Assembly: GCF_017355885.1 (NCBI RefSeq)
Contig: NZ_JAFEUU010000005.1
Span: 1-64,000 of the forward strand
DNA from: Sabulicella rubraurantiaca
GTDB taxonomy: Bacteria > Pseudomonadota > Alphaproteobacteria > Acetobacterales > Acetobacteraceae
Length of the DNA: 64,000 bases
Direction of reading: 5' to 3'
Below are positions 1-64,000 of the stretch, piece after piece. Each line of letters starts with the position of its first letter. The stretch's first letter is position 1. The position numbers were made by a program, and so were the translations under genes. Below the pieces are notes generated by a model that saw nothing but the letters and a program-made list of their open reading frames with translations, was not told the origin of the DNA and made no database searches.

Positions 1-125
1 GGCCCGCGATTTCGAGCGGCACTGCCGCATCGCCGCCGCCTTCGTCCGCATGGCCATGATCCGCATCATGCTTCGGCGGTTAGCCGCAAGGCCCTCAGCG
101 TGAAAACAAACTTCTCGGATGGGCT
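1..125 (+). mobile_element. Right end of an IS5-family insertion sequence
   Basis: The first 103 bases encode the C-terminal end of a transposase. Seven bases after its stop comes acttctcggatgggct (110-125), which resembles the terminal inverted repeats of IS5-type elements as I remember them. The next bases, TCA, would fit a TNA target duplication, but the other end lies outside the window, so neither the repeat nor the duplication can be confirmed. Confidence 0.5.
2..103 (+). CDS. IS5-family transposase, C-terminal 33 residues (cut by the window edge)
   Basis: Reading frame 2 is open from the first base to a TGA at 101-103. It encodes a peptide starting ARDFERHCRIAAAF and ending IMLRRLAARPSA. 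The pattern R-D-[FY]-E-R followed by a hydrophobic helix and [IM]-x-L-R-R-L is typical of the extreme C-terminus of IS5-family DDE transposases. The catalytic core is outside the window, so I cannot tell whether the element is intact. Confidence 0.6.
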   Translation, partial: ARDFERHCRIAAAFVRMAMIRIMLRRLAARPSA

Positions 126-144
126 GTCAGGATTTCGATGCTTA

Positions 145-157
145 TGCATCATATGCA
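145..157. promoter_or_regulatory. Palindrome TGCAT-CAT-ATGCA upstream of the MerR gene
   Basis: A perfect 5-bp inverted repeat with a 3-base spacer lies about 55 bases upstream of the MerR start codon, in the only non-coding stretch between the IS end and the gene. MerR proteins usually bind a dyad between the -35 and -10 elements. I see no convincing promoter hexamers around this one, so a role as the autoregulatory operator is a guess. Confidence 0.2.
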
Positions 158-210
158 CCGCACGAGCGTTGTGGAATCGAAGCAGACGATCCTGAGCAGG
201 GAGTATCACG

Positions 211-606
211 ATGAATATTGGCGAAGCGTCCAACCAGAGCGGTGTTTCAGCGAAGATGATTCGCCATTACGAGTCGCTGGGACTGGTCCGTCCTGAGCGC
301 CGCGCGAACAACTATCGCGCCTATACGGAAAAGACGGTTTCGATCCTGCGCTTCATCCGCCACGCGCGGGACCTGGCTTTCCCGCTCGCCGACGTGAAGA
401 GCATCCTGGCGCTGTGGAGCGACAACCAGAAGGCGCCAGAGGAGCTGCGGGCCGTCGCGATGGGGCATGTCGAGGCCCTGGAGGAGAAGGCTCACTCCAT
501 GCAGGCCATGGCACAGGCGCTGCGCCATCTGGCCGACACGATTGATTCCCAGGAGAAGCCCGAGGCGCCTCGCTTCGAGGCGGCGGAACTCGATACGTCG
601 AGCTGA
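211..606 (+). CDS. MerR-family transcriptional regulator (CueR/HmrR-like, no metal-binding cysteines)
   Basis: A 131-residue regulator. The N-terminal winged helix-turn-helix (residues 1-70) has the family pattern MNIGEASNQSGVS, then MIRHYESLGLV and NYRAY, as in copper regulators of the CueR/HmrR group. The dimerisation helix follows at about 75-112. The C-terminal loop, which in CueR carries a Cys-x7-Cys copper site, here reads TIDSQEKPEAPRFEAAELD, and the whole protein contains no cysteine. It therefore cannot sense Cu(I) in the CueR way, and the inducer is unknown. A spaced RBS (caggga, 197-202) precedes the ATG. No copper-efflux gene is adjacent; the next gene is convergent. Confidence 0.85.
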   Translation: MNIGEASNQSGVSAKMIRHYESLGLVRPERRANNYRAYTEKTVSILRFIRHARDLAFPLADVKSILALWSDNQKAPEELRAVAMGHVEALEEKAHSMQAMAQALRHLADTIDSQEKPEAPRFEAAELDTSS

Positions 607-634
607 GCGCGCGGCAGCCCCAAGCGGGACCACG

Positions 635-2197
635 TCACCCAGGGGCGCGGTCGAAGCGGCCCTGCCCCTCCGTGGCGAGGTTCTCGATCGTGGCCGAGGT
701 CGCCTTCCGGTCCGCACCTACCGCGAAGGCCACCGCGCTCGGTCCATAGGCGTTTTCGCCGACTGGCTGGTAGGTGAACACGTCCCGGTCGAAGTGACGG
801 AGCGCGAAGGCGGCTCGCCGGGGGCCGAGACGCAGCTCCAGCCCATTGGTTCCGGTGGCGATTTCAGCGTCCCCGAACAGCTCGCTGCGATAGAGGCCCG
901 CGTATGCGGTATCCGGCAAAGGAGGGAAGGGTGGGGATGGCGGCCGCGCGTAATCCACCGCCGTCCCGTAGTTCGGTGCGGACATCTTGGTGAAGGCCTC
1001 GCCGAACAGTGCCAGCCAGTCGCGCGTGACCCGCCCGGCCGTGGCGAGGTCCAGGAAGCAGCGGCATACCGCCTCCGGCACGCCGACCGGCTGCGCATTG
1101 GTGAGCACGACGATGCCAAGCCCCTCGGCAGGGAGGATGTGGACCGAGGTCGCGGCGCCGAGGTTGAAGGCGCCTGAGTGGTTCCAGAGAATGCGTCCTG
1201 CCTCGTCCTGGCCGATATTCCAGCCGAGGCCATAGAAGCCGGTCCGGTCCCGTGCCGGATCGCCCGCCGGCGCGCTCGCCATCTGGGGCCGGTGGGTCTC
1301 GTCGAGCGCCTCGGCCTTGACGACCGTGGCGCCGTCCACGGTCCCGCGGCCCATTTGGAGGCGCAGCCACGCGGCCATGTCGCGCGCTGTTGAACTGACC
1401 CCACCCGCGGGCGATTGCGCGTCGGGCTCGCGCATCAGCCCGGGCACCCAGCTGGCGCCGTCCCGCCGCATATGCCCGACCGCCCGGTTCGGCGCGGCCT
1501 GGAACTCTAAAAAGCGCGAACTGGTGCGCGTCATGCCGAGCGGGCGGTAGAGCCGCTCGAGGGACAGGTCTTCCCAGGACCGCCCTGCAGCCTGGGCTGC
1601 CGCGACGGCTGCCGCGGTGAAGCCGAAATTTGTGTAGGCGTAGCTCGAACGGAAGCCGCCCAGCCGAAAGTGACGCAGGCGCCGCAGAACCTCGGCGCGG
1701 TCATAGCCCAGGTCCTCCAGGGCATCGCCGGCGTGGTCGGGCAGGCCGCTGCGGTGAGCGAGCATGTCGCGCAGCGTCACGGTGCGCGTCGTCCATGCGT
1801 CTTCCAGCGCGAAGCCGGGGTCGTGGCGGATGATCGGATCGTCCCAGGCCACCCGCCCATCGCCCACCAGGGCCGCGATCACGGTGGTGGCGACCGGCTT
1901 GGACAGGGAGGCGAGTTGGAAGACGGTATCGGCGTCCACAGGCTCCGGCCGGCCCACCTCACGCAGGCCGAAGCCGCGGAGATGGACGACGCGGTCGTGT
2001 TGGACCACGGCGAGCGACAGCCCAGGCACGCCGGTCCGCCTCAGCATCTCCTCGATGAGCGTATCCAGCTCGTGGAGACGCTGGGTTACATCATCCCGAC
2101 TTGCCGCCGTGGTTGCGGTGCCCGTCGAAGTCGCTGCGTGGACCCCGAAGAGTGCCAGGGCGATGCCCTGGAGTGCTGCGCGCCGAAACAGTGTCAT
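635..2197 (-). CDS. Serine hydrolase, class C beta-lactamase/D-aminopeptidase family, exported
   Basis: A 520-residue protein with an N-terminal signal sequence (F-R-R-A-A-L-Q-G-I-A-L-A-L-F-G, possibly Tat-type). It has all three active-site elements of penicillin-binding-protein-like serine hydrolases: Ser97-Leu-Ser-Lys100, Tyr188-Thr-Asn190 and His340-Ser-Gly342 in place of Lys-Thr-Gly. About 100 residues beyond the catalytic domain form a beta-rich lipocalin-like tail often seen in this family. Substrates of the family range from beta-lactams to D-amino-acid peptides and esters, so resistance should not be assumed. The RBS GGAGG (2204-2208) fixes the start. The gene diverges from the TctC gene and converges on merR, whose 3' end lies 28 bases away. 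Confidence 0.85.
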   Translation of the reverse strand: MTLFRRAALQGIALALFGVHAATSTGTATTAASRDDVTQRLHELDTLIEEMLRRTGVPGLSLAVVQHDRVVHLRGFGLREVGRPEPVDADTVFQLASLSKPVATTVIAALVGDGRVAWDDPIIRHDPGFALEDAWTTRTVTLRDMLAHRSGLPDHAGDALEDLGYDRAEVLRRLRHFRLGGFRSSYAYTNFGFTAAAVAAAQAAGRSWEDLSLERLYRPLGMTRTSSRFLEFQAAPNRAVGHMRRDGASWVPGLMREPDAQSPAGGVSSTARDMAAWLRLQMGRGTVDGATVVKAEALDETHRPQMASAPAGDPARDRTGFYGLGWNIGQDEAGRILWNHSGAFNLGAATSVHILPAEGLGIVVLTNAQPVGVPEAVCRCFLDLATAGRVTRDWLALFGEAFTKMSAPNYGTAVDYARPPSPPFPPLPDTAYAGLYRSELFGDAEIATGTNGLELRLGPRRAAFALRHFDRDVFTYQPVGENAYGPSAVAFAVGADRKATSATIENLATEGQGRFDRAPG

Positions 2198-2212
2198 TCC
2201 GCGCCTCCACTT

Positions 2213-2239
2213 GCCGGGGGCCGATGTTGCGGCCCCGGC
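2213..2239 (-). other. Strong stem-loop in the leader of the serine hydrolase gene
   Basis: GGGGCCG (2217-2223) pairs with CGGCCCC (2230-2236) around a 6-base loop, and three more pairs form beyond a one-base bulge. On the minus strand the hairpin lies just upstream of the serine hydrolase RBS, so it could limit ribosome access. It could equally be a by-product of the high GC content. Confidence 0.3.
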
Positions 2240-2481
2240 GCTGAGACCGGCAAGGATCTTGGCTGGAGATCCCTGGCGCGGATTGGAAGCGCAGGGATTG
2301 GGTGGCTGGTGGGCTCCACGCGTGGTTCCCGGGAGGCGGAATAGAAGTTATCGCCCCTGCGGGCGGCATAGCACGCGCCGCCCAAGGAAAACGTTATGTT
2401 TTGCAGTGTCGTCTGGGCTCGGCCGCCTTCCGAGGACGCCGTCGTCACCTCCCGACACTGTTTCCAAGGAGGTCCAGACCA

Positions 2482-3465
2482 ATGACATCAGCCCGCCCCA
2501 GCCTGCTGCGTACCCTGGCGCTTGGCCTCGCCCTGTGCGGAGGCCTTGCCGCGCCCGCTGCCGCGCAGAGCTTCCCGGACCGCCCCCTGCGCCTGATCGT
2601 GCCCTTCGGCCCGGGCGGCGGCACCGATCTGCTCGCACGCGTCGTAGCGGAGCGGGCAGGGCAGGTGCTTGGCCAAAACGTGGTGGTAGAGAACCGTGCG
2701 GGTGGCGGCGCGACGGTCGGCATTGTCGCGCTGGCTCAGGCCCGCCCGGACGGCTACACCCTGGCCATCTGCCCGCCGATCTGTGCCACGGCACCAGCGC
2801 TGTACCGGCCTTCTCCCTTCGACCCGAATACCGCGCTGGCGCCGGTGATCTCCGTCGCCGACCTGCCGCTGGTGCTGGTGGTGCCGCGCAGCCTGGGCGT
2901 GACCGACGTGCAGGGCCTCCTCCGCAAGGCGCGCGAAACCAGCCGGGGCCTCTCCTATGCCTCGCCGGGCGCCGGCTCGTCGAACCACCTCGCGGCCGAG
3001 ATTTTCCGCCGCTTCAGCGGGCAGGAGATGGTGAACGTCCCCTATCGCTCCGGTGCGGCCGCGCTGACCGACGTGATCTCCGGGCGCGTGGATTTCTACT
3101 TCGATACGGTCGCAAGCGCGCTCGCGCAGGTCCGGTCGGGAGAGGTGGTCGCGCTGGGCGTCACCGGACGGGAGCGAGCGCCGCAGCTTCCCGAGGTGCC
3201 GACCATGGGCGAAGCCGGCGTGCCTGGCTTGGATTCCTCAGCCCGGGCCCGGCTGGTCGTACCGGCCGGCACGCCGCCTGCGGTGATCGCGACGCTGAAC
3301 GGCGCGTTCCGCAGGGTGTTGGAGGAGCCGGCCGTTCGGCAGCGCATCATCGATATCGGCGCTGTTGCGGTGAGCGGCAGCGCGGCCGAGGCGACGCAGG
3401 AACTTCGCGACGAGACGGCAAGACTTGGTACTCTGATCCGCGAAGCCGGGATCACGGCGGACTAG
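2482..3465 (+). CDS. TctC/Bug-family periplasmic solute-binding receptor (copy 1)
   Basis: A 327-residue periplasmic binding protein of the tripartite tricarboxylate transporter (TTT) receptor family. A Sec signal peptide ends near AAPAAAQS at residues 24-31. Mature hallmarks are FPDRPLRLIVPFGPGGGTD (first carboxylate-binding loop with its Asp), VVVENRAGGG, PDGYTL, NVPYRSG and LPEVPTMGEAGVPG. The open frame extends 180 bases further upstream, but an RBS AAGGAGGT at 2466-2473 places the start at 2482. It lies 71 bases before malonyl-CoA decarboxylase, so malonate or a related diacid is a reasonable ligand guess. Confidence 0.9.
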   Translation: MTSARPSLLRTLALGLALCGGLAAPAAAQSFPDRPLRLIVPFGPGGGTDLLARVVAERAGQVLGQNVVVENRAGGGATVGIVALAQARPDGYTLAICPPICATAPALYRPSPFDPNTALAPVISVADLPLVLVVPRSLGVTDVQGLLRKARETSRGLSYASPGAGSSNHLAAEIFRRFSGQEMVNVPYRSGAAALTDVISGRVDFYFDTVASALAQVRSGEVVALGVTGRERAPQLPEVPTMGEAGVPGLDSSARARLVVPAGTPPAVIATLNGAFRRVLEEPAVRQRIIDIGAVAVSGSAAEATQELRDETARLGTLIREAGITAD

Positions 3466-3536
3466 CCCGTCCCGCGGCGGGAACCCGTGGACTGGCAGGG
3501 AAGCCGGCGAGCGCACAGCGTCGAGGAGCAGCAACG

Positions 3537-4979
3537 ATGGTGTCGTCCCCATTGAGCACCGTGTCCTCCCTTGCTTCCGACGCTCGCGCATGGCTGGACA
3601 AGATGTGGTCAGGGATCGCCGATCGCGGCGAGGCCTACGCAGCCGTCCCTGCCGCCTCCATTCCCGCACCGGAGCGGGCACGCCAGCTTGCCCAGGCGCT
3701 GCTCTCGGAGCGGGGGGAGGCCTCTGGCGCCGCGGTCGCGCGCGAGCTGCACGACACGCTGTGCGAACTCTCTCCCGAAGACCGCATCGGTTTCCTGGTT
3801 TTCCTGGCCGAGAGCTTCGCGCCCGACCCGCAGGTGTTGCGCGCAGCGGCCGAGGCATATCTCGTTGAACCAACGCCTGCGCGCGCCGCCGCCCTCTGCC
3901 AAGCCGCCGAGGCACCCCGGCAAGAGCTGCTTCGGCGCATGAACATGGCGCCCGGCAGCACCCACGCCCTGATCCTGCTGCGCGAGGAGCTGCTGGCTCA
4001 TGCGGATGCCCACCCCGTGCTCAAGCTGCTGGATGCCGATTTCCACCACCTGCTGGCATCCTGGTTCAACCGAGGCTTCCTGGAACTGCGCCGGATCGAC
4101 TGGCAGACCCCGGCCGCGGTGCTGGAGAAGCTGATCGCCTACGAAGCCGTCCACGAGATCCAGGGCTGGGAGGATCTGCGCCGCCGACTGGCCCCTGATC
4201 GGCGCTGCTTCGCCTTCTTCCACCCCGCGCTTCCCGGTGAGCCCCTGATCTTCGTCGAGGTCGCGCTCACGCACGGATTGGCCAGCGCCGTGCAGCCCCT
4301 GCTGGCCCTTGATCGTAGCGACAGCCACGAGGCCCGCCGGCGTCGTGCCGGAACCGCGGACACGGCCACCTTCTACTCCATCTCCAACTGCCAGGAGGGG
4401 CTGCGAGGCATTTCCTTCGGCAACTTCCTGATCAAGCAGGTCGTCGAAGAGCTGAAGGCCGAGCTGCCGGCCCTAACGCGCTTTGCGACCCTCTCGCCGA
4501 TTCCGGGATTCCGCCGCTGGCTGGACCGGTATTTGGCGGGACCTGACGGGGCGGAAGCACTAAGCCCCGGAGAGACCGAGGTGCTTGCCGCGGAGACCGG
4601 GCTCCCTGAGGACAGCAATCCGGCCGAGCTGATCGCCAAGGCAATAGCCGGCGAAGGCTGGCGCGACGGGACCCGGTCTGCGGCGCTGAATGGGCCCTTG
4701 CTGCGGCTATGCGCCCTCTACCTGACTCAGCCCACGCGGCTCGGGGCGCGGATGGACCCTGTGGCGCGGTTTCACCTGGGGAACGGCGCGCGTCTGGAAC
4801 GCCTCAACCCGTTGGCGAATACCTCCGCACGCGGCATGCGTGAGTCCTATGGCCTTATGGTGAACTACCTTTATGACCGCGACACGATTGAGGCGAACCA
4901 CGAAGCCTTCGTCCGCAGCGGCCGGATCATCCGCTCGGCCGAGGTTGAGGCCCTGCTGTCGTCGCCGCCCAAGCCCTAG
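3537..4979 (+). CDS. Malonyl-CoA decarboxylase
   Basis: A 480-residue enzyme that converts malonyl-CoA to acetyl-CoA and CO2. The N-terminal helical domain spans roughly residues 1-170, and the C-terminal GNAT-fold catalytic domain follows. The catalytic serine of the family is in FATLSPIPGF (Ser320) and the catalytic histidine in RFHLGNGA (His413). The typical SISNCQEGLRGISFGN segment and a final SYGLMVNYLYD are also present. The frame is open for 1.8 kb upstream, but homology and a GAGGAG RBS begin at the ATG at 3537. Rhizobial mat operons pair this enzyme with malonyl-CoA synthetase (MatB) and carrier MatC. Neither is next to it here; a TctC receptor precedes it instead. Confidence 0.93.
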   Translation: MVSSPLSTVSSLASDARAWLDKMWSGIADRGEAYAAVPAASIPAPERARQLAQALLSERGEASGAAVARELHDTLCELSPEDRIGFLVFLAESFAPDPQVLRAAAEAYLVEPTPARAAALCQAAEAPRQELLRRMNMAPGSTHALILLREELLAHADAHPVLKLLDADFHHLLASWFNRGFLELRRIDWQTPAAVLEKLIAYEAVHEIQGWEDLRRRLAPDRRCFAFFHPALPGEPLIFVEVALTHGLASAVQPLLALDRSDSHEARRRRAGTADTATFYSISNCQEGLRGISFGNFLIKQVVEELKAELPALTRFATLSPIPGFRRWLDRYLAGPDGAEALSPGETEVLAAETGLPEDSNPAELIAKAIAGEGWRDGTRSAALNGPLLRLCALYLTQPTRLGARMDPVARFHLGNGARLERLNPLANTSARGMRESYGLMVNYLYDRDTIEANHEAFVRSGRIIRSAEVEALLSSPPKP

Positions 4980-4992
4980 GTCTTGAGGCCCG

Positions 4993-5940
4993 TCAGCTCG
5001 TCGCGCGGCGTGGGCGCCCCTGTTTTCCTGGCAGAAGCTCCGTGCTGATGCCGCGGCTGCGGACCAGTTCGACGAAGCGGCGCGCGAGCAGGCTGGAATC
5101 GTCAAGGCGATAGGCAAGCCAGCTCGCGGTCACGGCCGCCTTCGCCGCAATCGGACGCACGCGAACGCGGTCGGGGCGCATGGCGCATTGTGCCGCGGGA
5201 AGGATGGAGACACCGAGCCCTGCGGCGACAAGGCCAAGGATCATGGTGTTGGCGTTCGCCTCCTGCACGATGTTCGGGGTGAAGCCCGCGGCCGTGCAAA
5301 GCGCGTGGATCTGGTCGTACATGGACGCGCTGAAGCTTCGGTCGAAGAACACCATCGGCTCCCCAGCGAGAAGCTCGACAGGAACCGGTCCTGCATGCCG
5401 GGCCAGGGCGTGCCGTGCCGGCACCACGACGCAAAGCGGTTCGCGCACGGCCTCGATCGCCTCTAAGCCCGGGGGCAGCAGGGGCTTGGCTGGGCTGCGC
5501 AGGAAACCCAGGTCCAGCCCTCCCTCTGCCAGCGCCCGCACCTGCCTATGGGAGGGGGCCTCCGTCAGCATGAGCCGCGCGCCGGGATAGGCAGCGCGGA
5601 AGTCGCTGATCGCGCCCGCGACGCCACGGGTGAGGGGGGCAGATGCAAAGAGGCCGATGCGCAGCTCCCCGACTTCTCCCCGCTCGGCCTGCAGCGCGAC
5701 GTCCCGGGCCCGCTCCGCCGCGCGCAGCGCCATCCGCGCCTCCACGACGAACAGCGTGCCCGCGCTGGTCAGCCGCACCCCGCGACGGTCTCTGTCGAAG
5801 AGACGGACCCCAAGTTGCCTTTCGAGCATGGCGAGTTGCTGGCTCAAGGGCGGCTGCGAGATACCAAGTCGCGCCGCCGCCCGACCGAAATGCAGTTCAT
5901 CGGCCAAGGCGACGACGTAGCGGAGGTGCCGCAGCTCCAT
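4993..5940 (-). CDS. LysR-family transcriptional regulator
   Basis: A 315-residue LysR regulator. The N-terminal helix-turn-helix (residues 1-60) reads MELRHLRYVVALADELHFG, then AAARLGISQPPLSQQ. The effector domain (about 90-295) contains LRIGLFASAP and the usual second-half signature GLGVSILP. It resembles regulators of aromatic and organic-acid catabolism (CbbR/BenM/CatR style). The frame continues upstream, but homology starts at the ATG at 5938-5940. Four bases upstream is a textbook LysR box (5944-5964), shared with the divergent aminotransferase-TctC-hyuAB unit, the likely target. Its 3' end lies 13 bases from the malonyl-CoA decarboxylase stop. Confidence 0.92.
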   Translation of the reverse strand: MELRHLRYVVALADELHFGRAAARLGISQPPLSQQLAMLERQLGVRLFDRDRRGVRLTSAGTLFVVEARMALRAAERARDVALQAERGEVGELRIGLFASAPLTRGVAGAISDFRAAYPGARLMLTEAPSHRQVRALAEGGLDLGFLRSPAKPLLPPGLEAIEAVREPLCVVVPARHALARHAGPVPVELLAGEPMVFFDRSFSASMYDQIHALCTAAGFTPNIVQEANANTMILGLVAAGLGVSILPAAQCAMRPDRVRVRPIAAKAAVTASWLAYRLDDSSLLARRFVELVRSRGISTELLPGKQGRPRRATS

Positions 5941-5943
5941 GCG

Positions 5944-5964
5944 GTGATACTCCCAGACTATCAC
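5944..5964. promoter_or_regulatory. LysR-type operator GTGATA-N9-TATCAC (ATA-N9-TAT core)
   Basis: A perfect 6-bp inverted repeat with a 9-base spacer. Inside it, T5948 and A5960 form the canonical T-N11-A arrangement of LysR-type boxes. It lies between the LysR start codon (4 bases away) and the divergent aminotransferase operon, exactly where an autoregulatory and activating site is expected. Confidence 0.6.
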
Positions 5965-6042
5965 GCAAGCGGAGTTCGATATTGGACGGCACCTCGGCTC
6001 ATGCCTAGGCTCGGCGGTCGAAGTGACGGGAGACGAGATTCG

Positions 6043-7284
6043 GTGAACGAGGTCGTGAAGCCGCGAACCGGTTCCGAAGGCGTGCCCACTGCCTACCGAT
6101 TGCGCCTCCCGGGTCCGACAGCGGTGCCCGAGCGCGTGCGCGCTGCCATGGCCCGTCCCGTGCTCAACCACCGTGGCCCGGAGTTCCGCGACCAGCTTGC
6201 CGCCGCGGAGCAACTGCTGCGCCCGATCCTTGGCACGGAGAATCCCGTGCTTTTCTTTGGTTGTTCCGGCACGGGCATGATGGAGGCGGCGCTGCTCAAC
6301 CTCCTCGCCCCTGGTGAGAGGCTGCTCTGCATCATCCATGGCCAGTTCGGCGAACGCTTCGCCGCGATCGGCGAGGCGCTTGGGGCGCAGGTGGACCGCA
6401 TGGAGATGGAGTGGGGGGAGGGCATCGATATCGGCGCCGTGGCCGCGCGCCTCGACGCCGCGCGCTATCGTGCCGTCACCGTCATTCACAATGAAAGCTC
6501 GACGGGCGCGGTCGCCGACCTGGCCGAGCTCGGCGCGCTGCTGCGCGACCGGCCCGAGATCCTGGTCGTGGATTCGGTAAGCGGCCTCGGCGCAGTCCCC
6601 ATGCGGCAGGACGAATGGGGCGTGGATGTCGTCGTCTCCGCTTCGCAGAAGGCGCTGATGTGCCCGCCGGGGCTCGGCCTGGTCAGCCTCAGTGCCAAGG
6701 CGCGCGCGGTCGTGGCACGGCAGACAACGATGCCGCGCTTCTACTTCGACTTCCGGCGCGCCCTCGACTCCGCGAACAAGGGGGAAACGCCCTTCACCCC
6801 GCCGACCGCGCTCGTCGCCGCCTTGGTCGAGGCGCTCGGGATGATCCATGCCGAGGGGCTGGATTCCGTGCTGACCCGGCACCGGGCGCTGTCATCGGCG
6901 CTTCGCGCGGGTGCCACGGCCATCGGCCTCCCGGATTTCACGCGGGCGCCGACACGCTCTTCCTCCGTTGTCGTGCTTTCCGTCCCGCCGGGGCTGGAGG
7001 GCGGCGCGATCGTGCGTGCAATGCGCGATCGATACGGCTCCGTGATTGCGGGGGCACGGAACCGCCTCGCGGGTCGCGTGATCCGCATCGGCACCATGGG
7101 GTTCCTCGCACCCAGCGACATCCTGACGGATCTGCAGGAGCTCGAGCAGGTTCTCGTCGGGCTTGGCCATCCCCTTGAAATCGGGGCAGGGGTCGCCGCG
7201 GCTGCCCGGAGCCTGCACGCGACCACGCCCGAAATGGGCAGCGCGCCATCCCAGGACGGCAAGCCGGCCGCCAGTTACGGCTGA
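6043..7284 (+). CDS. Class V PLP-dependent aminotransferase (serine-pyruvate/alanine-glyoxylate aminotransferase-like)
   Basis: About 413 residues, fold type I. The PLP lysine is Lys203 in VVVSASQKALMCPPGLG, the usual S-x-S-Q-K-[AG] motif, preceded by the cofactor aspartate in EILVVDSVSGLGAVP. The N-terminal LPGPTAVPERVRAAM and NHRGPEF segments match the alanine-glyoxylate/serine-pyruvate group, including (S)-ureidoglycine-glyoxylate aminotransferase. The latter would fit a neighbouring hydantoinase-like pair that handles cyclic ureides, but this is an inference. I chose the GTG at 6043 with GGGAG 10 bases upstream; an in-frame ATG at 6001 is possible. It leads the unit with TctC, hyuA and hyuB. 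Confidence 0.85.
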   Translation: MNEVVKPRTGSEGVPTAYRLRLPGPTAVPERVRAAMARPVLNHRGPEFRDQLAAAEQLLRPILGTENPVLFFGCSGTGMMEAALLNLLAPGERLLCIIHGQFGERFAAIGEALGAQVDRMEMEWGEGIDIGAVAARLDAARYRAVTVIHNESSTGAVADLAELGALLRDRPEILVVDSVSGLGAVPMRQDEWGVDVVVSASQKALMCPPGLGLVSLSAKARAVVARQTTMPRFYFDFRRALDSANKGETPFTPPTALVAALVEALGMIHAEGLDSVLTRHRALSSALRAGATAIGLPDFTRAPTRSSSVVVLSVPPGLEGGAIVRAMRDRYGSVIAGARNRLAGRVIRIGTMGFLAPSDILTDLQELEQVLVGLGHPLEIGAGVAAAARSLHATTPEMGSAPSQDGKPAASYG

Positions 7285-7308
7285 CAGGTGCGAAAGGAGC
7301 ATGCATCC

Positions 7309-8283
7309 ATGACGAGGCGCGCATTCTTGCTGGGCGGGCTGACGCCGCTGCTCGCATCCCCCGGCATTTCCGCCCTTGCACAGGACCTGCCAACCCGCCC
7401 GGTGCGGCTGGTCGTGCCCTATGCGCCCGGCGGCACCACCGACATCCTTGCCCGAATCCTCGCCGAGCATTTCCAGGCCGAGTTCGGTCAGCCTCTCGTG
7501 GTCGATCTCCGGCCGGGTGCCGGTGGCACGGTCGGGACGGCGCAGGTGGCGCAGGCGGCGCCTGACGGCACGACGCTGGTCATGGGCACGCCCGGGACGC
7601 ATGCGACCGCGAAGGCGCTGTATCCCAACCTGACTTACGATCCGATCCGCGACTTCGCGCCGGTCACGCTGGTCGCCAACGTCCCGAACATCGTGGTGGT
7701 GAATCCCAGTTTGCCGGTGCGGAGCATCGCTGAGTTGATCGCGGCGGCGCGCGCGCGGCCCGGTAGTATCAACTATGGCTCCGCCGGCAATGGCGCGACG
7801 ACGCATTTGTCGGGCGAGCTGTTCCGCCTCATGACCGACGCACAGATCGTGCATATTCCGTATCGCGGCAGCGGTGCGGCGCTGATCGACCTCCAGGCCG
7901 GCCAGATCCAGCTCATGTTCGAGAACCTGCCGGGCGCTATCCAGCATGTGCGCGATGGAAGGCTGCGCGCCCTGGCCGTCACCTCGCCCTGGCGTGCGAA
8001 AGCCACGCCCGACCTCCCCACGGTCTCCGAGGCCGGGGTGCCGGGCTATGGCGTCGTCTCCTGGTTCGCCCTCTTCGCGCCGGCCGCCACGCCGGCACCT
8101 CTGGTGGCCAGGCTGAATCAAGGCTTCCGAAGGATCATGGCGATCCCGTCCGTGCGGCAGCGCATGGAGGATCTCGGCGCCGAGCCAGCGGACGGCCCGC
8201 CGGAGGAGCTGGGCCGCCTGGTTGCCGAGGAGACCACCCGTTGGACGCGCGTCATCCAGGACGCGCAGATCCGCATCCAGTGA
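7309..8283 (+). CDS. TctC/Bug-family periplasmic solute-binding receptor (copy 2)
   Basis: 324 residues. The signal peptide MTRRAFLLGG has a twin-arginine look and is followed by ISALAQDLPTRPVRLVVP. The binding loop is YAPGGTTDIL, and the family blocks VVDLRPGAGG, PDGTTLVMG, HIPYRGSG and LPTVSEAGVPGYG are all present. AAGGAG at 7294-7299 fixes the ATG at 7309 rather than the GTG at 7288. The gene lies 24 bases after the aminotransferase and touches hyuA, so it probably captures the substrate of the hydantoinase-like enzyme. Confidence 0.9.
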   Translation: MTRRAFLLGGLTPLLASPGISALAQDLPTRPVRLVVPYAPGGTTDILARILAEHFQAEFGQPLVVDLRPGAGGTVGTAQVAQAAPDGTTLVMGTPGTHATAKALYPNLTYDPIRDFAPVTLVANVPNIVVVNPSLPVRSIAELIAAARARPGSINYGSAGNGATTHLSGELFRLMTDAQIVHIPYRGSGAALIDLQAGQIQLMFENLPGAIQHVRDGRLRALAVTSPWRAKATPDLPTVSEAGVPGYGVVSWFALFAPAATPAPLVARLNQGFRRIMAIPSVRQRMEDLGAEPADGPPEELGRLVAEETTRWTRVIQDAQIRIQ

Positions 8284-8291
8284 GTGACGTC

Positions 8292-10376
8292 ATGGCGGCG
8301 AATGCTGCGCTCTCCCTCGGCATCGACATCGGGGGCACCTTTACCGACCTCGTGCTGCATGGGCCTACGAGGGAGCGCTCCGGCACCCTGAAGGTGCTGA
8401 CAACCCATGCTGATCCCGTCCAGGGCATCCTGGCAGGGACGCGACGTTTGCTTGAGCAGGCAGGCGTGTCGCCCGGGGAGGTCGGGCGCGTGGTCCATGC
8501 GACGACGCTCTTCACCAACGCGCTGATCGAACGCAAGGGCGCCGTGACGGCGCTGATCACGACCGCGGGCTTCCGCGACCTGCTCCATATCGGGCGCGAA
8601 CGGCGCTACGAGCTATATGACCTCCAGCTCCGTCCGCCGGAGCCTCTCGTGCCGGACGAACTTCGCTTTGAGGTGCCTGAGCGGGTCAAGGCGGATGGCA
8701 CGGTTCTCGTGCCTCTCGACCTCGCAGCACTTGAGCAGCGCGCCGCCGAAGCGGTGGCGATGGGGGCGGAGGCCCTCGCCGTGCTGTTCCTGCACAGCGA
8801 TCTCCATCCGCAGCACGAGATGGAGGCAGTCACGCATCTCGCGAAGCGCTTCCCAGCACTTTCGGTCACGGCCTCGCACGGCATCGTGCGAGAGGTGCGC
8901 GAGTATGACCGTGGCTCGACGGCGACGGCGAACGCCTATGTCGCGCCGCTCGCGGAGCGCTACCTGGCCCGGCTGGGGACCGAACTCGCGACGCTCGGCA
9001 TCGAAGCCCCTCTGCTGCTCATGCTCTCGAATGGCGGGCTCACCCACGTGGCCGAGGCCCGGCGCGCGCCGGTGCAACTGCTTGAGTCGGGCCCGGCGGC
9101 GGGGGCGCTCGCAGCCGCCTTCCTGGCCGGCGAGGGGGAAAGTCGCCTGCTGGCCTTCGACCTCGGCGGCACGACGGCAAAGCTTTGCGTCGTCGAGAAG
9201 GGCGAGCCCGAGGTGGTGTTCGGCTTCGAGGCCGCGCGCCAGGCACGCTTCATCGAGGGAAGCGGTCTGCCGATCCGGATCTCCACCGTCGATCTCATCG
9301 AGATTGGTGCCGGCGGTGGCTCCATCGCTCGCCGCGACCCGATTGGGCTGCTGAAGGTCGGGCCGGACAGCGCGGGATCGGAGCCCGGCCCTGCTTCCTA
9401 TGGGCGAGGTGGCACGCAGCCGACGGTGACCGACGCCAACCTCCTGCTCGGCTACCTTGATCCGGCGAGCTTCGCGGGCGGCCGGCTACCCCTCGACAGG
9501 GACGCGGCAGCCTCGGCGGTGGGGGCGCTGGCGGAGGCGCTCGGCATCGCGCCCGAGGCCGCGGCCTGGGGGATTCATGACGTTGCGACGGAGGCGATGG
9601 CTGGTGCGGCGCGCACGCACCTCGCCGAACGTGGCCGGGACGCCTCGGAGTTCACGCTGGTCTGCACGGGCGGCGGCGGGCCGGTGCACGGGCACCATTT
9701 AGCACGCAAGCTCGGTATCCGGCGCATGATCATTCCGCCCGAGGCGGGCGTCGCCTCCGCGCTGGGCATGCTCGCCGCCCCGCCGCGGGTGGACCGGGTC
9801 ATGAGCCTCGGCCAGCGTCTCGATGCCTGCACGGCCTCCTCCCTCGCCGCCGCCTTCGGCGGGCTGGAGGAGGAGGCGCGCCAAGTGCTCTCCGACGGCG
9901 GGTGGACCGGCGGGGAACTGGCGGCAGGCCGCTTGGTGGACGCGCGCTGCGTCGGCCAGGGCGCGTACATGCCGGTCAACCTGCCGCCTGCGCCCTGGCC
10001 CGAGGAGGACGAGGCGGTGCGGTCCCTTATCCGCGACGCGTTCCGTGTCGCCTATGTCGCGCGCTACAGCCGGCCGCCACCCGCGGTGCCGATCGAGCTT
10101 GTCCATGCTCGCGTCGTGCTGCGTGGCGCCCGGGGCGGGGCGCCCACCGGCGTCGCACCCGAAGCGGAAGCGGGCAGGGCCGCTTCCCGCCAACGACGCA
10201 TCGTCATCGGCGGAGAGGAGCACGAGGCCGCCGTATACCGCCGCGCCGCGCTCCCCGCAGGCTTCAAGGCCGCTGGTCCGGCCCTCGTCGAGGAAGCGGG
10301 CTCGACCCTCGTGGTCGGACCAGATGCGCGCTTCGCCGTGCTGCGCTCGGGCAATATCCTGGTGGAGCTGGGCTGA
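8292..10376 (+). CDS. Hydantoinase/oxoprolinase subunit A (HyuA family)
   Basis: A 694-residue ATP-dependent amidohydrolase subunit. The N-terminal domain opens with the phosphate-binding motif LGIDIGGTFTD of the actin-like ATPase fold. The hydantoinase A domain (about 200-490) contains LLESGPAAGALAA, LAFDLGGTTAK and IGAGGGSIA, and the acetone-carboxylase-like C-terminal domain follows. The family comprises N-methylhydantoinase, 5-oxoprolinase, and the alpha/beta subunits of acetone or acetophenone carboxylase, so the substrate cannot be fixed from sequence. An alternative GTG at 8280 would overlap the tctC stop as GTGA. hyuB follows with a one-base TGATG overlap, which implies stoichiometric co-translation. 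Confidence 0.9.
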   Translation: MAANAALSLGIDIGGTFTDLVLHGPTRERSGTLKVLTTHADPVQGILAGTRRLLEQAGVSPGEVGRVVHATTLFTNALIERKGAVTALITTAGFRDLLHIGRERRYELYDLQLRPPEPLVPDELRFEVPERVKADGTVLVPLDLAALEQRAAEAVAMGAEALAVLFLHSDLHPQHEMEAVTHLAKRFPALSVTASHGIVREVREYDRGSTATANAYVAPLAERYLARLGTELATLGIEAPLLLMLSNGGLTHVAEARRAPVQLLESGPAAGALAAAFLAGEGESRLLAFDLGGTTAKLCVVEKGEPEVVFGFEAARQARFIEGSGLPIRISTVDLIEIGAGGGSIARRDPIGLLKVGPDSAGSEPGPASYGRGGTQPTVTDANLLLGYLDPASFAGGRLPLDRDAAASAVGALAEALGIAPEAAAWGIHDVATEAMAGAARTHLAERGRDASEFTLVCTGGGGPVHGHHLARKLGIRRMIIPPEAGVASALGMLAAPPRVDRVMSLGQRLDACTASSLAAAFGGLEEEARQVLSDGGWTGGELAAGRLVDARCVGQGAYMPVNLPPAPWPEEDEAVRSLIRDAFRVAYVARYSRPPPAVPIELVHARVVLRGARGGAPTGVAPEAEAGRAASRQRRIVIGGEEHEAAVYRRAALPAGFKAAGPALVEEAGSTLVVGPDARFAVLRSGNILVELG

Positions 10377-11950
10377 TGATGCATCTCGACCCCGTCACGC
10401 TGGAACTGGTCTGGACGCGGCTCATCGCGGCCGTGGACGAGGCGGCGAAGGCGATCGTCCGTACCTCCTTCTCGACCCTTTCCAACGAGGCGAACGACTT
10501 TGCCTGCGTGCTCACGGATACAGAAGGCCGTTCGCTCGCGCAGAACACGGGCTCCATCCCGAGCTTCATCGGCACGTTGCCTGGGACGGTGCGTGCTGTC
10601 CGCGCGGCATTCCCGCCGGATCAGATGCAGCCGGGTGACGTGTTCATCACGAACAATCCCTGGATCGGCACTGGCCACCTCAACGACATCTCGATCGTGC
10701 GACCGATCTTCCTCGGCAGCCGCGTCGTGGGCTTTGCAGCCACAACGAGCCACGTGCCGGATATCGGCGGCCGCATCCGAAGCACCGAGGCGCGCGAGCT
10801 GTTCGAGGAAGGCTTCCACATCCCGCCGATGCGCCTGATGCGCGGTGAGGTAGTGGACGCTACACTCCTGACCCTCCTGCGAGCCAATGTCCGGACGCCG
10901 GACCAGACCGAGGGCGATGTCTGGGCTCAGGTCGGCGCGGTGACCCTCATCGAGGACCGGGTCTGCCGAGCGCTGGAGGATCACCGGATGGCAGACCTCT
11001 CGTCCGTTGCCTCAGAGATCTTCGACCGCTCCGAGGCCGAGATGCGACGGCGCATCGCGCTGCTGCCCGAAGGCACTTGGCGCGCCACCATGGAGACGGA
11101 CGGCCTGGAGGAGCCTTTCACCTTCAATGTCGAGGTCACTCTGCGCGGCGGCGAGGTCACGGTGGATTTTGCTGGGACGAGCCCGCAGCAGCGCCGCGCC
11201 GTGAACTGTGTCATGGCCTACACCACGGCGATGACCAATTTCGCGCTGAAGGCGCTGCTCCTGCCCGAACTGCCTAACAACGAAGGCGTGTTCCGGCCGA
11301 TCCGCGTCCTGGCGCCCGAGGGGTGTATCCTGAACCCACGCCATCCCGCCGCCGTCGGGGGACGCGCCGCGACCGGCCATTATGTGCCGGTCATGATCTT
11401 CACCGCCCTGGCCGAGGCGCTGCCGGGCAAGGTGCGCGCCGCACCGGGAAGCCCGCTCTGGATCATGAACCTGGCCGGCACCGATGCGCGGGGACAGACC
11501 TTTGCCAACGTCATGTTCTTCAATGGCGGGACAGGCGCGGGCGCGACCCAAGGTGGGGCGGACTGCATCTCGTGGCCGTCCAACATCTCTGCGACGCCCA
11601 TCGAGGTGGCCGAGCGGACTGCGCCGGTGGTCATCCACTGCAAGGCCCTTCGGCCAGACTCCGGTGGCGCCGGGAGCCACCGGGGTGGCCGGGGACAGGA
11701 GGTCTTGGTGGAGTGCGAGGCGGAGGACGTCGCCGCCGTCTTCGTGACGGAGCGCCTGCGGTTCGCGGCACATGGCCTATTCGGCGGCACGTCCGGCGCC
11801 AAGGGCGAGGTGCTGATCGACGACGTGGCCGTGGACACGCGGCAGCTCCAGATGCTGCGGAAGGGCAGCCGCGTCACCATCCGCACGCCTGGCGGCGGCG
11901 GCTACGGCCCTGTCGGAGGTGGGGGCACCGGATCCCAGGGGCTTGGCTGA
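10376..11950 (+). CDS. Hydantoinase/oxoprolinase subunit B (HyuB family)
   Basis: 524 residues, matching the usual HyuB length. Family blocks are LDPVTLELVWTRL at the N-terminus, EANDFACVLTD, PGDVFITNNPW, GTGHLNDISIVRP and the glycine-rich C-terminal IRTPGGGGYGPV. It forms the partner subunit of HyuA. The start overlaps the hyuA stop (TGATG), and a second ATG follows immediately at 10379. The gene ends 132 bases before an acyl-CoA ligase on the same strand, possibly the end of the operon. Confidence 0.9.
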   Translation: MMHLDPVTLELVWTRLIAAVDEAAKAIVRTSFSTLSNEANDFACVLTDTEGRSLAQNTGSIPSFIGTLPGTVRAVRAAFPPDQMQPGDVFITNNPWIGTGHLNDISIVRPIFLGSRVVGFAATTSHVPDIGGRIRSTEARELFEEGFHIPPMRLMRGEVVDATLLTLLRANVRTPDQTEGDVWAQVGAVTLIEDRVCRALEDHRMADLSSVASEIFDRSEAEMRRRIALLPEGTWRATMETDGLEEPFTFNVEVTLRGGEVTVDFAGTSPQQRRAVNCVMAYTTAMTNFALKALLLPELPNNEGVFRPIRVLAPEGCILNPRHPAAVGGRAATGHYVPVMIFTALAEALPGKVRAAPGSPLWIMNLAGTDARGQTFANVMFFNGGTGAGATQGGADCISWPSNISATPIEVAERTAPVVIHCKALRPDSGGAGSHRGGRGQEVLVECEAEDVAAVFVTERLRFAAHGLFGGTSGAKGEVLIDDVAVDTRQLQMLRKGSRVTIRTPGGGGYGPVGGGGTGSQGLG

Positions 11951-12010
11951 CCCGGCAATGCACGACAGAGCCTGATCATAAATCATTCCGCTGCCGTGCT
12001 GCGGTGCTAA

Positions 12011-12028
12011 GCTCCGCGGCGACGGAGC
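12011..12028. terminator. GC-rich hairpin between hyuB and the acyl-CoA ligase gene
   Basis: GCTCCG (12011-12016) and CGGAGC (12023-12028) form a perfect 6-bp stem with a 6-base loop, 61 bases after the hyuB stop. No T-run follows, so it is at best a weak or Rho-assisted terminator. Confidence 0.25.
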
Positions 12029-12082
12029 AGGCTGAGCGGCTGTGACTTCGGAGGCCTGCCTCGAGAATGGAGGGAGGACGCC

Positions 12083-13726
12083 ATGCTGGGCCTGATGCAG
12101 GACTGGCCGCTCTTGATGCACTGCGTCATCGATCATGCGGCCCAGCAGCATCCTCAGCGCGAGGTGATCTCGCGCTCCGTCGAGGGGCCGATCCACCACA
12201 CCAATTACGCTGCCATCCGCCGGAGAGCGCTTCGCTTGGCGCAGTGCTTGACCCGGTCGGGCATTCGCCAGGGCGACCGCGTGGCGACGATGGCTTGGAA
12301 CACGTCGCGCCACCTGGAGGCTTGGTACGGCATCACCGGCATCGGGGCGATCTACCATACGGTAAATCCCCGCCTGTTCGAGAAGGAACTGGTGTGGATC
12401 CTGAACCACGCCGAGAGCCGGCTGATCCTGGCCGACCTCAGCTTCGTGCCTCTGCTCGAGAAGATCGCACACGTCCTTCCTCACATCGAGCGCTACGTCA
12501 TCCTGACCGACGCCGCGCATATGCCGAGCACGAGTTTGCGCGGTGCGGTGGCCTATGAGGACTGGTTGGGACAGGTGGATGGTGATTTCGTGTGGGCCAG
12601 CCTCGATGAGAACACGGCCGCTGGCCTCTGCTACACCTCCGGCACCACCGGGGAGCCAAAGGGTGTCCTCTACAGCCACCGGTCGAATCTCCTGGCGGCC
12701 TTGAGCTGGAATGGCGGCAACGGCTTCGGCTTCAACGCGGCGGAACGCGTGATGGCGGTCGTTCCGATGTTCCATGCCAATGGCTGGTTGCTGCCCCTGT
12801 GTGCTCCGATTGCCGGTGCCGCGATGATCCTGCCCGGAGCGAAGCTGGACGCCGCGTCGCTGCACGAGATGGCCGAGATCGGGCGCGCGACCTACGCCGC
12901 GGCTGTCCCGACCCTTTGGACGATGCTGCTCCAGTACCTCGACGCAACGGGGGCAAAACTCTCGACGCTGCGGCGCGTCGGGATCGGGGGTGCGGCCGTG
13001 CCCCGATCCCTCATCCAGGCCTATGACGAACGCTACGGTGTGCGCGTCGACCACGGATGGGGAATGACGGAGACCTCACCAGCGGGAACATGCAACACGC
13101 CCAAGCCAGAGGTCGCGGGCCTGGAAGGGGAGGCGGAGCTCGACCGCCGCGAGAAGCAAGGCTTCCCGCACTTTACGGTGGAGCTGAAGATCACCGATGA
13201 CGAGGGCACGGAGCTGCCGTGGGACGGGAAGACCGCGGGGCGCCTGAAGGTGCGTGGCCCCGCTGTCGCCCGGGCCTATTATGGGCGGGATGGCTCGGTG
13301 CTGGATGGGGAGGGCTTTCTCGACACGGGTGACATCGCGACGATTGATCCCCACGGGTATATGCAGATCACGGACCGCGCGAAGGACCTGATCAAGTCCG
13401 GCGGGGAGTGGATTTCCTCGGTCGCCTTGGAGAACGCGGCGGCTGGTCATCCCGACATCGCCGAAGCCGCCGCGATCGCGGTGCCGCATCCGCGCTGGGG
13501 GGAACGACCCCTGCTCCTGGTCGTGCCCAAGCCGAACACCGCCCCGACGCGGCAAGAGATTATCGCCTTTCTCCAAGGCAAGCTTGCCAAGTGGTGGCTT
13601 CCTGACAACGTCGCCTTCATGGGCGAATTGCCTCACACGGCCACCGGCAAGGTGGACAAGAAGGCGCTTCGCCTTCTCATGCGCGACCGCCAATCGGCTG
13701 AGGAGGCAGAGCTTCCTGCCCCTTAG
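12083..13726 (+). CDS. AMP-dependent acyl-CoA ligase (fatty-acid/medium-chain CoA ligase family)
   Basis: 547 residues of the adenylate-forming superfamily: ATP plus carboxylate plus CoA gives acyl-CoA, AMP and PPi. The ATP-binding loop is [11 protein letters not shown] (184-194), A5 is [10 protein letters not shown], and the hinge/A8 region is [16 protein letters not shown]10 is [11 protein letters not shown] with the catalytic Lys523. The close spacing of motifs and the N-terminal GLMQDWPLL resemble the DM/AlkK-type medium- and long-chain ligases. RBS GGAGGACGCC lies just upstream of the ATG. It follows hyuB on the same strand, but the 132-base gap with a hairpin suggests its own expression. 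Confidence 0.92.
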
Positions 13727-13850
13727 GGTCCGGCCTCAAAGGCCGAAATGGCTGATTGAGCCGGGGCCGGGCCCTGCGAACAGCTTGCGCTGGCACTCCC
13801 CCCTCCCTCTCTGGGTATAAAAGGCCCAGGCATGATTTGAGGGGGCGGAA

Positions 13851-14765
13851 TTGAGGGGCCAGGAAAGCGCAGTGGTGCTCGACATCGAGACGGTCCCCGA
13901 TCTGGATGCGGCACGGCTTCTGCTGGGCTTCGGGCCGGGCGCGCCACGCGAGGAGGTGCGCGCCGCCCTGACGGAGCATTGCCGCCGGCCCGGGCAGGCG
14001 GACGACGCGATCTTCATCAAGCCGATCCTCCAGAAGGTCGCTGCCATCTCGGTCATCCTGTGCCACCGGATGCACGGGCAGGGCCCGTGGGAGGTGGAAC
14101 TCCTCCAGACCCGCCATACGGGCGACCTGTCCGAACGGGACGTGCTGGAGCGGCTGGACCGGCTGATGGGGGAGCGCCCGCAGACCGCGAAGCAACCCTG
14201 CATCGTCGGCTGGAACACATCCGGCTTCGACCTGCCGGTCCTTCGCTTCCGTGTCGTCGCCACTCGCCTGCGTGCGCCCAACCTCACCTTCCGCCAGCCA
14301 TCGGACATGCCGGACTGGAAGTGGGAGAAGGAGAGGGGGTCACGCCCCCCGCACGACTACTGGAAGCGCTACGCCGATTGTCATCTTGATCTGATGGAGG
14401 TGCTGGCGAACTGGTCGTCTGGCCCCCGGTGCAAGCTGGTGGAGATCGCGGCCGCGCTCGGCCTACCCGGCAAGGCCGGAGGCGTGGAGGGTTCCATGGT
14501 GGAAACCATGGTGGAGGAGGGGCGGATCGAGGAGGTCGGGCGCTATTGCGAGGGCGATGTGGGCCTGCTGTTCGGCGTCTGGCTCCGCTACCAGCTCAGC
14601 TGCGGTCAGCTCGACAATCAGGCGCATGCGCTGAGCTGGCGGTCCTTCGCCCGGTGCGTGCGCAGCCGTGCCGTGCCGTTCGACCATCTGCAGCCGCTAC
14701 TGGACGTGGCCGATGAGGAAGCCCGCCTCGCTGGGTTTATCCCGGCCGAACCCGCCTTGGCGTGA
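13851..14765 (+). CDS. PolB-like 3'-5' exonuclease (DnaQ/RNase H fold, DNA_pol_B_exo2 family)
   Basis: A 304-residue protein of the predicted 3'-5' exonuclease family related to the proofreading domain of family B polymerases. Exo I is VLDIETVPD with its Asp-x-Glu pair, Exo II is GWNTSGFDLPVL, and Exo III is near YCEGDV. The polymerase domain is absent, which is normal for this family. I accept the TTG at 13851 after GAGGGGGCGG; a GTG at 13872 is the alternative. The gene stands alone, 124 bases after the ligase. Its physiological role is not established in the family. Confidence 0.85.
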   Translation: MRGQESAVVLDIETVPDLDAARLLLGFGPGAPREEVRAALTEHCRRPGQADDAIFIKPILQKVAAISVILCHRMHGQGPWEVELLQTRHTGDLSERDVLERLDRLMGERPQTAKQPCIVGWNTSGFDLPVLRFRVVATRLRAPNLTFRQPSDMPDWKWEKERGSRPPHDYWKRYADCHLDLMEVLANWSSGPRCKLVEIAAALGLPGKAGGVEGSMVETMVEEGRIEEVGRYCEGDVGLLFGVWLRYQLSCGQLDNQAHALSWRSFARCVRSRAVPFDHLQPLLDVADEEARLAGFIPAEPALA

Positions 14766-15011
14766 CCGCAAGCGCGGCTTGCCGCGTCTTCATTTCTGGC
14801 ATCCGTGCAGACAGGTATTCCGTGCGCGGCTACCTGGGCTTCAAAAACCGGCACTTGCCGGGCTGATCTTCTTGGATAGGGATTGTGGCGAAGGGGCCGA
14901 CCCCTGGGCGACGAGATCAATGGGGCTGGCGAAACAGGGCTCCACGGTCCGACCGCCAAGACGAAAAATGATCCGGGACGCAGACGCAGTGAGCAGTTGC
15001 AGGGCAGGCGA

Positions 15012-16208
15012 GTGAATACACGGCTTCTTGATTGGCTGCGTGGCTTCCTGCCCGCCCCCATGACCGTCAGCAAAGCCGAAAGGCTTCGGGGGTGCTTCGG
15101 CGCGCTGACCGGCCTTCTGCTGATCAGCATCATCTCGGTCCACGGTACCGGCGCCTGGTCCACTTTGCCTTTGCTGACCGCACCATTGGGCGCCTCAGCC
15201 GTTCTCCTGTTCGCGGTGCCGTCCAGCCCACTTGCACAGCCCTGGTCCGTGGTCGGAGGGAACATTGTCTCCGCGCTGGCCGGGGTGACTTGTGCCCGCT
15301 TGATCGGTGACCCCCTCTTCGCTGCTCCCGTGGCCGCGGCACTCGCGATCGGCGCGATGTTCTCGCTGCGGTGCCTCCATCCTCCAGGAGGAGCCATCGC
15401 CCTCACGGCCGTCCTTGGCGGGCCAGCGGTGACCTCGGCAGGGTACGAATTCATCCTGTCTCCGGTCGCGGTCAGCTCGCTTCTGCTCACCACGGCGGCG
15501 CTCGCCTTCAACAACGCGACCCGCCGGGCTTATCCGCATCCTCAACACGTCTCCGGCACCCATCCGCATCTCACTTCGGATGGGAAGCCGACCGAGCGCG
15601 TCGGCGTGAGCAAGGGTGACCTCGACGCGGCTCTTCAGCAGCGTGATGAGCTCCTCGATATCAGCCGGAACGATTTGGAGGAGTTGGTTCAGGCGGTGGA
15701 GATGCGCGCCTATCGCCGCCGCTTCGGACAGATCACCTGTGCCGACATCATGTCTCGCGACGTGGTCACTGCGCGGCATGACACCTCGCTGAGGGAGGCC
15801 TGGTTGCTGTTGCGCCAGCATGACATCCGGGCTCTGCCTGTGATTGACCCGAAGCGGCAGGTAATCGGCATGATTTCTGACGTCGATTTGCTTGCCGTTG
15901 CGGAAAATGGCCAGTTCGATGCGCCAAACTCGTGGTTTCTCCGCCTCATCCGCTGCTCTGGCAGAACGCTTGTTGGTCGGCCGAGGGTCGTGGGGCAGGT
16001 CATGGCACGTGGCATTCGGACCGTGACGCAGGAGAAGCATGCCGTGGAGCTGGTTCCCCTGCTGGCCGGTGCCGGCTTGCGGCACGTCGTTGTTGTCGAT
16101 GAGCAGCAGAGGCTGGCAGGGATCATCTCCCAGGCAGACCTGATAGCGGCGCTGTACCGAGGCAATCTTGAGGACGAGGCGCCTCGGGCCGACCGGCAGG
16201 CAGCATGA
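15012..16208 (+). CDS. HPP-family membrane protein with two CBS domains
   Basis: 398 residues. The N-terminal HPP domain (about 25-170) has four predicted membrane segments and the defining His-Pro-Pro at 123-125 in CLHPPGGAIALTAVLGG. A linker leads to CBS domain 1 (about 245-300, ITCADIMSRDVV) and CBS domain 2 (about 330-388, VMARGIRTV). CBS pairs bind adenosyl ligands. Plant and cyanobacterial HPP proteins have been linked to nitrite transport, but the bacterial HPP-CBS type has no firm function. I chose the GTG at 15012 because the family begins near LLDWLRGFLPAPM. Nothing recognisable lies in the 246 bases upstream. Confidence 0.88.
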   Translation: MNTRLLDWLRGFLPAPMTVSKAERLRGCFGALTGLLLISIISVHGTGAWSTLPLLTAPLGASAVLLFAVPSSPLAQPWSVVGGNIVSALAGVTCARLIGDPLFAAPVAAALAIGAMFSLRCLHPPGGAIALTAVLGGPAVTSAGYEFILSPVAVSSLLLTTAALAFNNATRRAYPHPQHVSGTHPHLTSDGKPTERVGVSKGDLDAALQQRDELLDISRNDLEELVQAVEMRAYRRRFGQITCADIMSRDVVTARHDTSLREAWLLLRQHDIRALPVIDPKRQVIGMISDVDLLAVAENGQFDAPNSWFLRLIRCSGRTLVGRPRVVGQVMARGIRTVTQEKHAVELVPLLAGAGLRHVVVVDEQQRLAGIISQADLIAALYRGNLEDEAPRADRQAA

Positions 16209-16255
16209 CCATCAACTGTGGACCAGGCTGCGGGTCCTGAGCATGCATTCACCTC

Positions 16256-16272
16256 GGCTTAGGGTCTAAGCC
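16256..16272. terminator. Perfect 7-bp hairpin after the HPP-CBS gene
   Basis: GGCTTAG (16256-16262) and CTAAGCC (16266-16272) enclose the three bases GGT. The hairpin begins 48 bases after the HPP-CBS stop and is compact enough to terminate transcription, though no T-run follows. It also marks the border with the decayed transporter remnant. Confidence 0.35.
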
Positions 16273-16295
16273 TATGGCGCGGCGGCCGCCATCAT

Positions 16296-16538
16296 TTGCT
16301 CCCGAGCCGCACTCCGAAACAGCCGGGCGGAATCGTCCCGCCTGAGCGGATGACGGCCGTAAGCTTCACGGCAGTCCCGCGCAGCCTTGCCGCGGATGCG
16401 AGCCCGGCGCTGGCCGGTGCGGAGTTCGCGGCTGGCTGGCAGACGGCGCCATTCATCGCCTGCGCGATCCTGAAGATCGCCTACGACCTCGCACTCCTCT
16501 GGGCGTTCCGCCACATTAAGCCGCCCGAAGAACGCTGA
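16296..16538 (+). pseudogene. C-terminal remnant of an MFS transporter
   Basis: An 80-codon frame starting with an arbitrary TTG. From about 16326 onward it reads like the last 70 residues of a drug/metabolite MFS permease: PPERMTAVSFTAVPRSLA, then SPALAGA, a hydrophobic stretch (TAPFIACAILKIAYDLALLWAF) and a charged tail HIKPPEER. The rest of a 400-residue transporter is absent: the preceding bases are non-coding or belong to the HPP-CBS gene. This looks like deletion debris rather than a functional small protein. Confidence 0.6.
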
Positions 16539-16578
16539 CGGGCCCCATTGTCTTCGGTGCTTGATGAGTCGCTGCGGC

Positions 16579-17004
16579 TCAGGCCGTCTCTCCGAAGCCA
16601 AGCTGCCGCGCCTGCGCAGCTCCGTCGCGGGCGCCCCAACGCCGGGTGATCCGGCCCTCTGCGTTGAACTCGAACCACTCCATCGCGACGAGTTCGTAGG
16701 AGCGTCCCGTCGGCTCGCCCATATCGAGGAAAGGACCCGTCCAGCGGCCGCGCTCGGTGTACCGGGCCGCCACTCGGTTCCCCTCGGCGGCTAGGTCTTC
16801 GATGGTGAGCTCCATGTTCAGGCCGTCGCGCAGCTGGTGCCAGACCGATCCCGGGCCAAGGGCCTTCTCGATCGGTGCGCTCCCGGTCACGCCCTGGATC
16901 GTTGCGTCAGGCGTGAAGAGCTCGCGCAGCCTCTCCCAGTTGCCGCTGTTGAGCGCGGCGACATAGGACCGCACCATGGTCTTGTTGGCTTCTGTGCCTG
17001 ACAT
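16579..17004 (-). CDS. SnoaL-like/NTF2-fold protein
   Basis: A 141-residue single-domain protein of the NTF2-like SnoaL (ester cyclase) family. Features are the N-terminal helix NKTMVRSYVAALNSGNWE, LFTPDATIQG, and the C-terminal strands VAMEWFEFNAEGRITRRWG. Members include polyketide cyclases and many carrier proteins of unknown substrate. The ATG at 17004 is preferred over an in-frame TTG at 17022. It is convergent with the MFS remnant and stands alone, so context gives no function. Confidence 0.8.
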   Translation of the reverse strand: MSGTEANKTMVRSYVAALNSGNWERLRELFTPDATIQGVTGSAPIEKALGPGSVWHQLRDGLNMELTIEDLAAEGNRVAARYTERGRWTGPFLDMGEPTGRSYELVAMEWFEFNAEGRITRRWGARDGAAQARQLGFGETA

Positions 17005-17191
17005 CGTAGCTGCCCTCTTCAAGTCAGCGGACCGCTAGCATTTCCGGAACTTCTTGAGCAGCGCTCCGTGAAGACCTGACCGCACGGGCCACTATCGGCG
17101 AGGCCGCATCACGTTCGCTTTCAGCGAATCAGGTCCTATCCGAACTCACATGCGGATTCTGACGGGGCCTTTTGATCGCGGAAGGTGCCAC

Positions 17192-17950
17192 TTAACGGCC
17201 CATGCGAGTGAGCGCGACACCGACTGGATTGTTCGCGACTTGGATGAGGCCGTCGAAGGGTGCCTCCATCTCAAGGACCAGGAACACCGACGTGCCGATG
17301 GCATAGGCGCAGACAGCGAGTGTCCCGACCACGACGCTGTTTCGCGGCGCGTTCAGGCCGAAGCCAACCAGGATGAAAGTCACCCACGAAGTCAGCACGA
17401 ACAGGAACGCCGGCCGGATTGGCAGGTCCCGTCGCTCGAGCAGCTCCCATCGCGCCTTAAGAAGCGCCCCGCTGCCGGTCAGCGCCTGATCGCGGAGCCA
17501 GGTCTGGTTGGCATTCACTGGCTCGAGGGAAAGGATGGCCAAGCGGACCCGCTCAAGCGCGACGCCGGGCGGGAGGTTCTGTTCCAGCAGATCATGCTCG
17601 GACTGTATCCAGCCGTTCCTCAGCATGGCTTCGGCGTAGTGTCGCAGCAGGTCCCGGATGGGATTCGCCTCGGCTCCGTAAGCGCCAAGGATCTGGTCAA
17701 CCTCGATCAGGTTGACAGAGGCACTGCGAACGATCCGGTCTGCTGTGTCGAGCGAGTCCTTCGCGGTTGCGATCAGGAAACCAAGCACCAGCGCTGCGAG
17801 GATGGAGAGCATGCTGGTGCCAAGCCGCACCGCGTCGGTCGTCTCCTTGGTGAGATGCTGTTCAGCGAGGAAACGGCTGAGCAGGAGCCCCGCTGCGCCG
17901 CCAGCAAAAGCACAGAGAGACACTGCGAGTGCGATAACGCTTGCCGTCAT
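17192..17950 (-). CDS. DUF4239 (bestrophin-like) membrane protein
   Basis: About 252 residues with two N-terminal membrane helices (SVIALAVSLCAFAGGAAGLL and SMLSILAALVLGFLIATAKD), a soluble helical middle part (about 70-180), and two C-terminal helices (FVLTSWVTFILVGFGL and VVVGTLAVCAYAIGTSVFLVLEM) ending in a short PFDGLIQV motif. This is the arrangement of DUF4239 proteins, distantly related to bestrophin channels; function is unproven. The start is uncertain: ATG at 17950 or 18004, neither with a good RBS. Confidence 0.75.
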   Translation of the reverse strand: MTASVIALAVSLCAFAGGAAGLLLSRFLAEQHLTKETTDAVRLGTSMLSILAALVLGFLIATAKDSLDTADRIVRSASVNLIEVDQILGAYGAEANPIRDLLRHYAEAMLRNGWIQSEHDLLEQNLPPGVALERVRLAILSLEPVNANQTWLRDQALTGSGALLKARWELLERRDLPIRPAFLFVLTSWVTFILVGFGLNAPRNSVVVGTLAVCAYAIGTSVFLVLEMEAPFDGLIQVANNPVGVALTRMGR

Positions 17951-18217
17951 GGAGGAGGGCCCCGTCGTCGAAGCACGGTGTGGCGGCTCGTGTCGCGTGT
18001 CCATGTTTTTCTTGCTGCTGACGTTTCCGCTCAAATCTGCTGAAGCCAGCTGCTGCTGAGGCGGACGATGACCAGAGATCTTTTGTAGAGGCTGCGAACA
18101 AGCGAGGGATTCGAGCCGGTTCCGCAGCTGGACCATGGAGCGTGGCCGGCACGGATCTCTTGCGCACGCTCGTCATTGCGGGACTGCTGCCGACAGAAGC
18201 CAAGCCGGATAAACAAA

Positions 18218-20734
18218 TCAGGTGCTCCGGGGCAGAGGCTTCGCGGCAGCATCGAAGCTCTCCCAAGGGTCACGCCGTTTGAGGAGCGATGGGGCAGAGG
18301 CAATGGTGAAGCGCTTCGGGTCCAGCCCCGGCCCGACTTCTTCCCAGCTCAGCGGCATGGCGATGGTGGCGCCGGGGCGCGCACGGGGCGACCACGGGGC
18401 CACGGCGGTCGCACCGCGATCGTTGCGCAGGTAGTCGAGGAAGATGCGTCCGGCCCGGGCCTGCTTGCTCATGTTGGTGGTGAACCGGTCCGGGGCGTCG
18501 GACGCCATCCGCTCGCAGAGATCCTTGGTGAATTGGCGCGCCTCGTCCCAGCCCGCATCGGGCCGCAGCGGCACCACGACATGCATCCCCTTGCCACCGG
18601 TGGATTTGGGGAAGGAATTCAGCCCTTGGCTTTCCAGCATGGTGCGAAGGTGCAGCGCCGCCTCGGTGACCTCTGCGAAAGGCACGTCCTCGGCCGGGTC
18701 GAGATCGAACACTAGCCGGTCCGGTCGATCCTCGTCCTCCAGAAGGCTTCCCCAGGGATGGATCTCGAGTACTCCCATCTGCGCCAGGGCGACCAGCCCC
18801 TCCGGGCTCTCGACCGCGAGAAGGGGCTTCGCCATCCCCTTCAGATGTACCAGCCGCAGCAGATGCGACGTCCCCCTCATGGCGTTCCGCTGGAAAAAGC
18901 GTGGTCCGTCAATGCCGTCGGGCGCGCGCACGAGCGAAAGCGGGCGCCCGCCGGCATGCCGCAGCAACCGGTCGGCGACGGCGGCGTAGTACTCGGCTAG
19001 GTCGCGCTTGGTGACATTGTCCCCGGGCCAGAAAGGCTTGCCGGGGTGCGAGAGGCTGACACCACGGACGGATACCCCCTCCTTGCTCGCACCCTGTGAT
19101 GATGGCTTGGAAGGAGCTGGGGCTGGCTCCGTCACGGGCACTATGACTTCGGAAGCCGGCTTGTCCTCCCGGATCCCCCGGAAGGAGGGCTGCCGCAGGA
19201 GGCCGTCCGCCGTCCAGCCCGTGTAGTCGATCTCGGCCACCAGCCGGGGCTCCAGCCAGTGCGTGGTCCGTTGCTCGCGCTGCGGCACGTTTCCGGCAGG
19301 CGAGCCCTTGCGCTCAAGGCCCTTCACCTTCTCCTTCAGCTCGCTCTCCTGCCGCGCGCTGATCCCGGATCCGACGCGGCCCAGATAGACCAGCTTGCCG
19401 TTCCGCCGCGCCCCCAGCAGCAGGGTCATGCGGCCTTTCGTGCCCTTGCCGTGCCCGATCACCACGAACTCGTCATTGCCGCGGCACTTGGACTTGACCC
19501 AGTCTCCGCCACGGTCGCCGGGCCGGTAGGGGCTGTCGGCGCGCTTCGACACCACACCTTCGAGCCGCATGCTGCAGGCGGATTTCAGGATTGCCTCGCC
19601 CGCGCCAGGGAAGGGCTGCACCAGCGCGACGCCCGCCGGAGGGCGCCTCAGCAAGGCCTGAAGCCGCGCCTTTCGTTCGGTGAGCGGCAGTCCCCGCAGA
19701 TCCTCCTCGCCTGCGGCGATGAGGTCGAAGGCGTGATAGACGAGTTCGCCGGTCCTGTTCTGCTCCATGGCTGAGGCGAGAAGCGCGAAATCGGGGTTCC
19801 CCTCCTCGTCCGGCGCCACCAGCTCTCCGTCGAGGATGCAATCGGGCAGCGTCGCGAGGGCGGTCGCTGTCTCGGGAAAGCGGGACGTCCAGTCCTTGTT
19901 GTTGCGCGTGAACAGCGTGGCGCGCCCGCCCCGCACGACCGCCTCGATCCGGTATCCGTCGAGCTTGATTTCGTGAAGCCAGCCTGGGCCATCCGGCGCA
20001 CGATCGACGAGGGTGCAGAGCATGGGCGACACGAAGCCGGCGACCGAGGATTGGACCGCCTTCGGGGCCGCCTTTCGGCGGGAAGACGGCTTCGGCGCAG
20101 GCTTCCTCGGCGCTGCGCCGCCGGAGATCTCCTCCATCTCCCGACCGGTCCGGATGGAGGTGGTTTCCTCCGCAACGAGCGCCTCGCCCTCTCCAGGGCG
20201 TGCCTCCTCGTCGCGGCGCTTGATCAGGAGCCACTGCGGCGTGCGTTCCCGCGCGCGCGGCTTCATCCGGACCAAATCCCACCCGCCCCGCAAGCGCTTT
20301 CCGTGCAGCACGAACTTCAGGTTACCATCCGCAATCGCCCCTTCCGCGTCATCCACTCCGGGGGCCGGCTCCCACTCGCCTTCATCCCATAGCATCACGG
20401 TGCCCGCGCCATATCCGGAGCCGATCACGCCCTCGAAGTCGCGGTATTCCAGCGGATGATCCTCCACCTCCACGGCGAGGCGCTTGTCAGCAGGATCAAG
20501 CGATGGGCCGCGGGCCACGGCCCAGGATTTCAGCACACCCGCCAGTTCCAGCCGGAAGTCGAAATGCAGGCGCGACGCGTCGTGCTTCTGCACGACGAAG
20601 CGCAGCTTGTTTCGGCTTGTCCTGGGCGCCGAAGCTCCCTGCGGCTCCGGCGACTGGGAGAAGTCCCGCTTGGCGCGGTAGGTGCTCAGGGGATCGGGAC
20701 GAGCGCTCGCGGGCGCCTTGCTGCGCGTCGGCAT
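18218..20734 (-). CDS. ligD: Multifunctional ATP-dependent DNA ligase LigD (non-homologous end joining)
   Basis: An 838-residue protein with the three LigD modules. The 3'-phosphoesterase (about 35-190) carries [13 protein letters not shown] and [10 protein letters not shown]. The ATP-dependent ligase (about 232-530) has the nucleotidyl lysine Lys257 in HEIKLDGYR. The archaeo-eukaryotic-primase-type polymerase domain (about 560-838) has the metal-binding FDLDPAED. This PE-Lig-Pol order is that of Pseudomonas and rhizobial LigD. An upstream ATG at 20788 exists, but family homology starts near [10 protein letters not shown]. The usual Ku partner is not in the window. Confidence 0.93.
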
Positions 20735-20819
20735 GTTTCGCCAACGTTTTGATCGGGCTTCGGTTATGCGCGGCTTGCCCGGAGCCATGCGACGCGTGGC
20801 CGCCGGAAAGGAGGCGCGA

Positions 20820-22076
20820 CTACCGGCATGACTCCGTCACGCCGCGCTCCAGATTGGTGAAGTGGTTGACGATGCAGATGGAGCGGTCGGCGATGTCGCG
20901 TGGCGGGCCTCTCTCGCGCTGACGTGCCGCTTCGGCCATCGCGCGCAGCTCCGGGCGCAGATCCACCCCCGCGCGCCACAAGCCGAAGGAAGCTGCCTGC
21001 ACCCCTGTCGCGAGGGTATGCGCGGTCTCGTAGAGGCGGTCCCGGCTATCTTCCGCTTCTGCGTCGATCGCCTCCGCGAGACGGACCACTTCGGCTGCGC
21101 GGGCACGCACGGCCTCTCCCGCTTCGGCTGGAGGCGGGTGGAGCTCGCCGACCAGATACATGGCCCGCCGCGCCGTCTCATGGTGGGGGGAGGCGATATG
21201 AGCGAGCAGCACCGGCACGAAGTCGGGCCGCTCGCGAACCACTGCGATCGCCTCCGCCTTGAGCGGAGCCGGCGAGGCGTAGGAGGTGCGGAGGAACCAT
21301 TCTTCGGTCGGGGCATCTGGGTCGGGACGGATCTGCTCGGCGGGCGGCGGAGGAGGAGGCTCAGGTTCCGAGCGCGGCGGCGGGACATGGCGGACGATGC
21401 GGAGACGCGCCTGCAGCGCCGGCTCGCCCTCCTCCACGCCGCTGAAGGGGCTGCGCCACGGTCCCCAATCGGCCTCGAGAGCGCGGGGACGCGAGGGCAC
21501 GTCGGTTGCGAAGTACTGTGTCCTCCCGCCGCGCAGCATGACACCGAGAGTGCGTGGCGCGGAGGTGACGTGAAGCAGGACTCGGCCCGGCACGATCCAT
21601 TGACTCTCCTCCTCTCGCGCTTCCTTCAGGAGGAGTGGCCCGATTGCGCCACGCTGCTGCCTACCGGAAGAGAGGGTGACGTAGGAGTCCCGGCTCGCCT
21701 CCGCGGGCAGGGTGGCGCCGGGGGGCAGCCTCACCTCGATGGCGAGATCCATGAGATCCCCGGCCACGAGCGGCGCGACATCCCTCTGCGCCCAGGCAAT
21801 GCCGCCGATGGCGGTGATCGGCAGGGCAACGGCGAGGAGCGCTGCGGCGAAGCCGCGCACCATGCCGCGGCGCCCGACGAGACCGCATACGATCCAACCC
21901 GTGATCGTTCCCAGGATGAAGGCGATCAGGATCCAGAGGATGACGAAGTAGCCCGAGGCTCCCTCGCGGCTCGGGACGTTGAGCCAGTCCACCGCGAGGG
22001 ATGCCATCACGCCGGCATAGGTCGCCGCGGCAAGGCCGATGACGGGGCCGAGCAGGAAGGTGAGAAGCCAGCGCAT
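20820..22076 (-). CDS. Uncharacterised membrane-anchored protein
   Basis: 418 residues, function not recognised. Three hydrophobic segments occupy the first 100 residues ([54 protein letters not shown]). A soluble, probably periplasmic, part follows with a proline-rich linker ([12 protein letters not shown], about 242-255) and a helical C-terminal half whose [21 protein letters not shown] resembles a HEAT-like repeat. A good RBS (GAGGGAG) precedes the ATG. It lies 85 bases upstream of ligD on the same strand, so co-transcription is possible but not evident. Confidence 0.65.
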
Positions 22077-22247
22077 CCGGCTCCCTCGAAGGCAGAAGGC
22101 GCGAGCAGCCTACCATGGCAAGGTCGGCAGGGCCAAGGATTGCTGGCCGGCGGGCCGTCCGGGTGGAGGTAGGGCACGATCCGCTGACGTGTCCCTGGCT
22201 GACCGATGGCGATGCAGTCATGGGCCAGCCCAGTGTCGGCGCATGAC

Positions 22248-23114
22248 TCAGCCCAGATCCTCGCTCGCCCTCATCTCCTCCATCAGCCAGTCGCGGAACG
22301 CCAGCGCGTCGGGACGCTGCACGCCACGCGGCATCAGCAGCCAGTAATGGTCTCCCGTCTCGGCGGCGGGTCCCGAGACGGGCACGAGGCGCCGTCTCCG
22401 CACATCCTCCGCGACGAGCTCGGGCGAGACGATGACGACCCCAAGCCCCTCGAGCGCCGCCTGGACGGCCAGGGAAGTGCTCTCGAACAGCAGCGGCGTC
22501 CCGTGCAGCACCACGCCGGACGCCGCGGCCCAGGTCGCCCAGTCCCCTGGCCGCACCCGGCTTCCCAGCAGCGAGTGCGGCGCGAGCCCGTCGCGCCGCG
22601 CCTCCCGCGCGAGGGCGGGCACCGCGAAGGGCTGGACGGCGAGGGCCTGCAGGCGGATCGCGCCGGGCAAACGGCTGCCGGTGCGGATGGCGGCATCCAC
22701 GGCATCGCGCGCGAAATCCACCGGCGCGATGGAGGCGCTGACCTCGATCTCCACACCCGGGTGCCGGGCCCGGAAGCGCGGAAGACGGGGGATCAGCCAG
22801 CGCATCGCCCAGGTGGTGTAGGCGCGCACGCGCAGCGGGCCGCTCGCCCGCCGCAACTCGGCCGTCGCTTCCTCCATGCTGGAAAATGCGGCGCGCAGCG
22901 CTCCGGCATAGCGTGCGCCTTCCTCCGTCAGCGTCGCGCTGTTGGCGCCGCGCAGCAGGAGCCTGTGGCCCAGCGCCGCCTCCAGCGCACGGATCCGCTT
23001 TCCCACCGCGGGCTGCGTCACGTTGAGCCGCGCCGCCGCGGCGGACAGGCTGCCCGTCTCCGCTACCAGGACGAAGGCGTGCAGGGCGGGGAGGGGCGGC
23101 AGGCTTGCGGCCAT
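22248..23114 (-). CDS. LysR-family transcriptional regulator (GcvA-like), candidate regulator of the thiolase-leuCDB unit
   Basis: A 288-residue LysR protein. The helix-turn-helix (about 8-66) reads PLPALHAFVLVAETGSLS, then AAARLNVTQPAVGKRI. The effector domain starts at PLRVRAYTTWAMRWLIPRL, the wording typical of the GcvA/AmpR-like subgroup, and continues with RHPGVEIEVSAS and a C-terminal VIVSPELVAEDV. The gene diverges from the large catabolic unit beginning at 23241, which it probably controls. There is no Shine-Dalgarno sequence before the ATG; instead a perfect palindrome (23117-23129) sits almost on the start codon. Confidence 0.92.
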   Translation of the reverse strand: MAASLPPLPALHAFVLVAETGSLSAAAARLNVTQPAVGKRIRALEAALGHRLLLRGANSATLTEEGARYAGALRAAFSSMEEATAELRRASGPLRVRAYTTWAMRWLIPRLPRFRARHPGVEIEVSASIAPVDFARDAVDAAIRTGSRLPGAIRLQALAVQPFAVPALAREARRDGLAPHSLLGSRVRPGDWATWAAASGVVLHGTPLLFESTSLAVQAALEGLGVVIVSPELVAEDVRRRRLVPVSGPAAETGDHYWLLMPRGVQRPDALAFRDWLMEEMRASEDLG

Positions 23115-23116
23115 GT

Positions 23117-23129
23117 GGTTAGTCTAACC
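23117..23129. promoter_or_regulatory. Perfect palindrome GGTTAG-T-CTAACC at the LysR start codon
   Basis: A 13-bp inverted repeat centred 9 bases upstream of the LysR ATG, in the LysR/thiolase intergenic region. Its position suggests an autorepression operator that also covers the place where an RBS should be. Confidence 0.4.
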
Positions 23130-23240
23130 CCAGGTTTGGGCACACCGCCAATCCTGACCTTGGGAAAAGCGCCGATTGGGTCCAGCCTCCCGCACCGAAG
23201 CCGGCGCTGCAGCGTCGGCGCGAGAGGAACGCCCAAACGG

Positions 23241-24401
23241 ATGAACGGCCAGGACACCCTTGCCGCGCCGACGGTCAGCACCCCCTGGAGCCTCCGGGAC
23301 AAGGTCGCCTTCGCCGGCATCGGCACGACGCGCTACGGAAACTTCCCCGAAACTGACAGCTACGGGCTGGGCTGCGAGGCGCTGAACGCCGCGCTGGACG
23401 ATGCGGGACTGCGCCCCTCGGACATTGACGGGCTCATCGTCAACCGCATCCCCAGCTATGAGCGCTTCGCGGAAATGATGGGAATCAATCCGCAATACTG
23501 CCTGCTGACCGAGGCGCCTGGCCGCTTCTCGGGCGTGTCGCTCGCGCTCGCGATGCAGGCCATCGCCACGGGCGCCGCGAAGACCGTGGCCCTCGTCTAC
23601 GGCAATAATGGCCGCTCCGTGCGGATGATGTATGGCGGCGGCGACAGCCAATGGAGCCCCTGGGGAATGACCAGCCCCGGCGCCATCCACGCGATGATGT
23701 GGCGCCGGCACATGCATGATTTCGGTACCACCCACGCCGATCTTGGGCCCGTTTCCGTCGCCTTTCGCAAGCATGCTTGCCTGAACCCCGACGCGGTGAT
23801 GCACGGCAAGCCCATCACGCTGGAGGACCACGCGAAGGCCCGCCCAATCTGCGAGCCGTTGAAGCTGCTCGACTACTGCCTCATCAACGATGGCGCGGTG
23901 GCGTGGATCCTCACCAGCGCGGAGCGCGCGCGCGACCTGCGCCGCCCGCCCGTGCTCGTCTCGGGCTATTCGCGGCAGGACCGCTTCTCCTATGGCAGCG
24001 CGCCGGCCGACGACTACTGGTACCCGACCCTCTCGGCCTGCCGCAGCGTCTATGACCGCGCCGGGTTCGGACGCGACGACGTGCAGGGCCTCGGCATCTA
24101 CGACAATTTCTCGCCGACTGTGATGTTCAGCCTGGAAGGGCTGGGCTTCTGCGGCCAGGGCGAGAGCGGCGACTTCGTGCGCGACGGCACGCTGGAACTG
24201 GGGACGGGGCGCTGGCCGACCAATACCTCCGGCGGACACCTGTCTGACAGCTACATGCAGGGCTGGGGCATCATCGCCGAATGCGTGCGGCAGCTGCGCG
24301 GCGATTGCGAAGGACGTCAGATCCCTGATGCCCGTGCGATGCAATACATCTGCGCGACGCATATCGCGCAAAGCATCCTGTTCCGGAGGGATGACGCATG
24401 A
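23241..24401 (+). CDS. Thiolase-like acyl-CoA acyltransferase (SCP-x/lipid-transfer thiolase family)
   Basis: 386 residues of the thiolase superfamily, of the kind usually paired with a DUF35 protein. Recognisable are FAGIGTTRYGNFP at the N-terminus, DIDGLIVNRIPSYE, ALAMQAIATGAAKTVALVYG, the C-terminal NTSGGHLSDSYMQGWG with the active-site His, and CATHIAQSILF. The usual nucleophilic Cys near residue 90 is not obvious: the region reads CLLTEAPGRFSGVSLALAMQ. Many SCP-x-like thiolases of this type lack it and act in CoA-ester metabolism without proven thiolysis. First gene of an eleven-gene unit; its stop overlaps the DUF35 start (ATGA). Confidence 0.85.
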   Translation: MNGQDTLAAPTVSTPWSLRDKVAFAGIGTTRYGNFPETDSYGLGCEALNAALDDAGLRPSDIDGLIVNRIPSYERFAEMMGINPQYCLLTEAPGRFSGVSLALAMQAIATGAAKTVALVYGNNGRSVRMMYGGGDSQWSPWGMTSPGAIHAMMWRRHMHDFGTTHADLGPVSVAFRKHACLNPDAVMHGKPITLEDHAKARPICEPLKLLDYCLINDGAVAWILTSAERARDLRRPPVLVSGYSRQDRFSYGSAPADDYWYPTLSACRSVYDRAGFGRDDVQGLGIYDNFSPTVMFSLEGLGFCGQGESGDFVRDGTLELGTGRWPTNTSGGHLSDSYMQGWGIIAECVRQLRGDCEGRQIPDARAMQYICATHIAQSILFRRDDA

Positions 24402-24808
24402 GCCTCCAGACACGTCCCAAGCCGGTGGTGGACAACTGGAACCGGCCCTTCTGGGAGGCGTGCGCGGAAGGGCGGCTGGTGCTGCAACGCTGCACGGAAA
24501 CCGGGAAGTGCTTCTTCCCGCCCGCCCCCGTCTCCCCCTACACCGGCCGGCCGGACTGGGAATGGATCATCGCCTCCGGCAAGGGCGAGCTTTGGTCCTT
24601 CGTGGTGTTCCACCAGAACTACTTTCCCGGGATGAAGGACGAGATCCCCTATCCCGTGGCGATGGTGAAGCTGGATGAGGGGCCATACCTCCTCACCAAT
24701 CTCGAAGGCATGAAGGCTGACGACGCAAAGATTGGCATGCGGCTCTCCGTCCGCTTCCCCGGTGGGCCGGAAGGTTTCGCCCTGCCGCAATTCGGGCCGG
24801 AGGAATGA
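24398..24808 (+). CDS. DUF35 OB-fold acyl-CoA-binding protein, thiolase partner
   Basis: A 136-residue protein that in characterised systems forms a complex with an adjacent thiolase-like subunit and binds acyl-CoA. An N-terminal helix (VDNWNRPFWEACAEGRLVLQRC) leads to a rubredoxin-like zinc ribbon and an OB-fold (GELWSFVVFHQNYFPGMKDEIPYPVAMVKLDE). Only two of the four expected zinc cysteines remain (CTETGKC, then FFPPAPVSPYTG without a second pair), so zinc binding is doubtful. Overlaps both neighbours: ATGA with the thiolase and the following gene's RBS. Confidence 0.85.
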   Translation: MSLQTRPKPVVDNWNRPFWEACAEGRLVLQRCTETGKCFFPPAPVSPYTGRPDWEWIIASGKGELWSFVVFHQNYFPGMKDEIPYPVAMVKLDEGPYLLTNLEGMKADDAKIGMRLSVRFPGGPEGFALPQFGPEE

Positions 24809-24810
24809 CG

Positions 24811-25590
24811 ATGCCGGAAGAGCTGATCATCGAGCGCGGCGAGGGCTGGGCGCAGATCCAGGTCAACCGCGAGGCACAGCGCAACGCGATGAATCGCGCC
24901 ACGCGCCAGGGCCTCCTGCGCGCCTTCGAGGAGCTGAAGGGCGAGGCGAAGGCCATCATCCTCACCGGCACCGGCGTCGCTTTCTGCGCGGGCATGGACC
25001 TGAAGGAGCGCGAGGCTGATCGCAAGGCGGGCATCGAAGGCGCGGGTGAGGAATGGATCGCCGTGAACATGGCGATCAAGCAGCACCCCTCCATCTTCAT
25101 CGCGGCGGTGAACGGGCTGGCGCTGGGGGGAGGCGCCACGCTGATCAATTGCTGCGACCTCGCCATCGCCAGTACACAAGCCAGCATCGGCTGCCCGGAG
25201 ATGGGCTTCTCCACCTATCCTGGCATGGCCGGCCCGGCGATCCAGCTTTCGGGCGTCACCCGCAAGCAGGCGGCGTGGCTGGTGCTGACCACCAACCGCA
25301 TCGACGGCGCCACGGCCGAGCGCTGGGGCATGGTCAACCAGTGCGTCCAGCCGGAGGCGCTGATCCCCACGGCGCAGGCCCTGGCGCGCAAGGTGGCGCA
25401 GTTTGACGCGGTGGCACTGGCCGAAAGCAAGAAGGCGCTGGACCGCATCCCAGCCTTCATCACCGACTGGCAGGAGGCGATGGATCACGGGCAGATGGTG
25501 AACCTCACCATCCGCTCGAAGACCAGCGCCCAGGCGGAGGGCAATGCTCGCTTCGCCGCCGGCATCAAGAACCCCGGCCAGGGCGCGTGA
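24811..25590 (+). CDS. Enoyl-CoA hydratase/isomerase family protein (crotonase fold)
   Basis: 259 residues. Oxyanion-hole blocks are ILTGTGVAFCAGMDLKE and AAVNGLALGGGATL, and the catalytic-glutamate region GCPEMGFSTYPGMAG carries one Glu at the hydratase position. The second hydratase Glu, usually in the AAVNG...E region, is not evident, so isomerase, hydrolase or decarboxylase activity is equally possible. Two ATGs lie 6 bases apart (24805, 24811); GGAGG at 24799-24803 gives correct spacing only for 24811. It belongs to the thiolase-leuCDB unit. Confidence 0.88.
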   Translation: MPEELIIERGEGWAQIQVNREAQRNAMNRATRQGLLRAFEELKGEAKAIILTGTGVAFCAGMDLKEREADRKAGIEGAGEEWIAVNMAIKQHPSIFIAAVNGLALGGGATLINCCDLAIASTQASIGCPEMGFSTYPGMAGPAIQLSGVTRKQAAWLVLTTNRIDGATAERWGMVNQCVQPEALIPTAQALARKVAQFDAVALAESKKALDRIPAFITDWQEAMDHGQMVNLTIRSKTSAQAEGNARFAAGIKNPGQGA

Positions 25591-25619
25591 ACCAGGAAGG
25601 CTGACAGACGCGGCGCGAA

Positions 25620-25643
25620 GCCCCGCCGGAGATAAGGCGGGGC
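25620..25643. other. Stem-loop between the enoyl-CoA hydratase and tctC genes
   Basis: GCCCCGCC (25620-25627) and GGCGGGGC (25636-25643) form a perfect 8-bp GC stem with the loop GGAGATAA. It occupies the 70-base gap in an otherwise overlapping operon, 7 bases before the tctC RBS. It may be a processing or attenuation element that gives the receptor gene its own transcript level. No T-run follows. Confidence 0.4.
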
Positions 25644-25660
25644 GCGCAGGAGGAAACGCC

Positions 25661-26620
25661 ATGAACGGACCCGCGATTGCCCGACGCGCCCTGCTGGCCG
25701 CCGCAGCGCTGCCTGCGGCCGAAGCCCGCGCCCAGCCCTTTCCGGAGCGGCCACTGCGGATGCTGGTCGGTTACGCGCCGGGCGGCACCACGGACCTCGT
25801 CGCGCGCGTCACGGCAGAGTACATGGGCCAAGATCTCGGCCAATCCGTCGCGGTGGAAAATCGCGGCGGGGCCGGTGGAGTGCCCGCGGCGCTCGCGATG
25901 CTGCAGGTCCCGGCCGACGGGCACGTGCTGATGCTGCAATCGGGCGGGCTGAATCAGGCCGAGGCGCTGGGCACGCCGCTGCCCTTCGACGCGGTGGCGG
26001 CCTTCGCGCCGGTCGGCCTTGTCGGCACCAGCGCCATCTCCCTGGTGGTGCATCCTTCCGTTCCCGCCACCAATCTGCGCGAGTTGCGGGAACACGTGCT
26101 CCGCTCGGGGCGGCCGCTGCGCGTGGGCTCGCCGGGGATCAGCCTAACCAGCCACCTCTACGGCCAGGAATTGGGCATCGAGGTGGAGGAGATCCGCTAC
26201 CGCGGCACCGGCCTCGTGGTGAACGACCTGCTGGCCGGGCGCGTCGAGGCCTATACCATCGCGTTGCCCGGCATCCTGACGCATATCCGCTCGGGCGGGC
26301 TGCGCGCCATCGCCATCGCCTCCACGACGCGCAGCCCGGTGATGCCGGAACTCGCGACGACGGTGGAGCAGGGCTTCCGCGGCATTATCAGCGCCTCCTG
26401 GTTCGGGGTCGTGGTACGTGCCGGCACGCCGCCAGAGCGGCTGTTGCGGCTGTCGCAATCCGTCTCGAAGCTGTTGGCCGACCCCGCCGTGCGCGCGCGG
26501 TTGAGCGAGGCCGGTGTTGATGTCGCACCCGAGACTAGTCCTGAGAGCTTCGATGCGCTGATCCGCGAGGACCGGGCACGCTGGGACCTCGTGGTGCGGC
26601 GGGGGAATCTTCGCCTGTGA
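25661..26620 (+). CDS. TctC/Bug-family periplasmic solute-binding receptor (copy 3)
   Basis: 319 residues. The signal peptide ARRALLAAAALPAAEARAQ is cleaved before PFPERPLRMLVGYAPGG. The ligand loop is GGTTDLVAR, then AVENRGGAGGVPAALAML, PADGHVLM, IRYRGTG and a less conserved second half (GFRGIISASWFGVVVRAGTPP). It differs from most copies in having YRGTGLVVNDLLAG without the preceding H-V-P. The RBS AGGAGGAAA at 25648-25656 is excellent. Its stop overlaps the GTG of the CoA-transferase gene. Confidence 0.9.
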   Translation: MNGPAIARRALLAAAALPAAEARAQPFPERPLRMLVGYAPGGTTDLVARVTAEYMGQDLGQSVAVENRGGAGGVPAALAMLQVPADGHVLMLQSGGLNQAEALGTPLPFDAVAAFAPVGLVGTSAISLVVHPSVPATNLRELREHVLRSGRPLRVGSPGISLTSHLYGQELGIEVEEIRYRGTGLVVNDLLAGRVEAYTIALPGILTHIRSGGLRAIAIASTTRSPVMPELATTVEQGFRGIISASWFGVVVRAGTPPERLLRLSQSVSKLLADPAVRARLSEAGVDVAPETSPESFDALIREDRARWDLVVRRGNLRL

Positions 26621-28665
26621 CCACTCCTGCTCCACTCGCTGGCCGACGCATCCTCGACCTTGGCGCCTTCTGCGCGCAGCGGCCGCACGCGCTGGCTGCC
26701 TCCATGGCGGCGCGGATCTGTGCCGGATACGGGGCGGAGGTGGTGCGGCCCCTCCCGCCGGGTGGCGAGCCCTTCTCCGCCGATGCGCCGCTCCTTCCGG
26801 ACGGCGCATCGGCGCTCGACCGCTTCATCAATGCGGGCAAGACGTCAGGCGCGCCCTCGGGAAGCTTCGACGCGGCGATCGGCGACCGCGTGGCGCTGGC
26901 GGCGCATGCGGCCCGCGTGAAGGTGAAGGCCTGCCTTTCCCTCTTTGGCCCCGGAGAGGAGGAGCCGCCGGTCACGGAACTCGGCGTGGCGGCGTTGTCG
27001 GGGCTGCTCGGCATCGTGGGTGAAGCAATGCCCGCGCCCCCATCGCGCCTCGCGGGGCATCAGGTGTCCTACGCAGCGGGGCTCGCTGCCGTCACCGCGC
27101 TGCTCGCGGCGCTGCATGGCAGCGGCGAAGAGGAGGTGGATGTCTCGCTCCTCGATGTCTGCGCCTGGCTGAACTGGAAGGTCGCGGCCGGAGTGCTGGT
27201 GATGGGCACGGCGCCCGAGCGCCGCGCCGACCGCGTCACCTGGTTCACCGTGCCCTGCGCCGATGGCCATGTCGCGCTGGTCTATCAGGAGAAGGACTGG
27301 CCGCCGCTGCGCGACCTGATCGGCGATGCGGGCCTCGACGATCCGCGCTTTGCCAGCAATGCGTCGCGTGGCGCTAATCGGGCTGCGCTGTTGGAGATCA
27401 TCGGCCCGTGGTTCGCCGCGCGCAGCCGCGCCGAGATCACCGCCGCCGCACAGGCGCGGCGCGTGCCGATAGGCCCCGTGTCGTGGCCAGAGGAATTGCT
27501 GGATGACGCGCAGTACCGCGCGCGCGGCTTCCTCGGGCCGGACGGAATGCCCAGCCTGCCCGTTTCCTGGGACGGGCAGCGTCTGCCGCTCCGCGCCACG
27601 CCCGGCGCGCCACCCACCCGCGCACCGCGCGGTGGCAAGCCGCTTTCCGGCGTGCGCGTCGTGGATCTTGGCTGGATCACCGCCGGGGCCGCCTCCTCCA
27701 CCATGCTGCTCGACCTCGGCGCCGATGTGGTGAAGGTGGAAGGTCCGGGCGCGCCGGACCCGTTCCGTATCTGGGATGGCGCGAAGGCCGGCGGCGATTG
27801 GTGGAATCACTGCCCCTTCTTCAACTTCACCAACCGCGGCAAACGCTCCGTCTGCGTGGACCTCAAGAACCCGCACGGGCGCGAGGTGGTACTGCGCCTG
27901 CTGGAAGGCGCCGACGTGCTGGTGGAGAATTTCCGCCGCGGCGTCCTCGCCTCCTTCGGCCTCGACGCGGCTGAGCTGCGCCGCCGCTTCCCGCGCCTCG
28001 TCATCGCCAGCATCTCCTCGCAGGGGGAGACAGGGCCAGATAGGCTGATGGTGTCCTATGGCTCGACGCTGGAGGCCACGGCGGGGCTTGCGGCCCTTTC
28101 CGGCGCGGGGGAGGCGCCAGTCATCACCGGGCGGGACGTGAACTACCCGGACCAGGTGGTCTGCCTCTTTGCCTCGGGTGCGATCATCGCAGCGCTCGAG
28201 GAACGGGAAAGGACAGGGCAGGGGGCGCATCTCGACCTGTCGCAGCGCGAGCTGACAAGCTTCCTGCTCGGCGAGGAGTTTCTGGCCGCGGCTGCCGGCG
28301 CGCCCTCGCCACGGCGCGGGAACCAAGACCCCGCCGAGCCCGGCGAAAGCCTGGAGCCGGACGGGAAGGGCGGCTGGCGCGTGGTGGCGCATGGCACGTC
28401 CCTGCCAGTGCGGAGTGGCACCGACCTCGCCGCCGCGGCGGATTTCGCGCGCGGCACAGCGGTGCTGCGCAGCCCGGACGGCACGCCCGCCAAGGGGATC
28501 CCTTTCCGCTTCCGGCGTCGCCCCCTGGTGGTGGAGGATTCCTGCCACGCGCTGGGGGCGGACAATGCGGCGGTGCTGCGTGAGGCCGGGTTCACTTCGG
28601 AGCAGATCACGCTGCTGGAGCAGGAAGAGGTGCTGGGGACGCGTCCGCGCAAGGCGGCGGGGTGA
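26617..28665 (+). CDS. Tandem CaiB/BaiF CoA-transferase (two-domain fusion)
   Basis: 682 residues made of two class III CoA-transferase domains. Domain 1 (about 1-330) begins GRRILDLGAFCAQRPH, is degenerate, lacks the usual N-terminal GP-x-x-T region, but keeps EVDVSLLDV with Asp175. Domain 2 (about 341-660) begins LSGVRVVDLGWITAG and has VVKVEGPGAPDPFR, NRGKRSVCVDLKNPHG, VLVENFRRG and AHLDLSQRE with Asp540. Class III enzymes normally work as interlocked dimers of one 400-residue chain, so a fused pair could build a pseudo-dimer in one polypeptide. GTG start overlapping the tctC stop (GTGA). Confidence 0.87.
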   Translation: MTTPAPLAGRRILDLGAFCAQRPHALAASMAARICAGYGAEVVRPLPPGGEPFSADAPLLPDGASALDRFINAGKTSGAPSGSFDAAIGDRVALAAHAARVKVKACLSLFGPGEEEPPVTELGVAALSGLLGIVGEAMPAPPSRLAGHQVSYAAGLAAVTALLAALHGSGEEEVDVSLLDVCAWLNWKVAAGVLVMGTAPERRADRVTWFTVPCADGHVALVYQEKDWPPLRDLIGDAGLDDPRFASNASRGANRAALLEIIGPWFAARSRAEITAAAQARRVPIGPVSWPEELLDDAQYRARGFLGPDGMPSLPVSWDGQRLPLRATPGAPPTRAPRGGKPLSGVRVVDLGWITAGAASSTMLLDLGADVVKVEGPGAPDPFRIWDGAKAGGDWWNHCPFFNFTNRGKRSVCVDLKNPHGREVVLRLLEGADVLVENFRRGVLASFGLDAAELRRRFPRLVIASISSQGETGPDRLMVSYGSTLEATAGLAALSGAGEAPVITGRDVNYPDQVVCLFASGAIIAALEERERTGQGAHLDLSQRELTSFLLGEEFLAAAAGAPSPRRGNQDPAEPGESLEPDGKGGWRVVAHGTSLPVRSGTDLAAAADFARGTAVLRSPDGTPAKGIPFRFRRRPLVVEDSCHALGADNAAVLREAGFTSEQITLLEQEEVLGTRPRKAAG

Positions 28666-28719
28666 GGTGATGGGCGGCCCGCCGGGAAAGGCGGCGCCGC
28701 GGGACGGAGGAAACAAGGA

Positions 28720-29706
28720 ATGGTGAGGACCAAGACGGGGCCCGGCCCCACACGCCGCGCCGCGCTGGCATTGGCCGGGATCACCGCGACGGCGGGCGGC
28801 GCGCGTGCACAGGGCTTTCCCAATCGGCCGGTCCGCCTCGTCGTGCCCTATCCGCCGGGTGGCGGCACGGACAATCTGGGCCGCATGGTGGCCCGCGCCC
28901 TGGGCGACCGGCTGGGCCAGACCGTGGTAGTGGAGAACCGGGGCGGGGCGGGGGGCAATATCGGCGCCGCGCTGGTCGCAACCTCGCCGCCCGACGGGCA
29001 CACGCTGCTCTTCACCGGGAACGGCATCGCCATCAGCGACGTGCTGTTCCGCAATCCCGGCTTCGACTGGAAACGCGACTTCACCCATATCTGCCGCTTC
29101 GCCAGCACGCCGATGCTGCTGGTGGTGAATCCTTCCGTGCCAGCGCGGAGCCTGGCCGAGTTCGTGGAGTATGCCCGAGCGCGGCCCGGCCGGCTCAACC
29201 ACGGCACGCCGGGGGCCGGTACGTCGCAGCACCTGGCCGCCGCGCTGTTCGACGACATGGCGGGGACGCGCATCATCCACGTCCCCTATCGCGGCACCGG
29301 GCCTTCCGTCGCGGGCCTGCTGAGCGGCGAGGTGGAGGTGATGTTCGCCTCGGTGAGCGCGGTGGAAGCGCTGATCCGCGAGGGACGCATCCGCGCCCTG
29401 GCCAACACCGCTGCGCGCCGCGCCCGCGCCTGGCCCGAGCTCCCCGCCATAGCCGAGGTCTTGCCGGGCTATGCGGCGGAGCTCTGGTACACCTTGGCCG
29501 CGCCGTCCCGCACGCCGGAGCCGGCCGTGGCCGCGATCGAGGCAGCTTCGCGCGAGGTGATGTCCGATCCCGCCTTCACCAGCGCCATCATGGAGCGCGG
29601 CTTCGATCCGGAGTTCCTGAGCCGCGCCGAACTGGAGCCCGCCTTGGAGGCAGATCACGCGCGCTGGGCACCGGCCCTGCGCCGCGTCGGCATCAGCGCC
29701 GATTGA
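28720..29706 (+). CDS. TctC/Bug-family periplasmic solute-binding receptor (copy 4)
   Basis: 328 residues with signal peptide TRRAALALAGITATAGGARAQ. The ligand loop PPGGGTDNLGR has Asn-Leu after the conserved Asp, and is followed by VVVENRGGAGGNIGAA, PDGHTLLFTG, HVPYRGTGPSV and AEVLPGYAAELWYTLAAP. AAGGA 3 bases before the ATG and GGAGG 11 bases before are both candidate RBSs. The gene is the second receptor of the same operon, so the unit may import two acids or one in two forms. Its stop overlaps the dehydrogenase start (TGATG). Confidence 0.9.
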   Translation: MVRTKTGPGPTRRAALALAGITATAGGARAQGFPNRPVRLVVPYPPGGGTDNLGRMVARALGDRLGQTVVVENRGGAGGNIGAALVATSPPDGHTLLFTGNGIAISDVLFRNPGFDWKRDFTHICRFASTPMLLVVNPSVPARSLAEFVEYARARPGRLNHGTPGAGTSQHLAAALFDDMAGTRIIHVPYRGTGPSVAGLLSGEVEVMFASVSAVEALIREGRIRALANTAARRARAWPELPAIAEVLPGYAAELWYTLAAPSRTPEPAVAAIEAASREVMSDPAFTSAIMERGFDPEFLSRAELEPALEADHARWAPALRRVGISAD

Positions 29707-30845
29707 TGGCACCGATCACCTATCTCAACCGGTTGCATCTCGGCGAGGGCGTCCTGCGCGAACTTCCCGCCGAGCTGGCACTGGCCGGGATAGAGAGGCC
29801 GCTTCTCGTCACTGACCCTGGCGTGGTGGCGGCTGGGCTGCTCGAGCCGGTGCTGGCGGCGCTGCCAGTGGGCATGGCAGTGGCGGTGCACGACGGCGTC
29901 CCGTCCAACCCGGATGAGGCATCGGTGCGCGCTGCGCTCCACGACTACCAAAAGCATCGGGCGGACGGGGTGATCGGGCTGGGCGGCGGATCGCCGCTCG
30001 ACCTGGCCAAGGCGGTCGCGCTGGCGGCCACCCATCCGGAAGGGCCTCTTGCGCGCTATGCATTGGTGGAGGGCGGATTGTCGCGCATCACCGCGGCTGC
30101 TGCGCCGGTGCTCGCCATCCCCACCACGGCGGGGACGGGCAGCGAGGTGAGCCGTGGCGCGCTGATCGTGATGGAGGATGGGCGCAAACTGTCCATCGGC
30201 TCGCCGCACCTGATTCCACGCGCTGCCTTCTGCGACCCGGAACTCACGGTCGGCCTGCCGCCGAGCCTCACCGCCGCGACGGGCATGGATGCGCTGGCCC
30301 ATTGCATCGAGACACTGTGCTCGCCGCGCGACAACCCGGTGGCGGATGCCATCGCGCGCGACGGGCTGCGGCGCGGCTGGATGGCGCTGCCGCGCGCCGT
30401 CGCCGATGGCGGCGACCGGGCGGCGCGGCGGGACATGATGCTGGCCTCGGTGCAGGGCGCACTCGCCTTCCAGAAGGGGCTGGGGGCGGTGCACGCGCTG
30501 TCGCACGCGCTGGGCGGACACGCTGCGAAGCCGCATCATGGCATGCTGAACGCGATCCTGCTGCCGCATGTGCTGCGCTTCAACGCCCCAGCCCTGGGCG
30601 CCGCCCTGCCCATCCTGGCCGAGGCAATGAGCCTGCCGGAGGATGCGGGTTCCATCTCGGGCGCCATCGCCGCGCTCTGCCTGCACATCGGCCTCCCCGC
30701 TGGCTTGGCGGCGCTGGGCATCGGGGAGGAAGACCTGCCCGCCGCCGCGCGCGGCGCGACGCGCGACCACCATCACCAGACCAATCCGCGCCCGGCGGGC
30801 GAGGCTGACTACCTCGCTCTGCTGCGCGAAGCCTTCGCGGCCTGA
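29706..30845 (+). CDS. Iron-containing (group III) alcohol dehydrogenase family protein
   Basis: 379 residues. NAD-binding N-terminal domain with VIGLGGGSPLDLAKAVAL (GGGS-x-x-D motif) and IPTTAGTGSEVSRGAL. The metal-binding helical domain has the Asp/His ligands in GMDALAHCIE and the paired histidines in GAVHALSHALGGH and KPHHGMLNA. The family includes 1,3-propanediol and 4-hydroxybutyrate dehydrogenases and maleylacetate reductase, all acting on small aldehydes, alcohols or oxo acids. The ATG at 29706 overlaps the upstream stop; an in-frame TTG lies one codon earlier. 12 bases before the leuC-like gene. Confidence 0.9.
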   Translation: MAPITYLNRLHLGEGVLRELPAELALAGIERPLLVTDPGVVAAGLLEPVLAALPVGMAVAVHDGVPSNPDEASVRAALHDYQKHRADGVIGLGGGSPLDLAKAVALAATHPEGPLARYALVEGGLSRITAAAAPVLAIPTTAGTGSEVSRGALIVMEDGRKLSIGSPHLIPRAAFCDPELTVGLPPSLTAATGMDALAHCIETLCSPRDNPVADAIARDGLRRGWMALPRAVADGGDRAARRDMMLASVQGALAFQKGLGAVHALSHALGGHAAKPHHGMLNAILLPHVLRFNAPALGAALPILAEAMSLPEDAGSISGAIAALCLHIGLPAGLAALGIGEEDLPAAARGATRDHHHQTNPRPAGEADYLALLREAFAA

Positions 30846-30857
30846 AAGGCAACCGCC

Positions 30858-32273
30858 ATGACCGACGCGCCTCGCACGCTGTTCGACAAGATCTGGGACC
30901 GCCACCGCGTGGTGGAGCGGGAGGACGGGCAGACGCTGCTCTATGTGGACCGGCACCTCGTCCATGACGGCTCCGCCCCCGCCTTCGAGATCCTTCAAAA
31001 GCGGGGCCTGAAGCTGCGCGCGCCGGAGCGCGTCTTCGCCACGCCTGACCATTATGTACCCACCGACACGCGCGATGTCGCCGCCATCGGCAATGACGAA
31101 CATCGCGGCATGGTGGAGACGCTTGAGCGCAACGCCGCGGATCAGGGCTTCCGCCTGTTCGGCCTGCGCGACGGCAATCAGGGCATCGTGCACGTGGTGG
31201 GGCCGGAGACGGGGCTGACCCAGCCCGGCATGGTCGTGGTTTGCGGCGACAGCCACACCTCCACCCACGGCGCACTCGGCGCGCTGGCCTTCGGCATTGG
31301 CATGACGGAGGTGGCGCATGTGCTCGCGACCCAGACGCTGTGGCAGCGCCGCCCGCACACCATGCGGATCACCGTGGAGGGCGCACTGGCCGAGGGGGTC
31401 ACGGCCAAGGATGTGATCCTGCACATCATCGCCACCATCGGTGCGGCGGGGGCGACGGGCCATGTCATCGAATACGCCGGCAGTGCGATCCGCGGCCTCT
31501 CCATGGAGGGCCGCCTGACGCTGTGCAACATGAGCATCGAGGCCGGTGCCCGCGCCGGGATGGTGGCGCCAGACGAGGCGACCTTCGCCTATCTCAAGGG
31601 CCGGCCCTACGCGCCCACGGGAAGGGAATGGGATGACGCGCTAGCGCGCTGGCGCGACCTCCGTACCGATGAGGGGGCGCGCTTCGACGCCGAAGTGTGG
31701 ATCGAAGCCTCCGCCATCGCTCCCATGGTCACCTGGGGAAACAGCCCGCAGGACGCGCTGCCGGTCCACGCCGCCCTGCCGGACCCTGAATCCGAGCCGG
31801 ATCCGGCGCGGCGCGAGGCCCTGGCCGAGACCTTCGCCTATATGGGCCTGACCCCCGGCGCGCCGCTGGCCTCCCTCGCGGTGGACCGGGTGTTCATCGG
31901 CTCCTGCACCAATGGGCGGATTGAGGATCTGCGCGCGGCCGCCGCCGTGGCGCGCGGGCGCCGCGTCGCCCCTGGGGTGCGCGCCTGGGTCGTGCCCGGC
32001 TCGGCGCCAGTGAAGCGCGAAGCGGAGGCGGAGGGGCTGGACCGCGTCTTCACCGAGGCGGGGTTCGAGTGGCGCGAGGCCGGATGCTCCATGTGTCTTG
32101 GCACCAATGGCGAGATCGGCGCGCCGGGCGAGCGCATCGCCGCCACCTCCAACCGCAACTTCCGAGGCCGGCAGGGGCGGGGGGTGCGGACGCATCTGAT
32201 GAGCCCGGCCATGGCAGCGGCGGCGGCGGTGATGGGCCGCATCGCCGATCTGCGCGAACTGACAGGAGGCTGA
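30858..32273 (+). CDS. 3-Isopropylmalate dehydratase-like large subunit (LeuC family)
   Basis: 471 residues of the aconitase superfamily. The three [4Fe-4S] cysteines are Cys350 (FIGSCTNGR), Cys410 and Cys413 (GCSMCLGTN). Other family blocks are [23 protein letters not shown] and [12 protein letters not shown]. It isomerises a 2-hydroxy diacid or triacid through dehydration. The motif after the cluster normally reads CLAMNPD; here it is CLGTNGE. Together with the unusual setting and the absence of leuA, this suggests a substrate other than isopropylmalate. Followed after 4 bases by its small subunit. Confidence 0.88.
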
Positions 32274-32277
32274 GGCG

Positions 32278-32877
32278 ATGGAGCCGTTCCGCACCGTCCG
32301 CTCCCGCGCCGTGCCCTTCGCGCGCGCCAATATCGACACGGACCAGATTTTGCCCGCGCGTTTCCTGTCCCGGCCGCGCGACGACAACCACGGCAACTAC
32401 CTGTTCCGTGACTTGCGCTACGCCCCTGACGGCACGGAGGTGCCCGAGTTTCCGCTGAACCGCCCGGAATGGCGGGATGCGCGCATCGCGCTCGGCGGGC
32501 GCAACTTCGCCTGCGGCTCCTCGCGCGAGAACGCGGTCTGGGCGCTCTATGACCATGGGGTGCGCTGCGTCATCGCGCCGTCCTTCGGCGACATCTTCGC
32601 CATCAACGGCACCAAGAACGGGCTTCTGCCCGTGGTCCTGCCCGAGCCGGACGTGCAGACGCTGATCGCCGCGGTCGAGGCCGACCCGGAAGCGGAAATC
32701 ACCGTGGACCTGCCTTCGCAGACCGTGACCGGGCCGGATGGCACCCGGTACCCCTTCGAGATCGATCCCTTCACCAAGCGCTGCCTCCTCGAAGCGCTGG
32801 ACGAGATCGCCTTCACCCTGACCCATGGCGACGACATCGCCGCCTTCGAGGCGCGTCACGAACGCCACAACCGATAA
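32278..32877 (+). CDS. 3-Isopropylmalate dehydratase-like small subunit (LeuD family)
   Basis: 199 residues, the normal size for LeuD. The substrate-binding swivelling domain shows ANIDTDQILPARFL, NFACGSSRENAVWAL and VIAPSFGDIFAINGTKNGLLPVVL. The usual N-C-x-K-N-G here has Gly for Cys. RBS GGAGG at 32265-32269 falls inside the end of the large-subunit gene, indicating translational coupling. Works as a heterodimer with the preceding gene product. Confidence 0.9.
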   Translation: MEPFRTVRSRAVPFARANIDTDQILPARFLSRPRDDNHGNYLFRDLRYAPDGTEVPEFPLNRPEWRDARIALGGRNFACGSSRENAVWALYDHGVRCVIAPSFGDIFAINGTKNGLLPVVLPEPDVQTLIAAVEADPEAEITVDLPSQTVTGPDGTRYPFEIDPFTKRCLLEALDEIAFTLTHGDDIAAFEARHERHNR

Positions 32878-32895
32878 GCAACGGGAGCAGACACC

Positions 32896-33972
32896 ATGCA
32901 CATCGCAGTCCTCGCAGGCGACGGGATCGGGCCGGAGGTCACGGCGCAGGCGGTGAAGGCGCTGCGCGCCCTCGCCGCCAACGGTCCGCAATTCGAGTTC
33001 ACCGAGGCGCCGATCGGCGACGCGGGCTTCGTGGCCGCGGGCGACCCCCTGCCGGCGGAAACCGCCGCCCTGGCCGTCAAGGCCGATGCGGTGCTGTTCG
33101 GCGCCGCCGGCACCTATGAGAGCGACCTGCGCCCGCCCGAGCAGCGCGGCGGACATGCCCTGCTGCGCCTGCGCAAGCAGATGGACCTCTTCGCCAATTA
33201 TCGCCCCGTCTTCGCCTTCCCCGAACTGCTCGGTGCCTCGACGCTGCGGCGTGAGGCGCTGGAAGGGGTGGACCTCGTGGTGCTGCGCGAGCTGACGGGC
33301 GACATCTATTTCGGCACCCCCCGCGGCATCCATGTCGAGAATGGCGAGCGCGTGGGCATCAACACCATGCGCTACACAGAAAGCGAGATCCGTCGCGTTG
33401 CCCATGCTGGGTTCCGGGCGGCGCGCGGCCGGCGCCAGCGCCTGTGCTCGGTGGACAAGGCCAATGTCCTCGAAGCCTCCGCCCTGTGGCGCGAGGTGGT
33501 GAACGAGGTGGCGCGCGACTACCCGGATGTGGAGCTGACCCACCAGTATGTGGACGCCGCGGCCATGCTGCTGGTGCGCCGCCCGCGCGACTTCGACGTG
33601 ATCGTCACCGGCAACATCTTCGGCGACATCCTCTCCGATGCGGCGGCGATGCTCACCGGCTCCATCGGCATGCTGCCCTCCGCCTCGATCAACGCGGCGG
33701 GGCAGGGGCTGTTCGAGCCGGTGCACGGCTCGGCGCCCGACATCGCAGGCGAGGACAAGGCCAATCCGCTCGCCTCCATCCTTTCGGCCGCGATGATGCT
33801 GCGCCTTTCGCTCGGCCAGCCCGTGCTGGCGGAGCGGGTGGAGAACGCGGTGCGCCGCGTCCTGGCCGAGGGGCTGCGGACCGCGGACATCATGGAGGAG
33901 GGCGCGCAGCTCGTCGGGACGGAAGCGATGGGTGATGCCGTGGCGCGGGAGATTCTTCGCCTCGCCGCCTGA
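32896..33972 (+). CDS. 3-Isopropylmalate dehydrogenase-like decarboxylating dehydrogenase (LeuB family)
   Basis: 358 residues of the beta-decarboxylating dehydrogenase family. Present are [11 protein letters not shown], the substrate-carboxylate arginine in [18 protein letters not shown], the catalytic SVDKANVLE, and metal-binding [12 protein letters not shown] and [12 protein letters not shown]. By eye-alignment the canonical GAVGGPKW loop is GAAGTYES, and the E-T-G-L-L segment that recognises the isopropyl side chain is G-H-A-L-L, so the glutamate is lost while both leucines remain. This points to a different 3-substituted malate. Last enzyme of the leuCDB block, 41 bases before a tctC gene. 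Confidence 0.88.
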
Positions 33973-34013
33973 GGGTGGGGCTACAAAAGATAAAACACAG
34001 GGAGGAACGAAGA

Positions 34014-34994
34014 ATGACCCAAAGCACCACCCGCCGCGCCGTCCTGACCGGGGCAGTTGCCGCGCCGGCGATTGGCCACGGCGCCTTCGCGCAATCCGAC
34101 TGGCCCAACCGGCCGATCCGCTGGATCGTCGCCTTTGCCGCGGGTGGGGCGGCCGATACCGCCGCCCGCGCCCTCGCCGCAGAGATGCAGGAAGCGCTGG
34201 GCCAGAACATCGTCATCGAGAACCGCACGGGCGGCAATGCGGTGGTCGCCGCCACCGCCACGCTGCAATCGCCACGCGACGGCTACACTTTCCTGGTGGA
34301 TGCGGCGAACCAGCTGACCAATCCGGTCCTGGTGCGCGACCTTCCCTTCGACTACCTCACCGCATTCACGCCGGTGACGCAGATCTCCTCCTTCCCACAG
34401 GTGATCGCGGTGAAGCATGACTTCCCGGCGCGCAGCCTGGCGGAGTTCATCGCCCTGGCGCGCCAGCGTCCCGGCAGCATCTCGGTCGGTACGCCGCCCG
34501 CGGCCGGCATGGCGCATCTCGCCCTCGCCGCCTTCGAGCACCGGGCTGGCATCCGGCTGGTGCACGCGCCGTATCGCGGCGGCGCGGACGCGGCCCGCGA
34601 CATCATGGCGGGCAGCGTGGATGCCGTGCTGATCACCACCTCCTCCATTCGTCCACCTGTCTCGGCCGGGCGGGCGCGCATCCTGGCGGTGACCAGCCTG
34701 GAGCGCGTGCCGTCCCTGCCGGACGTGCCGACCATCGCGGAATCCGGCTTCCCGGGCTTCGACCTCAACGACTGGAACGGGCTGTTCGCCGCCTCGGGCA
34801 CGCCGCACGCTATTGTGGAGCGCATGGCCGCCGCCGCCGGCGTGGCCGTGCGCGCGCCGGCTGTTCGGGCCCGGATGGACCCGGCGGGGGCGATCATGAT
34901 TGGCAACTCGCCCGAGGCCTTTGCCAATTGGATCGCCTCGCAACGGCGGGCGGCGGCCGAGGTGATCCGCACGGCTGGGATCACGCTGGGCTGA
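34014..34994 (+). CDS. TctC/Bug-family periplasmic solute-binding receptor (copy 5)
   Basis: 326 residues with a twin-arginine-like signal (TTRRAVLTGAVAAPAIGHGAFAQ). The ligand loop is AAGGAADTAAR instead of GG-[GT]-T-D, so the residue before the conserved Asp is Ala. Later blocks are IENRTGGNAVVAA, HAPYRGGAD and LPDVPTIAESGFPGF. RBS GGGAGGA at 34000-34006. It closes the long catabolic unit and is the third receptor in it. The next gene converges on it. Confidence 0.9.
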   Translation: MTQSTTRRAVLTGAVAAPAIGHGAFAQSDWPNRPIRWIVAFAAGGAADTAARALAAEMQEALGQNIVIENRTGGNAVVAATATLQSPRDGYTFLVDAANQLTNPVLVRDLPFDYLTAFTPVTQISSFPQVIAVKHDFPARSLAEFIALARQRPGSISVGTPPAAGMAHLALAAFEHRAGIRLVHAPYRGGADAARDIMAGSVDAVLITTSSIRPPVSAGRARILAVTSLERVPSLPDVPTIAESGFPGFDLNDWNGLFAASGTPHAIVERMAAAAGVAVRAPAVRARMDPAGAIMIGNSPEAFANWIASQRRAAAEVIRTAGITLG

Positions 34995-35071
34995 GAGAAA
35001 GGGATGGCGTCGGGTGGCGGCGCGGCTAGGGCGTTCCAGCGCAAGCGGCTGCACGCCCCGCCGGGCGCCAG

Positions 35072-36064
35072 TCACGCCGTGATCCCTGCCGCGCGCACCA
35101 CCTCAGTCCAGTTCGCGATCTCGCGCTGCATCCGGGCCGTGATGGCTTCCACGGGAAGCGGCGTCACGAGGGCTCCTGCCTCGAAGGCGCGCTGCCGCAA
35201 TCCGGGGTCCGCGAGCACCTCGTTCAGCTTCGCTGAAACGAGCCGCGTGATGTCCTCGGGCGTTCCGCGCGGCGCGTAGAGAGCGAACCAGACATTCATG
35301 TTCAGGTCGGGCAGCCCCTCCTCCGCGGCGGAAGGGATATCGGAAAGCCCGGGGTGCCGCTCGTTAGAACTGACGGCGAGCGGCCGCAGCCGGCCATCGC
35401 GCACCAGCGGCACCAGCGGCGGCGGCGAATTCAGGTAGAACTGGACCCTTCCCGCGACGAGGTCACGAATGGTCTCCCCCGTGCCCCGGTAGGGGACATG
35501 CAGCAGGTCGATGCCGGTTCGGATCTTCAGCAACTCCACGCTGAGGTGGTGCATGGAGCCATTCCCCGCCGATGCGTAGGTCAGCTGCCCAGGGCGCTGC
35601 CTAGCGTAGGCGACGAACTCGCGCATGGTCGAGACGGGGACCGTCGGGTGCGTCACGAAAAGCTGCGGCGTGTCGCTCACCTGGCCGATGGGGACGAAGT
35701 CCCGCAATGTGTCGATCTGGCCCAGGGAGCCGAGCGCGGCGCGCCCCGTCATGGTGCCGCAATATCCCATCAGCAGCGTGTGGCCGTCTGGGCGCGCCTG
35801 AAGCACCGCGTTCAGCCCGACCACATCATTGCCGCCGGGTCGGTTCTCCACCACGACCGACGTGCCGAGCGCACGGCCGAGCGGCTCGGAGATAAGCCGG
35901 GCACTGAAATCCGTTCCACCGCCTGCGGGGGAGGGAACGATGATCGTGATTGGCCGCGAGGGGTAGCCGCCCTGGGCCAGAGCCAGCGAAGGAGCCGCCA
36001 GCGCCCCGGTCGCTGCAGTGGCCGCGGCCAAGAGGGCACGGCGGCCCCGATACTTCTCGAACAT
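35072..36064 (-). CDS. TctC/Bug-family periplasmic solute-binding receptor (copy 6)
   Basis: 330 residues. Signal peptide FEKYRGRRALLAAATAATG ends at SLALAQGG. The mature part has YPSRPITIIVPSPAGGGTD, VVVENRPGGNDVVG (Asn-Asp in place of Ala-Gly-Gly), PDGHTLLMGYCG and HVPYRGTGETI. GGAGGAAAGA directly before the ATG at 36064 rules out the longer frame. Unaccompanied by enzyme genes; divergent from copy 7 across a 351-base spacer and convergent on copy 5. Confidence 0.9.
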   Translation of the reverse strand: MFEKYRGRRALLAAATAATGALAAPSLALAQGGYPSRPITIIVPSPAGGGTDFSARLISEPLGRALGTSVVVENRPGGNDVVGLNAVLQARPDGHTLLMGYCGTMTGRAALGSLGQIDTLRDFVPIGQVSDTPQLFVTHPTVPVSTMREFVAYARQRPGQLTYASAGNGSMHHLSVELLKIRTGIDLLHVPYRGTGETIRDLVAGRVQFYLNSPPPLVPLVRDGRLRPLAVSSNERHPGLSDIPSAAEEGLPDLNMNVWFALYAPRGTPEDITRLVSAKLNEVLADPGLRQRAFEAGALVTPLPVEAITARMQREIANWTEVVRAAGITA

Positions 36065-36415
36065 TCTTTCCTCCCTGCGAAAGCGGCGGCGTGTCGGCGC
36101 CCGCTCCCAGCTGCGAATTGCCGGCATCTTTGCGCAGCGCTCGCGCTACTTCCAACGGAAAGAGTGCGTCTCGATGGTGCCTTGTCCATCGCTCCGCGCC
36201 GCTTCCGTCGCATCACATGAAAGGCGAGCGATGGGGCTGCTTCGGATCAGGCGCGTCGTCGCATAGATGAGGCGCTTGAAGTGCCAACAATCCCCGCATA
36301 GCGTGATCGCGACGGCGCGGGACTTCCATCGCGCTTTGGAAGGAAACGGATGTGATGCACGCCGCGGCGAGGCGTGTGACGCATTGCGGCTTCCGCACCC
36401 ATGCAGGAGGCTTCC
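36065..36415. other. 351-base divergent intergenic region between two tctC genes
   Basis: No credible gene: the open frames here have no RBS, no homology pattern and no consistent codon use. The region must hold the promoters of both receptor genes. It contains a 9-bp perfect inverted repeat pair (36186-36194 and 36226-36234), and the pair GCATCACAT (36210-36218) and ATGTGATGC (36350-36358). Confidence 0.5.
36186..36234. repeat. Inverted repeat CCATCGCTC-N31-GAGCGATGG
   Basis: Two perfect 9-base arms (36186-36194, 36226-36234) separated by 31 bases, about 120 bases upstream of the start codon of copy 6 and 180 bases upstream of that of copy 7. It may form a long hairpin or be a pair of half-sites for a dimeric regulator. 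Chance is not excluded for a region of this size. Confidence 0.3.
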
Positions 36416-37372
36416 ATGCAGATCACGAAACGCGGGTTTGCGGCTTTGCTCCTGCTGCCGGCGCTTCCGGCAAGCGCCCAGTCCTGGCCATCCCGCCCGG
36501 TTCGGATCGTGGTTCCGACCGGGGCAGGCGGCATCACTGACATTCTCGCGCGGCTGGTGGGCCAGCGCCTTTCGGACCGGCTCGGCCAGCCCGTCGTGAT
36601 CGAGAACCGGCCGGGTGCGGGCGGGATCGTCGGCACTGAGGCCGTTGCCCGCGCGACGCCCGATGGTCACACGCTGCTGATGGTGTTTCCGAGCCACGCA
36701 GTGAATCCGGCACTGCGGCGGCAACTGCCCTATGACACCGAACGCGACTTTGCCCCGGTCGGCACGGTCAGCACCGTCTCGCTTGTCCTGCTCGTCCCCG
36801 CCGCATCACCGGCCCGCGACGTGCGCGGACTGATCGAACTGGCGCGACGCGAGAGGCTCACCTTCGCGTCGGTTGGCGCGGGAAGCCTCGGCCACCTGGG
36901 CGCGGAGCTGTTCCGCTCCATGGCGAGGATCGATCTGACCCACGTCCCCTTCCGCGGCGCGCCGGAGGCGCAGACGGCCCTGCTGCGTGGCGACGTGTCG
37001 ATGTTCTTTGACACCCCGATCACCGCCCTACCGATGATTCGCGAGGGAAGGATGCGTGCGCTCGGCATCAGCACCACGGAGCGCAGCCCGATTCTGCCGG
37101 ACGTGCCCACCATCGCGGAGGCAGGTGTGCCTGGCTACCACGTGACGGGCTGGAACGGGATCCTCGCACCCGCCGGCACGCCGCCCGCCGTGGTGGACCG
37201 CCTTTCGCGCGAGCTGCGCGAGGTGCTGGCTGAGCCGGAGATCCGCTCGAAGTTGGCGGAGCAGGGCGCAGACCCCGCACCGACCACGCCCGAAGCCTTC
37301 GCCCAGCGCATCAGCGCCGATCTTCGCCGCTGGACGGGGGTGATCCGCGAGGCCGGCATCCAGCCCGACTGA
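36416..37372 (+). CDS. TctC/Bug-family periplasmic solute-binding receptor (copy 7)
   Basis: 318 residues, starting MQITKRGFAALLLLPALPASAQ (Sec signal) and then SWPSRPVRIVVPTGAGG. The loop reads GGITDILAR, followed by VIENRPGAGGIVG, PDGHTLLMVFPSH, HVPFRGAPEA (Phe for the usual Tyr) and LPDVPTIAEAGVPGYH. CAGGAGG at 36404-36410 fixes the ATG at 36416. The alpha/beta hydrolase gene follows after 10 bases, so the two are co-transcribed. Confidence 0.9.
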   Translation: MQITKRGFAALLLLPALPASAQSWPSRPVRIVVPTGAGGITDILARLVGQRLSDRLGQPVVIENRPGAGGIVGTEAVARATPDGHTLLMVFPSHAVNPALRRQLPYDTERDFAPVGTVSTVSLVLLVPAASPARDVRGLIELARRERLTFASVGAGSLGHLGAELFRSMARIDLTHVPFRGAPEAQTALLRGDVSMFFDTPITALPMIREGRMRALGISTTERSPILPDVPTIAEAGVPGYHVTGWNGILAPAGTPPAVVDRLSRELREVLAEPEIRSKLAEQGADPAPTTPEAFAQRISADLRRWTGVIREAGIQPD

Positions 37373-37382
37373 GGAACAACGA

Positions 37383-38192
37383 ATGCCCGAGATGAAGTTG
37401 GGACCGGATCAGTCCCTGTTCTTCCGCGACGAATGCTTCGCCGATGCCTGGACCGAACCGGAGACCATCCTCCTCCTGCACGGCAATGCGGAGAGCGGGG
37501 AGGCATGGAACGCCTGGATGCCGGCGCTGGGGCGGCGCTTCCGCGTGCTCCGCCCGGATATGCGCGGCTTCGGGCGCTCGACTCCGATGAAGCTGGATCA
37601 CCCCTGGTCGCCCGACGCGCTGGTGGCGGATTTCATTGCCCTGCTGGACCACCTTGGCATCGCGCGCGTCCATGTCGCGGCAGCGAAGATCGCAGGCCCG
37701 CTTGGGATGCGGCTCGCGGCGACCCATCCCGGGCGGGTGCTTTCGCTCACTCTGCTCGGGACGCTGGTGTCGGGCCAGGAAACGCTGGGCGGCCGCGCCG
37801 CTTCCTGGCTGGAGCACATCGAGACGAAGGGCGTCGAAAGCTGGGCGCGCTGGACCATGCCGGAGCGCCTAGGCAGCGCCTCCAGCGAGGCGATGCGCGA
37901 GGGCTGGGCGCGGCTGATGGGGCGGACCGCGCAATCCACCCAGCTCGGCTTCATCCGCTCGGTTCCCGGCATTGACGTGCGCGCGGAGCTTGGGCGCATT
38001 GCCTGTCCCACGCTGGTGGTGACGACCAATGGCAGCGGCCTCGGCTCGCCTGATGCGGTGCGCGAATGGCAGAGGCAAATCCCCGGGTCGGAACTGATGA
38101 TCCTGCCCGGGGATTCCTATCACGTCGCCGCCTCGGATCCGGAGATCTGCGCCGAGGCGACGCTGTCCTTCATTGCGCGTCGGGTGGGGTGA
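37383..38192 (+). CDS. Alpha/beta-hydrolase-fold protein lacking the nucleophile serine
   Basis: 269 residues with the fold's hallmarks: the oxyanion segment ETILLLHGNAESGEAW, then FRVLRPDMRGFGRS and a C-terminal GDSYHVAASDPE containing the expected catalytic histidine (His247). Counting from the well-aligned LAATHPGRV, the nucleophile elbow G-x-S-x-G is A-A-Lys102-I-A. The acid-loop position (TTNGSGLGS) has no aspartate. A classical Ser-Asp-His hydrolase is therefore ruled out; it may be a non-hydrolytic member or one with other chemistry. Co-transcribed with tctC copy 7; overlaps the convergent hydratase gene by 23 bases. Confidence 0.82.
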   Translation: MPEMKLGPDQSLFFRDECFADAWTEPETILLLHGNAESGEAWNAWMPALGRRFRVLRPDMRGFGRSTPMKLDHPWSPDALVADFIALLDHLGIARVHVAAAKIAGPLGMRLAATHPGRVLSLTLLGTLVSGQETLGGRAASWLEHIETKGVESWARWTMPERLGSASSEAMREGWARLMGRTAQSTQLGFIRSVPGIDVRAELGRIACPTLVVTTNGSGLGSPDAVREWQRQIPGSELMILPGDSYHVAASDPEICAEATLSFIARRVG

Positions 38193-38985
38193 CCGCCTCC
38201 AGATCTGGCAGGCGGTAGCGGTCCTCCGGATCGTTCCAGCCCTTGAATTGGGGCGCGCGCTTTTCCGCGAAGGCGGCGCGGCTTTCCAGGAGGTCGTCCT
38301 TCGCCCCGTGCTCGTGCAGCCGCGCGGCGAGGTCGCGCTGCGCAGGGTTCGGGGCAGGGCGCATCCGGCGCATCATGTGGACCGTGTTGACGCGCGCCGC
38401 GGGCGGCAGGGTCAGGATGTGCGATGCCATTTCCATCGCCGACTCGACCTCCTCGCCCGGCTCGACGAGGCGGTTGAGGAATCCGAGCTGGAAGAAGCGC
38501 TCGGCGGTGAAGCGGAAGCCCAGCGCCATTTCCATCGCCACGGGATAGGCGAGGTTGGCGAGGTGGCCGTGATTCCAGCCGCCCAGCAGCCAGCGCTTTG
38601 CCTCGGACACCTCGAAGATCGCCGTGCGAGCGGCGACGCGGAGGTCCGTCCGCTCCACCAGCATGAAGCCGCCGCCCATGGCGAAGCCGTTCACGGCCGT
38701 GATCACAGGCTTCTCCAGCGTGCCGGCATTGAACGGGTCCTCCGTCACGGAGCGGCGGCCACCTGGATTCCGCTCGGCGAGTGATTCCTTCATGTCCTCG
38801 CCGGCGCAGAAGCCGCGGCCGGTTCCGGTGAGGATCGCCACCTCCAGCGCCGCGTCGCGGCGGAAGCTGCTCCAGATGCGGGCAAGTTCCTCGCGCATCT
38901 CGTGGTTCAGCGCGTTCAGCCGCTCGGGCCGATTCAGCCGCACCACGAGCACTTGCCCGCGCGTCTCGGTTTCCACCACCGCCAT
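38170..38985 (-). CDS. Enoyl-CoA hydratase/isomerase family protein
   Basis: 271 residues of the crotonase superfamily. VLVVRLNRPERLNALNHEM, AILTGTGRGFCAGEDMKE and TAVNGFAMGGGFML form the acyl-CoA and oxyanion pockets; IFEVSEAKRWLLGG carries the glutamate candidate. The C-terminus ends in FAEKRAPQFKGW, typical for this superfamily. RBS AAGGAGGAG lies 6 bases before the ATG at 38985. The upstream neighbour on the same strand is the GntR gene, 16 bases away, so regulator and hydratase are likely co-transcribed. Confidence 0.9.
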   Translation of the reverse strand: MAVVETETRGQVLVVRLNRPERLNALNHEMREELARIWSSFRRDAALEVAILTGTGRGFCAGEDMKESLAERNPGGRRSVTEDPFNAGTLEKPVITAVNGFAMGGGFMLVERTDLRVAARTAIFEVSEAKRWLLGGWNHGHLANLAYPVAMEMALGFRFTAERFFQLGFLNRLVEPGEEVESAMEMASHILTLPPAARVNTVHMMRRMRPAPNPAQRDLAARLHEHGAKDDLLESRAAFAEKRAPQFKGWNDPEDRYRLPDLEAVTPPDAQ

Positions 38986-39001
38986 GCCAGTCTCCTCCTT
39001 T

Positions 39002-39700
39002 TTAGCGTTCCGAAGCCGTGATCGCGGAAAGCAGCCGCGCGCGCCCCGCCCGCCCGTGCCGCTCGCCCAGGGCGCGGGCCTGCTCCACCTCCCCGGCCAG
39101 GATGGCGTCGAGGATCTGCCGGTGTTCGGCATTCGCGTCGCCCATATGCGCCCCCGTCTCGAAGGAGCGGCGACGCAGCAGGAGCAGCTTGCGCGTATGC
39201 GCAAGATAGACGGCCTCGGCTGGGGCGTTGCCGGCGAAGGCCATCTGCCGCATGTGGAAGCGCACGTTCAGGTCGAAGAAGACATCGCGCTGCTCATCGC
39301 GCGCGGCTTCCTCCATCTCCTGCACCATGGCCTGAAGCTCCAGCGCTTGTGCGGCGGTGATGCTCGCAGCCAGGCGCCCCGCGGCATAGCCGAGCAGGAG
39401 CGCGTTCAACTCGTAGATCGCCATCGCCTCCTCCAGCGGCAACTCCCGCACGAAGGCGCCGCGGTTGAGGATGACGGTGACAAGACCCTGCCGCTCCAGC
39501 GCACGCGCCGCCTCGCGCACCGGGCCCCGGCTCACGCCCAGGCGGCGGGCGAGGGCCAGCTCGTTGATGTGCTGGCCCGGCCCCAGCTCGCCGCGAAGGA
39601 TCATGCCCTCCAGCTCGGCCTCGACCGTCGCTGCGAGGGGAGAGGGGCCAGGCTCCTCCGCTGGTGATGGCGCGGCTATTGCCGACAATCTCTTGGACAT
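39002..39700 (-). CDS. GntR-family transcriptional regulator (FadR/FCD subgroup)
   Basis: 232 residues. The winged helix-turn-helix (about 25-85) reads GPGQHINELALARRLGVSRGPVREAARALERQGLV. The helical FCD ligand-binding domain (about 100-225) has the family histidines in LNVRFHMRQMA, and in NAEHRQILDAI and ERHGRAGR. FCD regulators usually sense carboxylates such as lactate, gluconate or aromatic acids. ATG at 39700 is chosen; another at 39730 is possible. It diverges from the amidohydrolase-CoA-transferase-TctC unit, the obvious target. Confidence 0.92.
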   Translation of the reverse strand: MSKRLSAIAAPSPAEEPGPSPLAATVEAELEGMILRGELGPGQHINELALARRLGVSRGPVREAARALERQGLVTVILNRGAFVRELPLEEAMAIYELNALLLGYAAGRLAASITAAQALELQAMVQEMEEAARDEQRDVFFDLNVRFHMRQMAFAGNAPAEAVYLAHTRKLLLLRRRSFETGAHMGDANAEHRQILDAILAGEVEQARALGERHGRAGRARLLSAITASER

Positions 39701-39818
39701 TTCTGGCTCGCGAAATGCTCTCGCCTGCATAGAGGCAGATTTGCTTCGCCGCCACAGGGAAAATGTGTTGGCAATTCGTTGACGGGGTGCCACGCTTCCC
39801 GAAACGGAGGAAGCGAGA

Positions 39819-40796
39819 ATGAGTGAAGCCATGGCGGCGGATGCGCGCCCAGTGCCGATCCTGGACGGGCTGCGCGACCGCTCGATCCTCGACATCCCGA
39901 TCGTGGATGCGCACCACCACCTGTGGGACCTCAAGGCCGGGCACTATCCCACCAAGCAGGACCAGTACGACACGAAGTTCTTCCTGGGCGACTACCGCAA
40001 GATCTGCCGCGACTACCTCGCCACGGATTATGCGGCCGACCTCGCCGGATTCGACATTCGCGGCACGGTCCACATCCAGGCGGCACGGGCGCAGAACGAG
40101 CAGGTGCAGGAAACGGAATGGCTGCACGAGGTGCATGCGCGCTTCGGCCTGCCTTCCGCGGTGGTGGGCCACGTCATCTTCATCCAGCCTGATTGCGCGG
40201 AAGTGCTGGAAGGCCATGCGCGCTTCCCCCTGATGCGCGGCATCCGCTCGCGCCCCGTCACCTCGCCGGGGCCAGGACAATCCGTCGCCGGGCAGCCGGG
40301 CACGATGCAGGATAATCGCTGGCTGCGGAACTTCGCCCTGCTGGAGAAGCACGGCATGTCCTGGGACATGCGCATCCCCTATTGGCACCTCGCCGAAGGC
40401 GCCGAAGTGGCACGCGCCTTCCCCGGCATCCCGATGGTGGTGAACCACACCGGACTGCCGCTCGACCGGTCGGAGGAAGGGCTGGCGATCTGGCGTCGAG
40501 GGCTGGAGGCGCTGGCGGATTGCCCCAACGTCGTCATCAAGATCTCCGAACTCGGCCTGCCGCACGGCAAGTGGGACATCCCATCCAACGTGCGCGTGGT
40601 GCGCGAGGCGGCTTCGATCTTTGGCCCTGACCGCATCATCTTCGCCAGCAACCTGCCGGTCGCCAGCCTGAGCACGGATTTCAAGGGGATCGTGTCGGTG
40701 ATGCTGGAAGGTCTGAAGGACGCACCGCGCGAGACGCTGGAGAAGTTCTTTCACCGCAATGCGGCCCGTTTCTATCGGATCAACCTCGATGTCTGA
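39819..40796 (+). CDS. Amidohydrolase-family TIM-barrel metal hydrolase (lactonase-like, COG3618 type)
   Basis: 325 residues. The N-terminal metal site is IVDAHHHLWDLKAG, the middle histidine is in MVVNHTGLP, and the C-terminal FASNLPVAS carries the position that is Asp in many relatives but here is Asn-Leu. The group includes 2-pyrone-4,6-dicarboxylate lactonase and L-fuconolactonase. It is a clear paralogue of the gene at 45650-46582. RBS GGAGG at 39807-39811. Its end overlaps the start of the CoA-transferase gene by 8 bases. Confidence 0.87.
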   Translation: MSEAMAADARPVPILDGLRDRSILDIPIVDAHHHLWDLKAGHYPTKQDQYDTKFFLGDYRKICRDYLATDYAADLAGFDIRGTVHIQAARAQNEQVQETEWLHEVHARFGLPSAVVGHVIFIQPDCAEVLEGHARFPLMRGIRSRPVTSPGPGQSVAGQPGTMQDNRWLRNFALLEKHGMSWDMRIPYWHLAEGAEVARAFPGIPMVVNHTGLPLDRSEEGLAIWRRGLEALADCPNVVIKISELGLPHGKWDIPSNVRVVREAASIFGPDRIIFASNLPVASLSTDFKGIVSVMLEGLKDAPRETLEKFFHRNAARFYRINLDV

Positions 40797-41979
40797 GCGG
40801 CAAGGCCCACTCGCCCGCTTTCGAGTCATTGACCTGACGCGCGTGCGGTCCGGCCCCACCTGCGTGCGGCAACTGGCCGATTGGGGCGCCGACGTGATCC
40901 AGATCGAGGCGCCCGAAGGGGTGGACGGCGCCGATGGCGGCTTCGGCGGCGCGCGGCATGGTCCGGATTTCCAGAACCTGCACCGCAACAAGCGCAGCCT
41001 CACGCTGGACCTGAAGTCGCCCGACGGCATTGCCATCCTTAAGCGCCTGGTCGAGCAGGCCGATGTGGTGGTGGAGAATTTCCGCCCCGACGTGAAGAAG
41101 CGTCTCGGCATCGATTATGAGTCGCTTTCCGCCATCAACCCGCGTCTCGTCTATGGCTCCATCTCCGGCTTCGGGCAGGATGGTCCCTATGCGAAGCGGC
41201 CGGGCTTCGACCAGATCGCACAAGGCATGGGCGGGCTGATGTCCATAACCGGCCTGCCGGGGCAGGGGCCGGTGCGCGTCGGCATCCCGGTGGCGGATCT
41301 CACGGCCGGGATCTTCTGCGCCATGGGCATCCTGATCGCGCTGCTGGAGCGGGAGGAGAGCGGCAAGGGCCAGTGGGTCCAGTCCTCGCTGCTCGAGGCG
41401 CAGATCGCCATGCTCGACTTCCAGGCGGCGCGCTGGCTCGTCGCGAAGGAGGTTCCGGGGCAGGCGGGCAATGACCACCCCACCGGCATCCCGACCGGCG
41501 TGTTCCGCACGAAGGATGGGCTGATGAACCTCGCCGCCACTGGCAAGGCCATCTTCACTCGCTTCTGCCAGGCGACAGGTGCGCAGCACATCCTGGACAA
41601 TCCCGATTACGCCACGGCCCCGCTGCGCTCGAAGAACCGCGCCGCGCTGAACCGGGAGATCGGCGAGGTGCTGGCGACACGCACCACCGGCGAGTGGATC
41701 AAGCTGCTGAACGAGGCGGGCGTGCCCTCCGGCCCGATCAACAGGATCGACGAGGTCTTCGCCGACGAGCAGGTGCAGCACCTCGGCATCGCCACGCCGG
41801 TCGAGCATCCGGCGCTGGGGCCGATCGAACTGGTCGGGCAGGCCGTGCGCCTGTCCCGCACGCCGAGCCGGCTCCGCACCGCCGCGCGCGACAAGGGCGA
41901 GGACAGCGCCGCCATCCTGGGCGAGCTGGGCTACGACACGGCCGCCATCGCGGCGCTGCGCGAGCGTCGGGTGATCTGA
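40789..41979 (+). CDS. CaiB/BaiF family CoA-transferase
   Basis: 396 residues, standard single-chain class III CoA-transferase. It reads FRVIDLTRVRSGPTCVRQLADWGADVIQIE, NKRSLTLDLKSPDG, VVVENFRPDVKKRLGIDY and YGSISGFGQDGPY. The active-site segment is GQWVQSSLLEAQ, where many family members have D-V-S-L-L-D; this variant is, to my memory, common in one large uncharacterised subgroup. Probably activates the acid produced by the amidohydrolase. Starts within the amidohydrolase gene and its stop overlaps the next start (TGATG). Confidence 0.92.
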   Translation: MSERQGPLARFRVIDLTRVRSGPTCVRQLADWGADVIQIEAPEGVDGADGGFGGARHGPDFQNLHRNKRSLTLDLKSPDGIAILKRLVEQADVVVENFRPDVKKRLGIDYESLSAINPRLVYGSISGFGQDGPYAKRPGFDQIAQGMGGLMSITGLPGQGPVRVGIPVADLTAGIFCAMGILIALLEREESGKGQWVQSSLLEAQIAMLDFQAARWLVAKEVPGQAGNDHPTGIPTGVFRTKDGLMNLAATGKAIFTRFCQATGAQHILDNPDYATAPLRSKNRAALNREIGEVLATRTTGEWIKLLNEAGVPSGPINRIDEVFADEQVQHLGIATPVEHPALGPIELVGQAVRLSRTPSRLRTAARDKGEDSAAILGELGYDTAAIAALRERRVI

Positions 41980-42938
41980 TGATTGGGCGTCGCTCCCTTC
42001 TTGCCATCGGGGCCACCACGCTGGCGGCTCCGGCCCTTGCCGCCTGGCCGGAGCGCAGCATCCGCCTGGTCGTGCCCTTCGGCGCGGGCGGGCCGCTTGA
42101 CGCGCTGGCGCGGCTGCTGGCGCCGCCCATGAGCGAGGATCTCGGCCAGCCTGTCGTGGTGGAGAACCGGACCGGCGCGGGCGGCGCCATCGGCAGCGCG
42201 GAGGTGGCGCGCTCCGCCCCTGATGGGTACACGGCGCTGATGGCGGGGGTGAACCTGCCGGTGGTTCCGCTGCTCAGCCGTAACCCGCCCTTCCGGATGG
42301 AGGATCTCGCGCCGCTCTCCCGGCTGGCCGTGATCCCGCATGTCATGGTCGTGCCGGCTTCACTGCCCGTGGCGACGGTGGCGGAGTTCGTCGCCTATGC
42401 GAAGGCGCGGCCGGGCCGTCTGTCCTTCGCCTCCTTCGGCGTCACCACCTCCAACCACTTCGCGGGCGAGTTGATGAACATTCGTGCCGGGATCGACCTC
42501 ACCCACGTGCCATATCGCGGCGGGGCGGCGGCAATCACGGACCTTCTGGCGGGGCGCGTGGCCTATATGTTTAGCACCTTGCCCGATGCCTTGCCCTTCC
42601 TGCGGGATGGCCAGTTGAAGCCGCTGGCCGCCATCCACTCCGAAAGGCTGCGTTGGCTGCCCGACGTGCCAACCCTGGCCGAGCAGGGCTTCCCTGATGT
42701 CGTGTCGGAAAGCGCCTTCGGCCTCCTCCTTCGCGCGGGCACACCAGAGGCGATCCAGCTGCGCCTGGGCGATGCCGCACGCCGTGCCCTGGCCAGCGCG
42801 CCGCTGCGCGACAGGCTGGACGGGATGGGCATGGTGCCGGTGGGGAGCAGCGGGGCGGAGTTCGCGGCGCTGATCGAGCGCGACATCCGCGCCTTCTCCG
42901 ACATCATCCGGCACACCGGCATGACGAGCCTGGACTGA
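41979..42938 (+). CDS. TctC/Bug-family periplasmic solute-binding receptor (copy 8)
   Basis: 319 residues. Short signal peptide MIGRRSLLAIGATTLAAPALA then AWPERSIRLVVPFGAGG. The ligand loop is GGPLDALAR, with Pro-Leu before the Asp as in its neighbour copy 9 (GGPMD), so the two form a subgroup. Other blocks: VVENRTGAGGAIG, HVPYRGGAAAI and LPDVPTLAEQGFPDV. Translationally coupled to the CoA-transferase. Confidence 0.9.
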   Translation: MIGRRSLLAIGATTLAAPALAAWPERSIRLVVPFGAGGPLDALARLLAPPMSEDLGQPVVVENRTGAGGAIGSAEVARSAPDGYTALMAGVNLPVVPLLSRNPPFRMEDLAPLSRLAVIPHVMVVPASLPVATVAEFVAYAKARPGRLSFASFGVTTSNHFAGELMNIRAGIDLTHVPYRGGAAAITDLLAGRVAYMFSTLPDALPFLRDGQLKPLAAIHSERLRWLPDVPTLAEQGFPDVVSESAFGLLLRAGTPEAIQLRLGDAARRALASAPLRDRLDGMGMVPVGSSGAEFAALIERDIRAFSDIIRHTGMTSLD

Positions 42939-42950
42939 GGGGGAACCGCC

Positions 42951-43913
42951 ATGAGCATCCAACTGGGCCGCCGCGCCCTCCTGGCCTCGGCCGCCCTGGC
43001 CGCGCCGGCGCCGCTGCGCGCCCAGTCCGCCCCGACGATCCGCCTGATCGTGCCCTTCGCGGCGGGTGGCCCCATGGACATGGTGGCGCGCCTCGTCGCG
43101 CCGAGCGCGGGCGCCCATCTCGGCCAGACCGTGGTGGTGGAGAACCGCACCGGCGGCACCGGCGCGGTCGGCATGGCGGAGGTGGCGCGGGCTCGGCCGG
43201 ACGGGACCACGCTGATGATGACCGGCTCAAGCTGGCCGGTGGTCATGCTGTTGAATCCCAGCCTGTCCTTCCGCATGACGGATTTCGCGCCGCTCACTCG
43301 CCTCACCTTGGCGCCGCACGTCTTCGCCGTGCCCGGCAGCCTGCCGGTACGCAGCGTGGCGGAGTTCATCGCCGAGGCGAAGCGCCGCCCCGGCGAGTGG
43401 TCCTATGGCACGAGCGGCATCGGCACCACGCTGCATCTGGGCACCGAGATGCTGAAGCGCCGCGCGGGCATCGACATCGTCCACGTGCCGTATCGTGGCA
43501 ATGCGCCCGCCATGGCCGACCTGCTGGCGGGGCGGCTGCAGACCATGTTCCCCACCATCGCCGAGGCGACGCCCTTCCTGGCTGATGGCCGGTTACGCGC
43601 CCTGGCTGTCGGCTACAGCGAGCGGATCGACACGCTGCCGGGCGTGCCGACCATGGCCGAGGTCGGGCTGGGCGATGTGCCCGCCGCCTCGGATTTCGGC
43701 GTGGCCACTGGGGCGGAAGTGCCCGCCGCACAGCGCGAGCGACTTTCGGAAGCGTTCCGTGCCTCGGTGCGCGACCCCGCTACGACGGCGCGGCTGCGCG
43801 AGGCAGGCATCTTCGTCGTGGCCAGCACCGCGCAGCGCTTTGCCGAGATGGTGGCGGAGGAGGGGGCCCGCTATGCGGAAATCATCCAAGCCGCCAACAT
43901 CACGCTGAACTGA
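42951..43913 (+). CDS. TctC/Bug-family periplasmic solute-binding receptor (copy 9)
   Basis: 320 residues. Signal LGRRALLASAALAAPAPLRAQ; ligand loop AAGGPMDMVAR; VVENRTGGTGAVG, HVPYRGNAPAM and LPGVPTMAEVGLGDV. It lies 12 bases after copy 8. The two resemble each other in the N-terminal half, suggesting a local duplication followed by divergence, although other copies are nearly as similar by eye. RBS GAGGGGGAA. Confidence 0.9.
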   Translation: MSIQLGRRALLASAALAAPAPLRAQSAPTIRLIVPFAAGGPMDMVARLVAPSAGAHLGQTVVVENRTGGTGAVGMAEVARARPDGTTLMMTGSSWPVVMLLNPSLSFRMTDFAPLTRLTLAPHVFAVPGSLPVRSVAEFIAEAKRRPGEWSYGTSGIGTTLHLGTEMLKRRAGIDIVHVPYRGNAPAMADLLAGRLQTMFPTIAEATPFLADGRLRALAVGYSERIDTLPGVPTMAEVGLGDVPAASDFGVATGAEVPAAQRERLSEAFRASVRDPATTARLREAGIFVVASTAQRFAEMVAEEGARYAEIIQAANITLN

Positions 43914-43948
43914 ACGAACGCACCAACGGGAGAGGGAATCAGCGGGAC

Positions 43949-44791
43949 ATGCCACACGTCCAGGCCGAAGGCGCACGTCTGTATTACGAGGAGACGGGGA
44001 AGGGCCACCCGATCGTCTTCGTGCACGAATACGGCTCCGACCACCGCGAGTGGGAAACGCAGGTCCGCTTCTTCTCGCGGGAGTATCGCTGCATCACCTT
44101 CGCCGCGCGCGGCTACCACCCCTCCGACGTGCCGGACGATCCGGCGCTGTATGGCCAGGATTTCGCGGTGGCCGACATCGCGGCAGTGATGCGTGGCCTT
44201 GGCATTCCGCGCGCCCATGTAGTCGGGCTTTCCATGGGGGCCTTCGCCACGCTGCTCTTCGGCATCCGCCATCCGGAGATGGCGACGGCGCTGGTGGTGG
44301 CCGGCGTGGGCACCGGCTCCGACCTCAAGGAGCTGGAGACGTGGCGCAAGGCCCAGGCCGGACGGGCGGAGCTCATCCGCACCCAGGGCTGGGGCGAGCT
44401 GGCGCTGGAATCCGGTCACAGCCCCACGCGGGTCCAGCTGAAGAAGAAGGACCCGCGCGGCTGGGATGAATTCGTCGCGCATCTGCGCGAGCATTCGCCG
44501 GTGGGTTCGGCGCACACCCAGGCGCGCTACCAGGGGATGCGTGACCCGGTCTATGCCTGGGAGGAGGATCTGCGGCGCATGCAGGTGCCCACGCTGCTGG
44601 CCGTGGGTGACGAGGACTGGCCCTGCATCGAGCCGAACGTCTTCCTCAAGCGCGTCATCCCGAATTGCGGATTGTGGATTCATCCGCGCACGGGCCACGC
44701 GATCAACCTGGAGGAGCCGGCGGCCTTCAACCGCGCGGTCCAGGATTTCTTCTCGACGGTGGAGCGCGGCCGCTGGAGCCTCGACGCATGA
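43949..44791 (+). CDS. Alpha/beta-fold hydrolase
   Basis: 280 residues with an intact catalytic triad: the nucleophile elbow VVGLSMGA (Ser95), the acid in AVGDEDWPC, and the histidine in RTGHAINLEEP. The N-terminus (GARLYYEETGKGHPIVFVHEYGSDHREW) is that of 3-oxoadipate-enol-lactonase/esterase-like members. It follows copy 9 by 35 bases and overlaps the next gene (ATGA), so it acts in the same degradation route. Contrast with the serine-less relative at 37383. Confidence 0.9.
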   Translation: MPHVQAEGARLYYEETGKGHPIVFVHEYGSDHREWETQVRFFSREYRCITFAARGYHPSDVPDDPALYGQDFAVADIAAVMRGLGIPRAHVVGLSMGAFATLLFGIRHPEMATALVVAGVGTGSDLKELETWRKAQAGRAELIRTQGWGELALESGHSPTRVQLKKKDPRGWDEFVAHLREHSPVGSAHTQARYQGMRDPVYAWEEDLRRMQVPTLLAVGDEDWPCIEPNVFLKRVIPNCGLWIHPRTGHAINLEEPAAFNRAVQDFFSTVERGRWSLDA

Positions 44792-45645
44792 CCACGCTGC
44801 GCGCGATGCTGCGGGAAGGGCCGCCCGTCTTCGCGCCCCTGGTGCTGAACGGGCTGATGGCGCGCATGGCAGAGGAAGCGGGATTCAGCGCCATCTACCT
44901 GGGCGGCGGCGCCTCGGGCTATGCCAACACCTTCACCGAGGCCAATCTGAGCCTGACGGAGATGTGCCAGGCCGGGCTCGAGATCGGCGCGGCTTCGCGC
45001 CTGCCGCTGATCCTCGACGGCGCCTGCGGCTGGGGCGACCCGATGCACATCCATCGCAGTATCGCCCTGGCCGAGCGCGCCGGCTTTCAGGCCATCGAGA
45101 TCGAAGACCAGATCCTGCCCAAGCGGGCGCATCATCACATCGGCATCGAGCACGTCATCGCGCCGGAGGAGATGGCAGCGAAGGTGCGCGAAGCGGTCTC
45201 GGTGCGGCAAAGCCCAGACTTCCTCATCATCGCGCGCACCAATGCGGCGCGTATGCACGGCCTCGACGACGCGCTGCGCCGGGCGGAGTTGATGGCGGAA
45301 GCGGGTGCGGATCTCCTCTTCGTGCTCTCTCGCGAGCCGGAGGAGTTGCGGGCGGTAGCAGAGCGCTTCGACCTGCCGCTGATGTACATGCCGCCGGCAG
45401 GCGGCCTCGCCGAAGCCGGGTTGGAGAAGGCCGATCTGGAGGTGCTCCGCATCCGGCTGGTGGTGGATGCGCAGACACCGCTCCTCGCCATGCATCGCGC
45501 CTTGCGGGATTGCTACGCGGCGCTGCGCGAGGGCGCGCCCGACCCGCTGGTGGGTAGTTCCATCGCGGCCGAGAACAAGGCCCTCAAGCACAGCGTGGGG
45601 CTGGAGAGGCTGCTGGAAGTGGAGCGCCGAACCGTCGAGCGGTGA
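44788..45645 (+). CDS. Isocitrate lyase/PEP mutase superfamily enzyme with altered active-site motifs
   Basis: 285 residues, (beta/alpha)8 barrel. FSAIYLGGGASGYANT is the N-terminal substrate loop, AGFQAIEIEDQ the Mg-binding strand and FLIIARTNA the arginine strand. Two signature motifs deviate: D-x-D-x-G-Y-G is D77-GACGWG, so the second Asp is missing, and the catalytic lid K-[KR]-C-G-H is PKRAHHH (111-117), so the catalytic Cys is missing. This argues against isocitrate or methylisocitrate lyase; a decarboxylase or C-C hydrolase role in the same superfamily is more plausible. ATGA overlap with the hydrolase gene. Confidence 0.83.
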   Translation: MTTLRAMLREGPPVFAPLVLNGLMARMAEEAGFSAIYLGGGASGYANTFTEANLSLTEMCQAGLEIGAASRLPLILDGACGWGDPMHIHRSIALAERAGFQAIEIEDQILPKRAHHHIGIEHVIAPEEMAAKVREAVSVRQSPDFLIIARTNAARMHGLDDALRRAELMAEAGADLLFVLSREPEELRAVAERFDLPLMYMPPAGGLAEAGLEKADLEVLRIRLVVDAQTPLLAMHRALRDCYAALREGAPDPLVGSSIAAENKALKHSVGLERLLEVERRTVER

Positions 45646-45649
45646 GACG

Positions 45650-46582
45650 TTACGGGATGCGGTAGAAGTCGCGCGCGTTGTCGTGGAATAGCGCGCGGAT
45701 CGCCTCGCGCGGCATGTCGCGCACCGCCTGCTTGAAGCCGGCGTAGATGGTGTCGAAGGAGGCGACCAGCGAATCCACCGGGAAGTTGCTGGCGAACATG
45801 CAGCGCTGCCAGCCGATGATGGCGATGGCCTCGCGCACGATCCGCGCATTCTCCTCCGTGGGCCAGACACCCGGCGGCAGGCCCAGCCCCGACAGCTTCA
45901 GCCGCACCTGCGGAAAAGGCTCCAGCAGCGCGAGGGCGCGGCGCCATCCGGCGAGACCTTCAGGCGAGCGGTCTGCGGGCAGGCCCGTATGGTTGAGGAC
46001 GAAGGGCACGTGCGGATGGTCGCGTGCCGCGTCGGCCATGGCGGGCAGGTCCCACCAGGGCACCTGCACCTCGCAGATCATTCCGCGCTTCCCCAGCGCC
46101 GCGAAGCCGCGCCGCCAGGCCGGATCATCCATGGAGCCGGGCAGGCCGCGGGGCTGGCCCGGCCGCGCCTCGTCCGCCGTGGGCTTGGTGCGGATGCCAC
46201 GCAGGAAAGGGAAGGCGGCCAAGCCGTCGAGCACCGCTTCCGCATCCGGCGCATGAAGCACGGCTCCGCCGAGCGCAACGCTGGGCAGTCCCTCCGCCTT
46301 GCGCAGCGTGGCGAGCCAGCGCGCCTCGCCCAACGGGTCGCCCACCCAGCCGGCCTGCACGTGCACGGTGGCGACGACATTGTGCTGCGCCATGTCGCGC
46401 CGGTAGTCGGCCGGAAGGTAGTCGCGGCCGAAGAGCGGCGCTGTGCTGCCGTAACGGAACGGCGCGGGCTTCACCGCCCAGTGCGGGTAGCGCGGTCCGT
46501 TCGCCTTCAGGTCCCAGAAATGCTGATGCGGGTCCACGATGGGGAGATCCCGCAGGAATACGTCGAGATTTGCGTCGTCCAA
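45650..46582 (-). CDS. Amidohydrolase-family TIM-barrel metal hydrolase, paralogue of 39819-40796
   Basis: 310 residues. IVDPHQHFWDLKANG carries the first metal histidines, FVLNHTGLPADRSPEGL the middle site, and FASNFPVDS the C-terminal segment with its Asp in S-N-F-P-V-D, which the paralogue lacks. The two enzymes share the long stretch around N-H-T-G-L-P-x-D-R-S-x-E-G-L. First part reads on the opposite strand to the hydrolase/lyase genes, ending 4 bases from them, and is followed upstream by two TctC genes, with the nearest stop 4 bases away. Confidence 0.87.
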   Translation of the reverse strand: MDDANLDVFLRDLPIVDPHQHFWDLKANGPRYPHWAVKPAPFRYGSTAPLFGRDYLPADYRRDMAQHNVVATVHVQAGWVGDPLGEARWLATLRKAEGLPSVALGGAVLHAPDAEAVLDGLAAFPFLRGIRTKPTADEARPGQPRGLPGSMDDPAWRRGFAALGKRGMICEVQVPWWDLPAMADAARDHPHVPFVLNHTGLPADRSPEGLAGWRRALALLEPFPQVRLKLSGLGLPPGVWPTEENARIVREAIAIIGWQRCMFASNFPVDSLVASFDTIYAGFKQAVRDMPREAIRALFHDNARDFYRIP

Positions 46583-46586
46583 GGGG

Positions 46587-47558
46587 TCAGTCCTGCCGGA
46601 TATTCGCCTGGCGGATGAACCCGCCCCAGAGCTGCGTATCCTTCTCCATCAGCGCACGGAATGCCGCGCGTCCCTCTGCCTTGGGGTCGAAGCCGGCGGC
46701 GCGCAGCCGGGCCTGCATCTCTGCGTCCCGAAGCACCGCCACCATGTCGCGCTCAAGCTGCGCCAACACTGGCTCAGGTGTCCGGGCGGGGGCCAGGATG
46801 CCGACCCAGCCGATGGCCTCGTAATCCGGGAAGCCCTGCTCGGCGATGGTCGGCACCTCGGGCAGGTCGCGCCAGCGCGTGCGGCCGGTGACGCCCAGGC
46901 CACGCACCTGGCCGGCGCGGATGGCGGTGACGGATTGCAGCGGGTTGTTGAAGCTCATCGAAACCTGGCCGCCGATCACCGCGGCCTGGGATGGCGCGGC
47001 GCCGCCGAAGGGAACATGGGTCAGCTCCACCCCCGCGATGTGCCCGAACAACGCGGGCGCGAGGTGGCTGGTGTTGCCGACGCCCGCCGTGCTGTAGGTC
47101 ACCACGCCAGGATTGCGGCGCGCGTGCTCGACCAGCTCGCGCATGTCGGGCGCCGGCAGGCTCGGATGGGCCTGCACGACCATCGGGTATTCCAGTGCCT
47201 CGGTCACTGTCGCGAAGTCGCGCAGCGGATCGAAGGCGAGGTTCGGCACCAGGAAGGGCGCCACCACGATGGAGGAGGCCGGCACCAGCAGCGTGTGCCC
47301 ATCCGGCGCGGCGCGGGCGACGAGGTCCGCACCGATATTGCCGCCGGCGCCAGGGCGGTTTTCCACCACCACCGATTGTCCCCAGACGGAGGTCAGGCGG
47401 TCCGCCAGGATCCGCGCGCAAAGATCGGAAGGGCCGCCCGGCGCGAAGGGCACCACGAGGCGGACGGGGCGCGAGGGCCAGCGTTCCTGCGCCGCGGCAG
47501 GGCCAGCGGCCAGCGCGGCGGCGGAAAGGAGGCGGCGGCGGGTCGGGGCAAGGGACAT
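46587..47558 (-). CDS. TctC/Bug-family periplasmic solute-binding receptor (copy 10)
   Basis: 323 residues. Signal peptide APTRRRLLSAAALAAGPAAAQ, then RWPSRPVRLVVPFAPGG. Loop GGPSDLCAR, VVVENRPGAGGNIG, PDGHTLLVPASS, HVPFGGAAPS (Phe-Gly in place of Tyr-Arg, a rare change in this block) and LPEVPTIAEQGFPDY. Of three candidate ATGs, only 47558 has correct spacing from GAGG. Lies between the amidohydrolase and copy 11 with very short gaps. Confidence 0.9.
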   Translation of the reverse strand: MSLAPTRRRLLSAAALAAGPAAAQERWPSRPVRLVVPFAPGGPSDLCARILADRLTSVWGQSVVVENRPGAGGNIGADLVARAAPDGHTLLVPASSIVVAPFLVPNLAFDPLRDFATVTEALEYPMVVQAHPSLPAPDMRELVEHARRNPGVVTYSTAGVGNTSHLAPALFGHIAGVELTHVPFGGAAPSQAAVIGGQVSMSFNNPLQSVTAIRAGQVRGLGVTGRTRWRDLPEVPTIAEQGFPDYEAIGWVGILAPARTPEPVLAQLERDMVAVLRDAEMQARLRAAGFDPKAEGRAAFRALMEKDTQLWGGFIRQANIRQD

Positions 47559-47568
47559 GGCCATATCC

Positions 47569-48546
47569 TCAGTCGAGCCGCGCATTGGACAGTCGCGCCA
47601 CCTCGGCCCATTTCAGCACCTCCGCCTCCACGAAGCGGCGAAAGGCCTCGGGCGTCTCGGCCACCGGCTCGACCCCCAGCGCGGCAAGCCGCGCCTTGAC
47701 GGCCGCGCCCTGGCCGGCGGCGTTGGCGCGGCGGTTCAACTCGGTCAGCAGCGGCGCCGGGAGGCCTGCGGGCCCGAACATGCCGTACCAGGTGATCGCC
47801 TCGAAGCCGGGGAGGGTTTCCGCGAAGGTGGGGACATCGGGCAGGGCCGGGGAGCGGCGCAGCCCCGTCACGGCAAGGGCGCGCAGGCGTCCTGCCTCGA
47901 TATGCGGAACGGCGGAGATCATGTTGTTCAGGATCAGCGGCACCGTGCCGGCGACCACATCCGTCGTTGCCGGGGCTGCCCCCGCATAGGGCACGTGGAC
48001 GAGGTCGATCCCGGCGCGCGCCTTGAACAGCTCGGAAGCGAGGTGGTTCCCGGTGCCGTTGCCGGGGGAGGCGTAGTTGATCTGCCCCGGCCGAGACTTC
48101 GCCAGCGCGATGAGCTCAGGCAGCGAACGCGCAGGGAAGGATGGATGCGCCACCAGCACATAGGGCCCAGTCGCGAGCAGGGCCACCGCCGTGAAGTCCT
48201 GCACCACGTGGAACGGCAGGTTCGGCATCACGCTCGGGATGATGGCGTGCATGCTGGCATTCACCAGGAGCGTGTGGCCATCCGGCGTGGCACGCGCGAC
48301 AGCCTGGGAGCCGACGACGCCGGTGCCGCCGACGCGATTGTCAACGACTGCCGGGTGCGCCCAGCCTTCCGCCAGGGCAGGCGTGATCAAACGGGCGATC
48401 GCATCGGTCGGACCGCCAGCCGGGGAGGGGACGATGACGCGCACCGGGCGCTGAGGAAAATCCTGACCTTGCGCGCTTGCGGGACCGGCGAGAACTGCGC
48501 TGGCAGCGGTAAGCAGGGCGCGGCGGCCCAGCTGGTCCAAATCCAT
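47569..48546 (-). CDS. TctC/Bug-family periplasmic solute-binding receptor (copy 11)
   Basis: 325 residues. Signal LGRRALLTAASAVLAGPASAQ; VRVIVPSPAGGPTDAIAR; an atypical VVDNRVGGTGVVG in place of V-E-N-R; HVPYAGAAPATTD (Ala for Arg) and LPDVPTFAETLPGFE. First gene of the three-gene minus-strand unit copy 11-copy 10-amidohydrolase. Diverges from the SOS-controlled imuB-dnaE2 cassette. GGAGGACGTCGA precedes the ATG. Confidence 0.9.
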   Translation of the reverse strand: MDLDQLGRRALLTAASAVLAGPASAQGQDFPQRPVRVIVPSPAGGPTDAIARLITPALAEGWAHPAVVDNRVGGTGVVGSQAVARATPDGHTLLVNASMHAIIPSVMPNLPFHVVQDFTAVALLATGPYVLVAHPSFPARSLPELIALAKSRPGQINYASPGNGTGNHLASELFKARAGIDLVHVPYAGAAPATTDVVAGTVPLILNNMISAVPHIEAGRLRALAVTGLRRSPALPDVPTFAETLPGFEAITWYGMFGPAGLPAPLLTELNRRANAAGQGAAVKARLAALGVEPVAETPEAFRRFVEAEVLKWAEVARLSNARLD

Positions 48547-48645
48547 TCGACGTCCTCCGCAGCCCGGATCTTGGTGCCGGTCTCGCTTCGGCGGCGAGGG
48601 TCGTCCTCCGGTCCATGATTGTCAACAATTCCCTGGCGCCTTGAT

Positions 48646-48660
48646 GTTCTTGTAATGTTC
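48646..48660 (+). promoter_or_regulatory. LexA (SOS) box GTTC-N7-GTTC
   Basis: The sequence GTTCTTGTAATGTTC matches the alphaproteobacterial LexA consensus GTTC-N7-GTTC exactly. It lies 26 bases before the micro-ORF and 94 bases before imuB, in the position expected for LexA repression of the mutasome cassette. Confidence 0.85.
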
Positions 48661-48685
48661 CCGAACAGGCGGCAGCCTCGCAGCC

Positions 48686-48757
48686 ATGCGCGCGAGCGAT
48701 TCGCCTCTTCATAGCCAGATCCCGCCACCAGACGCCGCGTCGCGAGCGGCGCGATGA
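48686..48757 (+). CDS. 23-residue micro-ORF between the SOS box and imuB
   Basis: ATG at 48686 opens a 23-codon frame (starting MRASDSPLHSQ, ending SRAAR) whose TGA overlaps the imuB start as ATGA. It stands where imuA is found in complete imuA-imuB-dnaE2 cassettes. AGGCGG lies 13 bases upstream, a weak RBS. It may be a coupling leader for imuB, whose own RBS is poor, or the remains of imuA after an internal deletion. Translation is unproven. Confidence 0.4.
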   Translation: MRASDSPLHSQIPPPDAASRAAR

Positions 48758-50175
48758 GGCGCCTTCTCGCCCTTCAACTGCCGCGCCTTCCGACGGACCG
48801 CCTTCGCACGCTCGGCCCTGCAGCGACCTGGAACACCATCGGCCCGCGGCGCCTGCTGGTCAGCGTGGATGAGATGGCGGAGGCCGCTGGCCTGCGGCCC
48901 GGCCAGAGCGTCGCCACAGCGCTGGCGATCTCTCCCAAGCTCGCCCTTGCCCGCAGCGATGAACCCGCCGAAGCCGCGGCGTTGCGTCGCCTCGCCCTGT
49001 GGGTGCGACGCTACTCCCCTCTCACCGCGACCGATGCGCCGGATGTCATCCTCGTGGACATCACGGGCGTCGGGCTGTTCGGCAGCGAGGAGACGTTGCG
49101 CCAGGACGCCGTGGCGCGCTTGCGGCGCGGGGGCTTCGCCGTGCGAGCGGTCGTGGCGGGCCATGCCGCCGTGCCGCTGGTCAGGGCCGGGGTGGAAGGA
49201 GTCATTCCGCCGGAACGTGAGGACGCGCTCATCCGCGCGCTTCCGCTCGGCGTCCTGCCGGGCATCCCGGCGGCGGAACTGGCGGCGCTGGGCCTGCGCC
49301 GGGTCGGTGACCTGCAAACCCTGCCACCCGCCACGCTTGCGCTGCGCTTCGGCCAAGGCCTGCTGAACGCGCTGGACCGATGGACCGGCCAGCGCCCGCT
49401 CCCCGTGCAACCCCTGGCGCCGCCGCTGGAAATCACGGCCAAGCGAGACTTCGTGGAGCCGCTGGTGACGCGGGCTGCGCTGGACCGTGCCTTGGCCTTC
49501 CTCCTCCAGGATTTGTCCGCGCGCTGCGTCGCGGCGGGGCTCGGGCTGCGCCGGCTGCGCCTCCTGTGCTGGCGGGTGGATGGGCTGGTGCAGGAGCTGA
49601 CGGTCGGCACCGGCGCTCCCTCGCGCGATCCCGCCCATCTCGCCAAGCTTTTCGCAGGCCGGATGGAGCATCTGGAACCAGGGCTGGGCTTCGAGCGCAT
49701 GGCGCTGGAGGCACTGGAAACCGAGCGGCAGGATGCGGCCCAGGTCTCGCTCCTGGGACGGAGCGAGGCGGAACTCGCGGGGCCGCTGGACCATCTGGGC
49801 CAGCGCTTGCGGCTGCGCCGCCTGGCACCCAACCCCAGCCATTGGCCGGAGCACATGGCGGAACCCGTCTCCTCCCATGCGTCCTTGCCCGCGATGCTCG
49901 GGGGGTGGGCCAGTGCCCATTGGCCCGTGCTCTGGCTGCGGAAGCCGGAGACGGTCGGGGTGACGCCGCCCGACGGCACCCCGGCCCGGATGCTGTGGCG
50001 CGGCCAGTCCTGGCGGCTCCGCGTGCTGGACGGCCCGGCACGGCTGGAAGCGCCCTGGTGGCACGGACAGGGCACCACGCGCGATCTGCACTGGGTGGAG
50101 ATCTCCTCCGGCGCCCGGCTGCTCCTGTCGCGCGAGGCAGGGTGGCGCTGGTTGCTGCGGGGCCACCTGCCATGA
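48754..50175 (+). CDS. imuB: ImuB, Y-family polymerase-like mutasome protein
   Basis: 473 residues. Begins RRLLALQLPRLPTDRL as in ImuB, with the palm-like region VILVDITGVGLFGSEE and the helix-hairpin-helix segment LGVLPGIPAAELAALGLRRVGDL. As is usual for ImuB, the acidic metal-binding residues of true Y-family polymerases are incomplete. The protein is known as the hub linking DnaE2 to the beta clamp. Weak RBS, so translation probably depends on the overlapping micro-ORF; dnaE2 follows with an ATGA overlap. Under the LexA box at 48646. Confidence 0.93.
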   Translation: MRRLLALQLPRLPTDRLRTLGPAATWNTIGPRRLLVSVDEMAEAAGLRPGQSVATALAISPKLALARSDEPAEAAALRRLALWVRRYSPLTATDAPDVILVDITGVGLFGSEETLRQDAVARLRRGGFAVRAVVAGHAAVPLVRAGVEGVIPPEREDALIRALPLGVLPGIPAAELAALGLRRVGDLQTLPPATLALRFGQGLLNALDRWTGQRPLPVQPLAPPLEITAKRDFVEPLVTRAALDRALAFLLQDLSARCVAAGLGLRRLRLLCWRVDGLVQELTVGTGAPSRDPAHLAKLFAGRMEHLEPGLGFERMALEALETERQDAAQVSLLGRSEAELAGPLDHLGQRLRLRRLAPNPSHWPEHMAEPVSSHASLPAMLGGWASAHWPVLWLRKPETVGVTPPDGTPARMLWRGQSWRLRVLDGPARLEAPWWHGQGTTRDLHWVEISSGARLLLSREAGWRWLLRGHLP

Positions 50176-53100
50176 GCTATGCCGAAATCGCCGCCCGCTC
50201 GAACTTCAGCTTCCTCGACGGCGCCTCGCATCCCGAGGAGCTGGTGGAGCGGGCGCATGCGCTCGGCCTCGCCGGGCTGGGGATTTGCGACACCAACGGC
50301 CTGGCCGGGGTGGTGCGCGGCCATGCCGCGGCCAAGGCGGCGAGGCTGCCCTTCATCGTGGGGTGCCGGCTGGAGCTGTTGGATGGCTCGGCCTGGCTCG
50401 CCTGGCCGACGAGCCGCGATGGATATGGCCGCCTGACGGCGCTGCTGTCGCGCGGGCGGATGCGGGCCGGGAAGGGTGAGCCCGATCTGGCGCGCGCGGA
50501 GATGATGGAAGCCGCAGGCGACTGGGTGCTGGCGCGCGTCCCGCCCGCCCGGCTCGACAGCGCCTTCGCCGCCGATCATGTCGCCGCCGGGACGGCGCTG
50601 CGCGGGCGTCTTGCCCTGCCGCTGCTGCTCGTGGCGGGCCGGCGTCTGGCGGCGAGCGAGGCGGCGCGGCTCGACCGCCTCGCGCGGCTGGGCCCGCTGC
50701 TCGCCACGGGGGAGGTGCGCTACCACGATCGCGCCCGCCGCCCCCTGGCCGACGTGCTGACCGCCATCCGTCTCGGCAAGACGGTGGAAGCGCTGGGCTT
50801 CGCGGCCGAGCCCAATGCCGAGCGCCACCTGAAGCCGCCCGGGGAGATGGTGCATCTCTTCGCCCGCCATCCGGAAGCCCTGGCCAACACGCTGCGCGTG
50901 CTGGAGGCGGGGCGCGGCTTCTCGCTGGACGTGCTGCGCTACGAATATCCGGAGGAGGTGATGGAGCCGGGCCGGACGGCGCAGGAATCGCTGGAGGCGC
51001 GGGTCGAGGCAGCCCTGGCCGAGCGTTGGCCCCATGGCGCCCCCGACGGCATCCGGCGCCGCATTGTCGAGGAACTCCGGCTGATCGCGCGGCTGGGCTA
51101 CGCGCCGTATTTCCTGACGGTGCACGAGATCGTGCGCTTCGCGAAGGAGAAGGCCATCCTGTGCCAGGGGCGCGGATCGGCCGCCAACTCCGCCGTCTGC
51201 TACGTGCTCGGCATCACGGCGGTGGACCCGGACAAGCACGATTTGCTCTTCGAGCGTTTCGTCTCCGCCTCGCGCGATGAGCCGCCGGACATCGACATCG
51301 ATTTCGAGCATGAGCGGCGCGAGGAGGTGATCCAGCACCTCTACGAGCGCTACGGCCGCGACCGCGCCGCGATCTGCGCCACGCTGATCCGCTACCGCCC
51401 CCGCTCCGCGATCCGCGAGGTGGGCAAGGCCATGGGCCTCACGGAGGACGTGACGGCGCGCCTCGCCAAGGCCAGCTGGGGCCCGGGGCGCGAATCCTCC
51501 TTCGCCGAGCTGGCGGCGCGCGAGGGGATGGACCCGGCGGAGCCGCGCCTCGGCCTGACGCTGGCGCTGGCGGAGGAGTTGATCGGCTTCCCGCGCCACA
51601 CCGCGACGCATGTGGGCGGCTTCGTCATCACGCGCGGCAAGCTGACCGAACTGGCCGTGGTGGGAAACGCGGCGATGGACGGGCGCACCGTGCTGGAATG
51701 GGACAAGGACGACATCGACGCGCTGGGCATGCTGAAGGTGGATGTGCTCGGCCTCGGGATGCTGACCTGCCTGCGCAAGGGCTTCGACCTGCTGCGCCGG
51801 CATCGTGGACTGGACCTCAGGCTGCACGACATGCCGCGCGACTGCGCCGACACCTTCGCCATGCTGCGCCGCGCGGATTCACTGGGCGTGTTCCAGGTGG
51901 AAAGCCGAGCGCAGATGAACATGCTGCCGCGGCTGAAGCCGAAATGCTTCTACGACCTCGTCATCCAGGTGGCGATCGTGCGGCCCGGCCCGATCCAGGG
52001 CGACATGGTGCATCCCTTCCTGCGCCGGCGGCAGAAGATCGAGGAGCCGGATTACCCACCGCGCCGCGACGGCCAGCCGAACGAGCTGGCGCAGGTGCTG
52101 GGCAAGACGCTCGGCGTGCCGCTCTTCCAGGAGCAGGCGATGAAGGTGGCCATCGTCGCCGCCGGCTTCACGCCGGACGAGGCGGACCAGCTTCGCCGCG
52201 CCATGGCGACCTTCAAGCTGACGGGTGGCGTGTCGAAGTATCGCGACAAGCTGGTGGAGGGCATGGTGCGGCGCGGCTACGACGCCGCCTTCGCCGAGCG
52301 TGTCTTCTCGCAGATCGAGGGCTTCGGCTCCTATGGCTTCCCCGAGAGCCATGCGGCGAGCTTCGCCTACCTCGTCTACGCCTCCAGCTGGATCAAGTGC
52401 CACCACCCGGAGATCTTCGCCTGCGCCCTGCTGAACGCGCAGCCCATGGGGTTCTACGCCCCCGCGCAGATCGTGCGCGACGCGCGCGAGCATGGGGTGG
52501 AGGTGCGGCCTGTGGACGTGAACCGCTCCGGCTGGGATTGCGCGATCGAGGACGCGGCCGCGCTGCGGCTGGGGCTGCGGCTGGTGACCGGGCTGGCGAA
52601 GGAGGCGGGCGAGGCCGTGGCGCGCGCCCGGCATTCGGGCAACGGCGCCCCCTTCGCGAGCGTGGAGGAGGTGGCGCGAAGGGCGCGGCTGGACCGCAAG
52701 GCCATGTCGGCGCTGGCAGCGGCCAATGCCTTCCGCAGCCTCGGCGCGGGGCGCCGCGAGGCGGCATGGGACGCGAAGGCCGTCATGCCGGAACTGCCCC
52801 TGCTGGCGGATATCCCCTTGCCCGAGCCCGCCATCGTCCTGCCGCCGCCCACCGAGGGCGAGGCCGTGGCCGAGGATTACCGCGCTACCGGGCTGACGCT
52901 CGGCCGGCATCCGCTGGCGCTGCTGCGACCGCTGCTCGATGCCGAAGGGTGGGGCGACACGAAGCGGCTGAACGATCTGCCTGCGGGACGCTGGCTGCGC
53001 CTGCCTGGGCTGGTGCTGATGCGCCAGCGCCCTGGCTCGGCGAAGGGCGTGGTCTTCCTGACGGTGGAGGATGAGCACGGCGTGGGAAATCTGGTGGTCT

Positions 53101-53375
53101 ACGAGGCGGTGGCGGCGCGGGACCGCGCAGCCCTGGTCGGGGCGCGGCTCCTCCTAGCCGAAGGGCGGGTGGAGCGGGAGACGAAGCACGCCGAGGTGCC
53201 GATCACCCATCTGATCGTGCGGCGTCTGACCGACATCTCCCCCCTGCTGGACCGGCTGTCGGAGGACGGCACCCGCTGGGCCGAGCGCACTCTGGGCCAC
53301 GCGGATGAGGTGCGAAGGCCCGAGCCGGGCACACGCGCGCCGAAGCGCCTGGGGCGCAGCCGGGACTTCCGCTGA
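50172..53375 (+). CDS. dnaE2: Error-prone DNA polymerase DnaE2
   Basis: 1067 residues, typical for DnaE2 and shorter than DnaE1. The PHP domain (1 to about 200) starts YAEIAARSNFSFLDGASHPEEL. The polymerase III alpha core includes GRGSAANSAVCYVLGIT, the catalytic PDIDIDFEHERREEVI and GVPLFQEQAMKVAI. The finger and C-terminal OB region ends RLGRSRDFR, a DnaE2 hallmark. It performs SOS mutagenesis and translesion synthesis together with ImuB. ATGA overlap with imuB. Confidence 0.96.
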   Translation: MSYAEIAARSNFSFLDGASHPEELVERAHALGLAGLGICDTNGLAGVVRGHAAAKAARLPFIVGCRLELLDGSAWLAWPTSRDGYGRLTALLSRGRMRAGKGEPDLARAEMMEAAGDWVLARVPPARLDSAFAADHVAAGTALRGRLALPLLLVAGRRLAASEAARLDRLARLGPLLATGEVRYHDRARRPLADVLTAIRLGKTVEALGFAAEPNAERHLKPPGEMVHLFARHPEALANTLRVLEAGRGFSLDVLRYEYPEEVMEPGRTAQESLEARVEAALAERWPHGAPDGIRRRIVEELRLIARLGYAPYFLTVHEIVRFAKEKAILCQGRGSAANSAVCYVLGITAVDPDKHDLLFERFVSASRDEPPDIDIDFEHERREEVIQHLYERYGRDRAAICATLIRYRPRSAIREVGKAMGLTEDVTARLAKASWGPGRESSFAELAAREGMDPAEPRLGLTLALAEELIGFPRHTATHVGGFVITRGKLTELAVVGNAAMDGRTVLEWDKDDIDALGMLKVDVLGLGMLTCLRKGFDLLRRHRGLDLRLHDMPRDCADTFAMLRRADSLGVFQVESRAQMNMLPRLKPKCFYDLVIQVAIVRPGPIQGDMVHPFLRRRQKIEEPDYPPRRDGQPNELAQVLGKTLGVPLFQEQAMKVAIVAAGFTPDEADQLRRAMATFKLTGGVSKYRDKLVEGMVRRGYDAAFAERVFSQIEGFGSYGFPESHAASFAYLVYASSWIKCHHPEIFACALLNAQPMGFYAPAQIVRDAREHGVEVRPVDVNRSGWDCAIEDAAALRLGLRLVTGLAKEAGEAVARARHSGNGAPFASVEEVARRARLDRKAMSALAAANAFRSLGAGRREAAWDAKAVMPELPLLADIPLPEPAIVLPPPTEGEAVAEDYRATGLTLGRHPLALLRPLLDAEGWGDTKRLNDLPAGRWLRLPGLVLMRQRPGSAKGVVFLTVEDEHGVGNLVVYEAVAARDRAALVGARLLLAEGRVERETKHAEVPITHLIVRRLTDISPLLDRLSEDGTRWAERTLGHADEVRRPEPGTRAPKRLGRSRDFR

Positions 53376-53377
53376 GG

Positions 53378-54310
53378 CTAATCGCGCGGCCAGGGCATGG
53401 AGTGGGACGGGCCGCGCCGATAGTCCGTCCAAAGCCGGCAATCGGCGAGCACCCAGTCGCGCCCCGGCGAGCCGAGCATCGCGCCGCCATCCGGGCAGCG
53501 CCCGCTTCCCGCCAGTACCCGCGCCGCTTCCGTCAGGTTGGACAGGGAGGTTCGCTCGCGATGCTCCCATCGCTCCCAGCGCACCTTGCCGAGCCAGCGC
53601 GCATGGACGAAGCGCTCCATGTGGCCGGACCGCTCGACGGACTCGCCACCGAAATGCTCGGAGACGATCGCCTCCGCGGCATGGGTGCCGGAGCGGCCGG
53701 CATCGTCGCGCCATGGCAGCGCCACCTCCACCATCCGCCAGCGCGTGAAGGCGAGGTTCCATTGGGTCGGGCAGGCATCGCGAGCGGGCGCGCCGTTGAG
53801 CCGCACCGTGCGGGCGCGCCAATCGCGCGTGGGCGTGCCGTCCCAGAGCAGCCAGCCGGCAGTGGTCGGGCAGGGATGGCCGGCCCAGTGCAGGAAGCCG
53901 GACGTGCCGTCCTCCGTGGCGTAGATGCCGACGCCGCCGCGATCGAGGCGCACCGCGTCGGCGCCATCGCCTTTCCCCTGGTCGAAGCGGCCGAAGCGCC
54001 GTTCGCCATCGCCGAAATCGAAGCTCTGCACCACGACGGGCCTGCCGGCGCGGGTGGCCAGCACCGCATCGCTGGCCTGCACGCCCGACCAGTCGATGCG
54101 GCGATAGGCGAGGCGGCCCTCGGTGGCCGGGCGGGGCTCGGCGCAGCCGGGTTCGACCGGAAGCCGGGCCGGATCGGCGCACTCGTGCTGGGCCAGGAAG
54201 GACACCGCCTCCGCCCAGGACAGCGCGTCCGGGACCTGCGCCGCGCGTTCGCGCGCCAGGAAGGCCAGAAGGGCGACCGCCACCGCGCCGCCCAGCAGCA
54301 TCCGTCTCAT
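53378..54310 (-). CDS. Exported protein of unknown function
   Basis: 310 residues, not recognised. A signal peptide or single anchor (RRMLLGGAVAVALLAFLARERAAQ) precedes a mostly beta-rich domain with eight cysteines (ECADP, GCAEP, HPCPT, DACPT, GRCPDG, DCRLW), which suggests disulphides and a periplasmic location. The middle contains DFGDGERRFGRFDQGKGDG and WAGHPCPTTAGWLLWDG. RBS TAGGATGAG precedes the ATG. Its stop lies 2 bases from the dnaE2 stop (convergent). Confidence 0.65.
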   Translation of the reverse strand: MRRMLLGGAVAVALLAFLARERAAQVPDALSWAEAVSFLAQHECADPARLPVEPGCAEPRPATEGRLAYRRIDWSGVQASDAVLATRAGRPVVVQSFDFGDGERRFGRFDQGKGDGADAVRLDRGGVGIYATEDGTSGFLHWAGHPCPTTAGWLLWDGTPTRDWRARTVRLNGAPARDACPTQWNLAFTRWRMVEVALPWRDDAGRSGTHAAEAIVSEHFGGESVERSGHMERFVHARWLGKVRWERWEHRERTSLSNLTEAARVLAGSGRCPDGGAMLGSPGRDWVLADCRLWTDYRRGPSHSMPWPRD

Positions 54311-54408
54311 CTCATCCTACTTCCACCACTCGTGCCGCGAACGCATCCCGGAGGGGTGACGGCGCCCGCGTCGCGCGCCACTCTGGCCGGAAATCTCGGG
54401 AGGGACCC

Positions 54409-55161
54409 ATGGAACTGAAGGGAGCCGTCGCTCTGGTGACGGGCGGCAATGGCGGGCTGGGCCAGCGCATCGTCCACGCCCTGGCGCGCGAGGGTGCGCA
54501 CATCGCCGTGGTCTATGCGCGCAGCCGCGACCAAGCGGAAGGCGTCGCCCAGGACCTCCGGTCCCAGCATGGGGTGGAGGCGGAAGCCTTCGCCTGCGAC
54601 CTCGCGGACCCTGCCGCGATCGAGGCGCTGGTGGACGCGGTGCGGCAGCGCTTCGGCCGCATCGACATCCTGGTGAACGACGCTGCCTACAACCTCGCCA
54701 TTCCCTTTCCTGACCTGGATTCCCTGACGCTGGAGGTGTGGGACCGCATCATGACAGTGAATCTCACCGGGCCGATGCTGCTGACCAAGGCGGTGGCCCC
54801 GGTGATGAAGGCGCAAGGGCAGGGGAGGGTGGTGAACATCGCCTCGGTTGCTGGGCTTGGCCCGACGGGTTCCTCCATCGCCTATGCCGTGTCCAAGGCG
54901 GGGCTGATCCACCTGACGCGCTGCATGGCGGTCGCGATGGCGCCGGAGGTACTGGTGAACTGTGTCGCGCCGGGGCTGCTGGAGGGAACGCGCGCCACCG
55001 CCAATCTCCGCCAGGAGCAGATCGAGCGCTCCTCGGCCGGGGCGCTGCTGAAGCGCGCGGCGGACAAGGACGATTGCGCCGAGATGGTGGTGACCATGTG
55101 CCGCACCGGAACCATGACCGGCCAGACCGTGGTGATCGATGCGGGGCGCGTCTTCCACTGA
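54409..55161 (+). CDS. Short-chain dehydrogenase/reductase (SDR)
   Basis: 250 residues of the classical SDR type. Cofactor motif VTGGNGGLGQR (TGxxxGxG), structural motif NDAAYN in place of N-N-A-G, catalytic Ser in NIASVAG, and Tyr-x3-Lys in YAVSK. The C-terminus keeps the FabG-like LVNCVAPGLLEGT and TGQTVVIDAG. NADP preference and substrate cannot be settled. RBS GGGAGGG lies 4 bases before the ATG. Single gene, probably monocistronic. Confidence 0.92.
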   Translation: MELKGAVALVTGGNGGLGQRIVHALAREGAHIAVVYARSRDQAEGVAQDLRSQHGVEAEAFACDLADPAAIEALVDAVRQRFGRIDILVNDAAYNLAIPFPDLDSLTLEVWDRIMTVNLTGPMLLTKAVAPVMKAQGQGRVVNIASVAGLGPTGSSIAYAVSKAGLIHLTRCMAVAMAPEVLVNCVAPGLLEGTRATANLRQEQIERSSAGALLKRAADKDDCAEMVVTMCRTGTMTGQTVVIDAGRVFH

Positions 55162-55183
55162 GGCGCTCCTGTTGAGGCGCCTC
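55160..55183. terminator. Hairpin overlapping the SDR stop codon
   Basis: GAGGCGC (55160-55166) pairs with GCGCCTC (55177-55183) around a 10-base loop. The second arm is itself part of the palindrome GAGGCGCCTC. The position right at the stop suggests termination, but no T-run follows. Confidence 0.3.
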
Positions 55184-55243
55184 GGGGCAACACCCGGCGT
55201 CTGGGGGCGTTGAACCCGCTCGAAGCAGAGAGGGAGCGCAACC

Positions 55244-55438
55244 ATGGCGCAGGACCAGAAGCGGACGGACGCGCCGCAGCCCAGCGGCCGCGAGACGGCG
55301 GCCGATAGCGGGGAGGAGGCGAAGCGCCAGGAGGGCGATCGCCAGGACGACGCGCGCCACCGCGCCACGCCGGAGGAGATGGGCGAGGCCATCTTCCGCG
55401 AGGCGGGCAACATGCAGGGGCACAATGCGCGCGACTGA
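55244..55438 (+). CDS. Small hydrophilic hypothetical protein
   Basis: 64 residues, highly charged, no hydrophobic core until the C-terminal MGEAIFREAGNMQGH segment; probably intrinsically disordered for residues 1-42. A good RBS (GAGAGGGAGCG) 6 bases before the ATG supports it as a gene. Such short acidic and basic proteins are often induced by stress, but nothing here proves it. 32 bases before the phosphoribosyltransferase. Confidence 0.6.
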   Translation: MAQDQKRTDAPQPSGRETAADSGEEAKRQEGDRQDDARHRATPEEMGEAIFREAGNMQGHNARD

Positions 55439-55470
55439 GGCGCTGCCCCACCCCGCCTGAGGCCTGTCCC

Positions 55471-56109
55471 GTGGCACGGCCCTTCCGGAACCGGGAGGAG
55501 GCCGGACGCCTCCTCGCCAGCCGGCTGGAGCATCTGCGCGGCTCGGCGCCGCTGGTCCTCGCCCTGCCGCGCGGCGGGGTGCCGGTGGCCGCACCTATCG
55601 CCAAGGCGCTCGGGACGAAGCTGGATTTGCTCCTCGCGCGGAAGGTGGGCGCGCCGGGACAGCCCGAACTCGCCCTGGGCGCGGTGGTCGAAGGCGACCC
55701 GCCGGATTTCGTCGCCAACGACGCCATCATCCGCACCTTCGGCGTGCCCGCTTCCTTCGTGGAGGAACGGCGGGCGGATGAGATGGCGGAGATCGCGCGG
55801 AGAAGACGGCTCTGGCTCGGCGACATGCCGCCGCCCGCGGTAAGGGGCCGCGTGGTGATCCTGGTGGATGACGGCATCGCCACCGGGGCGACGATCCGCG
55901 TCGCGTTGGCCGCGCTGGCGCGCATGGGCGCCGCGTGGCGCATCGTGGCCGCCCCCGTGGCGCCATCCGAGGTGGCGGCCACACTGCGCGCCGAGTGCGA
56001 CGAGGTGATCCTCCTCGAGGAACCCACCGCCTTCGAGGCCGTCGGATACTTCTATGAGGATTTCCGCCAGGTGGACGAGACCGAGATGCTGGCGCTGCTC
56101 CGGAGCTAG
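55471..56109 (+). CDS. Phosphoribosyltransferase-family protein
   Basis: 212 residues, GTG start. Core PRPP-binding loop VVILVDDGIATGAT (about 128-141) follows the family's hydrophobic-Asp-Asp-Gly pattern. N-terminal PLVLALPRGGVPVAAPIAKAL and DLLLARKVGAPGQPELALGAV match the stand-alone PRTase family often found beside dienelactone-hydrolase-like or stress genes. The specific nucleobase is unknown. Its stop codon lies in the left arm of the 21-bp inverted repeat (56106-56126). Confidence 0.88.
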   Translation: MARPFRNREEAGRLLASRLEHLRGSAPLVLALPRGGVPVAAPIAKALGTKLDLLLARKVGAPGQPELALGAVVEGDPPDFVANDAIIRTFGVPASFVEERRADEMAEIARRRRLWLGDMPPPAVRGRVVILVDDGIATGATIRVALAALARMGAAWRIVAAPVAPSEVAATLRAECDEVILLEEPTAFEAVGYFYEDFRQVDETEMLALLRS

Positions 56110-56622
56110 GGCCCGTCAGCGCCCGAGATAGCTGCCAGAATTCATCATCGCTCTTTGGCTTGGATCTAGGGCATTGCCTTCGGGCGCTCCCGCTGCATGT
56201 CGCAGCCTATCGGCTCGATAGGCAGGACCGCATTGCACCGACAGAGCGCACGGCGCATGACTTCTCCGTCCAGAGAGAAACGATCATGCGCATGTCCCCC
56301 GTCGCCGCTTTTGCCGCTGGCGTCCTTGTAGGCGCGATTGGCCTTGGCGCCGTTGCGGCTCACGCCCGAATCGTCGTGCTGAACTCCGCGATCGGCGGGG
56401 TCCTGCCCGGCACCGAAGGAAGCCTCTTCTGTGTCACTGCGGCCAACGTCCTTCGGCCGATCAACGGGGTTACCCGAAACAGCAGTGTCACCGCCCCTGG
56501 TGGTATCGCCAACGGCGTCACCTTTCGCTGTCCGGCCTAAAGTCGCCCATCGTCGGCTTGCCTCCGCAAGAGCAGGTCTAACGCCTCCCTGCACTTCGGC
56601 TTCAGGCGCTAACGGGCCTTAG
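56106..56622. repeat. Imperfect 21-bp inverted repeats bounding a 517-bp segment
   Basis: Left arm 56106-56126 and the reverse complement of right arm 56602-56622 match at 18 of 21 positions (core TARGGCCCGTYAGCGCC). They enclose one small exported-protein gene and little else. Each arm contains the stop codon of the flanking convergent gene. A further perfect 9-bp pair (56118-56126 and 56180-56188) lies inside. The segment could be a MITE-like insertion or a pair of conserved 3'-end elements. I find no target duplication. Confidence 0.45.
56286..56540 (+). CDS. Small exported protein of unknown function
   Basis: 84 residues. A clear signal peptide (MRMSPVAAFAAGVLVGAIG, with cleavage near AVAAHA) leaves a mature peptide of about 58 residues with two cysteines (SLFCVTAAN and FRCPA), probably one disulphide. 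The frame extends further upstream to 56160, but that part does not look like protein, and GAGAGAAAC precedes the ATG at 56286. It is the only gene between the inverted repeats at 56106 and 56602. Confidence 0.55.
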   Translation: MRMSPVAAFAAGVLVGAIGLGAVAAHARIVVLNSAIGGVLPGTEGSLFCVTAANVLRPINGVTRNSSVTAPGGIANGVTFRCPA

Positions 56623-57590
56623 TCCGCCGTCGCGCCCGCGGCCCGGACCACCTCCGACCAGCGCTCGATCTCCGAGGCGATGAAGGCGGTGAACTCGGCA
56701 GGGGTATTGCCCACCGGGTCGGCGCCCTGCTCCACCAGCGCCCGCTCGATCTCCGGGCGGCGCAGCACGCCGATCGCGTCCGTGGCGATCTTGGTGACGA
56801 TCTCGGGCGGGGTGCGGGCAGGCGCCGCCATGCCGAACCAGGACGAGGCGTCGAAGCCTGGAAAGCCGGATTCCTCCATGGTCGGCAGCTCCGGCATGGA
56901 GCGCGAGCGGCGGCGGCCCGAGACGGCCAGTGCACGCAATTGCCCCGACCGCACCTGCTCATTCACCGAAGGGGCGGTGGCGAACATGAAATCGAGGCGC
57001 CGGCTGAGCAGGTCGTTCACCGCCACGGCGCCGCGATACGGCACGTGCGTCAGCTCGACCTCCAGCATCCGCGAGAGCAGCGCGCCCGCAAGGTGCGAGG
57101 CCGTCCCGACACCAGTGGAACCGTAGGAAAGCGGTTCGTTCCGCCGCGACCGCGCCAGGGCCACCAGACCGGCCACGTCCCGGATCGGCGAGGCCTGCGG
57201 CACGACGAGGAGGTTCTGCACCTCGGCCAGCAGCGTGACGGCGGAAAGGTCGCGCCGCGCATCATAGGGCAGGCTGCGGTACAGCGAGTGGTTCACCGCC
57301 ATGGGCCCGTTGGAGCCGACCAGCAGCGTGTACCCATCAGGCGCCGAGCGGACGACGGCCTCGGTGCCGATATTGCCGCCCGCGCCCGGCCGGTTCTCCA
57401 CCACCACCGGCTGGCCCCAAAGCTGCGACAACTGGTTGCCAACGAGGCGCGCGATGATGTCCGTCGTTCCGCCGGCCGTGAAGGCGACGATGACCCGCAC
57501 CGGCCGGTCCGGCCACGCCTGGGCGCGCGCGCCGGGCGCGGCGAGCAGGGCTGGCGCGGCCAGCATCAGGGTTCGGCGGGTGGGGCGCAT
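56619..57590 (-). CDS. TctC/Bug-family periplasmic solute-binding receptor (copy 12)
   Basis: 323 residues. Signal peptide RPTRRTLMLAAPALLAAPGARAQ, then AWPDRPVRVIVAFTAGG. Loop GGTTDIIAR, VVENRPGAGGNIG, PDGYTLLVGSNG, HVPYRGAVAVNDLL and MPELPTMEESGFPGF. Two adjacent ATGs (57593, 57590) follow CGGAGGA; the second has the better spacing. No associated enzyme gene; 48 bases downstream of the ROK kinase gene on the same strand. Confidence 0.9.
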   Translation of the reverse strand: MRPTRRTLMLAAPALLAAPGARAQAWPDRPVRVIVAFTAGGTTDIIARLVGNQLSQLWGQPVVVENRPGAGGNIGTEAVVRSAPDGYTLLVGSNGPMAVNHSLYRSLPYDARRDLSAVTLLAEVQNLLVVPQASPIRDVAGLVALARSRRNEPLSYGSTGVGTASHLAGALLSRMLEVELTHVPYRGAVAVNDLLSRRLDFMFATAPSVNEQVRSGQLRALAVSGRRRSRSMPELPTMEESGFPGFDASSWFGMAAPARTPPEIVTKIATDAIGVLRRPEIERALVEQGADPVGNTPAEFTAFIASEIERWSEVVRAAGATAD

Positions 57591-57638
57591 CATTCCTCCG
57601 GGCGTTTCGATTCTTGCCGGCACCGTAGGCGCCGCCCG

Positions 57639-58559
57639 TCAGCGCGTCAGCCCCTCGCGCGCCGCCACCGCGGTTCCGACCAGCCCGGCATCGGCCGGGC
57701 GCCCCGCCAGCCGGATCGAGGCACGCGGCAGCAGGAAGGGCCAGCAGAAATCGGGCAGCGCCGCCTCGACACGGCCGCGCAGCGCCTCACCCGAGGCCGC
57801 GACGCCGCCCGACAGGATGCAGGCCTGGAGGTTCAGCGCGTTCACCAATATGCCGCAAGCCTGGGCAAGGCGGCGGCAGGCTGCGGAGATCGCCGCCTCT
57901 GCACGGTCCTCGCCCGCAGCGGCGCGATGGAAGATCTCCTCGACCGGCGTCTCGGGCGCGCCCCCCTTCCGCTCATAGGCCCGGCGGAAACCGCCGGCGG
58001 AGCAGAAATCCTCCAGCGTGCGGAAGGGCGGCGCGGCGTCGTCCAGCACCATCGCGCCCAGTTCCGGCGGCACCCGACCCTCGCCCAGGACCGGCTTCCC
58101 TTCGACGACGATCCCGCCGCCCACCCCGGTGCCGAGCGCCAGCACCGCGAAGCGCGCCAGCCCGCGCCCGGCGCCGTGCCGCGCCTCGCCCAGCGCCGCC
58201 GCAGTGCCGTCATTCAGCATGACCGCGGGCAGGTGCAGGCGTTCCTCCAGCAGGCGTGCCAGGGGCACATCCGCCAGGAGCGGGACGTTGTGCGTGCCGC
58301 TGATCAGCACCCCGTCCGAAGGGCGCGCATAGCCGGGCGTCGCGACGCCGAGCGCCACGGCGCGGGCGCCGCCCTCTGTCTCGACGCGCCGCGCCATCTC
58401 CGCCAGCCCCTCCAGCATCGTCGCGAGGCCGGACTGGCCGGCATAGGGCAAGGCATCGCGGGCCAGGACCTCCCCTTCCGCGGAAACCAGGGCGAGCTTG
58501 AGGTTGGTGCCCCCCACGTCGAGGGCGAGAACGGGGGATGACGGGCTAGGTCGTGTCAC
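57639..58559 (-). CDS. ROK-family sugar kinase (glucokinase/N-acetylhexosamine kinase-like)
   Basis: 306 residues. The N-terminal phosphate loop LALDVGGTNLK, the second ATP element LGTGVGGGIVVEG and a GEARHGAGRG block define the ROK family. The zinc-binding cysteine cluster C-x-C-G-x-x-G-C of many ROK kinases is absent. An RBS (GGAGGATCC) places the start at the GTG at 58559; the longer frame would run into the divergent MFS leader. It diverges from the transporter and trehalose genes, so glucose released from trehalose or maltodextrin is a natural substrate. Confidence 0.88.
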   Translation of the reverse strand: MTRPSPSSPVLALDVGGTNLKLALVSAEGEVLARDALPYAGQSGLATMLEGLAEMARRVETEGGARAVALGVATPGYARPSDGVLISGTHNVPLLADVPLARLLEERLHLPAVMLNDGTAAALGEARHGAGRGLARFAVLALGTGVGGGIVVEGKPVLGEGRVPPELGAMVLDDAAPPFRTLEDFCSAGGFRRAYERKGGAPETPVEEIFHRAAAGEDRAEAAISAACRRLAQACGILVNALNLQACILSGGVAASGEALRGRVEAALPDFCWPFLLPRASIRLAGRPADAGLVGTAVAAREGLTR

Positions 58560-58675
58560 GCGGATCCTCCGGCAGGGCGGGCTTCCCCTGCGCGGGAAGC
58601 CGGTCGGCAACGCAACGCGGGGGCTGCCTGGGGGCTTCCTGCCTCCGAAACCACTGGACCAGCCCGGGAGTCTCC

Positions 58676-60115
58676 ATGTCCGCGACCCGAACGGAGAGCT
58701 TCGAGACCGACGTACCTGCGCGCCTCGACCGCCTTCCCTGGGGGCGCTTCCACTGGCTCATCTGCATCGCGCTGGGCGTGACCTGGATCCTGGACGGTCT
58801 GGAGGTGACGCTGGTCGGCTCCCTGGCGCCGGCGATCCGCGACAGCCCGACGTTGGGGCTGACCGAGGCTCAGGTGGGGCTCACCGCCTCCGCCTATCTC
58901 GCCGGGGCGGTCAGCGGGGCGCTGATCTTCGGCTGGCTGGCCGACCGGCTGGGGCGCAAGCGCCTCTTCACCGTGACGCTGCTGATCTACCTCGCCTCCA
59001 CCATCGGCACCGGCCTGTCCTGGGATTTCTGGTCCTTCGCCTTCTTCCGGGCGATGACCGGCGCCGCGATCGGCGGCGAGTATGCTGCCATCAACTCCGC
59101 GATCCAGGAGTTGATCCCGGCGCGGCGTCGCGGCACCACCGACCTGGCGATCAACGGCACCTTCTGGGGCGGCGCGGCGATGGGCTCCATCGCGTCGCTC
59201 TTCCTGCTGAACCCGCAGGTGGTGGACCCGGATCTGGGCTGGCGCCTCGCCTTCATCATCGGCGGCGGGATATCGCTCATCGTGCTGTGGCTGCGCCGCC
59301 ACATCCCCGAAAGCCCGCGCTGGCTGATGACGCATGGGCGCGAGGACGAGGCGGAGCGCATCGTGTCGCGGCTGGAGGCGGAAGCGGAAAAGGAGCATGG
59401 GCAGCTGCCCCCGCCGACCCATGGGTCGGTGCGGCTGCGGCGTGGCATCCGGATCAGCTTCGGCGACGTGTGGCGGACGATGATCCACGACTACCGGTCG
59501 CGCACCGTGCTGGCGCTGACGCTCATGGCCAGCCAAGCCTTCTGCTACAATGGGCTGTTCTTCACCTATGCCCTCGTCCTCACCCGCTACAACGGCGTCG
59601 CGACGGAAAATGTGGGCTGGTACATGCTGCCCTTCGCGGTGGGGAACCTGCTTGGCCCGCTGCTTCTCGGACCGCTTTTCGACTCCGTCGGGCGGCGCCG
59701 CATGATCACCTCCACCTATGGGACGGCCGGGCTGCTGATGGCCTTTACCGCCGTGGCCTTCGCGCTGGGCTGGCTGGGCGCCGCGTCGCAGACCGCCGCC
59801 TGGACGGTGATCTTCTTCTTCGCCTCCGCTGCGGCCTCCGCCGCCTACCTGACGGTGGGGGAAAGCTTTCCCCTGGAGATGCGGGCCATGGGGATCAGCC
59901 TGTTCTACGCCCTGGGCACCGCCATTGGCGGCATTGCCGGGCCGGCGGTGTTCGGCGTGCTGATTCAATCGGGCGAGCGGGTGAACATCATGATCGGTTA
60001 CCTGTTCGGCGCCGCGCTGATGCTCGCCGCCGCCGCGACGGCCTGGCGCCTTTGCTTCGCCGCGGAACGGCAACCCCTGGAACTCGTGGCAAGGCCGCTG
60101 TCGAGCGAGGGCTGA
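58676..60115 (+). CDS. MFS transporter, sugar/acid-porter type
   Basis: 479 residues with twelve predicted membrane segments. The loop 2-3 signature is GWLADRLGRKRLF, loop 8-9 has PLFDSVGRRRM, and RRHIPESPRWLMTHGRE precedes the central loop, as in metabolite:H+ symporters and sugar porters. A start at 58676 is supported by GGGAG at 58666-58670. Diverges from the ROK kinase and lies 42 bases before otsB. Confidence 0.9.
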   Translation: MSATRTESFETDVPARLDRLPWGRFHWLICIALGVTWILDGLEVTLVGSLAPAIRDSPTLGLTEAQVGLTASAYLAGAVSGALIFGWLADRLGRKRLFTVTLLIYLASTIGTGLSWDFWSFAFFRAMTGAAIGGEYAAINSAIQELIPARRRGTTDLAINGTFWGGAAMGSIASLFLLNPQVVDPDLGWRLAFIIGGGISLIVLWLRRHIPESPRWLMTHGREDEAERIVSRLEAEAEKEHGQLPPPTHGSVRLRRGIRISFGDVWRTMIHDYRSRTVLALTLMASQAFCYNGLFFTYALVLTRYNGVATENVGWYMLPFAVGNLLGPLLLGPLFDSVGRRRMITSTYGTAGLLMAFTAVAFALGWLGAASQTAAWTVIFFFASAAASAAYLTVGESFPLEMRAMGISLFYALGTAIGGIAGPAVFGVLIQSGERVNIMIGYLFGAALMLAAAATAWRLCFAAERQPLELVARPLSSEG

Positions 60116-60157
60116 GGCACGCGTGACGACACTCTTTTCCCGCGATAGGTAGTTCAC

Positions 60158-60871
60158 ATGGCATCCATTTTACCGGAGATCGCGCCTGACTGGGCGCTGT
60201 TCCTCGACTTGGACGGGACGTTGCTGGATATCGCGCCGCGCCCGGACGCGGTGATCGTGCCGCCGGGCCTCGTGGACAGCCTGCGCGGCGTTGCGGCGCG
60301 GCTGAACGGGGCGGTGGCCATCATTTCCGGCCGGCCAGTGGGCGACGTGGACCGTTTCCTGGCGCCCCTCGCCATGCCGGGCGGCTTCGGCCATGGCTCC
60401 GAGATCCGCCTGCCTGGCGGCGCCCCGACACCTTCCGAGGCGGCGCGACATCTGCCCGGGGAATGGCTCGTCCGGCTGCGCGAGGCGGCGTCGGGCTGGC
60501 CGGGTGTCCTTGTGGAACCCAAGGCGCATGGCGTCGCCATGCATTTCCGCCTCGCGCCGGAGCGGGAGGCGGAGGTTCGCGTCCTGATGGAAAGCTGCGC
60601 CGCCGATTGCGAAGACTTCGCGCTGCTGCCGGCGCACATGGCCTTCGAGCTTCGCCCCGCCGGCGCCAACAAGGCGCTCCCGGTGGAGGTGTTGATGCGC
60701 CACGCGCCCTTCGAGGGGCGGCGCCCGGTTTTCGTGGGAGATGACGTGACGGACGAGGATGGAATGGAGGCGGCGCGGCGCCATGGCGGCTTCGGGCTGC
60801 ATGTCGGGCGGGACTTCCGTGGGGGCTCAGCCGAGGTGAGGGCATGGCTGGCGCGAGGGGCCTCGGCATGA
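60158..60871 (+). CDS. otsB: Trehalose-6-phosphate phosphatase
   Basis: 237 residues of the HAD superfamily (subclass IIB). Nucleophile motif LFLDLDGTLLD (Asp17 and Asp19), motif II IISGRPVGDVD, and motif IV PVFVGDDVTDEDGMEA. HGSEIRLPGG and GVAMHFRLAP are typical of OtsB. It removes phosphate from trehalose 6-phosphate. The stop overlaps the GH15 start (ATGA), so otsB, GH15 and otsA form one operon. Confidence 0.94.
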   Translation: MASILPEIAPDWALFLDLDGTLLDIAPRPDAVIVPPGLVDSLRGVAARLNGAVAIISGRPVGDVDRFLAPLAMPGGFGHGSEIRLPGGAPTPSEAARHLPGEWLVRLREAASGWPGVLVEPKAHGVAMHFRLAPEREAEVRVLMESCAADCEDFALLPAHMAFELRPAGANKALPVEVLMRHAPFEGRRPVFVGDDVTDEDGMEAARRHGGFGLHVGRDFRGGSAEVRAWLARGASA

Positions 60872-62661
60872 CGAGGCCGCTCGACCTCGCGGTGATCGGC
60901 AACTGCGCTGTGTCCTCGCTCGTCTCCCCTACCGGGAGGCATCTCTGGTTCTGCTATCCCCGCTTCGACGCGGAGCCCGTGCTGAACGCGCTGCTGGGCG
61001 GCGAGGATCCGGAGCGCGGCTTCTTCGACGTGACGCTGCGCGGACAGGCAGCCAGCCGCCAAGCCTATCTTCCGAACTCGGCCGTGCTGGAAACGGTGCT
61101 GACCGACGATGCGGGGGCAAGCCTGCGCATCCTCGACCTTGCACCACGCTTCCGGCGCTACGGACGCATCTACCGCCCGCCCTCGCTGCTGCGGCGCATC
61201 GAGCCGATCGCCGGGCGACCGCGCATCCGCATCCGGTTGCGGCCGACCTTCGAGTATGGCCAGCGCATCCCGGTCGTCAGCAACGGCAGCAACCACATCC
61301 GCTACGTCGGGATCGATCAGGTGCTGCGCCTGACCACGGATGCGCCGCTCTCCCATATCCTCTACGAGACGGAGTTCGGGTTGGACCGTCCAGTGAACCT
61401 CGTCATCGGCCCCGACGAGACGCTGCCGGAAAGCGCGGAGCAGCACGCGCGCACCTGCCTTTCGGAAACCATCGCTTATTGGGCCGACTGGGTGCGGGGG
61501 CTGAACGTGCCCTTCGACTGGCAGGAAGCGGTAATCCGCGCCGCCATCACCCTCAAGCTCTGCTCCTTCGAGGATACGGGGGCGATCGTCGCGGCGCTCA
61601 CCACCTCCGTGCCGGAGGCGCCGGGTTCCGCCCGCAACTGGGACTACCGCTTCTGCTGGCTGCGCGACGCCTTCTTCACCGTCTCCGCGCTGAACCGGCT
61701 CAACGCGACGCTGACCATGGAGGGCTTCGTCCGCTTCGTGCTCGACAGCGTGTTGCAGGACCTGGAAGGCCCGGTGCCGCCGCTCTTCGCCATCGCGCCG
61801 GGGTTGGGCACGGAGGAACGGATCGCGGAGGCGCTGCCTGGCTTCCTGGGCAACGGGCCCGTGCGGGTGGGCAACGCCGCCGTGTCGCAGCGGCAGAATG
61901 ACGGCTATGGCTCGATCATCCTCACGGCGTCACAGATGTTCTTCGACACACGTCTGCCACGCCGGGGCGGTGCCGATCTCTATCGCCAGCTTGCCGTGAT
62001 CGGGCGCGACGCCGCCCGTTCCGCCTTCGAGCCGGATGCCGGGCTGTGGGAGTACCGGGAGCGGGAATCGGTCCATACCTATTCCACCGCCATGTGCTGG
62101 GCCGCGGTGGACCGGCTTGCCGGCATCGCCCGCCGCGTTGGGCTCTCGGAGGATGCGAAGGGCTGGGAGGTCCAGGCCGCCGGCATCCGCGAACGGCTGC
62201 TGCGCGAGGCGGTGGTGCCCGAGGAAGGCTGGGTCGCGAGCGCGCTGGGCGGGCGCAGCGTGGACGCCTCCTCCCTGCTGCTGCCGGAGATCGGCCTGCT
62301 ACGCGCCAACGATCCGCTCTTCCTGCGCACGTTGGACATCACGGAGCGGCGCCTCGTGCGCGACGGCTTCGTGAAGCGCTACGACGAGGCCGATGATTTC
62401 GGGCTTCCTGAAACAGCCTTCATTGTTTGTTCATTCTGGTATATTGATGCCCTCGCACGTGTTGGCCGACGCGAGGAAGCGCGGGCCGTGTTCGAAACGG
62501 CGCTGTCGTGGCGCAACCATGTCGGGTTGCTGGCGGAGGATGTGGACCCCCGGACCGGCCTGCTTTGGGGCAATTTCCCGCAGACCTATTCGCAGGTTGG
62601 GCTGATACTGTCGGCCATGCGGCTGTCCCGTTCCTGGGAGGAGGGTCTGTGGCGCGGCTAG
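60868..62661 (+). CDS. Glycoside hydrolase family 15 protein (glucoamylase/trehalase-like)
   Basis: 597 residues. The N-terminal beta-sandwich (about 1-220) starts LDLAVIGNCAVSSLVSPTG. The (alpha/alpha)6 catalytic barrel (about 235-590) has the substrate loop SARNWDYRFCWLRDAFFT and the LLAEDVDPRTGLLWGNFPQTYSQ segment that contains the expected catalytic base region. Lack of a signal peptide makes it cytoplasmic. Family members of this length in trehalose clusters include GH15 trehalases, so it may recycle trehalose or trim malto-oligosaccharides. The end overlaps otsA by 13 bases. Confidence 0.9.
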   Translation: MTRPLDLAVIGNCAVSSLVSPTGRHLWFCYPRFDAEPVLNALLGGEDPERGFFDVTLRGQAASRQAYLPNSAVLETVLTDDAGASLRILDLAPRFRRYGRIYRPPSLLRRIEPIAGRPRIRIRLRPTFEYGQRIPVVSNGSNHIRYVGIDQVLRLTTDAPLSHILYETEFGLDRPVNLVIGPDETLPESAEQHARTCLSETIAYWADWVRGLNVPFDWQEAVIRAAITLKLCSFEDTGAIVAALTTSVPEAPGSARNWDYRFCWLRDAFFTVSALNRLNATLTMEGFVRFVLDSVLQDLEGPVPPLFAIAPGLGTEERIAEALPGFLGNGPVRVGNAAVSQRQNDGYGSIILTASQMFFDTRLPRRGGADLYRQLAVIGRDAARSAFEPDAGLWEYRERESVHTYSTAMCWAAVDRLAGIARRVGLSEDAKGWEVQAAGIRERLLREAVVPEEGWVASALGGRSVDASSLLLPEIGLLRANDPLFLRTLDITERRLVRDGFVKRYDEADDFGLPETAFIVCSFWYIDALARVGRREEARAVFETALSWRNHVGLLAEDVDPRTGLLWGNFPQTYSQVGLILSAMRLSRSWEEGLWRG

Positions 62662-64000
62662 TCATCGTTTCCAATCGTGTGCCGGTGCTGGGCCGGCGCG
62701 CGCAGGCAGGCGGGTTGGCCGTGGCGCTGCAATCCGTCGCGTCGCCGGGAACGCTGTGGTTCGGCTGGAGTGGGCAGACCGCGCACGAAACCTCCAGCAC
62801 GCCGAAGATCGGCGAGGCACGTGGCGTCAGCTACGCCACGCTCGACCTCTCGGCCTCCGACTACCAGCATTTCTATGTCGGCTTTTCCAACGCGACGCTC
62901 TGGCCGCTCTTCCATTTCCGCACCGGGCTGATGCGCTACAGCCGCGACGACTACGCAGGTTACCGCTCGGTGAACCGTTCCTTCGCCGAGGCGCTGCTGC
63001 CGCTGCTTCGCCCGGACGACCTGGTCTGGGTGCATGACTACCACCTGATCCCGCTCGCCGAGGAGCTGCGGCGCCTGGGCTACACGGGGCGGCTGGGCTT
63101 CTTCCTGCACATCCCCTTCGTGCCGCCCGCCGTTCTGCAGGTCCTGCCGCCTGCCGCCGAGCTGGTGCGGATGCTGTGTGCCTATGATTTGGCCGGCTTC
63201 CACACCCGCCGCTTCGCGCAGGACTTCCTGGCGAGCGCCAAGGACTTGGCCGGCGCGCAGGTGACGGAGGATACGGTGCGCCTCGACGGGCGGGTGACCT
63301 CGGTGGGCGCCTTTCCCATCGGCATCGACCCGGCCGCCTTCGCCCGCAGTGCCGTGCGCGCCATGGAAACGGGCTACATCGCGCGCGTCCGCGAAAGCCT
63401 GCAGAGCCGCGCCCTGATCGTCAGCGCCGACCGGCTCGACTACTCGAAGGGTTTGCCGAACCGGCTGGAAGGGTTCGGGCGCCTGCTCGCGCGCTTTCCG
63501 CAGCATCACCGCAAGGCGAGCTTCCTCCAGATCGCCGCGCGCTCGCGCGAGGACGTGGCGGAATACCAGTCGCTCCGGCGCGAGCTGGATCGCATGACCG
63601 GCGACCTCAATGGCCGCTTCTCGCATTTCGACTGGGTGCCGCTGCGCTACATGACGCAGATGGTGCAGCGCCCGCGGCTTGCGGGGCTGTTCCGCATGGC
63701 GCGGATCGGGCTGGTGACGCCCTTGCAGGACGGCATGAACCTCGTCGCCAAGGAGTTCGTCGCGGCGCAGGACTCCGAAGATCCGGGCGTCCTGGTTCTG
63801 TCACGCTTCGCCGGCGCGGCGGAGCAGCTGCGCGACGCGCTGATCGTGAACCCCTACGACTCGGACGAGATCGCCGACGCCATGCACGCGGCGCTGGAGA
63901 TGCCGCTGGAGGAGCGCCAGCGCCGCCATGACTCGCTGCGCGAGGCGGTGTTCCAGGGCACCGCCGCCCAGTTCTGCGCCTCCTACCTCGAAGCGTTCCA
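62649..64000 (+). CDS. otsA: Trehalose-6-phosphate synthase, C-terminus beyond the window
   Basis: 450 codons are visible from a GTG at 62649 and the frame is still open at the end of the window. GT20 glycosyltransferase joining UDP-glucose (or ADP-glucose) and glucose 6-phosphate. Seen are ARLVIVSNRVPVL at the N-terminus, LVWVHDYHLIPLAEELR, LGFFLHIPFVPPAVL, the donor-binding SADRLDYSKGLPNRLEGF and TPLQDGMNLVAKEFVAAQ. The canonical N-terminal G-G-L is QAGGLAVAL. GAGGAGGG at 62638-62645 precedes the GTG. Probably only a few tens of residues are missing. Confidence 0.93.
   Translation, partial: MARLVIVSNRVPVLGRRAQAGGLAVALQSVASPGTLWFGWSGQTAHETSSTPKIGEARGVSYATLDLSASDYQHFYVGFSNATLWPLFHFRTGLMRYSRDDYAGYRSVNRSFAEALLPLLRPDDLVWVHDYHLIPLAEELRRLGYTGRLGFFLHIPFVPPAVLQVLPPAAELVRMLCAYDLAGFHTRRFAQDFLASAKDLAGAQVTEDTVRLDGRVTSVGAFPIGIDPAAFARSAVRAMETGYIARVRESLQSRALIVSADRLDYSKGLPNRLEGFGRLLARFPQHHRKASFLQIAARSREDVAEYQSLRRELDRMTGDLNGRFSHFDWVPLRYMTQMVQRPRLAGLFRMARIGLVTPLQDGMNLVAKEFVAAQDSEDPGVLVLSRFAGAAEQLRDALIVNPYDSDEIADAMHAALEMPLEERQRRHDSLREAVFQGTAAQFCASYLEAF

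Follow-up and report, generated by a model that had tools for sequence, protein, structure and literature searches.

The eleven genes that lie on one strand at positions 23241 to 34994 of a Sabulicella rubraurantiaca contig include a leuC/leuD/leuB trio placed among importer and CoA-enzyme genes, and raise the question of what such a trio does if not leucine synthesis. The window, the whole stretch of DNA analysed here, is 64,000 nucleotides long. A sequence-only reading of it had proposed that the eleven genes constitute a single catabolic unit, and that the trio probably acts on a branched malate that is either imported or derived from CoA chemistry.

Organization of the locus

The order of the eleven genes, their common strand and their position behind a divergent LysR gene are borne out by the open reading frames and Pfam matches (Table 1), as is the tandem nature of the CoA-transferase, whose residues 118-338 align with positions 132-361 of PF02515 and residues 343-574 with positions 1-227. 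The sequence comparisons described below establish the gene families, the paralogy of the trio, the LeuB clade, the active-site residues and the division of the locus into two modules: module A (LysR, Thl, DUF35, Cro, TctC1, CoAT and TctC2) and module B (FeADH, LeuC, LeuD, LeuB and TctC3). The genes are spaced between 4-base overlaps (Thl/DUF35, DUF35/Cro, TctC1/CoAT and TctC2/FeADH) and a 54-base gap. Two starts are uncertain: the Thl open reading frame opens at 22206 and the ATG at 23241 was adopted, and the first ATG of TctC1, at 25544, lies inside Cro, so that 25634 was adopted. No sigma-70-like promoter or plus-strand terminator-like site was seen between 22900 and 35300, which is weakly informative at a GC content of about 70%. 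As had been noted, the unit lacks a leuA; the leuA of this genome sits on another contig.

Table 1. Genes of the eleven-gene unit and the divergent regulator.
Gene	Coordinates	Strand	Assignment	Matches
LysR	22248..23114	-	Divergent LysR-type regulator, often found with module A	Pfam HTH_1, LysR_substrate
Thl	23241..24401	+	Thiolase-fold, predicted Ltp2-type retro-aldolase; module A	PF22691; PDB 6ok1
DUF35	24398..24808	+	ChsH2-like zinc-ribbon OB-fold partner of Thl; module A	PF01796, PF12172
Cro	24805..25590	+	Crotonase-family enoyl-CoA hydratase/isomerase; module A	PF00378
TctC1	25634..26620	+	Tripartite tricarboxylate transporter receptor; module A	PF03401
CoAT	26617..28665	+	Tandem family III CoA-transferase; module A	PF02515, both halves
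TctC2	28720..29706	+	TctC receptor; with module A in most relatives	PF03401
FeADH	29703..30845	+	Iron-type alcohol dehydrogenase, 4-hydroxybutyrate dehydrogenase family; module B	PF00465; NF058672
LeuC	30858..32273	+	LeuC-like large subunit; module B	PF00330; NCBIfam PRK12466, leuC
LeuD	32278..32877	+	LeuD-like small subunit; module B	PF00694; NCBIfam leuD, over cut-off
LeuB	32896..33972	+	LeuB-like dehydrogenase, Gly86; module B	PF00180; NCBIfam leuB, over cut-off
TctC3	33975..34994	+	TctC receptor directly behind leuB; module B	PF03401, over cut-off

The leuC/leuD/leuB trio

Profile searches of the draft genome reveal a complete leucine set outside the window, consisting of leuA (827 bits against a cut-off of 729) and a leuC-leuD-leuB group, all over their model cut-offs. 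The second leuABCD set that the sequence-only reading had suggested searching for is thus present, and the window trio is a paralogue of the genome's leucine set and is free for other work. All three window proteins also exceed the NCBIfam leucine-model cut-offs (LeuC scores 737 bits with PRK12466 and 699 bits with leuC, and LeuB 453.9 bits with the curated TIGR00169 model, cut-off 353.2), which leaves room for activity on isopropylmalate.

The window LeuB belongs to a well-supported clade (support 100/95) represented by 16 rows in the tree and 27 members overall. Position 86 is Gly in all 27 members and Glu in all 74 ordinary LeuB proteins compared, a comparison from which five rows were left out, in which the controls are mostly from Beta- and Gammaproteobacteria, and for which 11 of the 27 Gly members were fetched by identity to the window LeuB after the mark had been noticed. 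The changed Glu is presumably Glu87 in Thermus thermophilus numbering, which is conserved in the substrate/NAD pocket; the available parts of PMC8468904 and PMC3565319 contain nothing on this position. The loci found with the LeuB alignment are the best 80 of 596 stretches, so that the set named here is not exhaustive, and most of them have a LeuB of the ordinary type and were used as controls. A trio is not universal in the clade: near L119 neither LeuC nor LeuD is matched, and L072 has only a distant LeuC. An importer-linked LeuB of another lineage, on a Methylobacterium plasmid (L152), keeps the Glu, and the change is therefore not required for an importer context. Overall, the sequence favours an altered substrate for the trio without naming one, and if this reading is right the position-86 change would provide a one-residue mark by which such cases may be found.

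At many alignment columns that are otherwise fixed, the residue of the window LeuC is unlike that of ordinary LeuC. A motif change in LeuD, from HAPWAL to NAVWAL, was considered as a catabolic mark and dropped, since PDB chains that bear the name of the 3-isopropylmalate dehydratase small subunit read HAVWAL (3h5h) or HAAWAL (2hcu), and the Pro-to-Val change is therefore not diagnostic.

Importers and neighbours of the trio

An importer gene lies near 25 of 26 LeuB clade members and near 2 of 77 others, although the importer models were built from the types present at the clade loci and would miss other families near control loci. The types vary among the clade loci and include TctC, NMT1-type ABC and MFS importers. 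The window genome contains at least 150 TctC genes, so that a TctC neighbour, or even three of them, means little on its own. TctC3 has phmmer matches to BugD and other TctC structures, and a similar gene follows leuB in L047-L050, L052, L061 and L181-L188. In Paraburkholderia and Caballeronia, genes for an ABC importer, an SDR, an FAH-family hydrolase and SMP-30 come after the trio; the same neighbours are read from the open reading frames behind the Rhizobium trio, and Variovorax has an FAH-family gene about 6 kb away. FeADH exceeds the cut-off of the NF058672 model for 4-hydroxybutyrate dehydrogenase (505.5 bits, cut-off 500), and its relatives score 514.7 in L048, 511.2 in L181 and 410.7 in L057; module B has no aldehyde dehydrogenase to finish the FeADH step. 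Related LeuCD pairs with no adjacent LeuB, in Skermanella, two Azospirillum and Sulfitobacter plasmids, adjoin importers and lyases of the isocitrate-lyase/PEP-mutase family, which points to LeuCD forming malate-type acids for breakdown.

Enzymes of module A

Thl, which had been read as thiolase-like, has the expected fold (PF22691), whereas its catalytic residues are not those of a thiolase: there is no Cys in the aligned nucleophile region, and the two catalytic Tyr residues of Ltp2, its best PDB match (6ok1), are kept as Y287, within the motif YDNF, and Y338. These residues (Tyr294 and Tyr344 of TcLtp2) are conserved in all 18 module A relatives, each of which shares with the window an Asn in place of the His of YDHF; at this same position CtSal has a Cys, according to the available part of PMC12329534. 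The DUF35 partner gene overlaps Thl, as expected of an Ltp2-type aldolase, and Thl is predicted to be a retro-aldolase of this type.

CoAT reached no cut-off among the seven NCBIfam family III CoA-transferase models that it matched (best 201.5 bits against 750), nor did Cro among 25 of its 72 NCBIfam matches listed. A LysR match adjoins module A in L047, L049, L194-L198, L201, L212 and L214, and none lies next to it in L192, L193, L199, L200 or L202-L204. TctC2 stands beside CoAT in L192-L203 but not in L204, and in L212 another TctC takes its place.

Relationship of the two modules and alternative explanations

The two modules are apart in most relatives examined and were found joined only in the genus of the window, where they are contiguous in the window and in the G016 and G006 genomes. 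This contiguity would be expected if all eleven genes formed one linear pathway, in which CoA-ester cleavage by module A yields an acid that is finished by FeADH, LeuCD and LeuB. The co-occurrence of the modules also agrees with such a pathway, module A being present in 9 of 10 genomes with the module B LeuB in the family sample (Fisher p ~1e-10) and in 6 of 7 in the genus sample (p = 0.003), the window genome counted in both. However, in the eight other family genomes with both modules the two lie on separate contigs or at a distance of 1.1 Mb, they are apart in G007, of the same genus, and a close relative (G012) has module A without module B. Moreover, a control amidohydrolase gene at 39819 of the window, present at 76% identity or more in five genomes, the window genome included, is accompanied by module A in four of the five and by LeuB in two, so that the co-occurrence of A and B is partly shared ancestry and is weakened as proof of a single pathway. 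We therefore regard one linear pathway as unlikely. The earlier idea of a single unit is not supported in that form, as the CoA-ester and LeuCDB halves evolve separately, and with these separate evolutionary lives a CoA-derived substrate for the trio becomes just one option. The earlier interpretation thus survives in part: the trio is not the only leuCDB of the genome, and the importer-linked clade and the changed residue fit a branched malate that is imported or CoA-derived.

The trio could instead be a spare isopropylmalate isomerase/dehydrogenase set that aids leucine synthesis or uses isopropylmalate taken up after its release by other organisms, and the cut-offs passed by all three proteins agree with this, as does the fact that isopropylmalate chemistry needs just these enzymes and an importer. 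We consider it improbable, given the full leucine set elsewhere, the LeuB residue changed throughout the clade, and the neighbouring Fe-ADH, SDR, FAH, SMP-30 and CoA enzymes, for which no role in leucine synthesis is known. A role in isoleucine synthesis has the attraction that in the citramalate route LeuCD and LeuB work on citramalate and 3-methylmalate, but the draft genome yielded just three HMGL-like genes, of which one is LeuA, two pass a hydroxymethylglutaryl-CoA lyase model and none fits a citramalate synthase, leaving this route very improbable indeed. With a second full leucine set present and no citramalate synthase among these genes, either biosynthetic role is unlikely for the trio.

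Proposed function

A scenario that we consider probable is a two-module catabolic operon, in which module B would convert a cis-dicarboxylate or 2-hydroxy acid to a 2-oxo acid and module A would cleave a CoA-ester by a retro-aldol reaction; the substrates, the directions of the steps and any flow of metabolites between the modules are what we infer here. The best reading of LeuCD and LeuB is that they may convert an imported or derived relative of maleate or malate to a 2-oxo acid, in the manner of the maleate hydratase/D-malate route. Module B would import through TctC3, or receive, a cis-dicarboxylate or its 2-hydroxy form, the candidates being maleate, citraconate, (R)-citramalate and larger alkyl homologues. 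Hydration or isomerisation by LeuCD would yield a 3-substituted D-malate, from which oxidation with NAD+ and decarboxylation by LeuB would produce a 2-oxo acid that enters central metabolism. FeADH probably acts on a related omega-hydroxy acid, oxidising it to the semialdehyde that supplies the dicarboxylate. In module A, CoAT would activate a second acid with CoA, Cro would hydrate it, and retro-aldol cleavage of the product by Thl with DUF35 would release an acyl-CoA together with a carbonyl compound.

More tentatively, it is possible that this LeuC/LeuD/LeuB subfamily, annotated in databases as leucine biosynthesis, forms the centre of a catabolic pathway not yet described, in Acetobacteraceae, Rhizobiaceae and Burkholderiales. 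Such a pathway would be supplied by varied importers and by interchangeable lactonase, alcohol-dehydrogenase and hydrolase modules, would degrade cis-dicarboxylates (such as citraconate, (R)-citramalate or larger alkylmaleates, for example from butenolides) to 2-oxo acids, and would have been fused to a retro-aldolase CoA-ester module in the genus of the window. If so, the clade now called leuB/leuC/leuD is mislabelled, and genome-based predictions of leucine synthesis and carbon use would be wrong for those organisms.

Comparison with known systems

Leucine biosynthesis uses the same three families in the same gene order, and the window differs from it in its separate LeuB clade, the lost Glu, the importer and Fe-ADH neighbours, the lack of an adjacent leuA and the presence of a second set. 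HbzIJ is a LeuCD-like hydratase of the aconitase superfamily whose D-malate product passes to an oxidative decarboxylase of the LeuB family, and it is said to have been described by Liu et al. in 2015 as the maleate hydratase of a direct hydrolysis branch of the gentisate pathway. Compared by description rather than by sequence, this pairing resembles the LeuCD-like pair and LeuB-like partner of the window, but Pfam recognised no gentisate pathway gene among the unit and the neighbours scanned, which are part of the window genes. In nicotinate fermentation the 2,3-dimethylmaleate hydratase DmdAB, of the short archaeal type, acts with dimethylmalate lyase. DmdAB is likewise a LeuCD-family hydratase making a malate for breakdown, and its pairing with a lyase is similar to that of LeuCD with isocitrate-lyase/PEP-mutase-family lyases in Skermanella, Azospirillum and Sulfitobacter, whereas the window has LeuB in place of the lyase.

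Module A resembles the Ltp2-ChsH2 and Sal-Shy steroid side-chain aldolases in its thiolase fold, DUF35 partner and both Ltp2 Tyr residues (PMC12329534, available part), and differs in having YDNF for YDHF and crotonase and tandem CoA-transferase partners; the window neighbours scanned give no hint of a steroid substrate. The Pseudomonas Ict-Ich-Ccl cluster for itaconate and branched dicarboxylates likewise handles branched C5 dicarboxylates with a CoA-transferase, a hydratase, a lyase and a transporter, but the main texts of PMC9875883 and PMC12290011 contain no LeuC or isopropylmalate term. Among the open PubMed Central matches listed, a source in which most subscription papers fall outside coverage, there is no description of importer-linked LeuCDB catabolism. 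According to PMC9875883, P. putida with PA0878-PA0883 does not use (R)-citramalate or citraconate, and the pathway proposed here, if correct, would provide a testable route for such acids.

Among other features of the locus, we note that the stretches of flank compared in G016 and G006 contain no match to ku-ligD, and that ku-ligD lies near module B in the window, L048 and L059, with a ligD identity of only 48-49%.

Two modules and their distribution

The source genome is a 5.02 Mb draft in 64 contigs (99.2% complete), and the window lies on contig 58. A LysR gene diverges from eleven genes transcribed on the plus strand and spanning 23241-34994, as the sequence-only reading had described in both content and order. 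The leftmost six, with LysR, constitute module A (thiolase-like protein, DUF35, crotonase, TctC, CoA-transferase and TctC), and the remaining five module B (FeADH, the LeuC-, LeuD- and LeuB-like trio, and TctC). The CoA-transferase is a tandem in which each half matches a different part of the family III profile.

The window proteins were mapped onto the genomes of relatives to trace the modules. The complete order of A followed by B is seen in G016 and G006, and in G019 as far as the contig end. Module B is found with FeADH but without A upstream in G007, G015, G005 (cut inside LeuC), G252 and G226, with neither FeADH nor an upstream A in G056, G122, G147, G165 and G035, and as LysR-LeuCDB-MFS in G027 and G116 (read from ORFs; the MFS of locus L191 by Pfam); in G196 and G219 the contig ends too soon for the presence of FeADH to be judged. 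Module A is found where window-type LeuB is absent in seven genomes of the family sample (G243, G055, G025, G179, G008, G199 and G245) and, within the genus, in G012, whose thiolase-like protein shares 98% identity with that of the window. In G012 the nucleotide match to the window (87% identity) covers positions 22268-28666 and stops at the CoA-transferase stop codon. On a Chelativorans plasmid, genes for LysR, the thiolase-like protein (74%), DUF35 and crotonase follow the window's order. Because the modules are found apart in relatives, the 11-gene unit joins two modules, an arrangement observed only within a single genus. The eleven genes are contiguous in the window, G016 and G006, and A and B stand apart in most relatives examined.

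In a family sample of 200 genomes, with LeuB counted at 75% identity or more and the thiolase-like protein at 79% or more, LeuB occurs in 10, the thiolase-like protein in 16 and both in nine, and in eight of these nine they lie on separate contigs or 1.1 Mb from each other. The corresponding counts in a genus sample (n=21) are 7, 8 and 6. Of five genomes with a control gene taken from the window, four likewise have module A, so the co-occurrence of A and B partly reflects ancestry.

Elsewhere in the window, long ORFs of either strand in 20820-22172 (418 and 436 aa) have no Pfam match, and further catabolic genes follow the unit (see table). Genes resembling ku-ligD also adjoin module B at loci L048 and L059.

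Other features of the window
Feature	Position	Strand
LigD, multi-domain DNA ligase D	18218-20788	-
Six TctC, within 35072-48546	35072, 36401, 41946, 42951, 46587, 47569	-, +, +, +, -, -
Two alpha/beta hydrolases, crotonase, GntR, two amidohydrolase_2	35072-48546	
Family III CoA-transferase, PEP-mutase-family protein	35072-48546	

Leucine-pathway paralogues

A search of the genome recovers five aconitase-family, eight isocitrate/isopropylmalate dehydrogenase-family and three HMGL-like genes. The sequence-only reading had held that the window trio probably does not make leucine, and a complete leuABCD set is indeed present elsewhere: leuA is on contig 12, and contig 11 carries one leuC-leuD-leuB set behind trmD- and rplS-like genes (ORF reading), with all four products passing NCBIfam cut-offs. 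The window trio is a paralogue of this set; it passes the leucine models too, so automatic annotation cannot distinguish the two. The other two HMGL-like genes pass the hydroxymethylglutaryl-CoA lyase model, and hence no citramalate synthase is found among the three in the draft genome.

Two additional trios are present. That on contig 32 (L017, 3.9-8.0 kb) is importer-linked and ordered leuB-leuC-leuD-TctC, and its LeuB belongs to the window LeuB's clade and has the same Gly (see below). That on contig 11 (L019, 383-386 kb) is leuCDB-like and adjoined by acyl-CoA dehydrogenase-like and CoA-transferase-like ORFs (by reading); its LeuB carries Lys in place of the Glu and is paired in the tree with a LeuB from a Methylobacterium plasmid.

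A LeuB clade with a conserved Gly

A tree built from 95 LeuB rows places 16 of them in one clade (support 100/95), consisting of the window, the contig 32 copy, five more genomes of the genus, G026 of the same family, an Acetobacteraceae MAG, Rubritepida, Rhizobium, Afifella, a Burkholderiales MAG, Variovorax, Paraburkholderia and Caballeronia. Among the best 80 of 596 stretches, the nearest named relative of the window LeuB is from an Acetobacteraceae MAG (76% identity). The clade's neighbour is a group of 68 ordinary LeuB, mostly beta- and gammaproteobacterial (support 84/93), and the clade does not lie beside the genome's own canonical LeuB. Residue 86 of the window LeuB, which we take to be the position of Glu87 in T. 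thermophilus numbering, is Gly in all 16 clade rows; across the tree the position is Glu in 77 rows, Gly in 16, and Lys and Gln in one each. Adding 11 further relatives, chosen by identity after the Gly was noticed, gives Gly in 27/27 clade members versus Glu in 74/74 ordinary LeuB; the clade group was defined in part by Gly itself, with the tree and the added rows serving as checks, and five rows are excluded (L019, Lys; the second gene of L018, Gln; L152, L130 and L131, Glu). LeuC and LeuD from these loci likewise depart from the ordinary proteins at many columns where the latter are invariant or almost so (25 versus 64 rows and 25 versus 67 rows, respectively). Not all members are trios, as neither LeuC nor LeuD is matched at L119 and L072 has a distant LeuC only. 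Window-type LeuB forms a recognisable clade, labelled in databases as leucine biosynthesis.

Linkage to importers

An importer gene lies within about 6.5 kb of LeuB in 25 of 26 clade members (18 TctC, five NMT1 and two MFS only), L133 being the sole exception with these models, versus 2 of 77 other LeuB loci, both reflecting a single TctC gene close to the canonical set on contig 11. The models (TctC, NMT1-type receptor, MFS, TRAP and PotD-type receptor) were built from the loci at hand and represent the kinds of importer present at clade loci, eight members supplying sequences (the window, L057, L064, L141, L142, L143, L190 and L191), and many contigs are cut. L189 was excluded as too short, and L152 (with importers) and L019 (without) were kept apart. 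In the window's own genome TctC genes number at least 150 (of 216 candidates, 150 were scored) versus four TctA permease genes, a very large excess of orphan receptors, and a chance TctC neighbour is therefore often expected. The stronger point is that importer type varies by lineage while the LeuB clade is constant.

Predicted chemistry

The closest solved structure to the thiolase-like protein is Ltp2 (6ok1), followed by other thiolase-fold proteins. TcLtp2 is described (PMC12329534) as acting through Tyr294, which lies in a YDHF motif, and through Tyr344. The window protein shares the tyrosine pair by alignment (Tyr287, in YDNF rather than YDHF, and Tyr338) and has no Cys in the aligned region that holds the true-thiolase Cys. 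Among its relatives both tyrosines are kept, Cys is absent and Asn replaces the YDHF His in 18/18. The tyrosine pair, the lack of Cys and the overlapping DUF35 gene lead us to predict a retro-aldolase formed with the DUF35 partner, with which module A would likely carry out CoA transfer, hydration and retro-aldol cleavage.

Through the LeuCD and LeuB families together, an acid of the maleate or 2-alkylmalate type becomes a 3-alkylmalate and then a 2-oxo acid. The trio can be likened in its working to the maleate hydratase/D-malate route, by description of the route rather than by sequence, and is unlike the ordinary leucine gene set in two tested features. No description of importer-linked LeuCDB catabolism was found among the open-access papers searched. 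As the minimal unit recurring in relatives is the trio with an importer, LeuCD probably acts on the imported acid itself or on a compound close to it. The partners vary, including FeADH (4-hydroxybutyrate dehydrogenase family), SDR, FAH-family and SMP-30 proteins and, in G026, an amidohydrolase_2 protein and a molybdenum hydroxylase with cytochrome c; they could supply feeding reactions, for example the opening of a lactone and the oxidation of a hydroxy acid, a fit that may point to cis-dicarboxylates derived from butenolides or lactones. The first interpretation is supported in part: the trio is probably catabolic, as proposed, and the eleven genes unite two modules.

LeuCD pairs that have no LeuB beside them occur in other alphaproteobacteria next to importers and ICL/PEP-mutase-family lyases, which is a second means of malate breakage. 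LeuCD on plasmids of Sulfitobacter pontiacus (L151) and Azospirillum ramasamyi (L148) is next to hydantoinase A/B, a cysteine hydrolase (isochorismatase family in L151), an ICL/PEP-mutase lyase and a TRAP importer, which could be a route from cyclic imides (e.g. maleimides) through substituted maleates to malates. A conserved operon of leuC-leuD-leuB, ABC importer, SDR, FAH-family protein, second receptor, SMP-30 and LysR (L142, L143 and L064) is present in Paraburkholderia, Caballeronia and Rhizobium (the last by ORF reading); the top model for the L142 FAH-family protein is 2,4-didehydro-3-deoxy-L-rhamnonate hydrolase, at 421, below the cut-off of 500. Plasmid pl4 of Sphingobium sp. AntQ-1 (L145) carries CoA-transferase, hydroxymethylglutaryl-CoA lyase, leuC, leuD and ribB genes with a Tn3-family transposase nearby, an additional catabolic-looking use of LeuCD.
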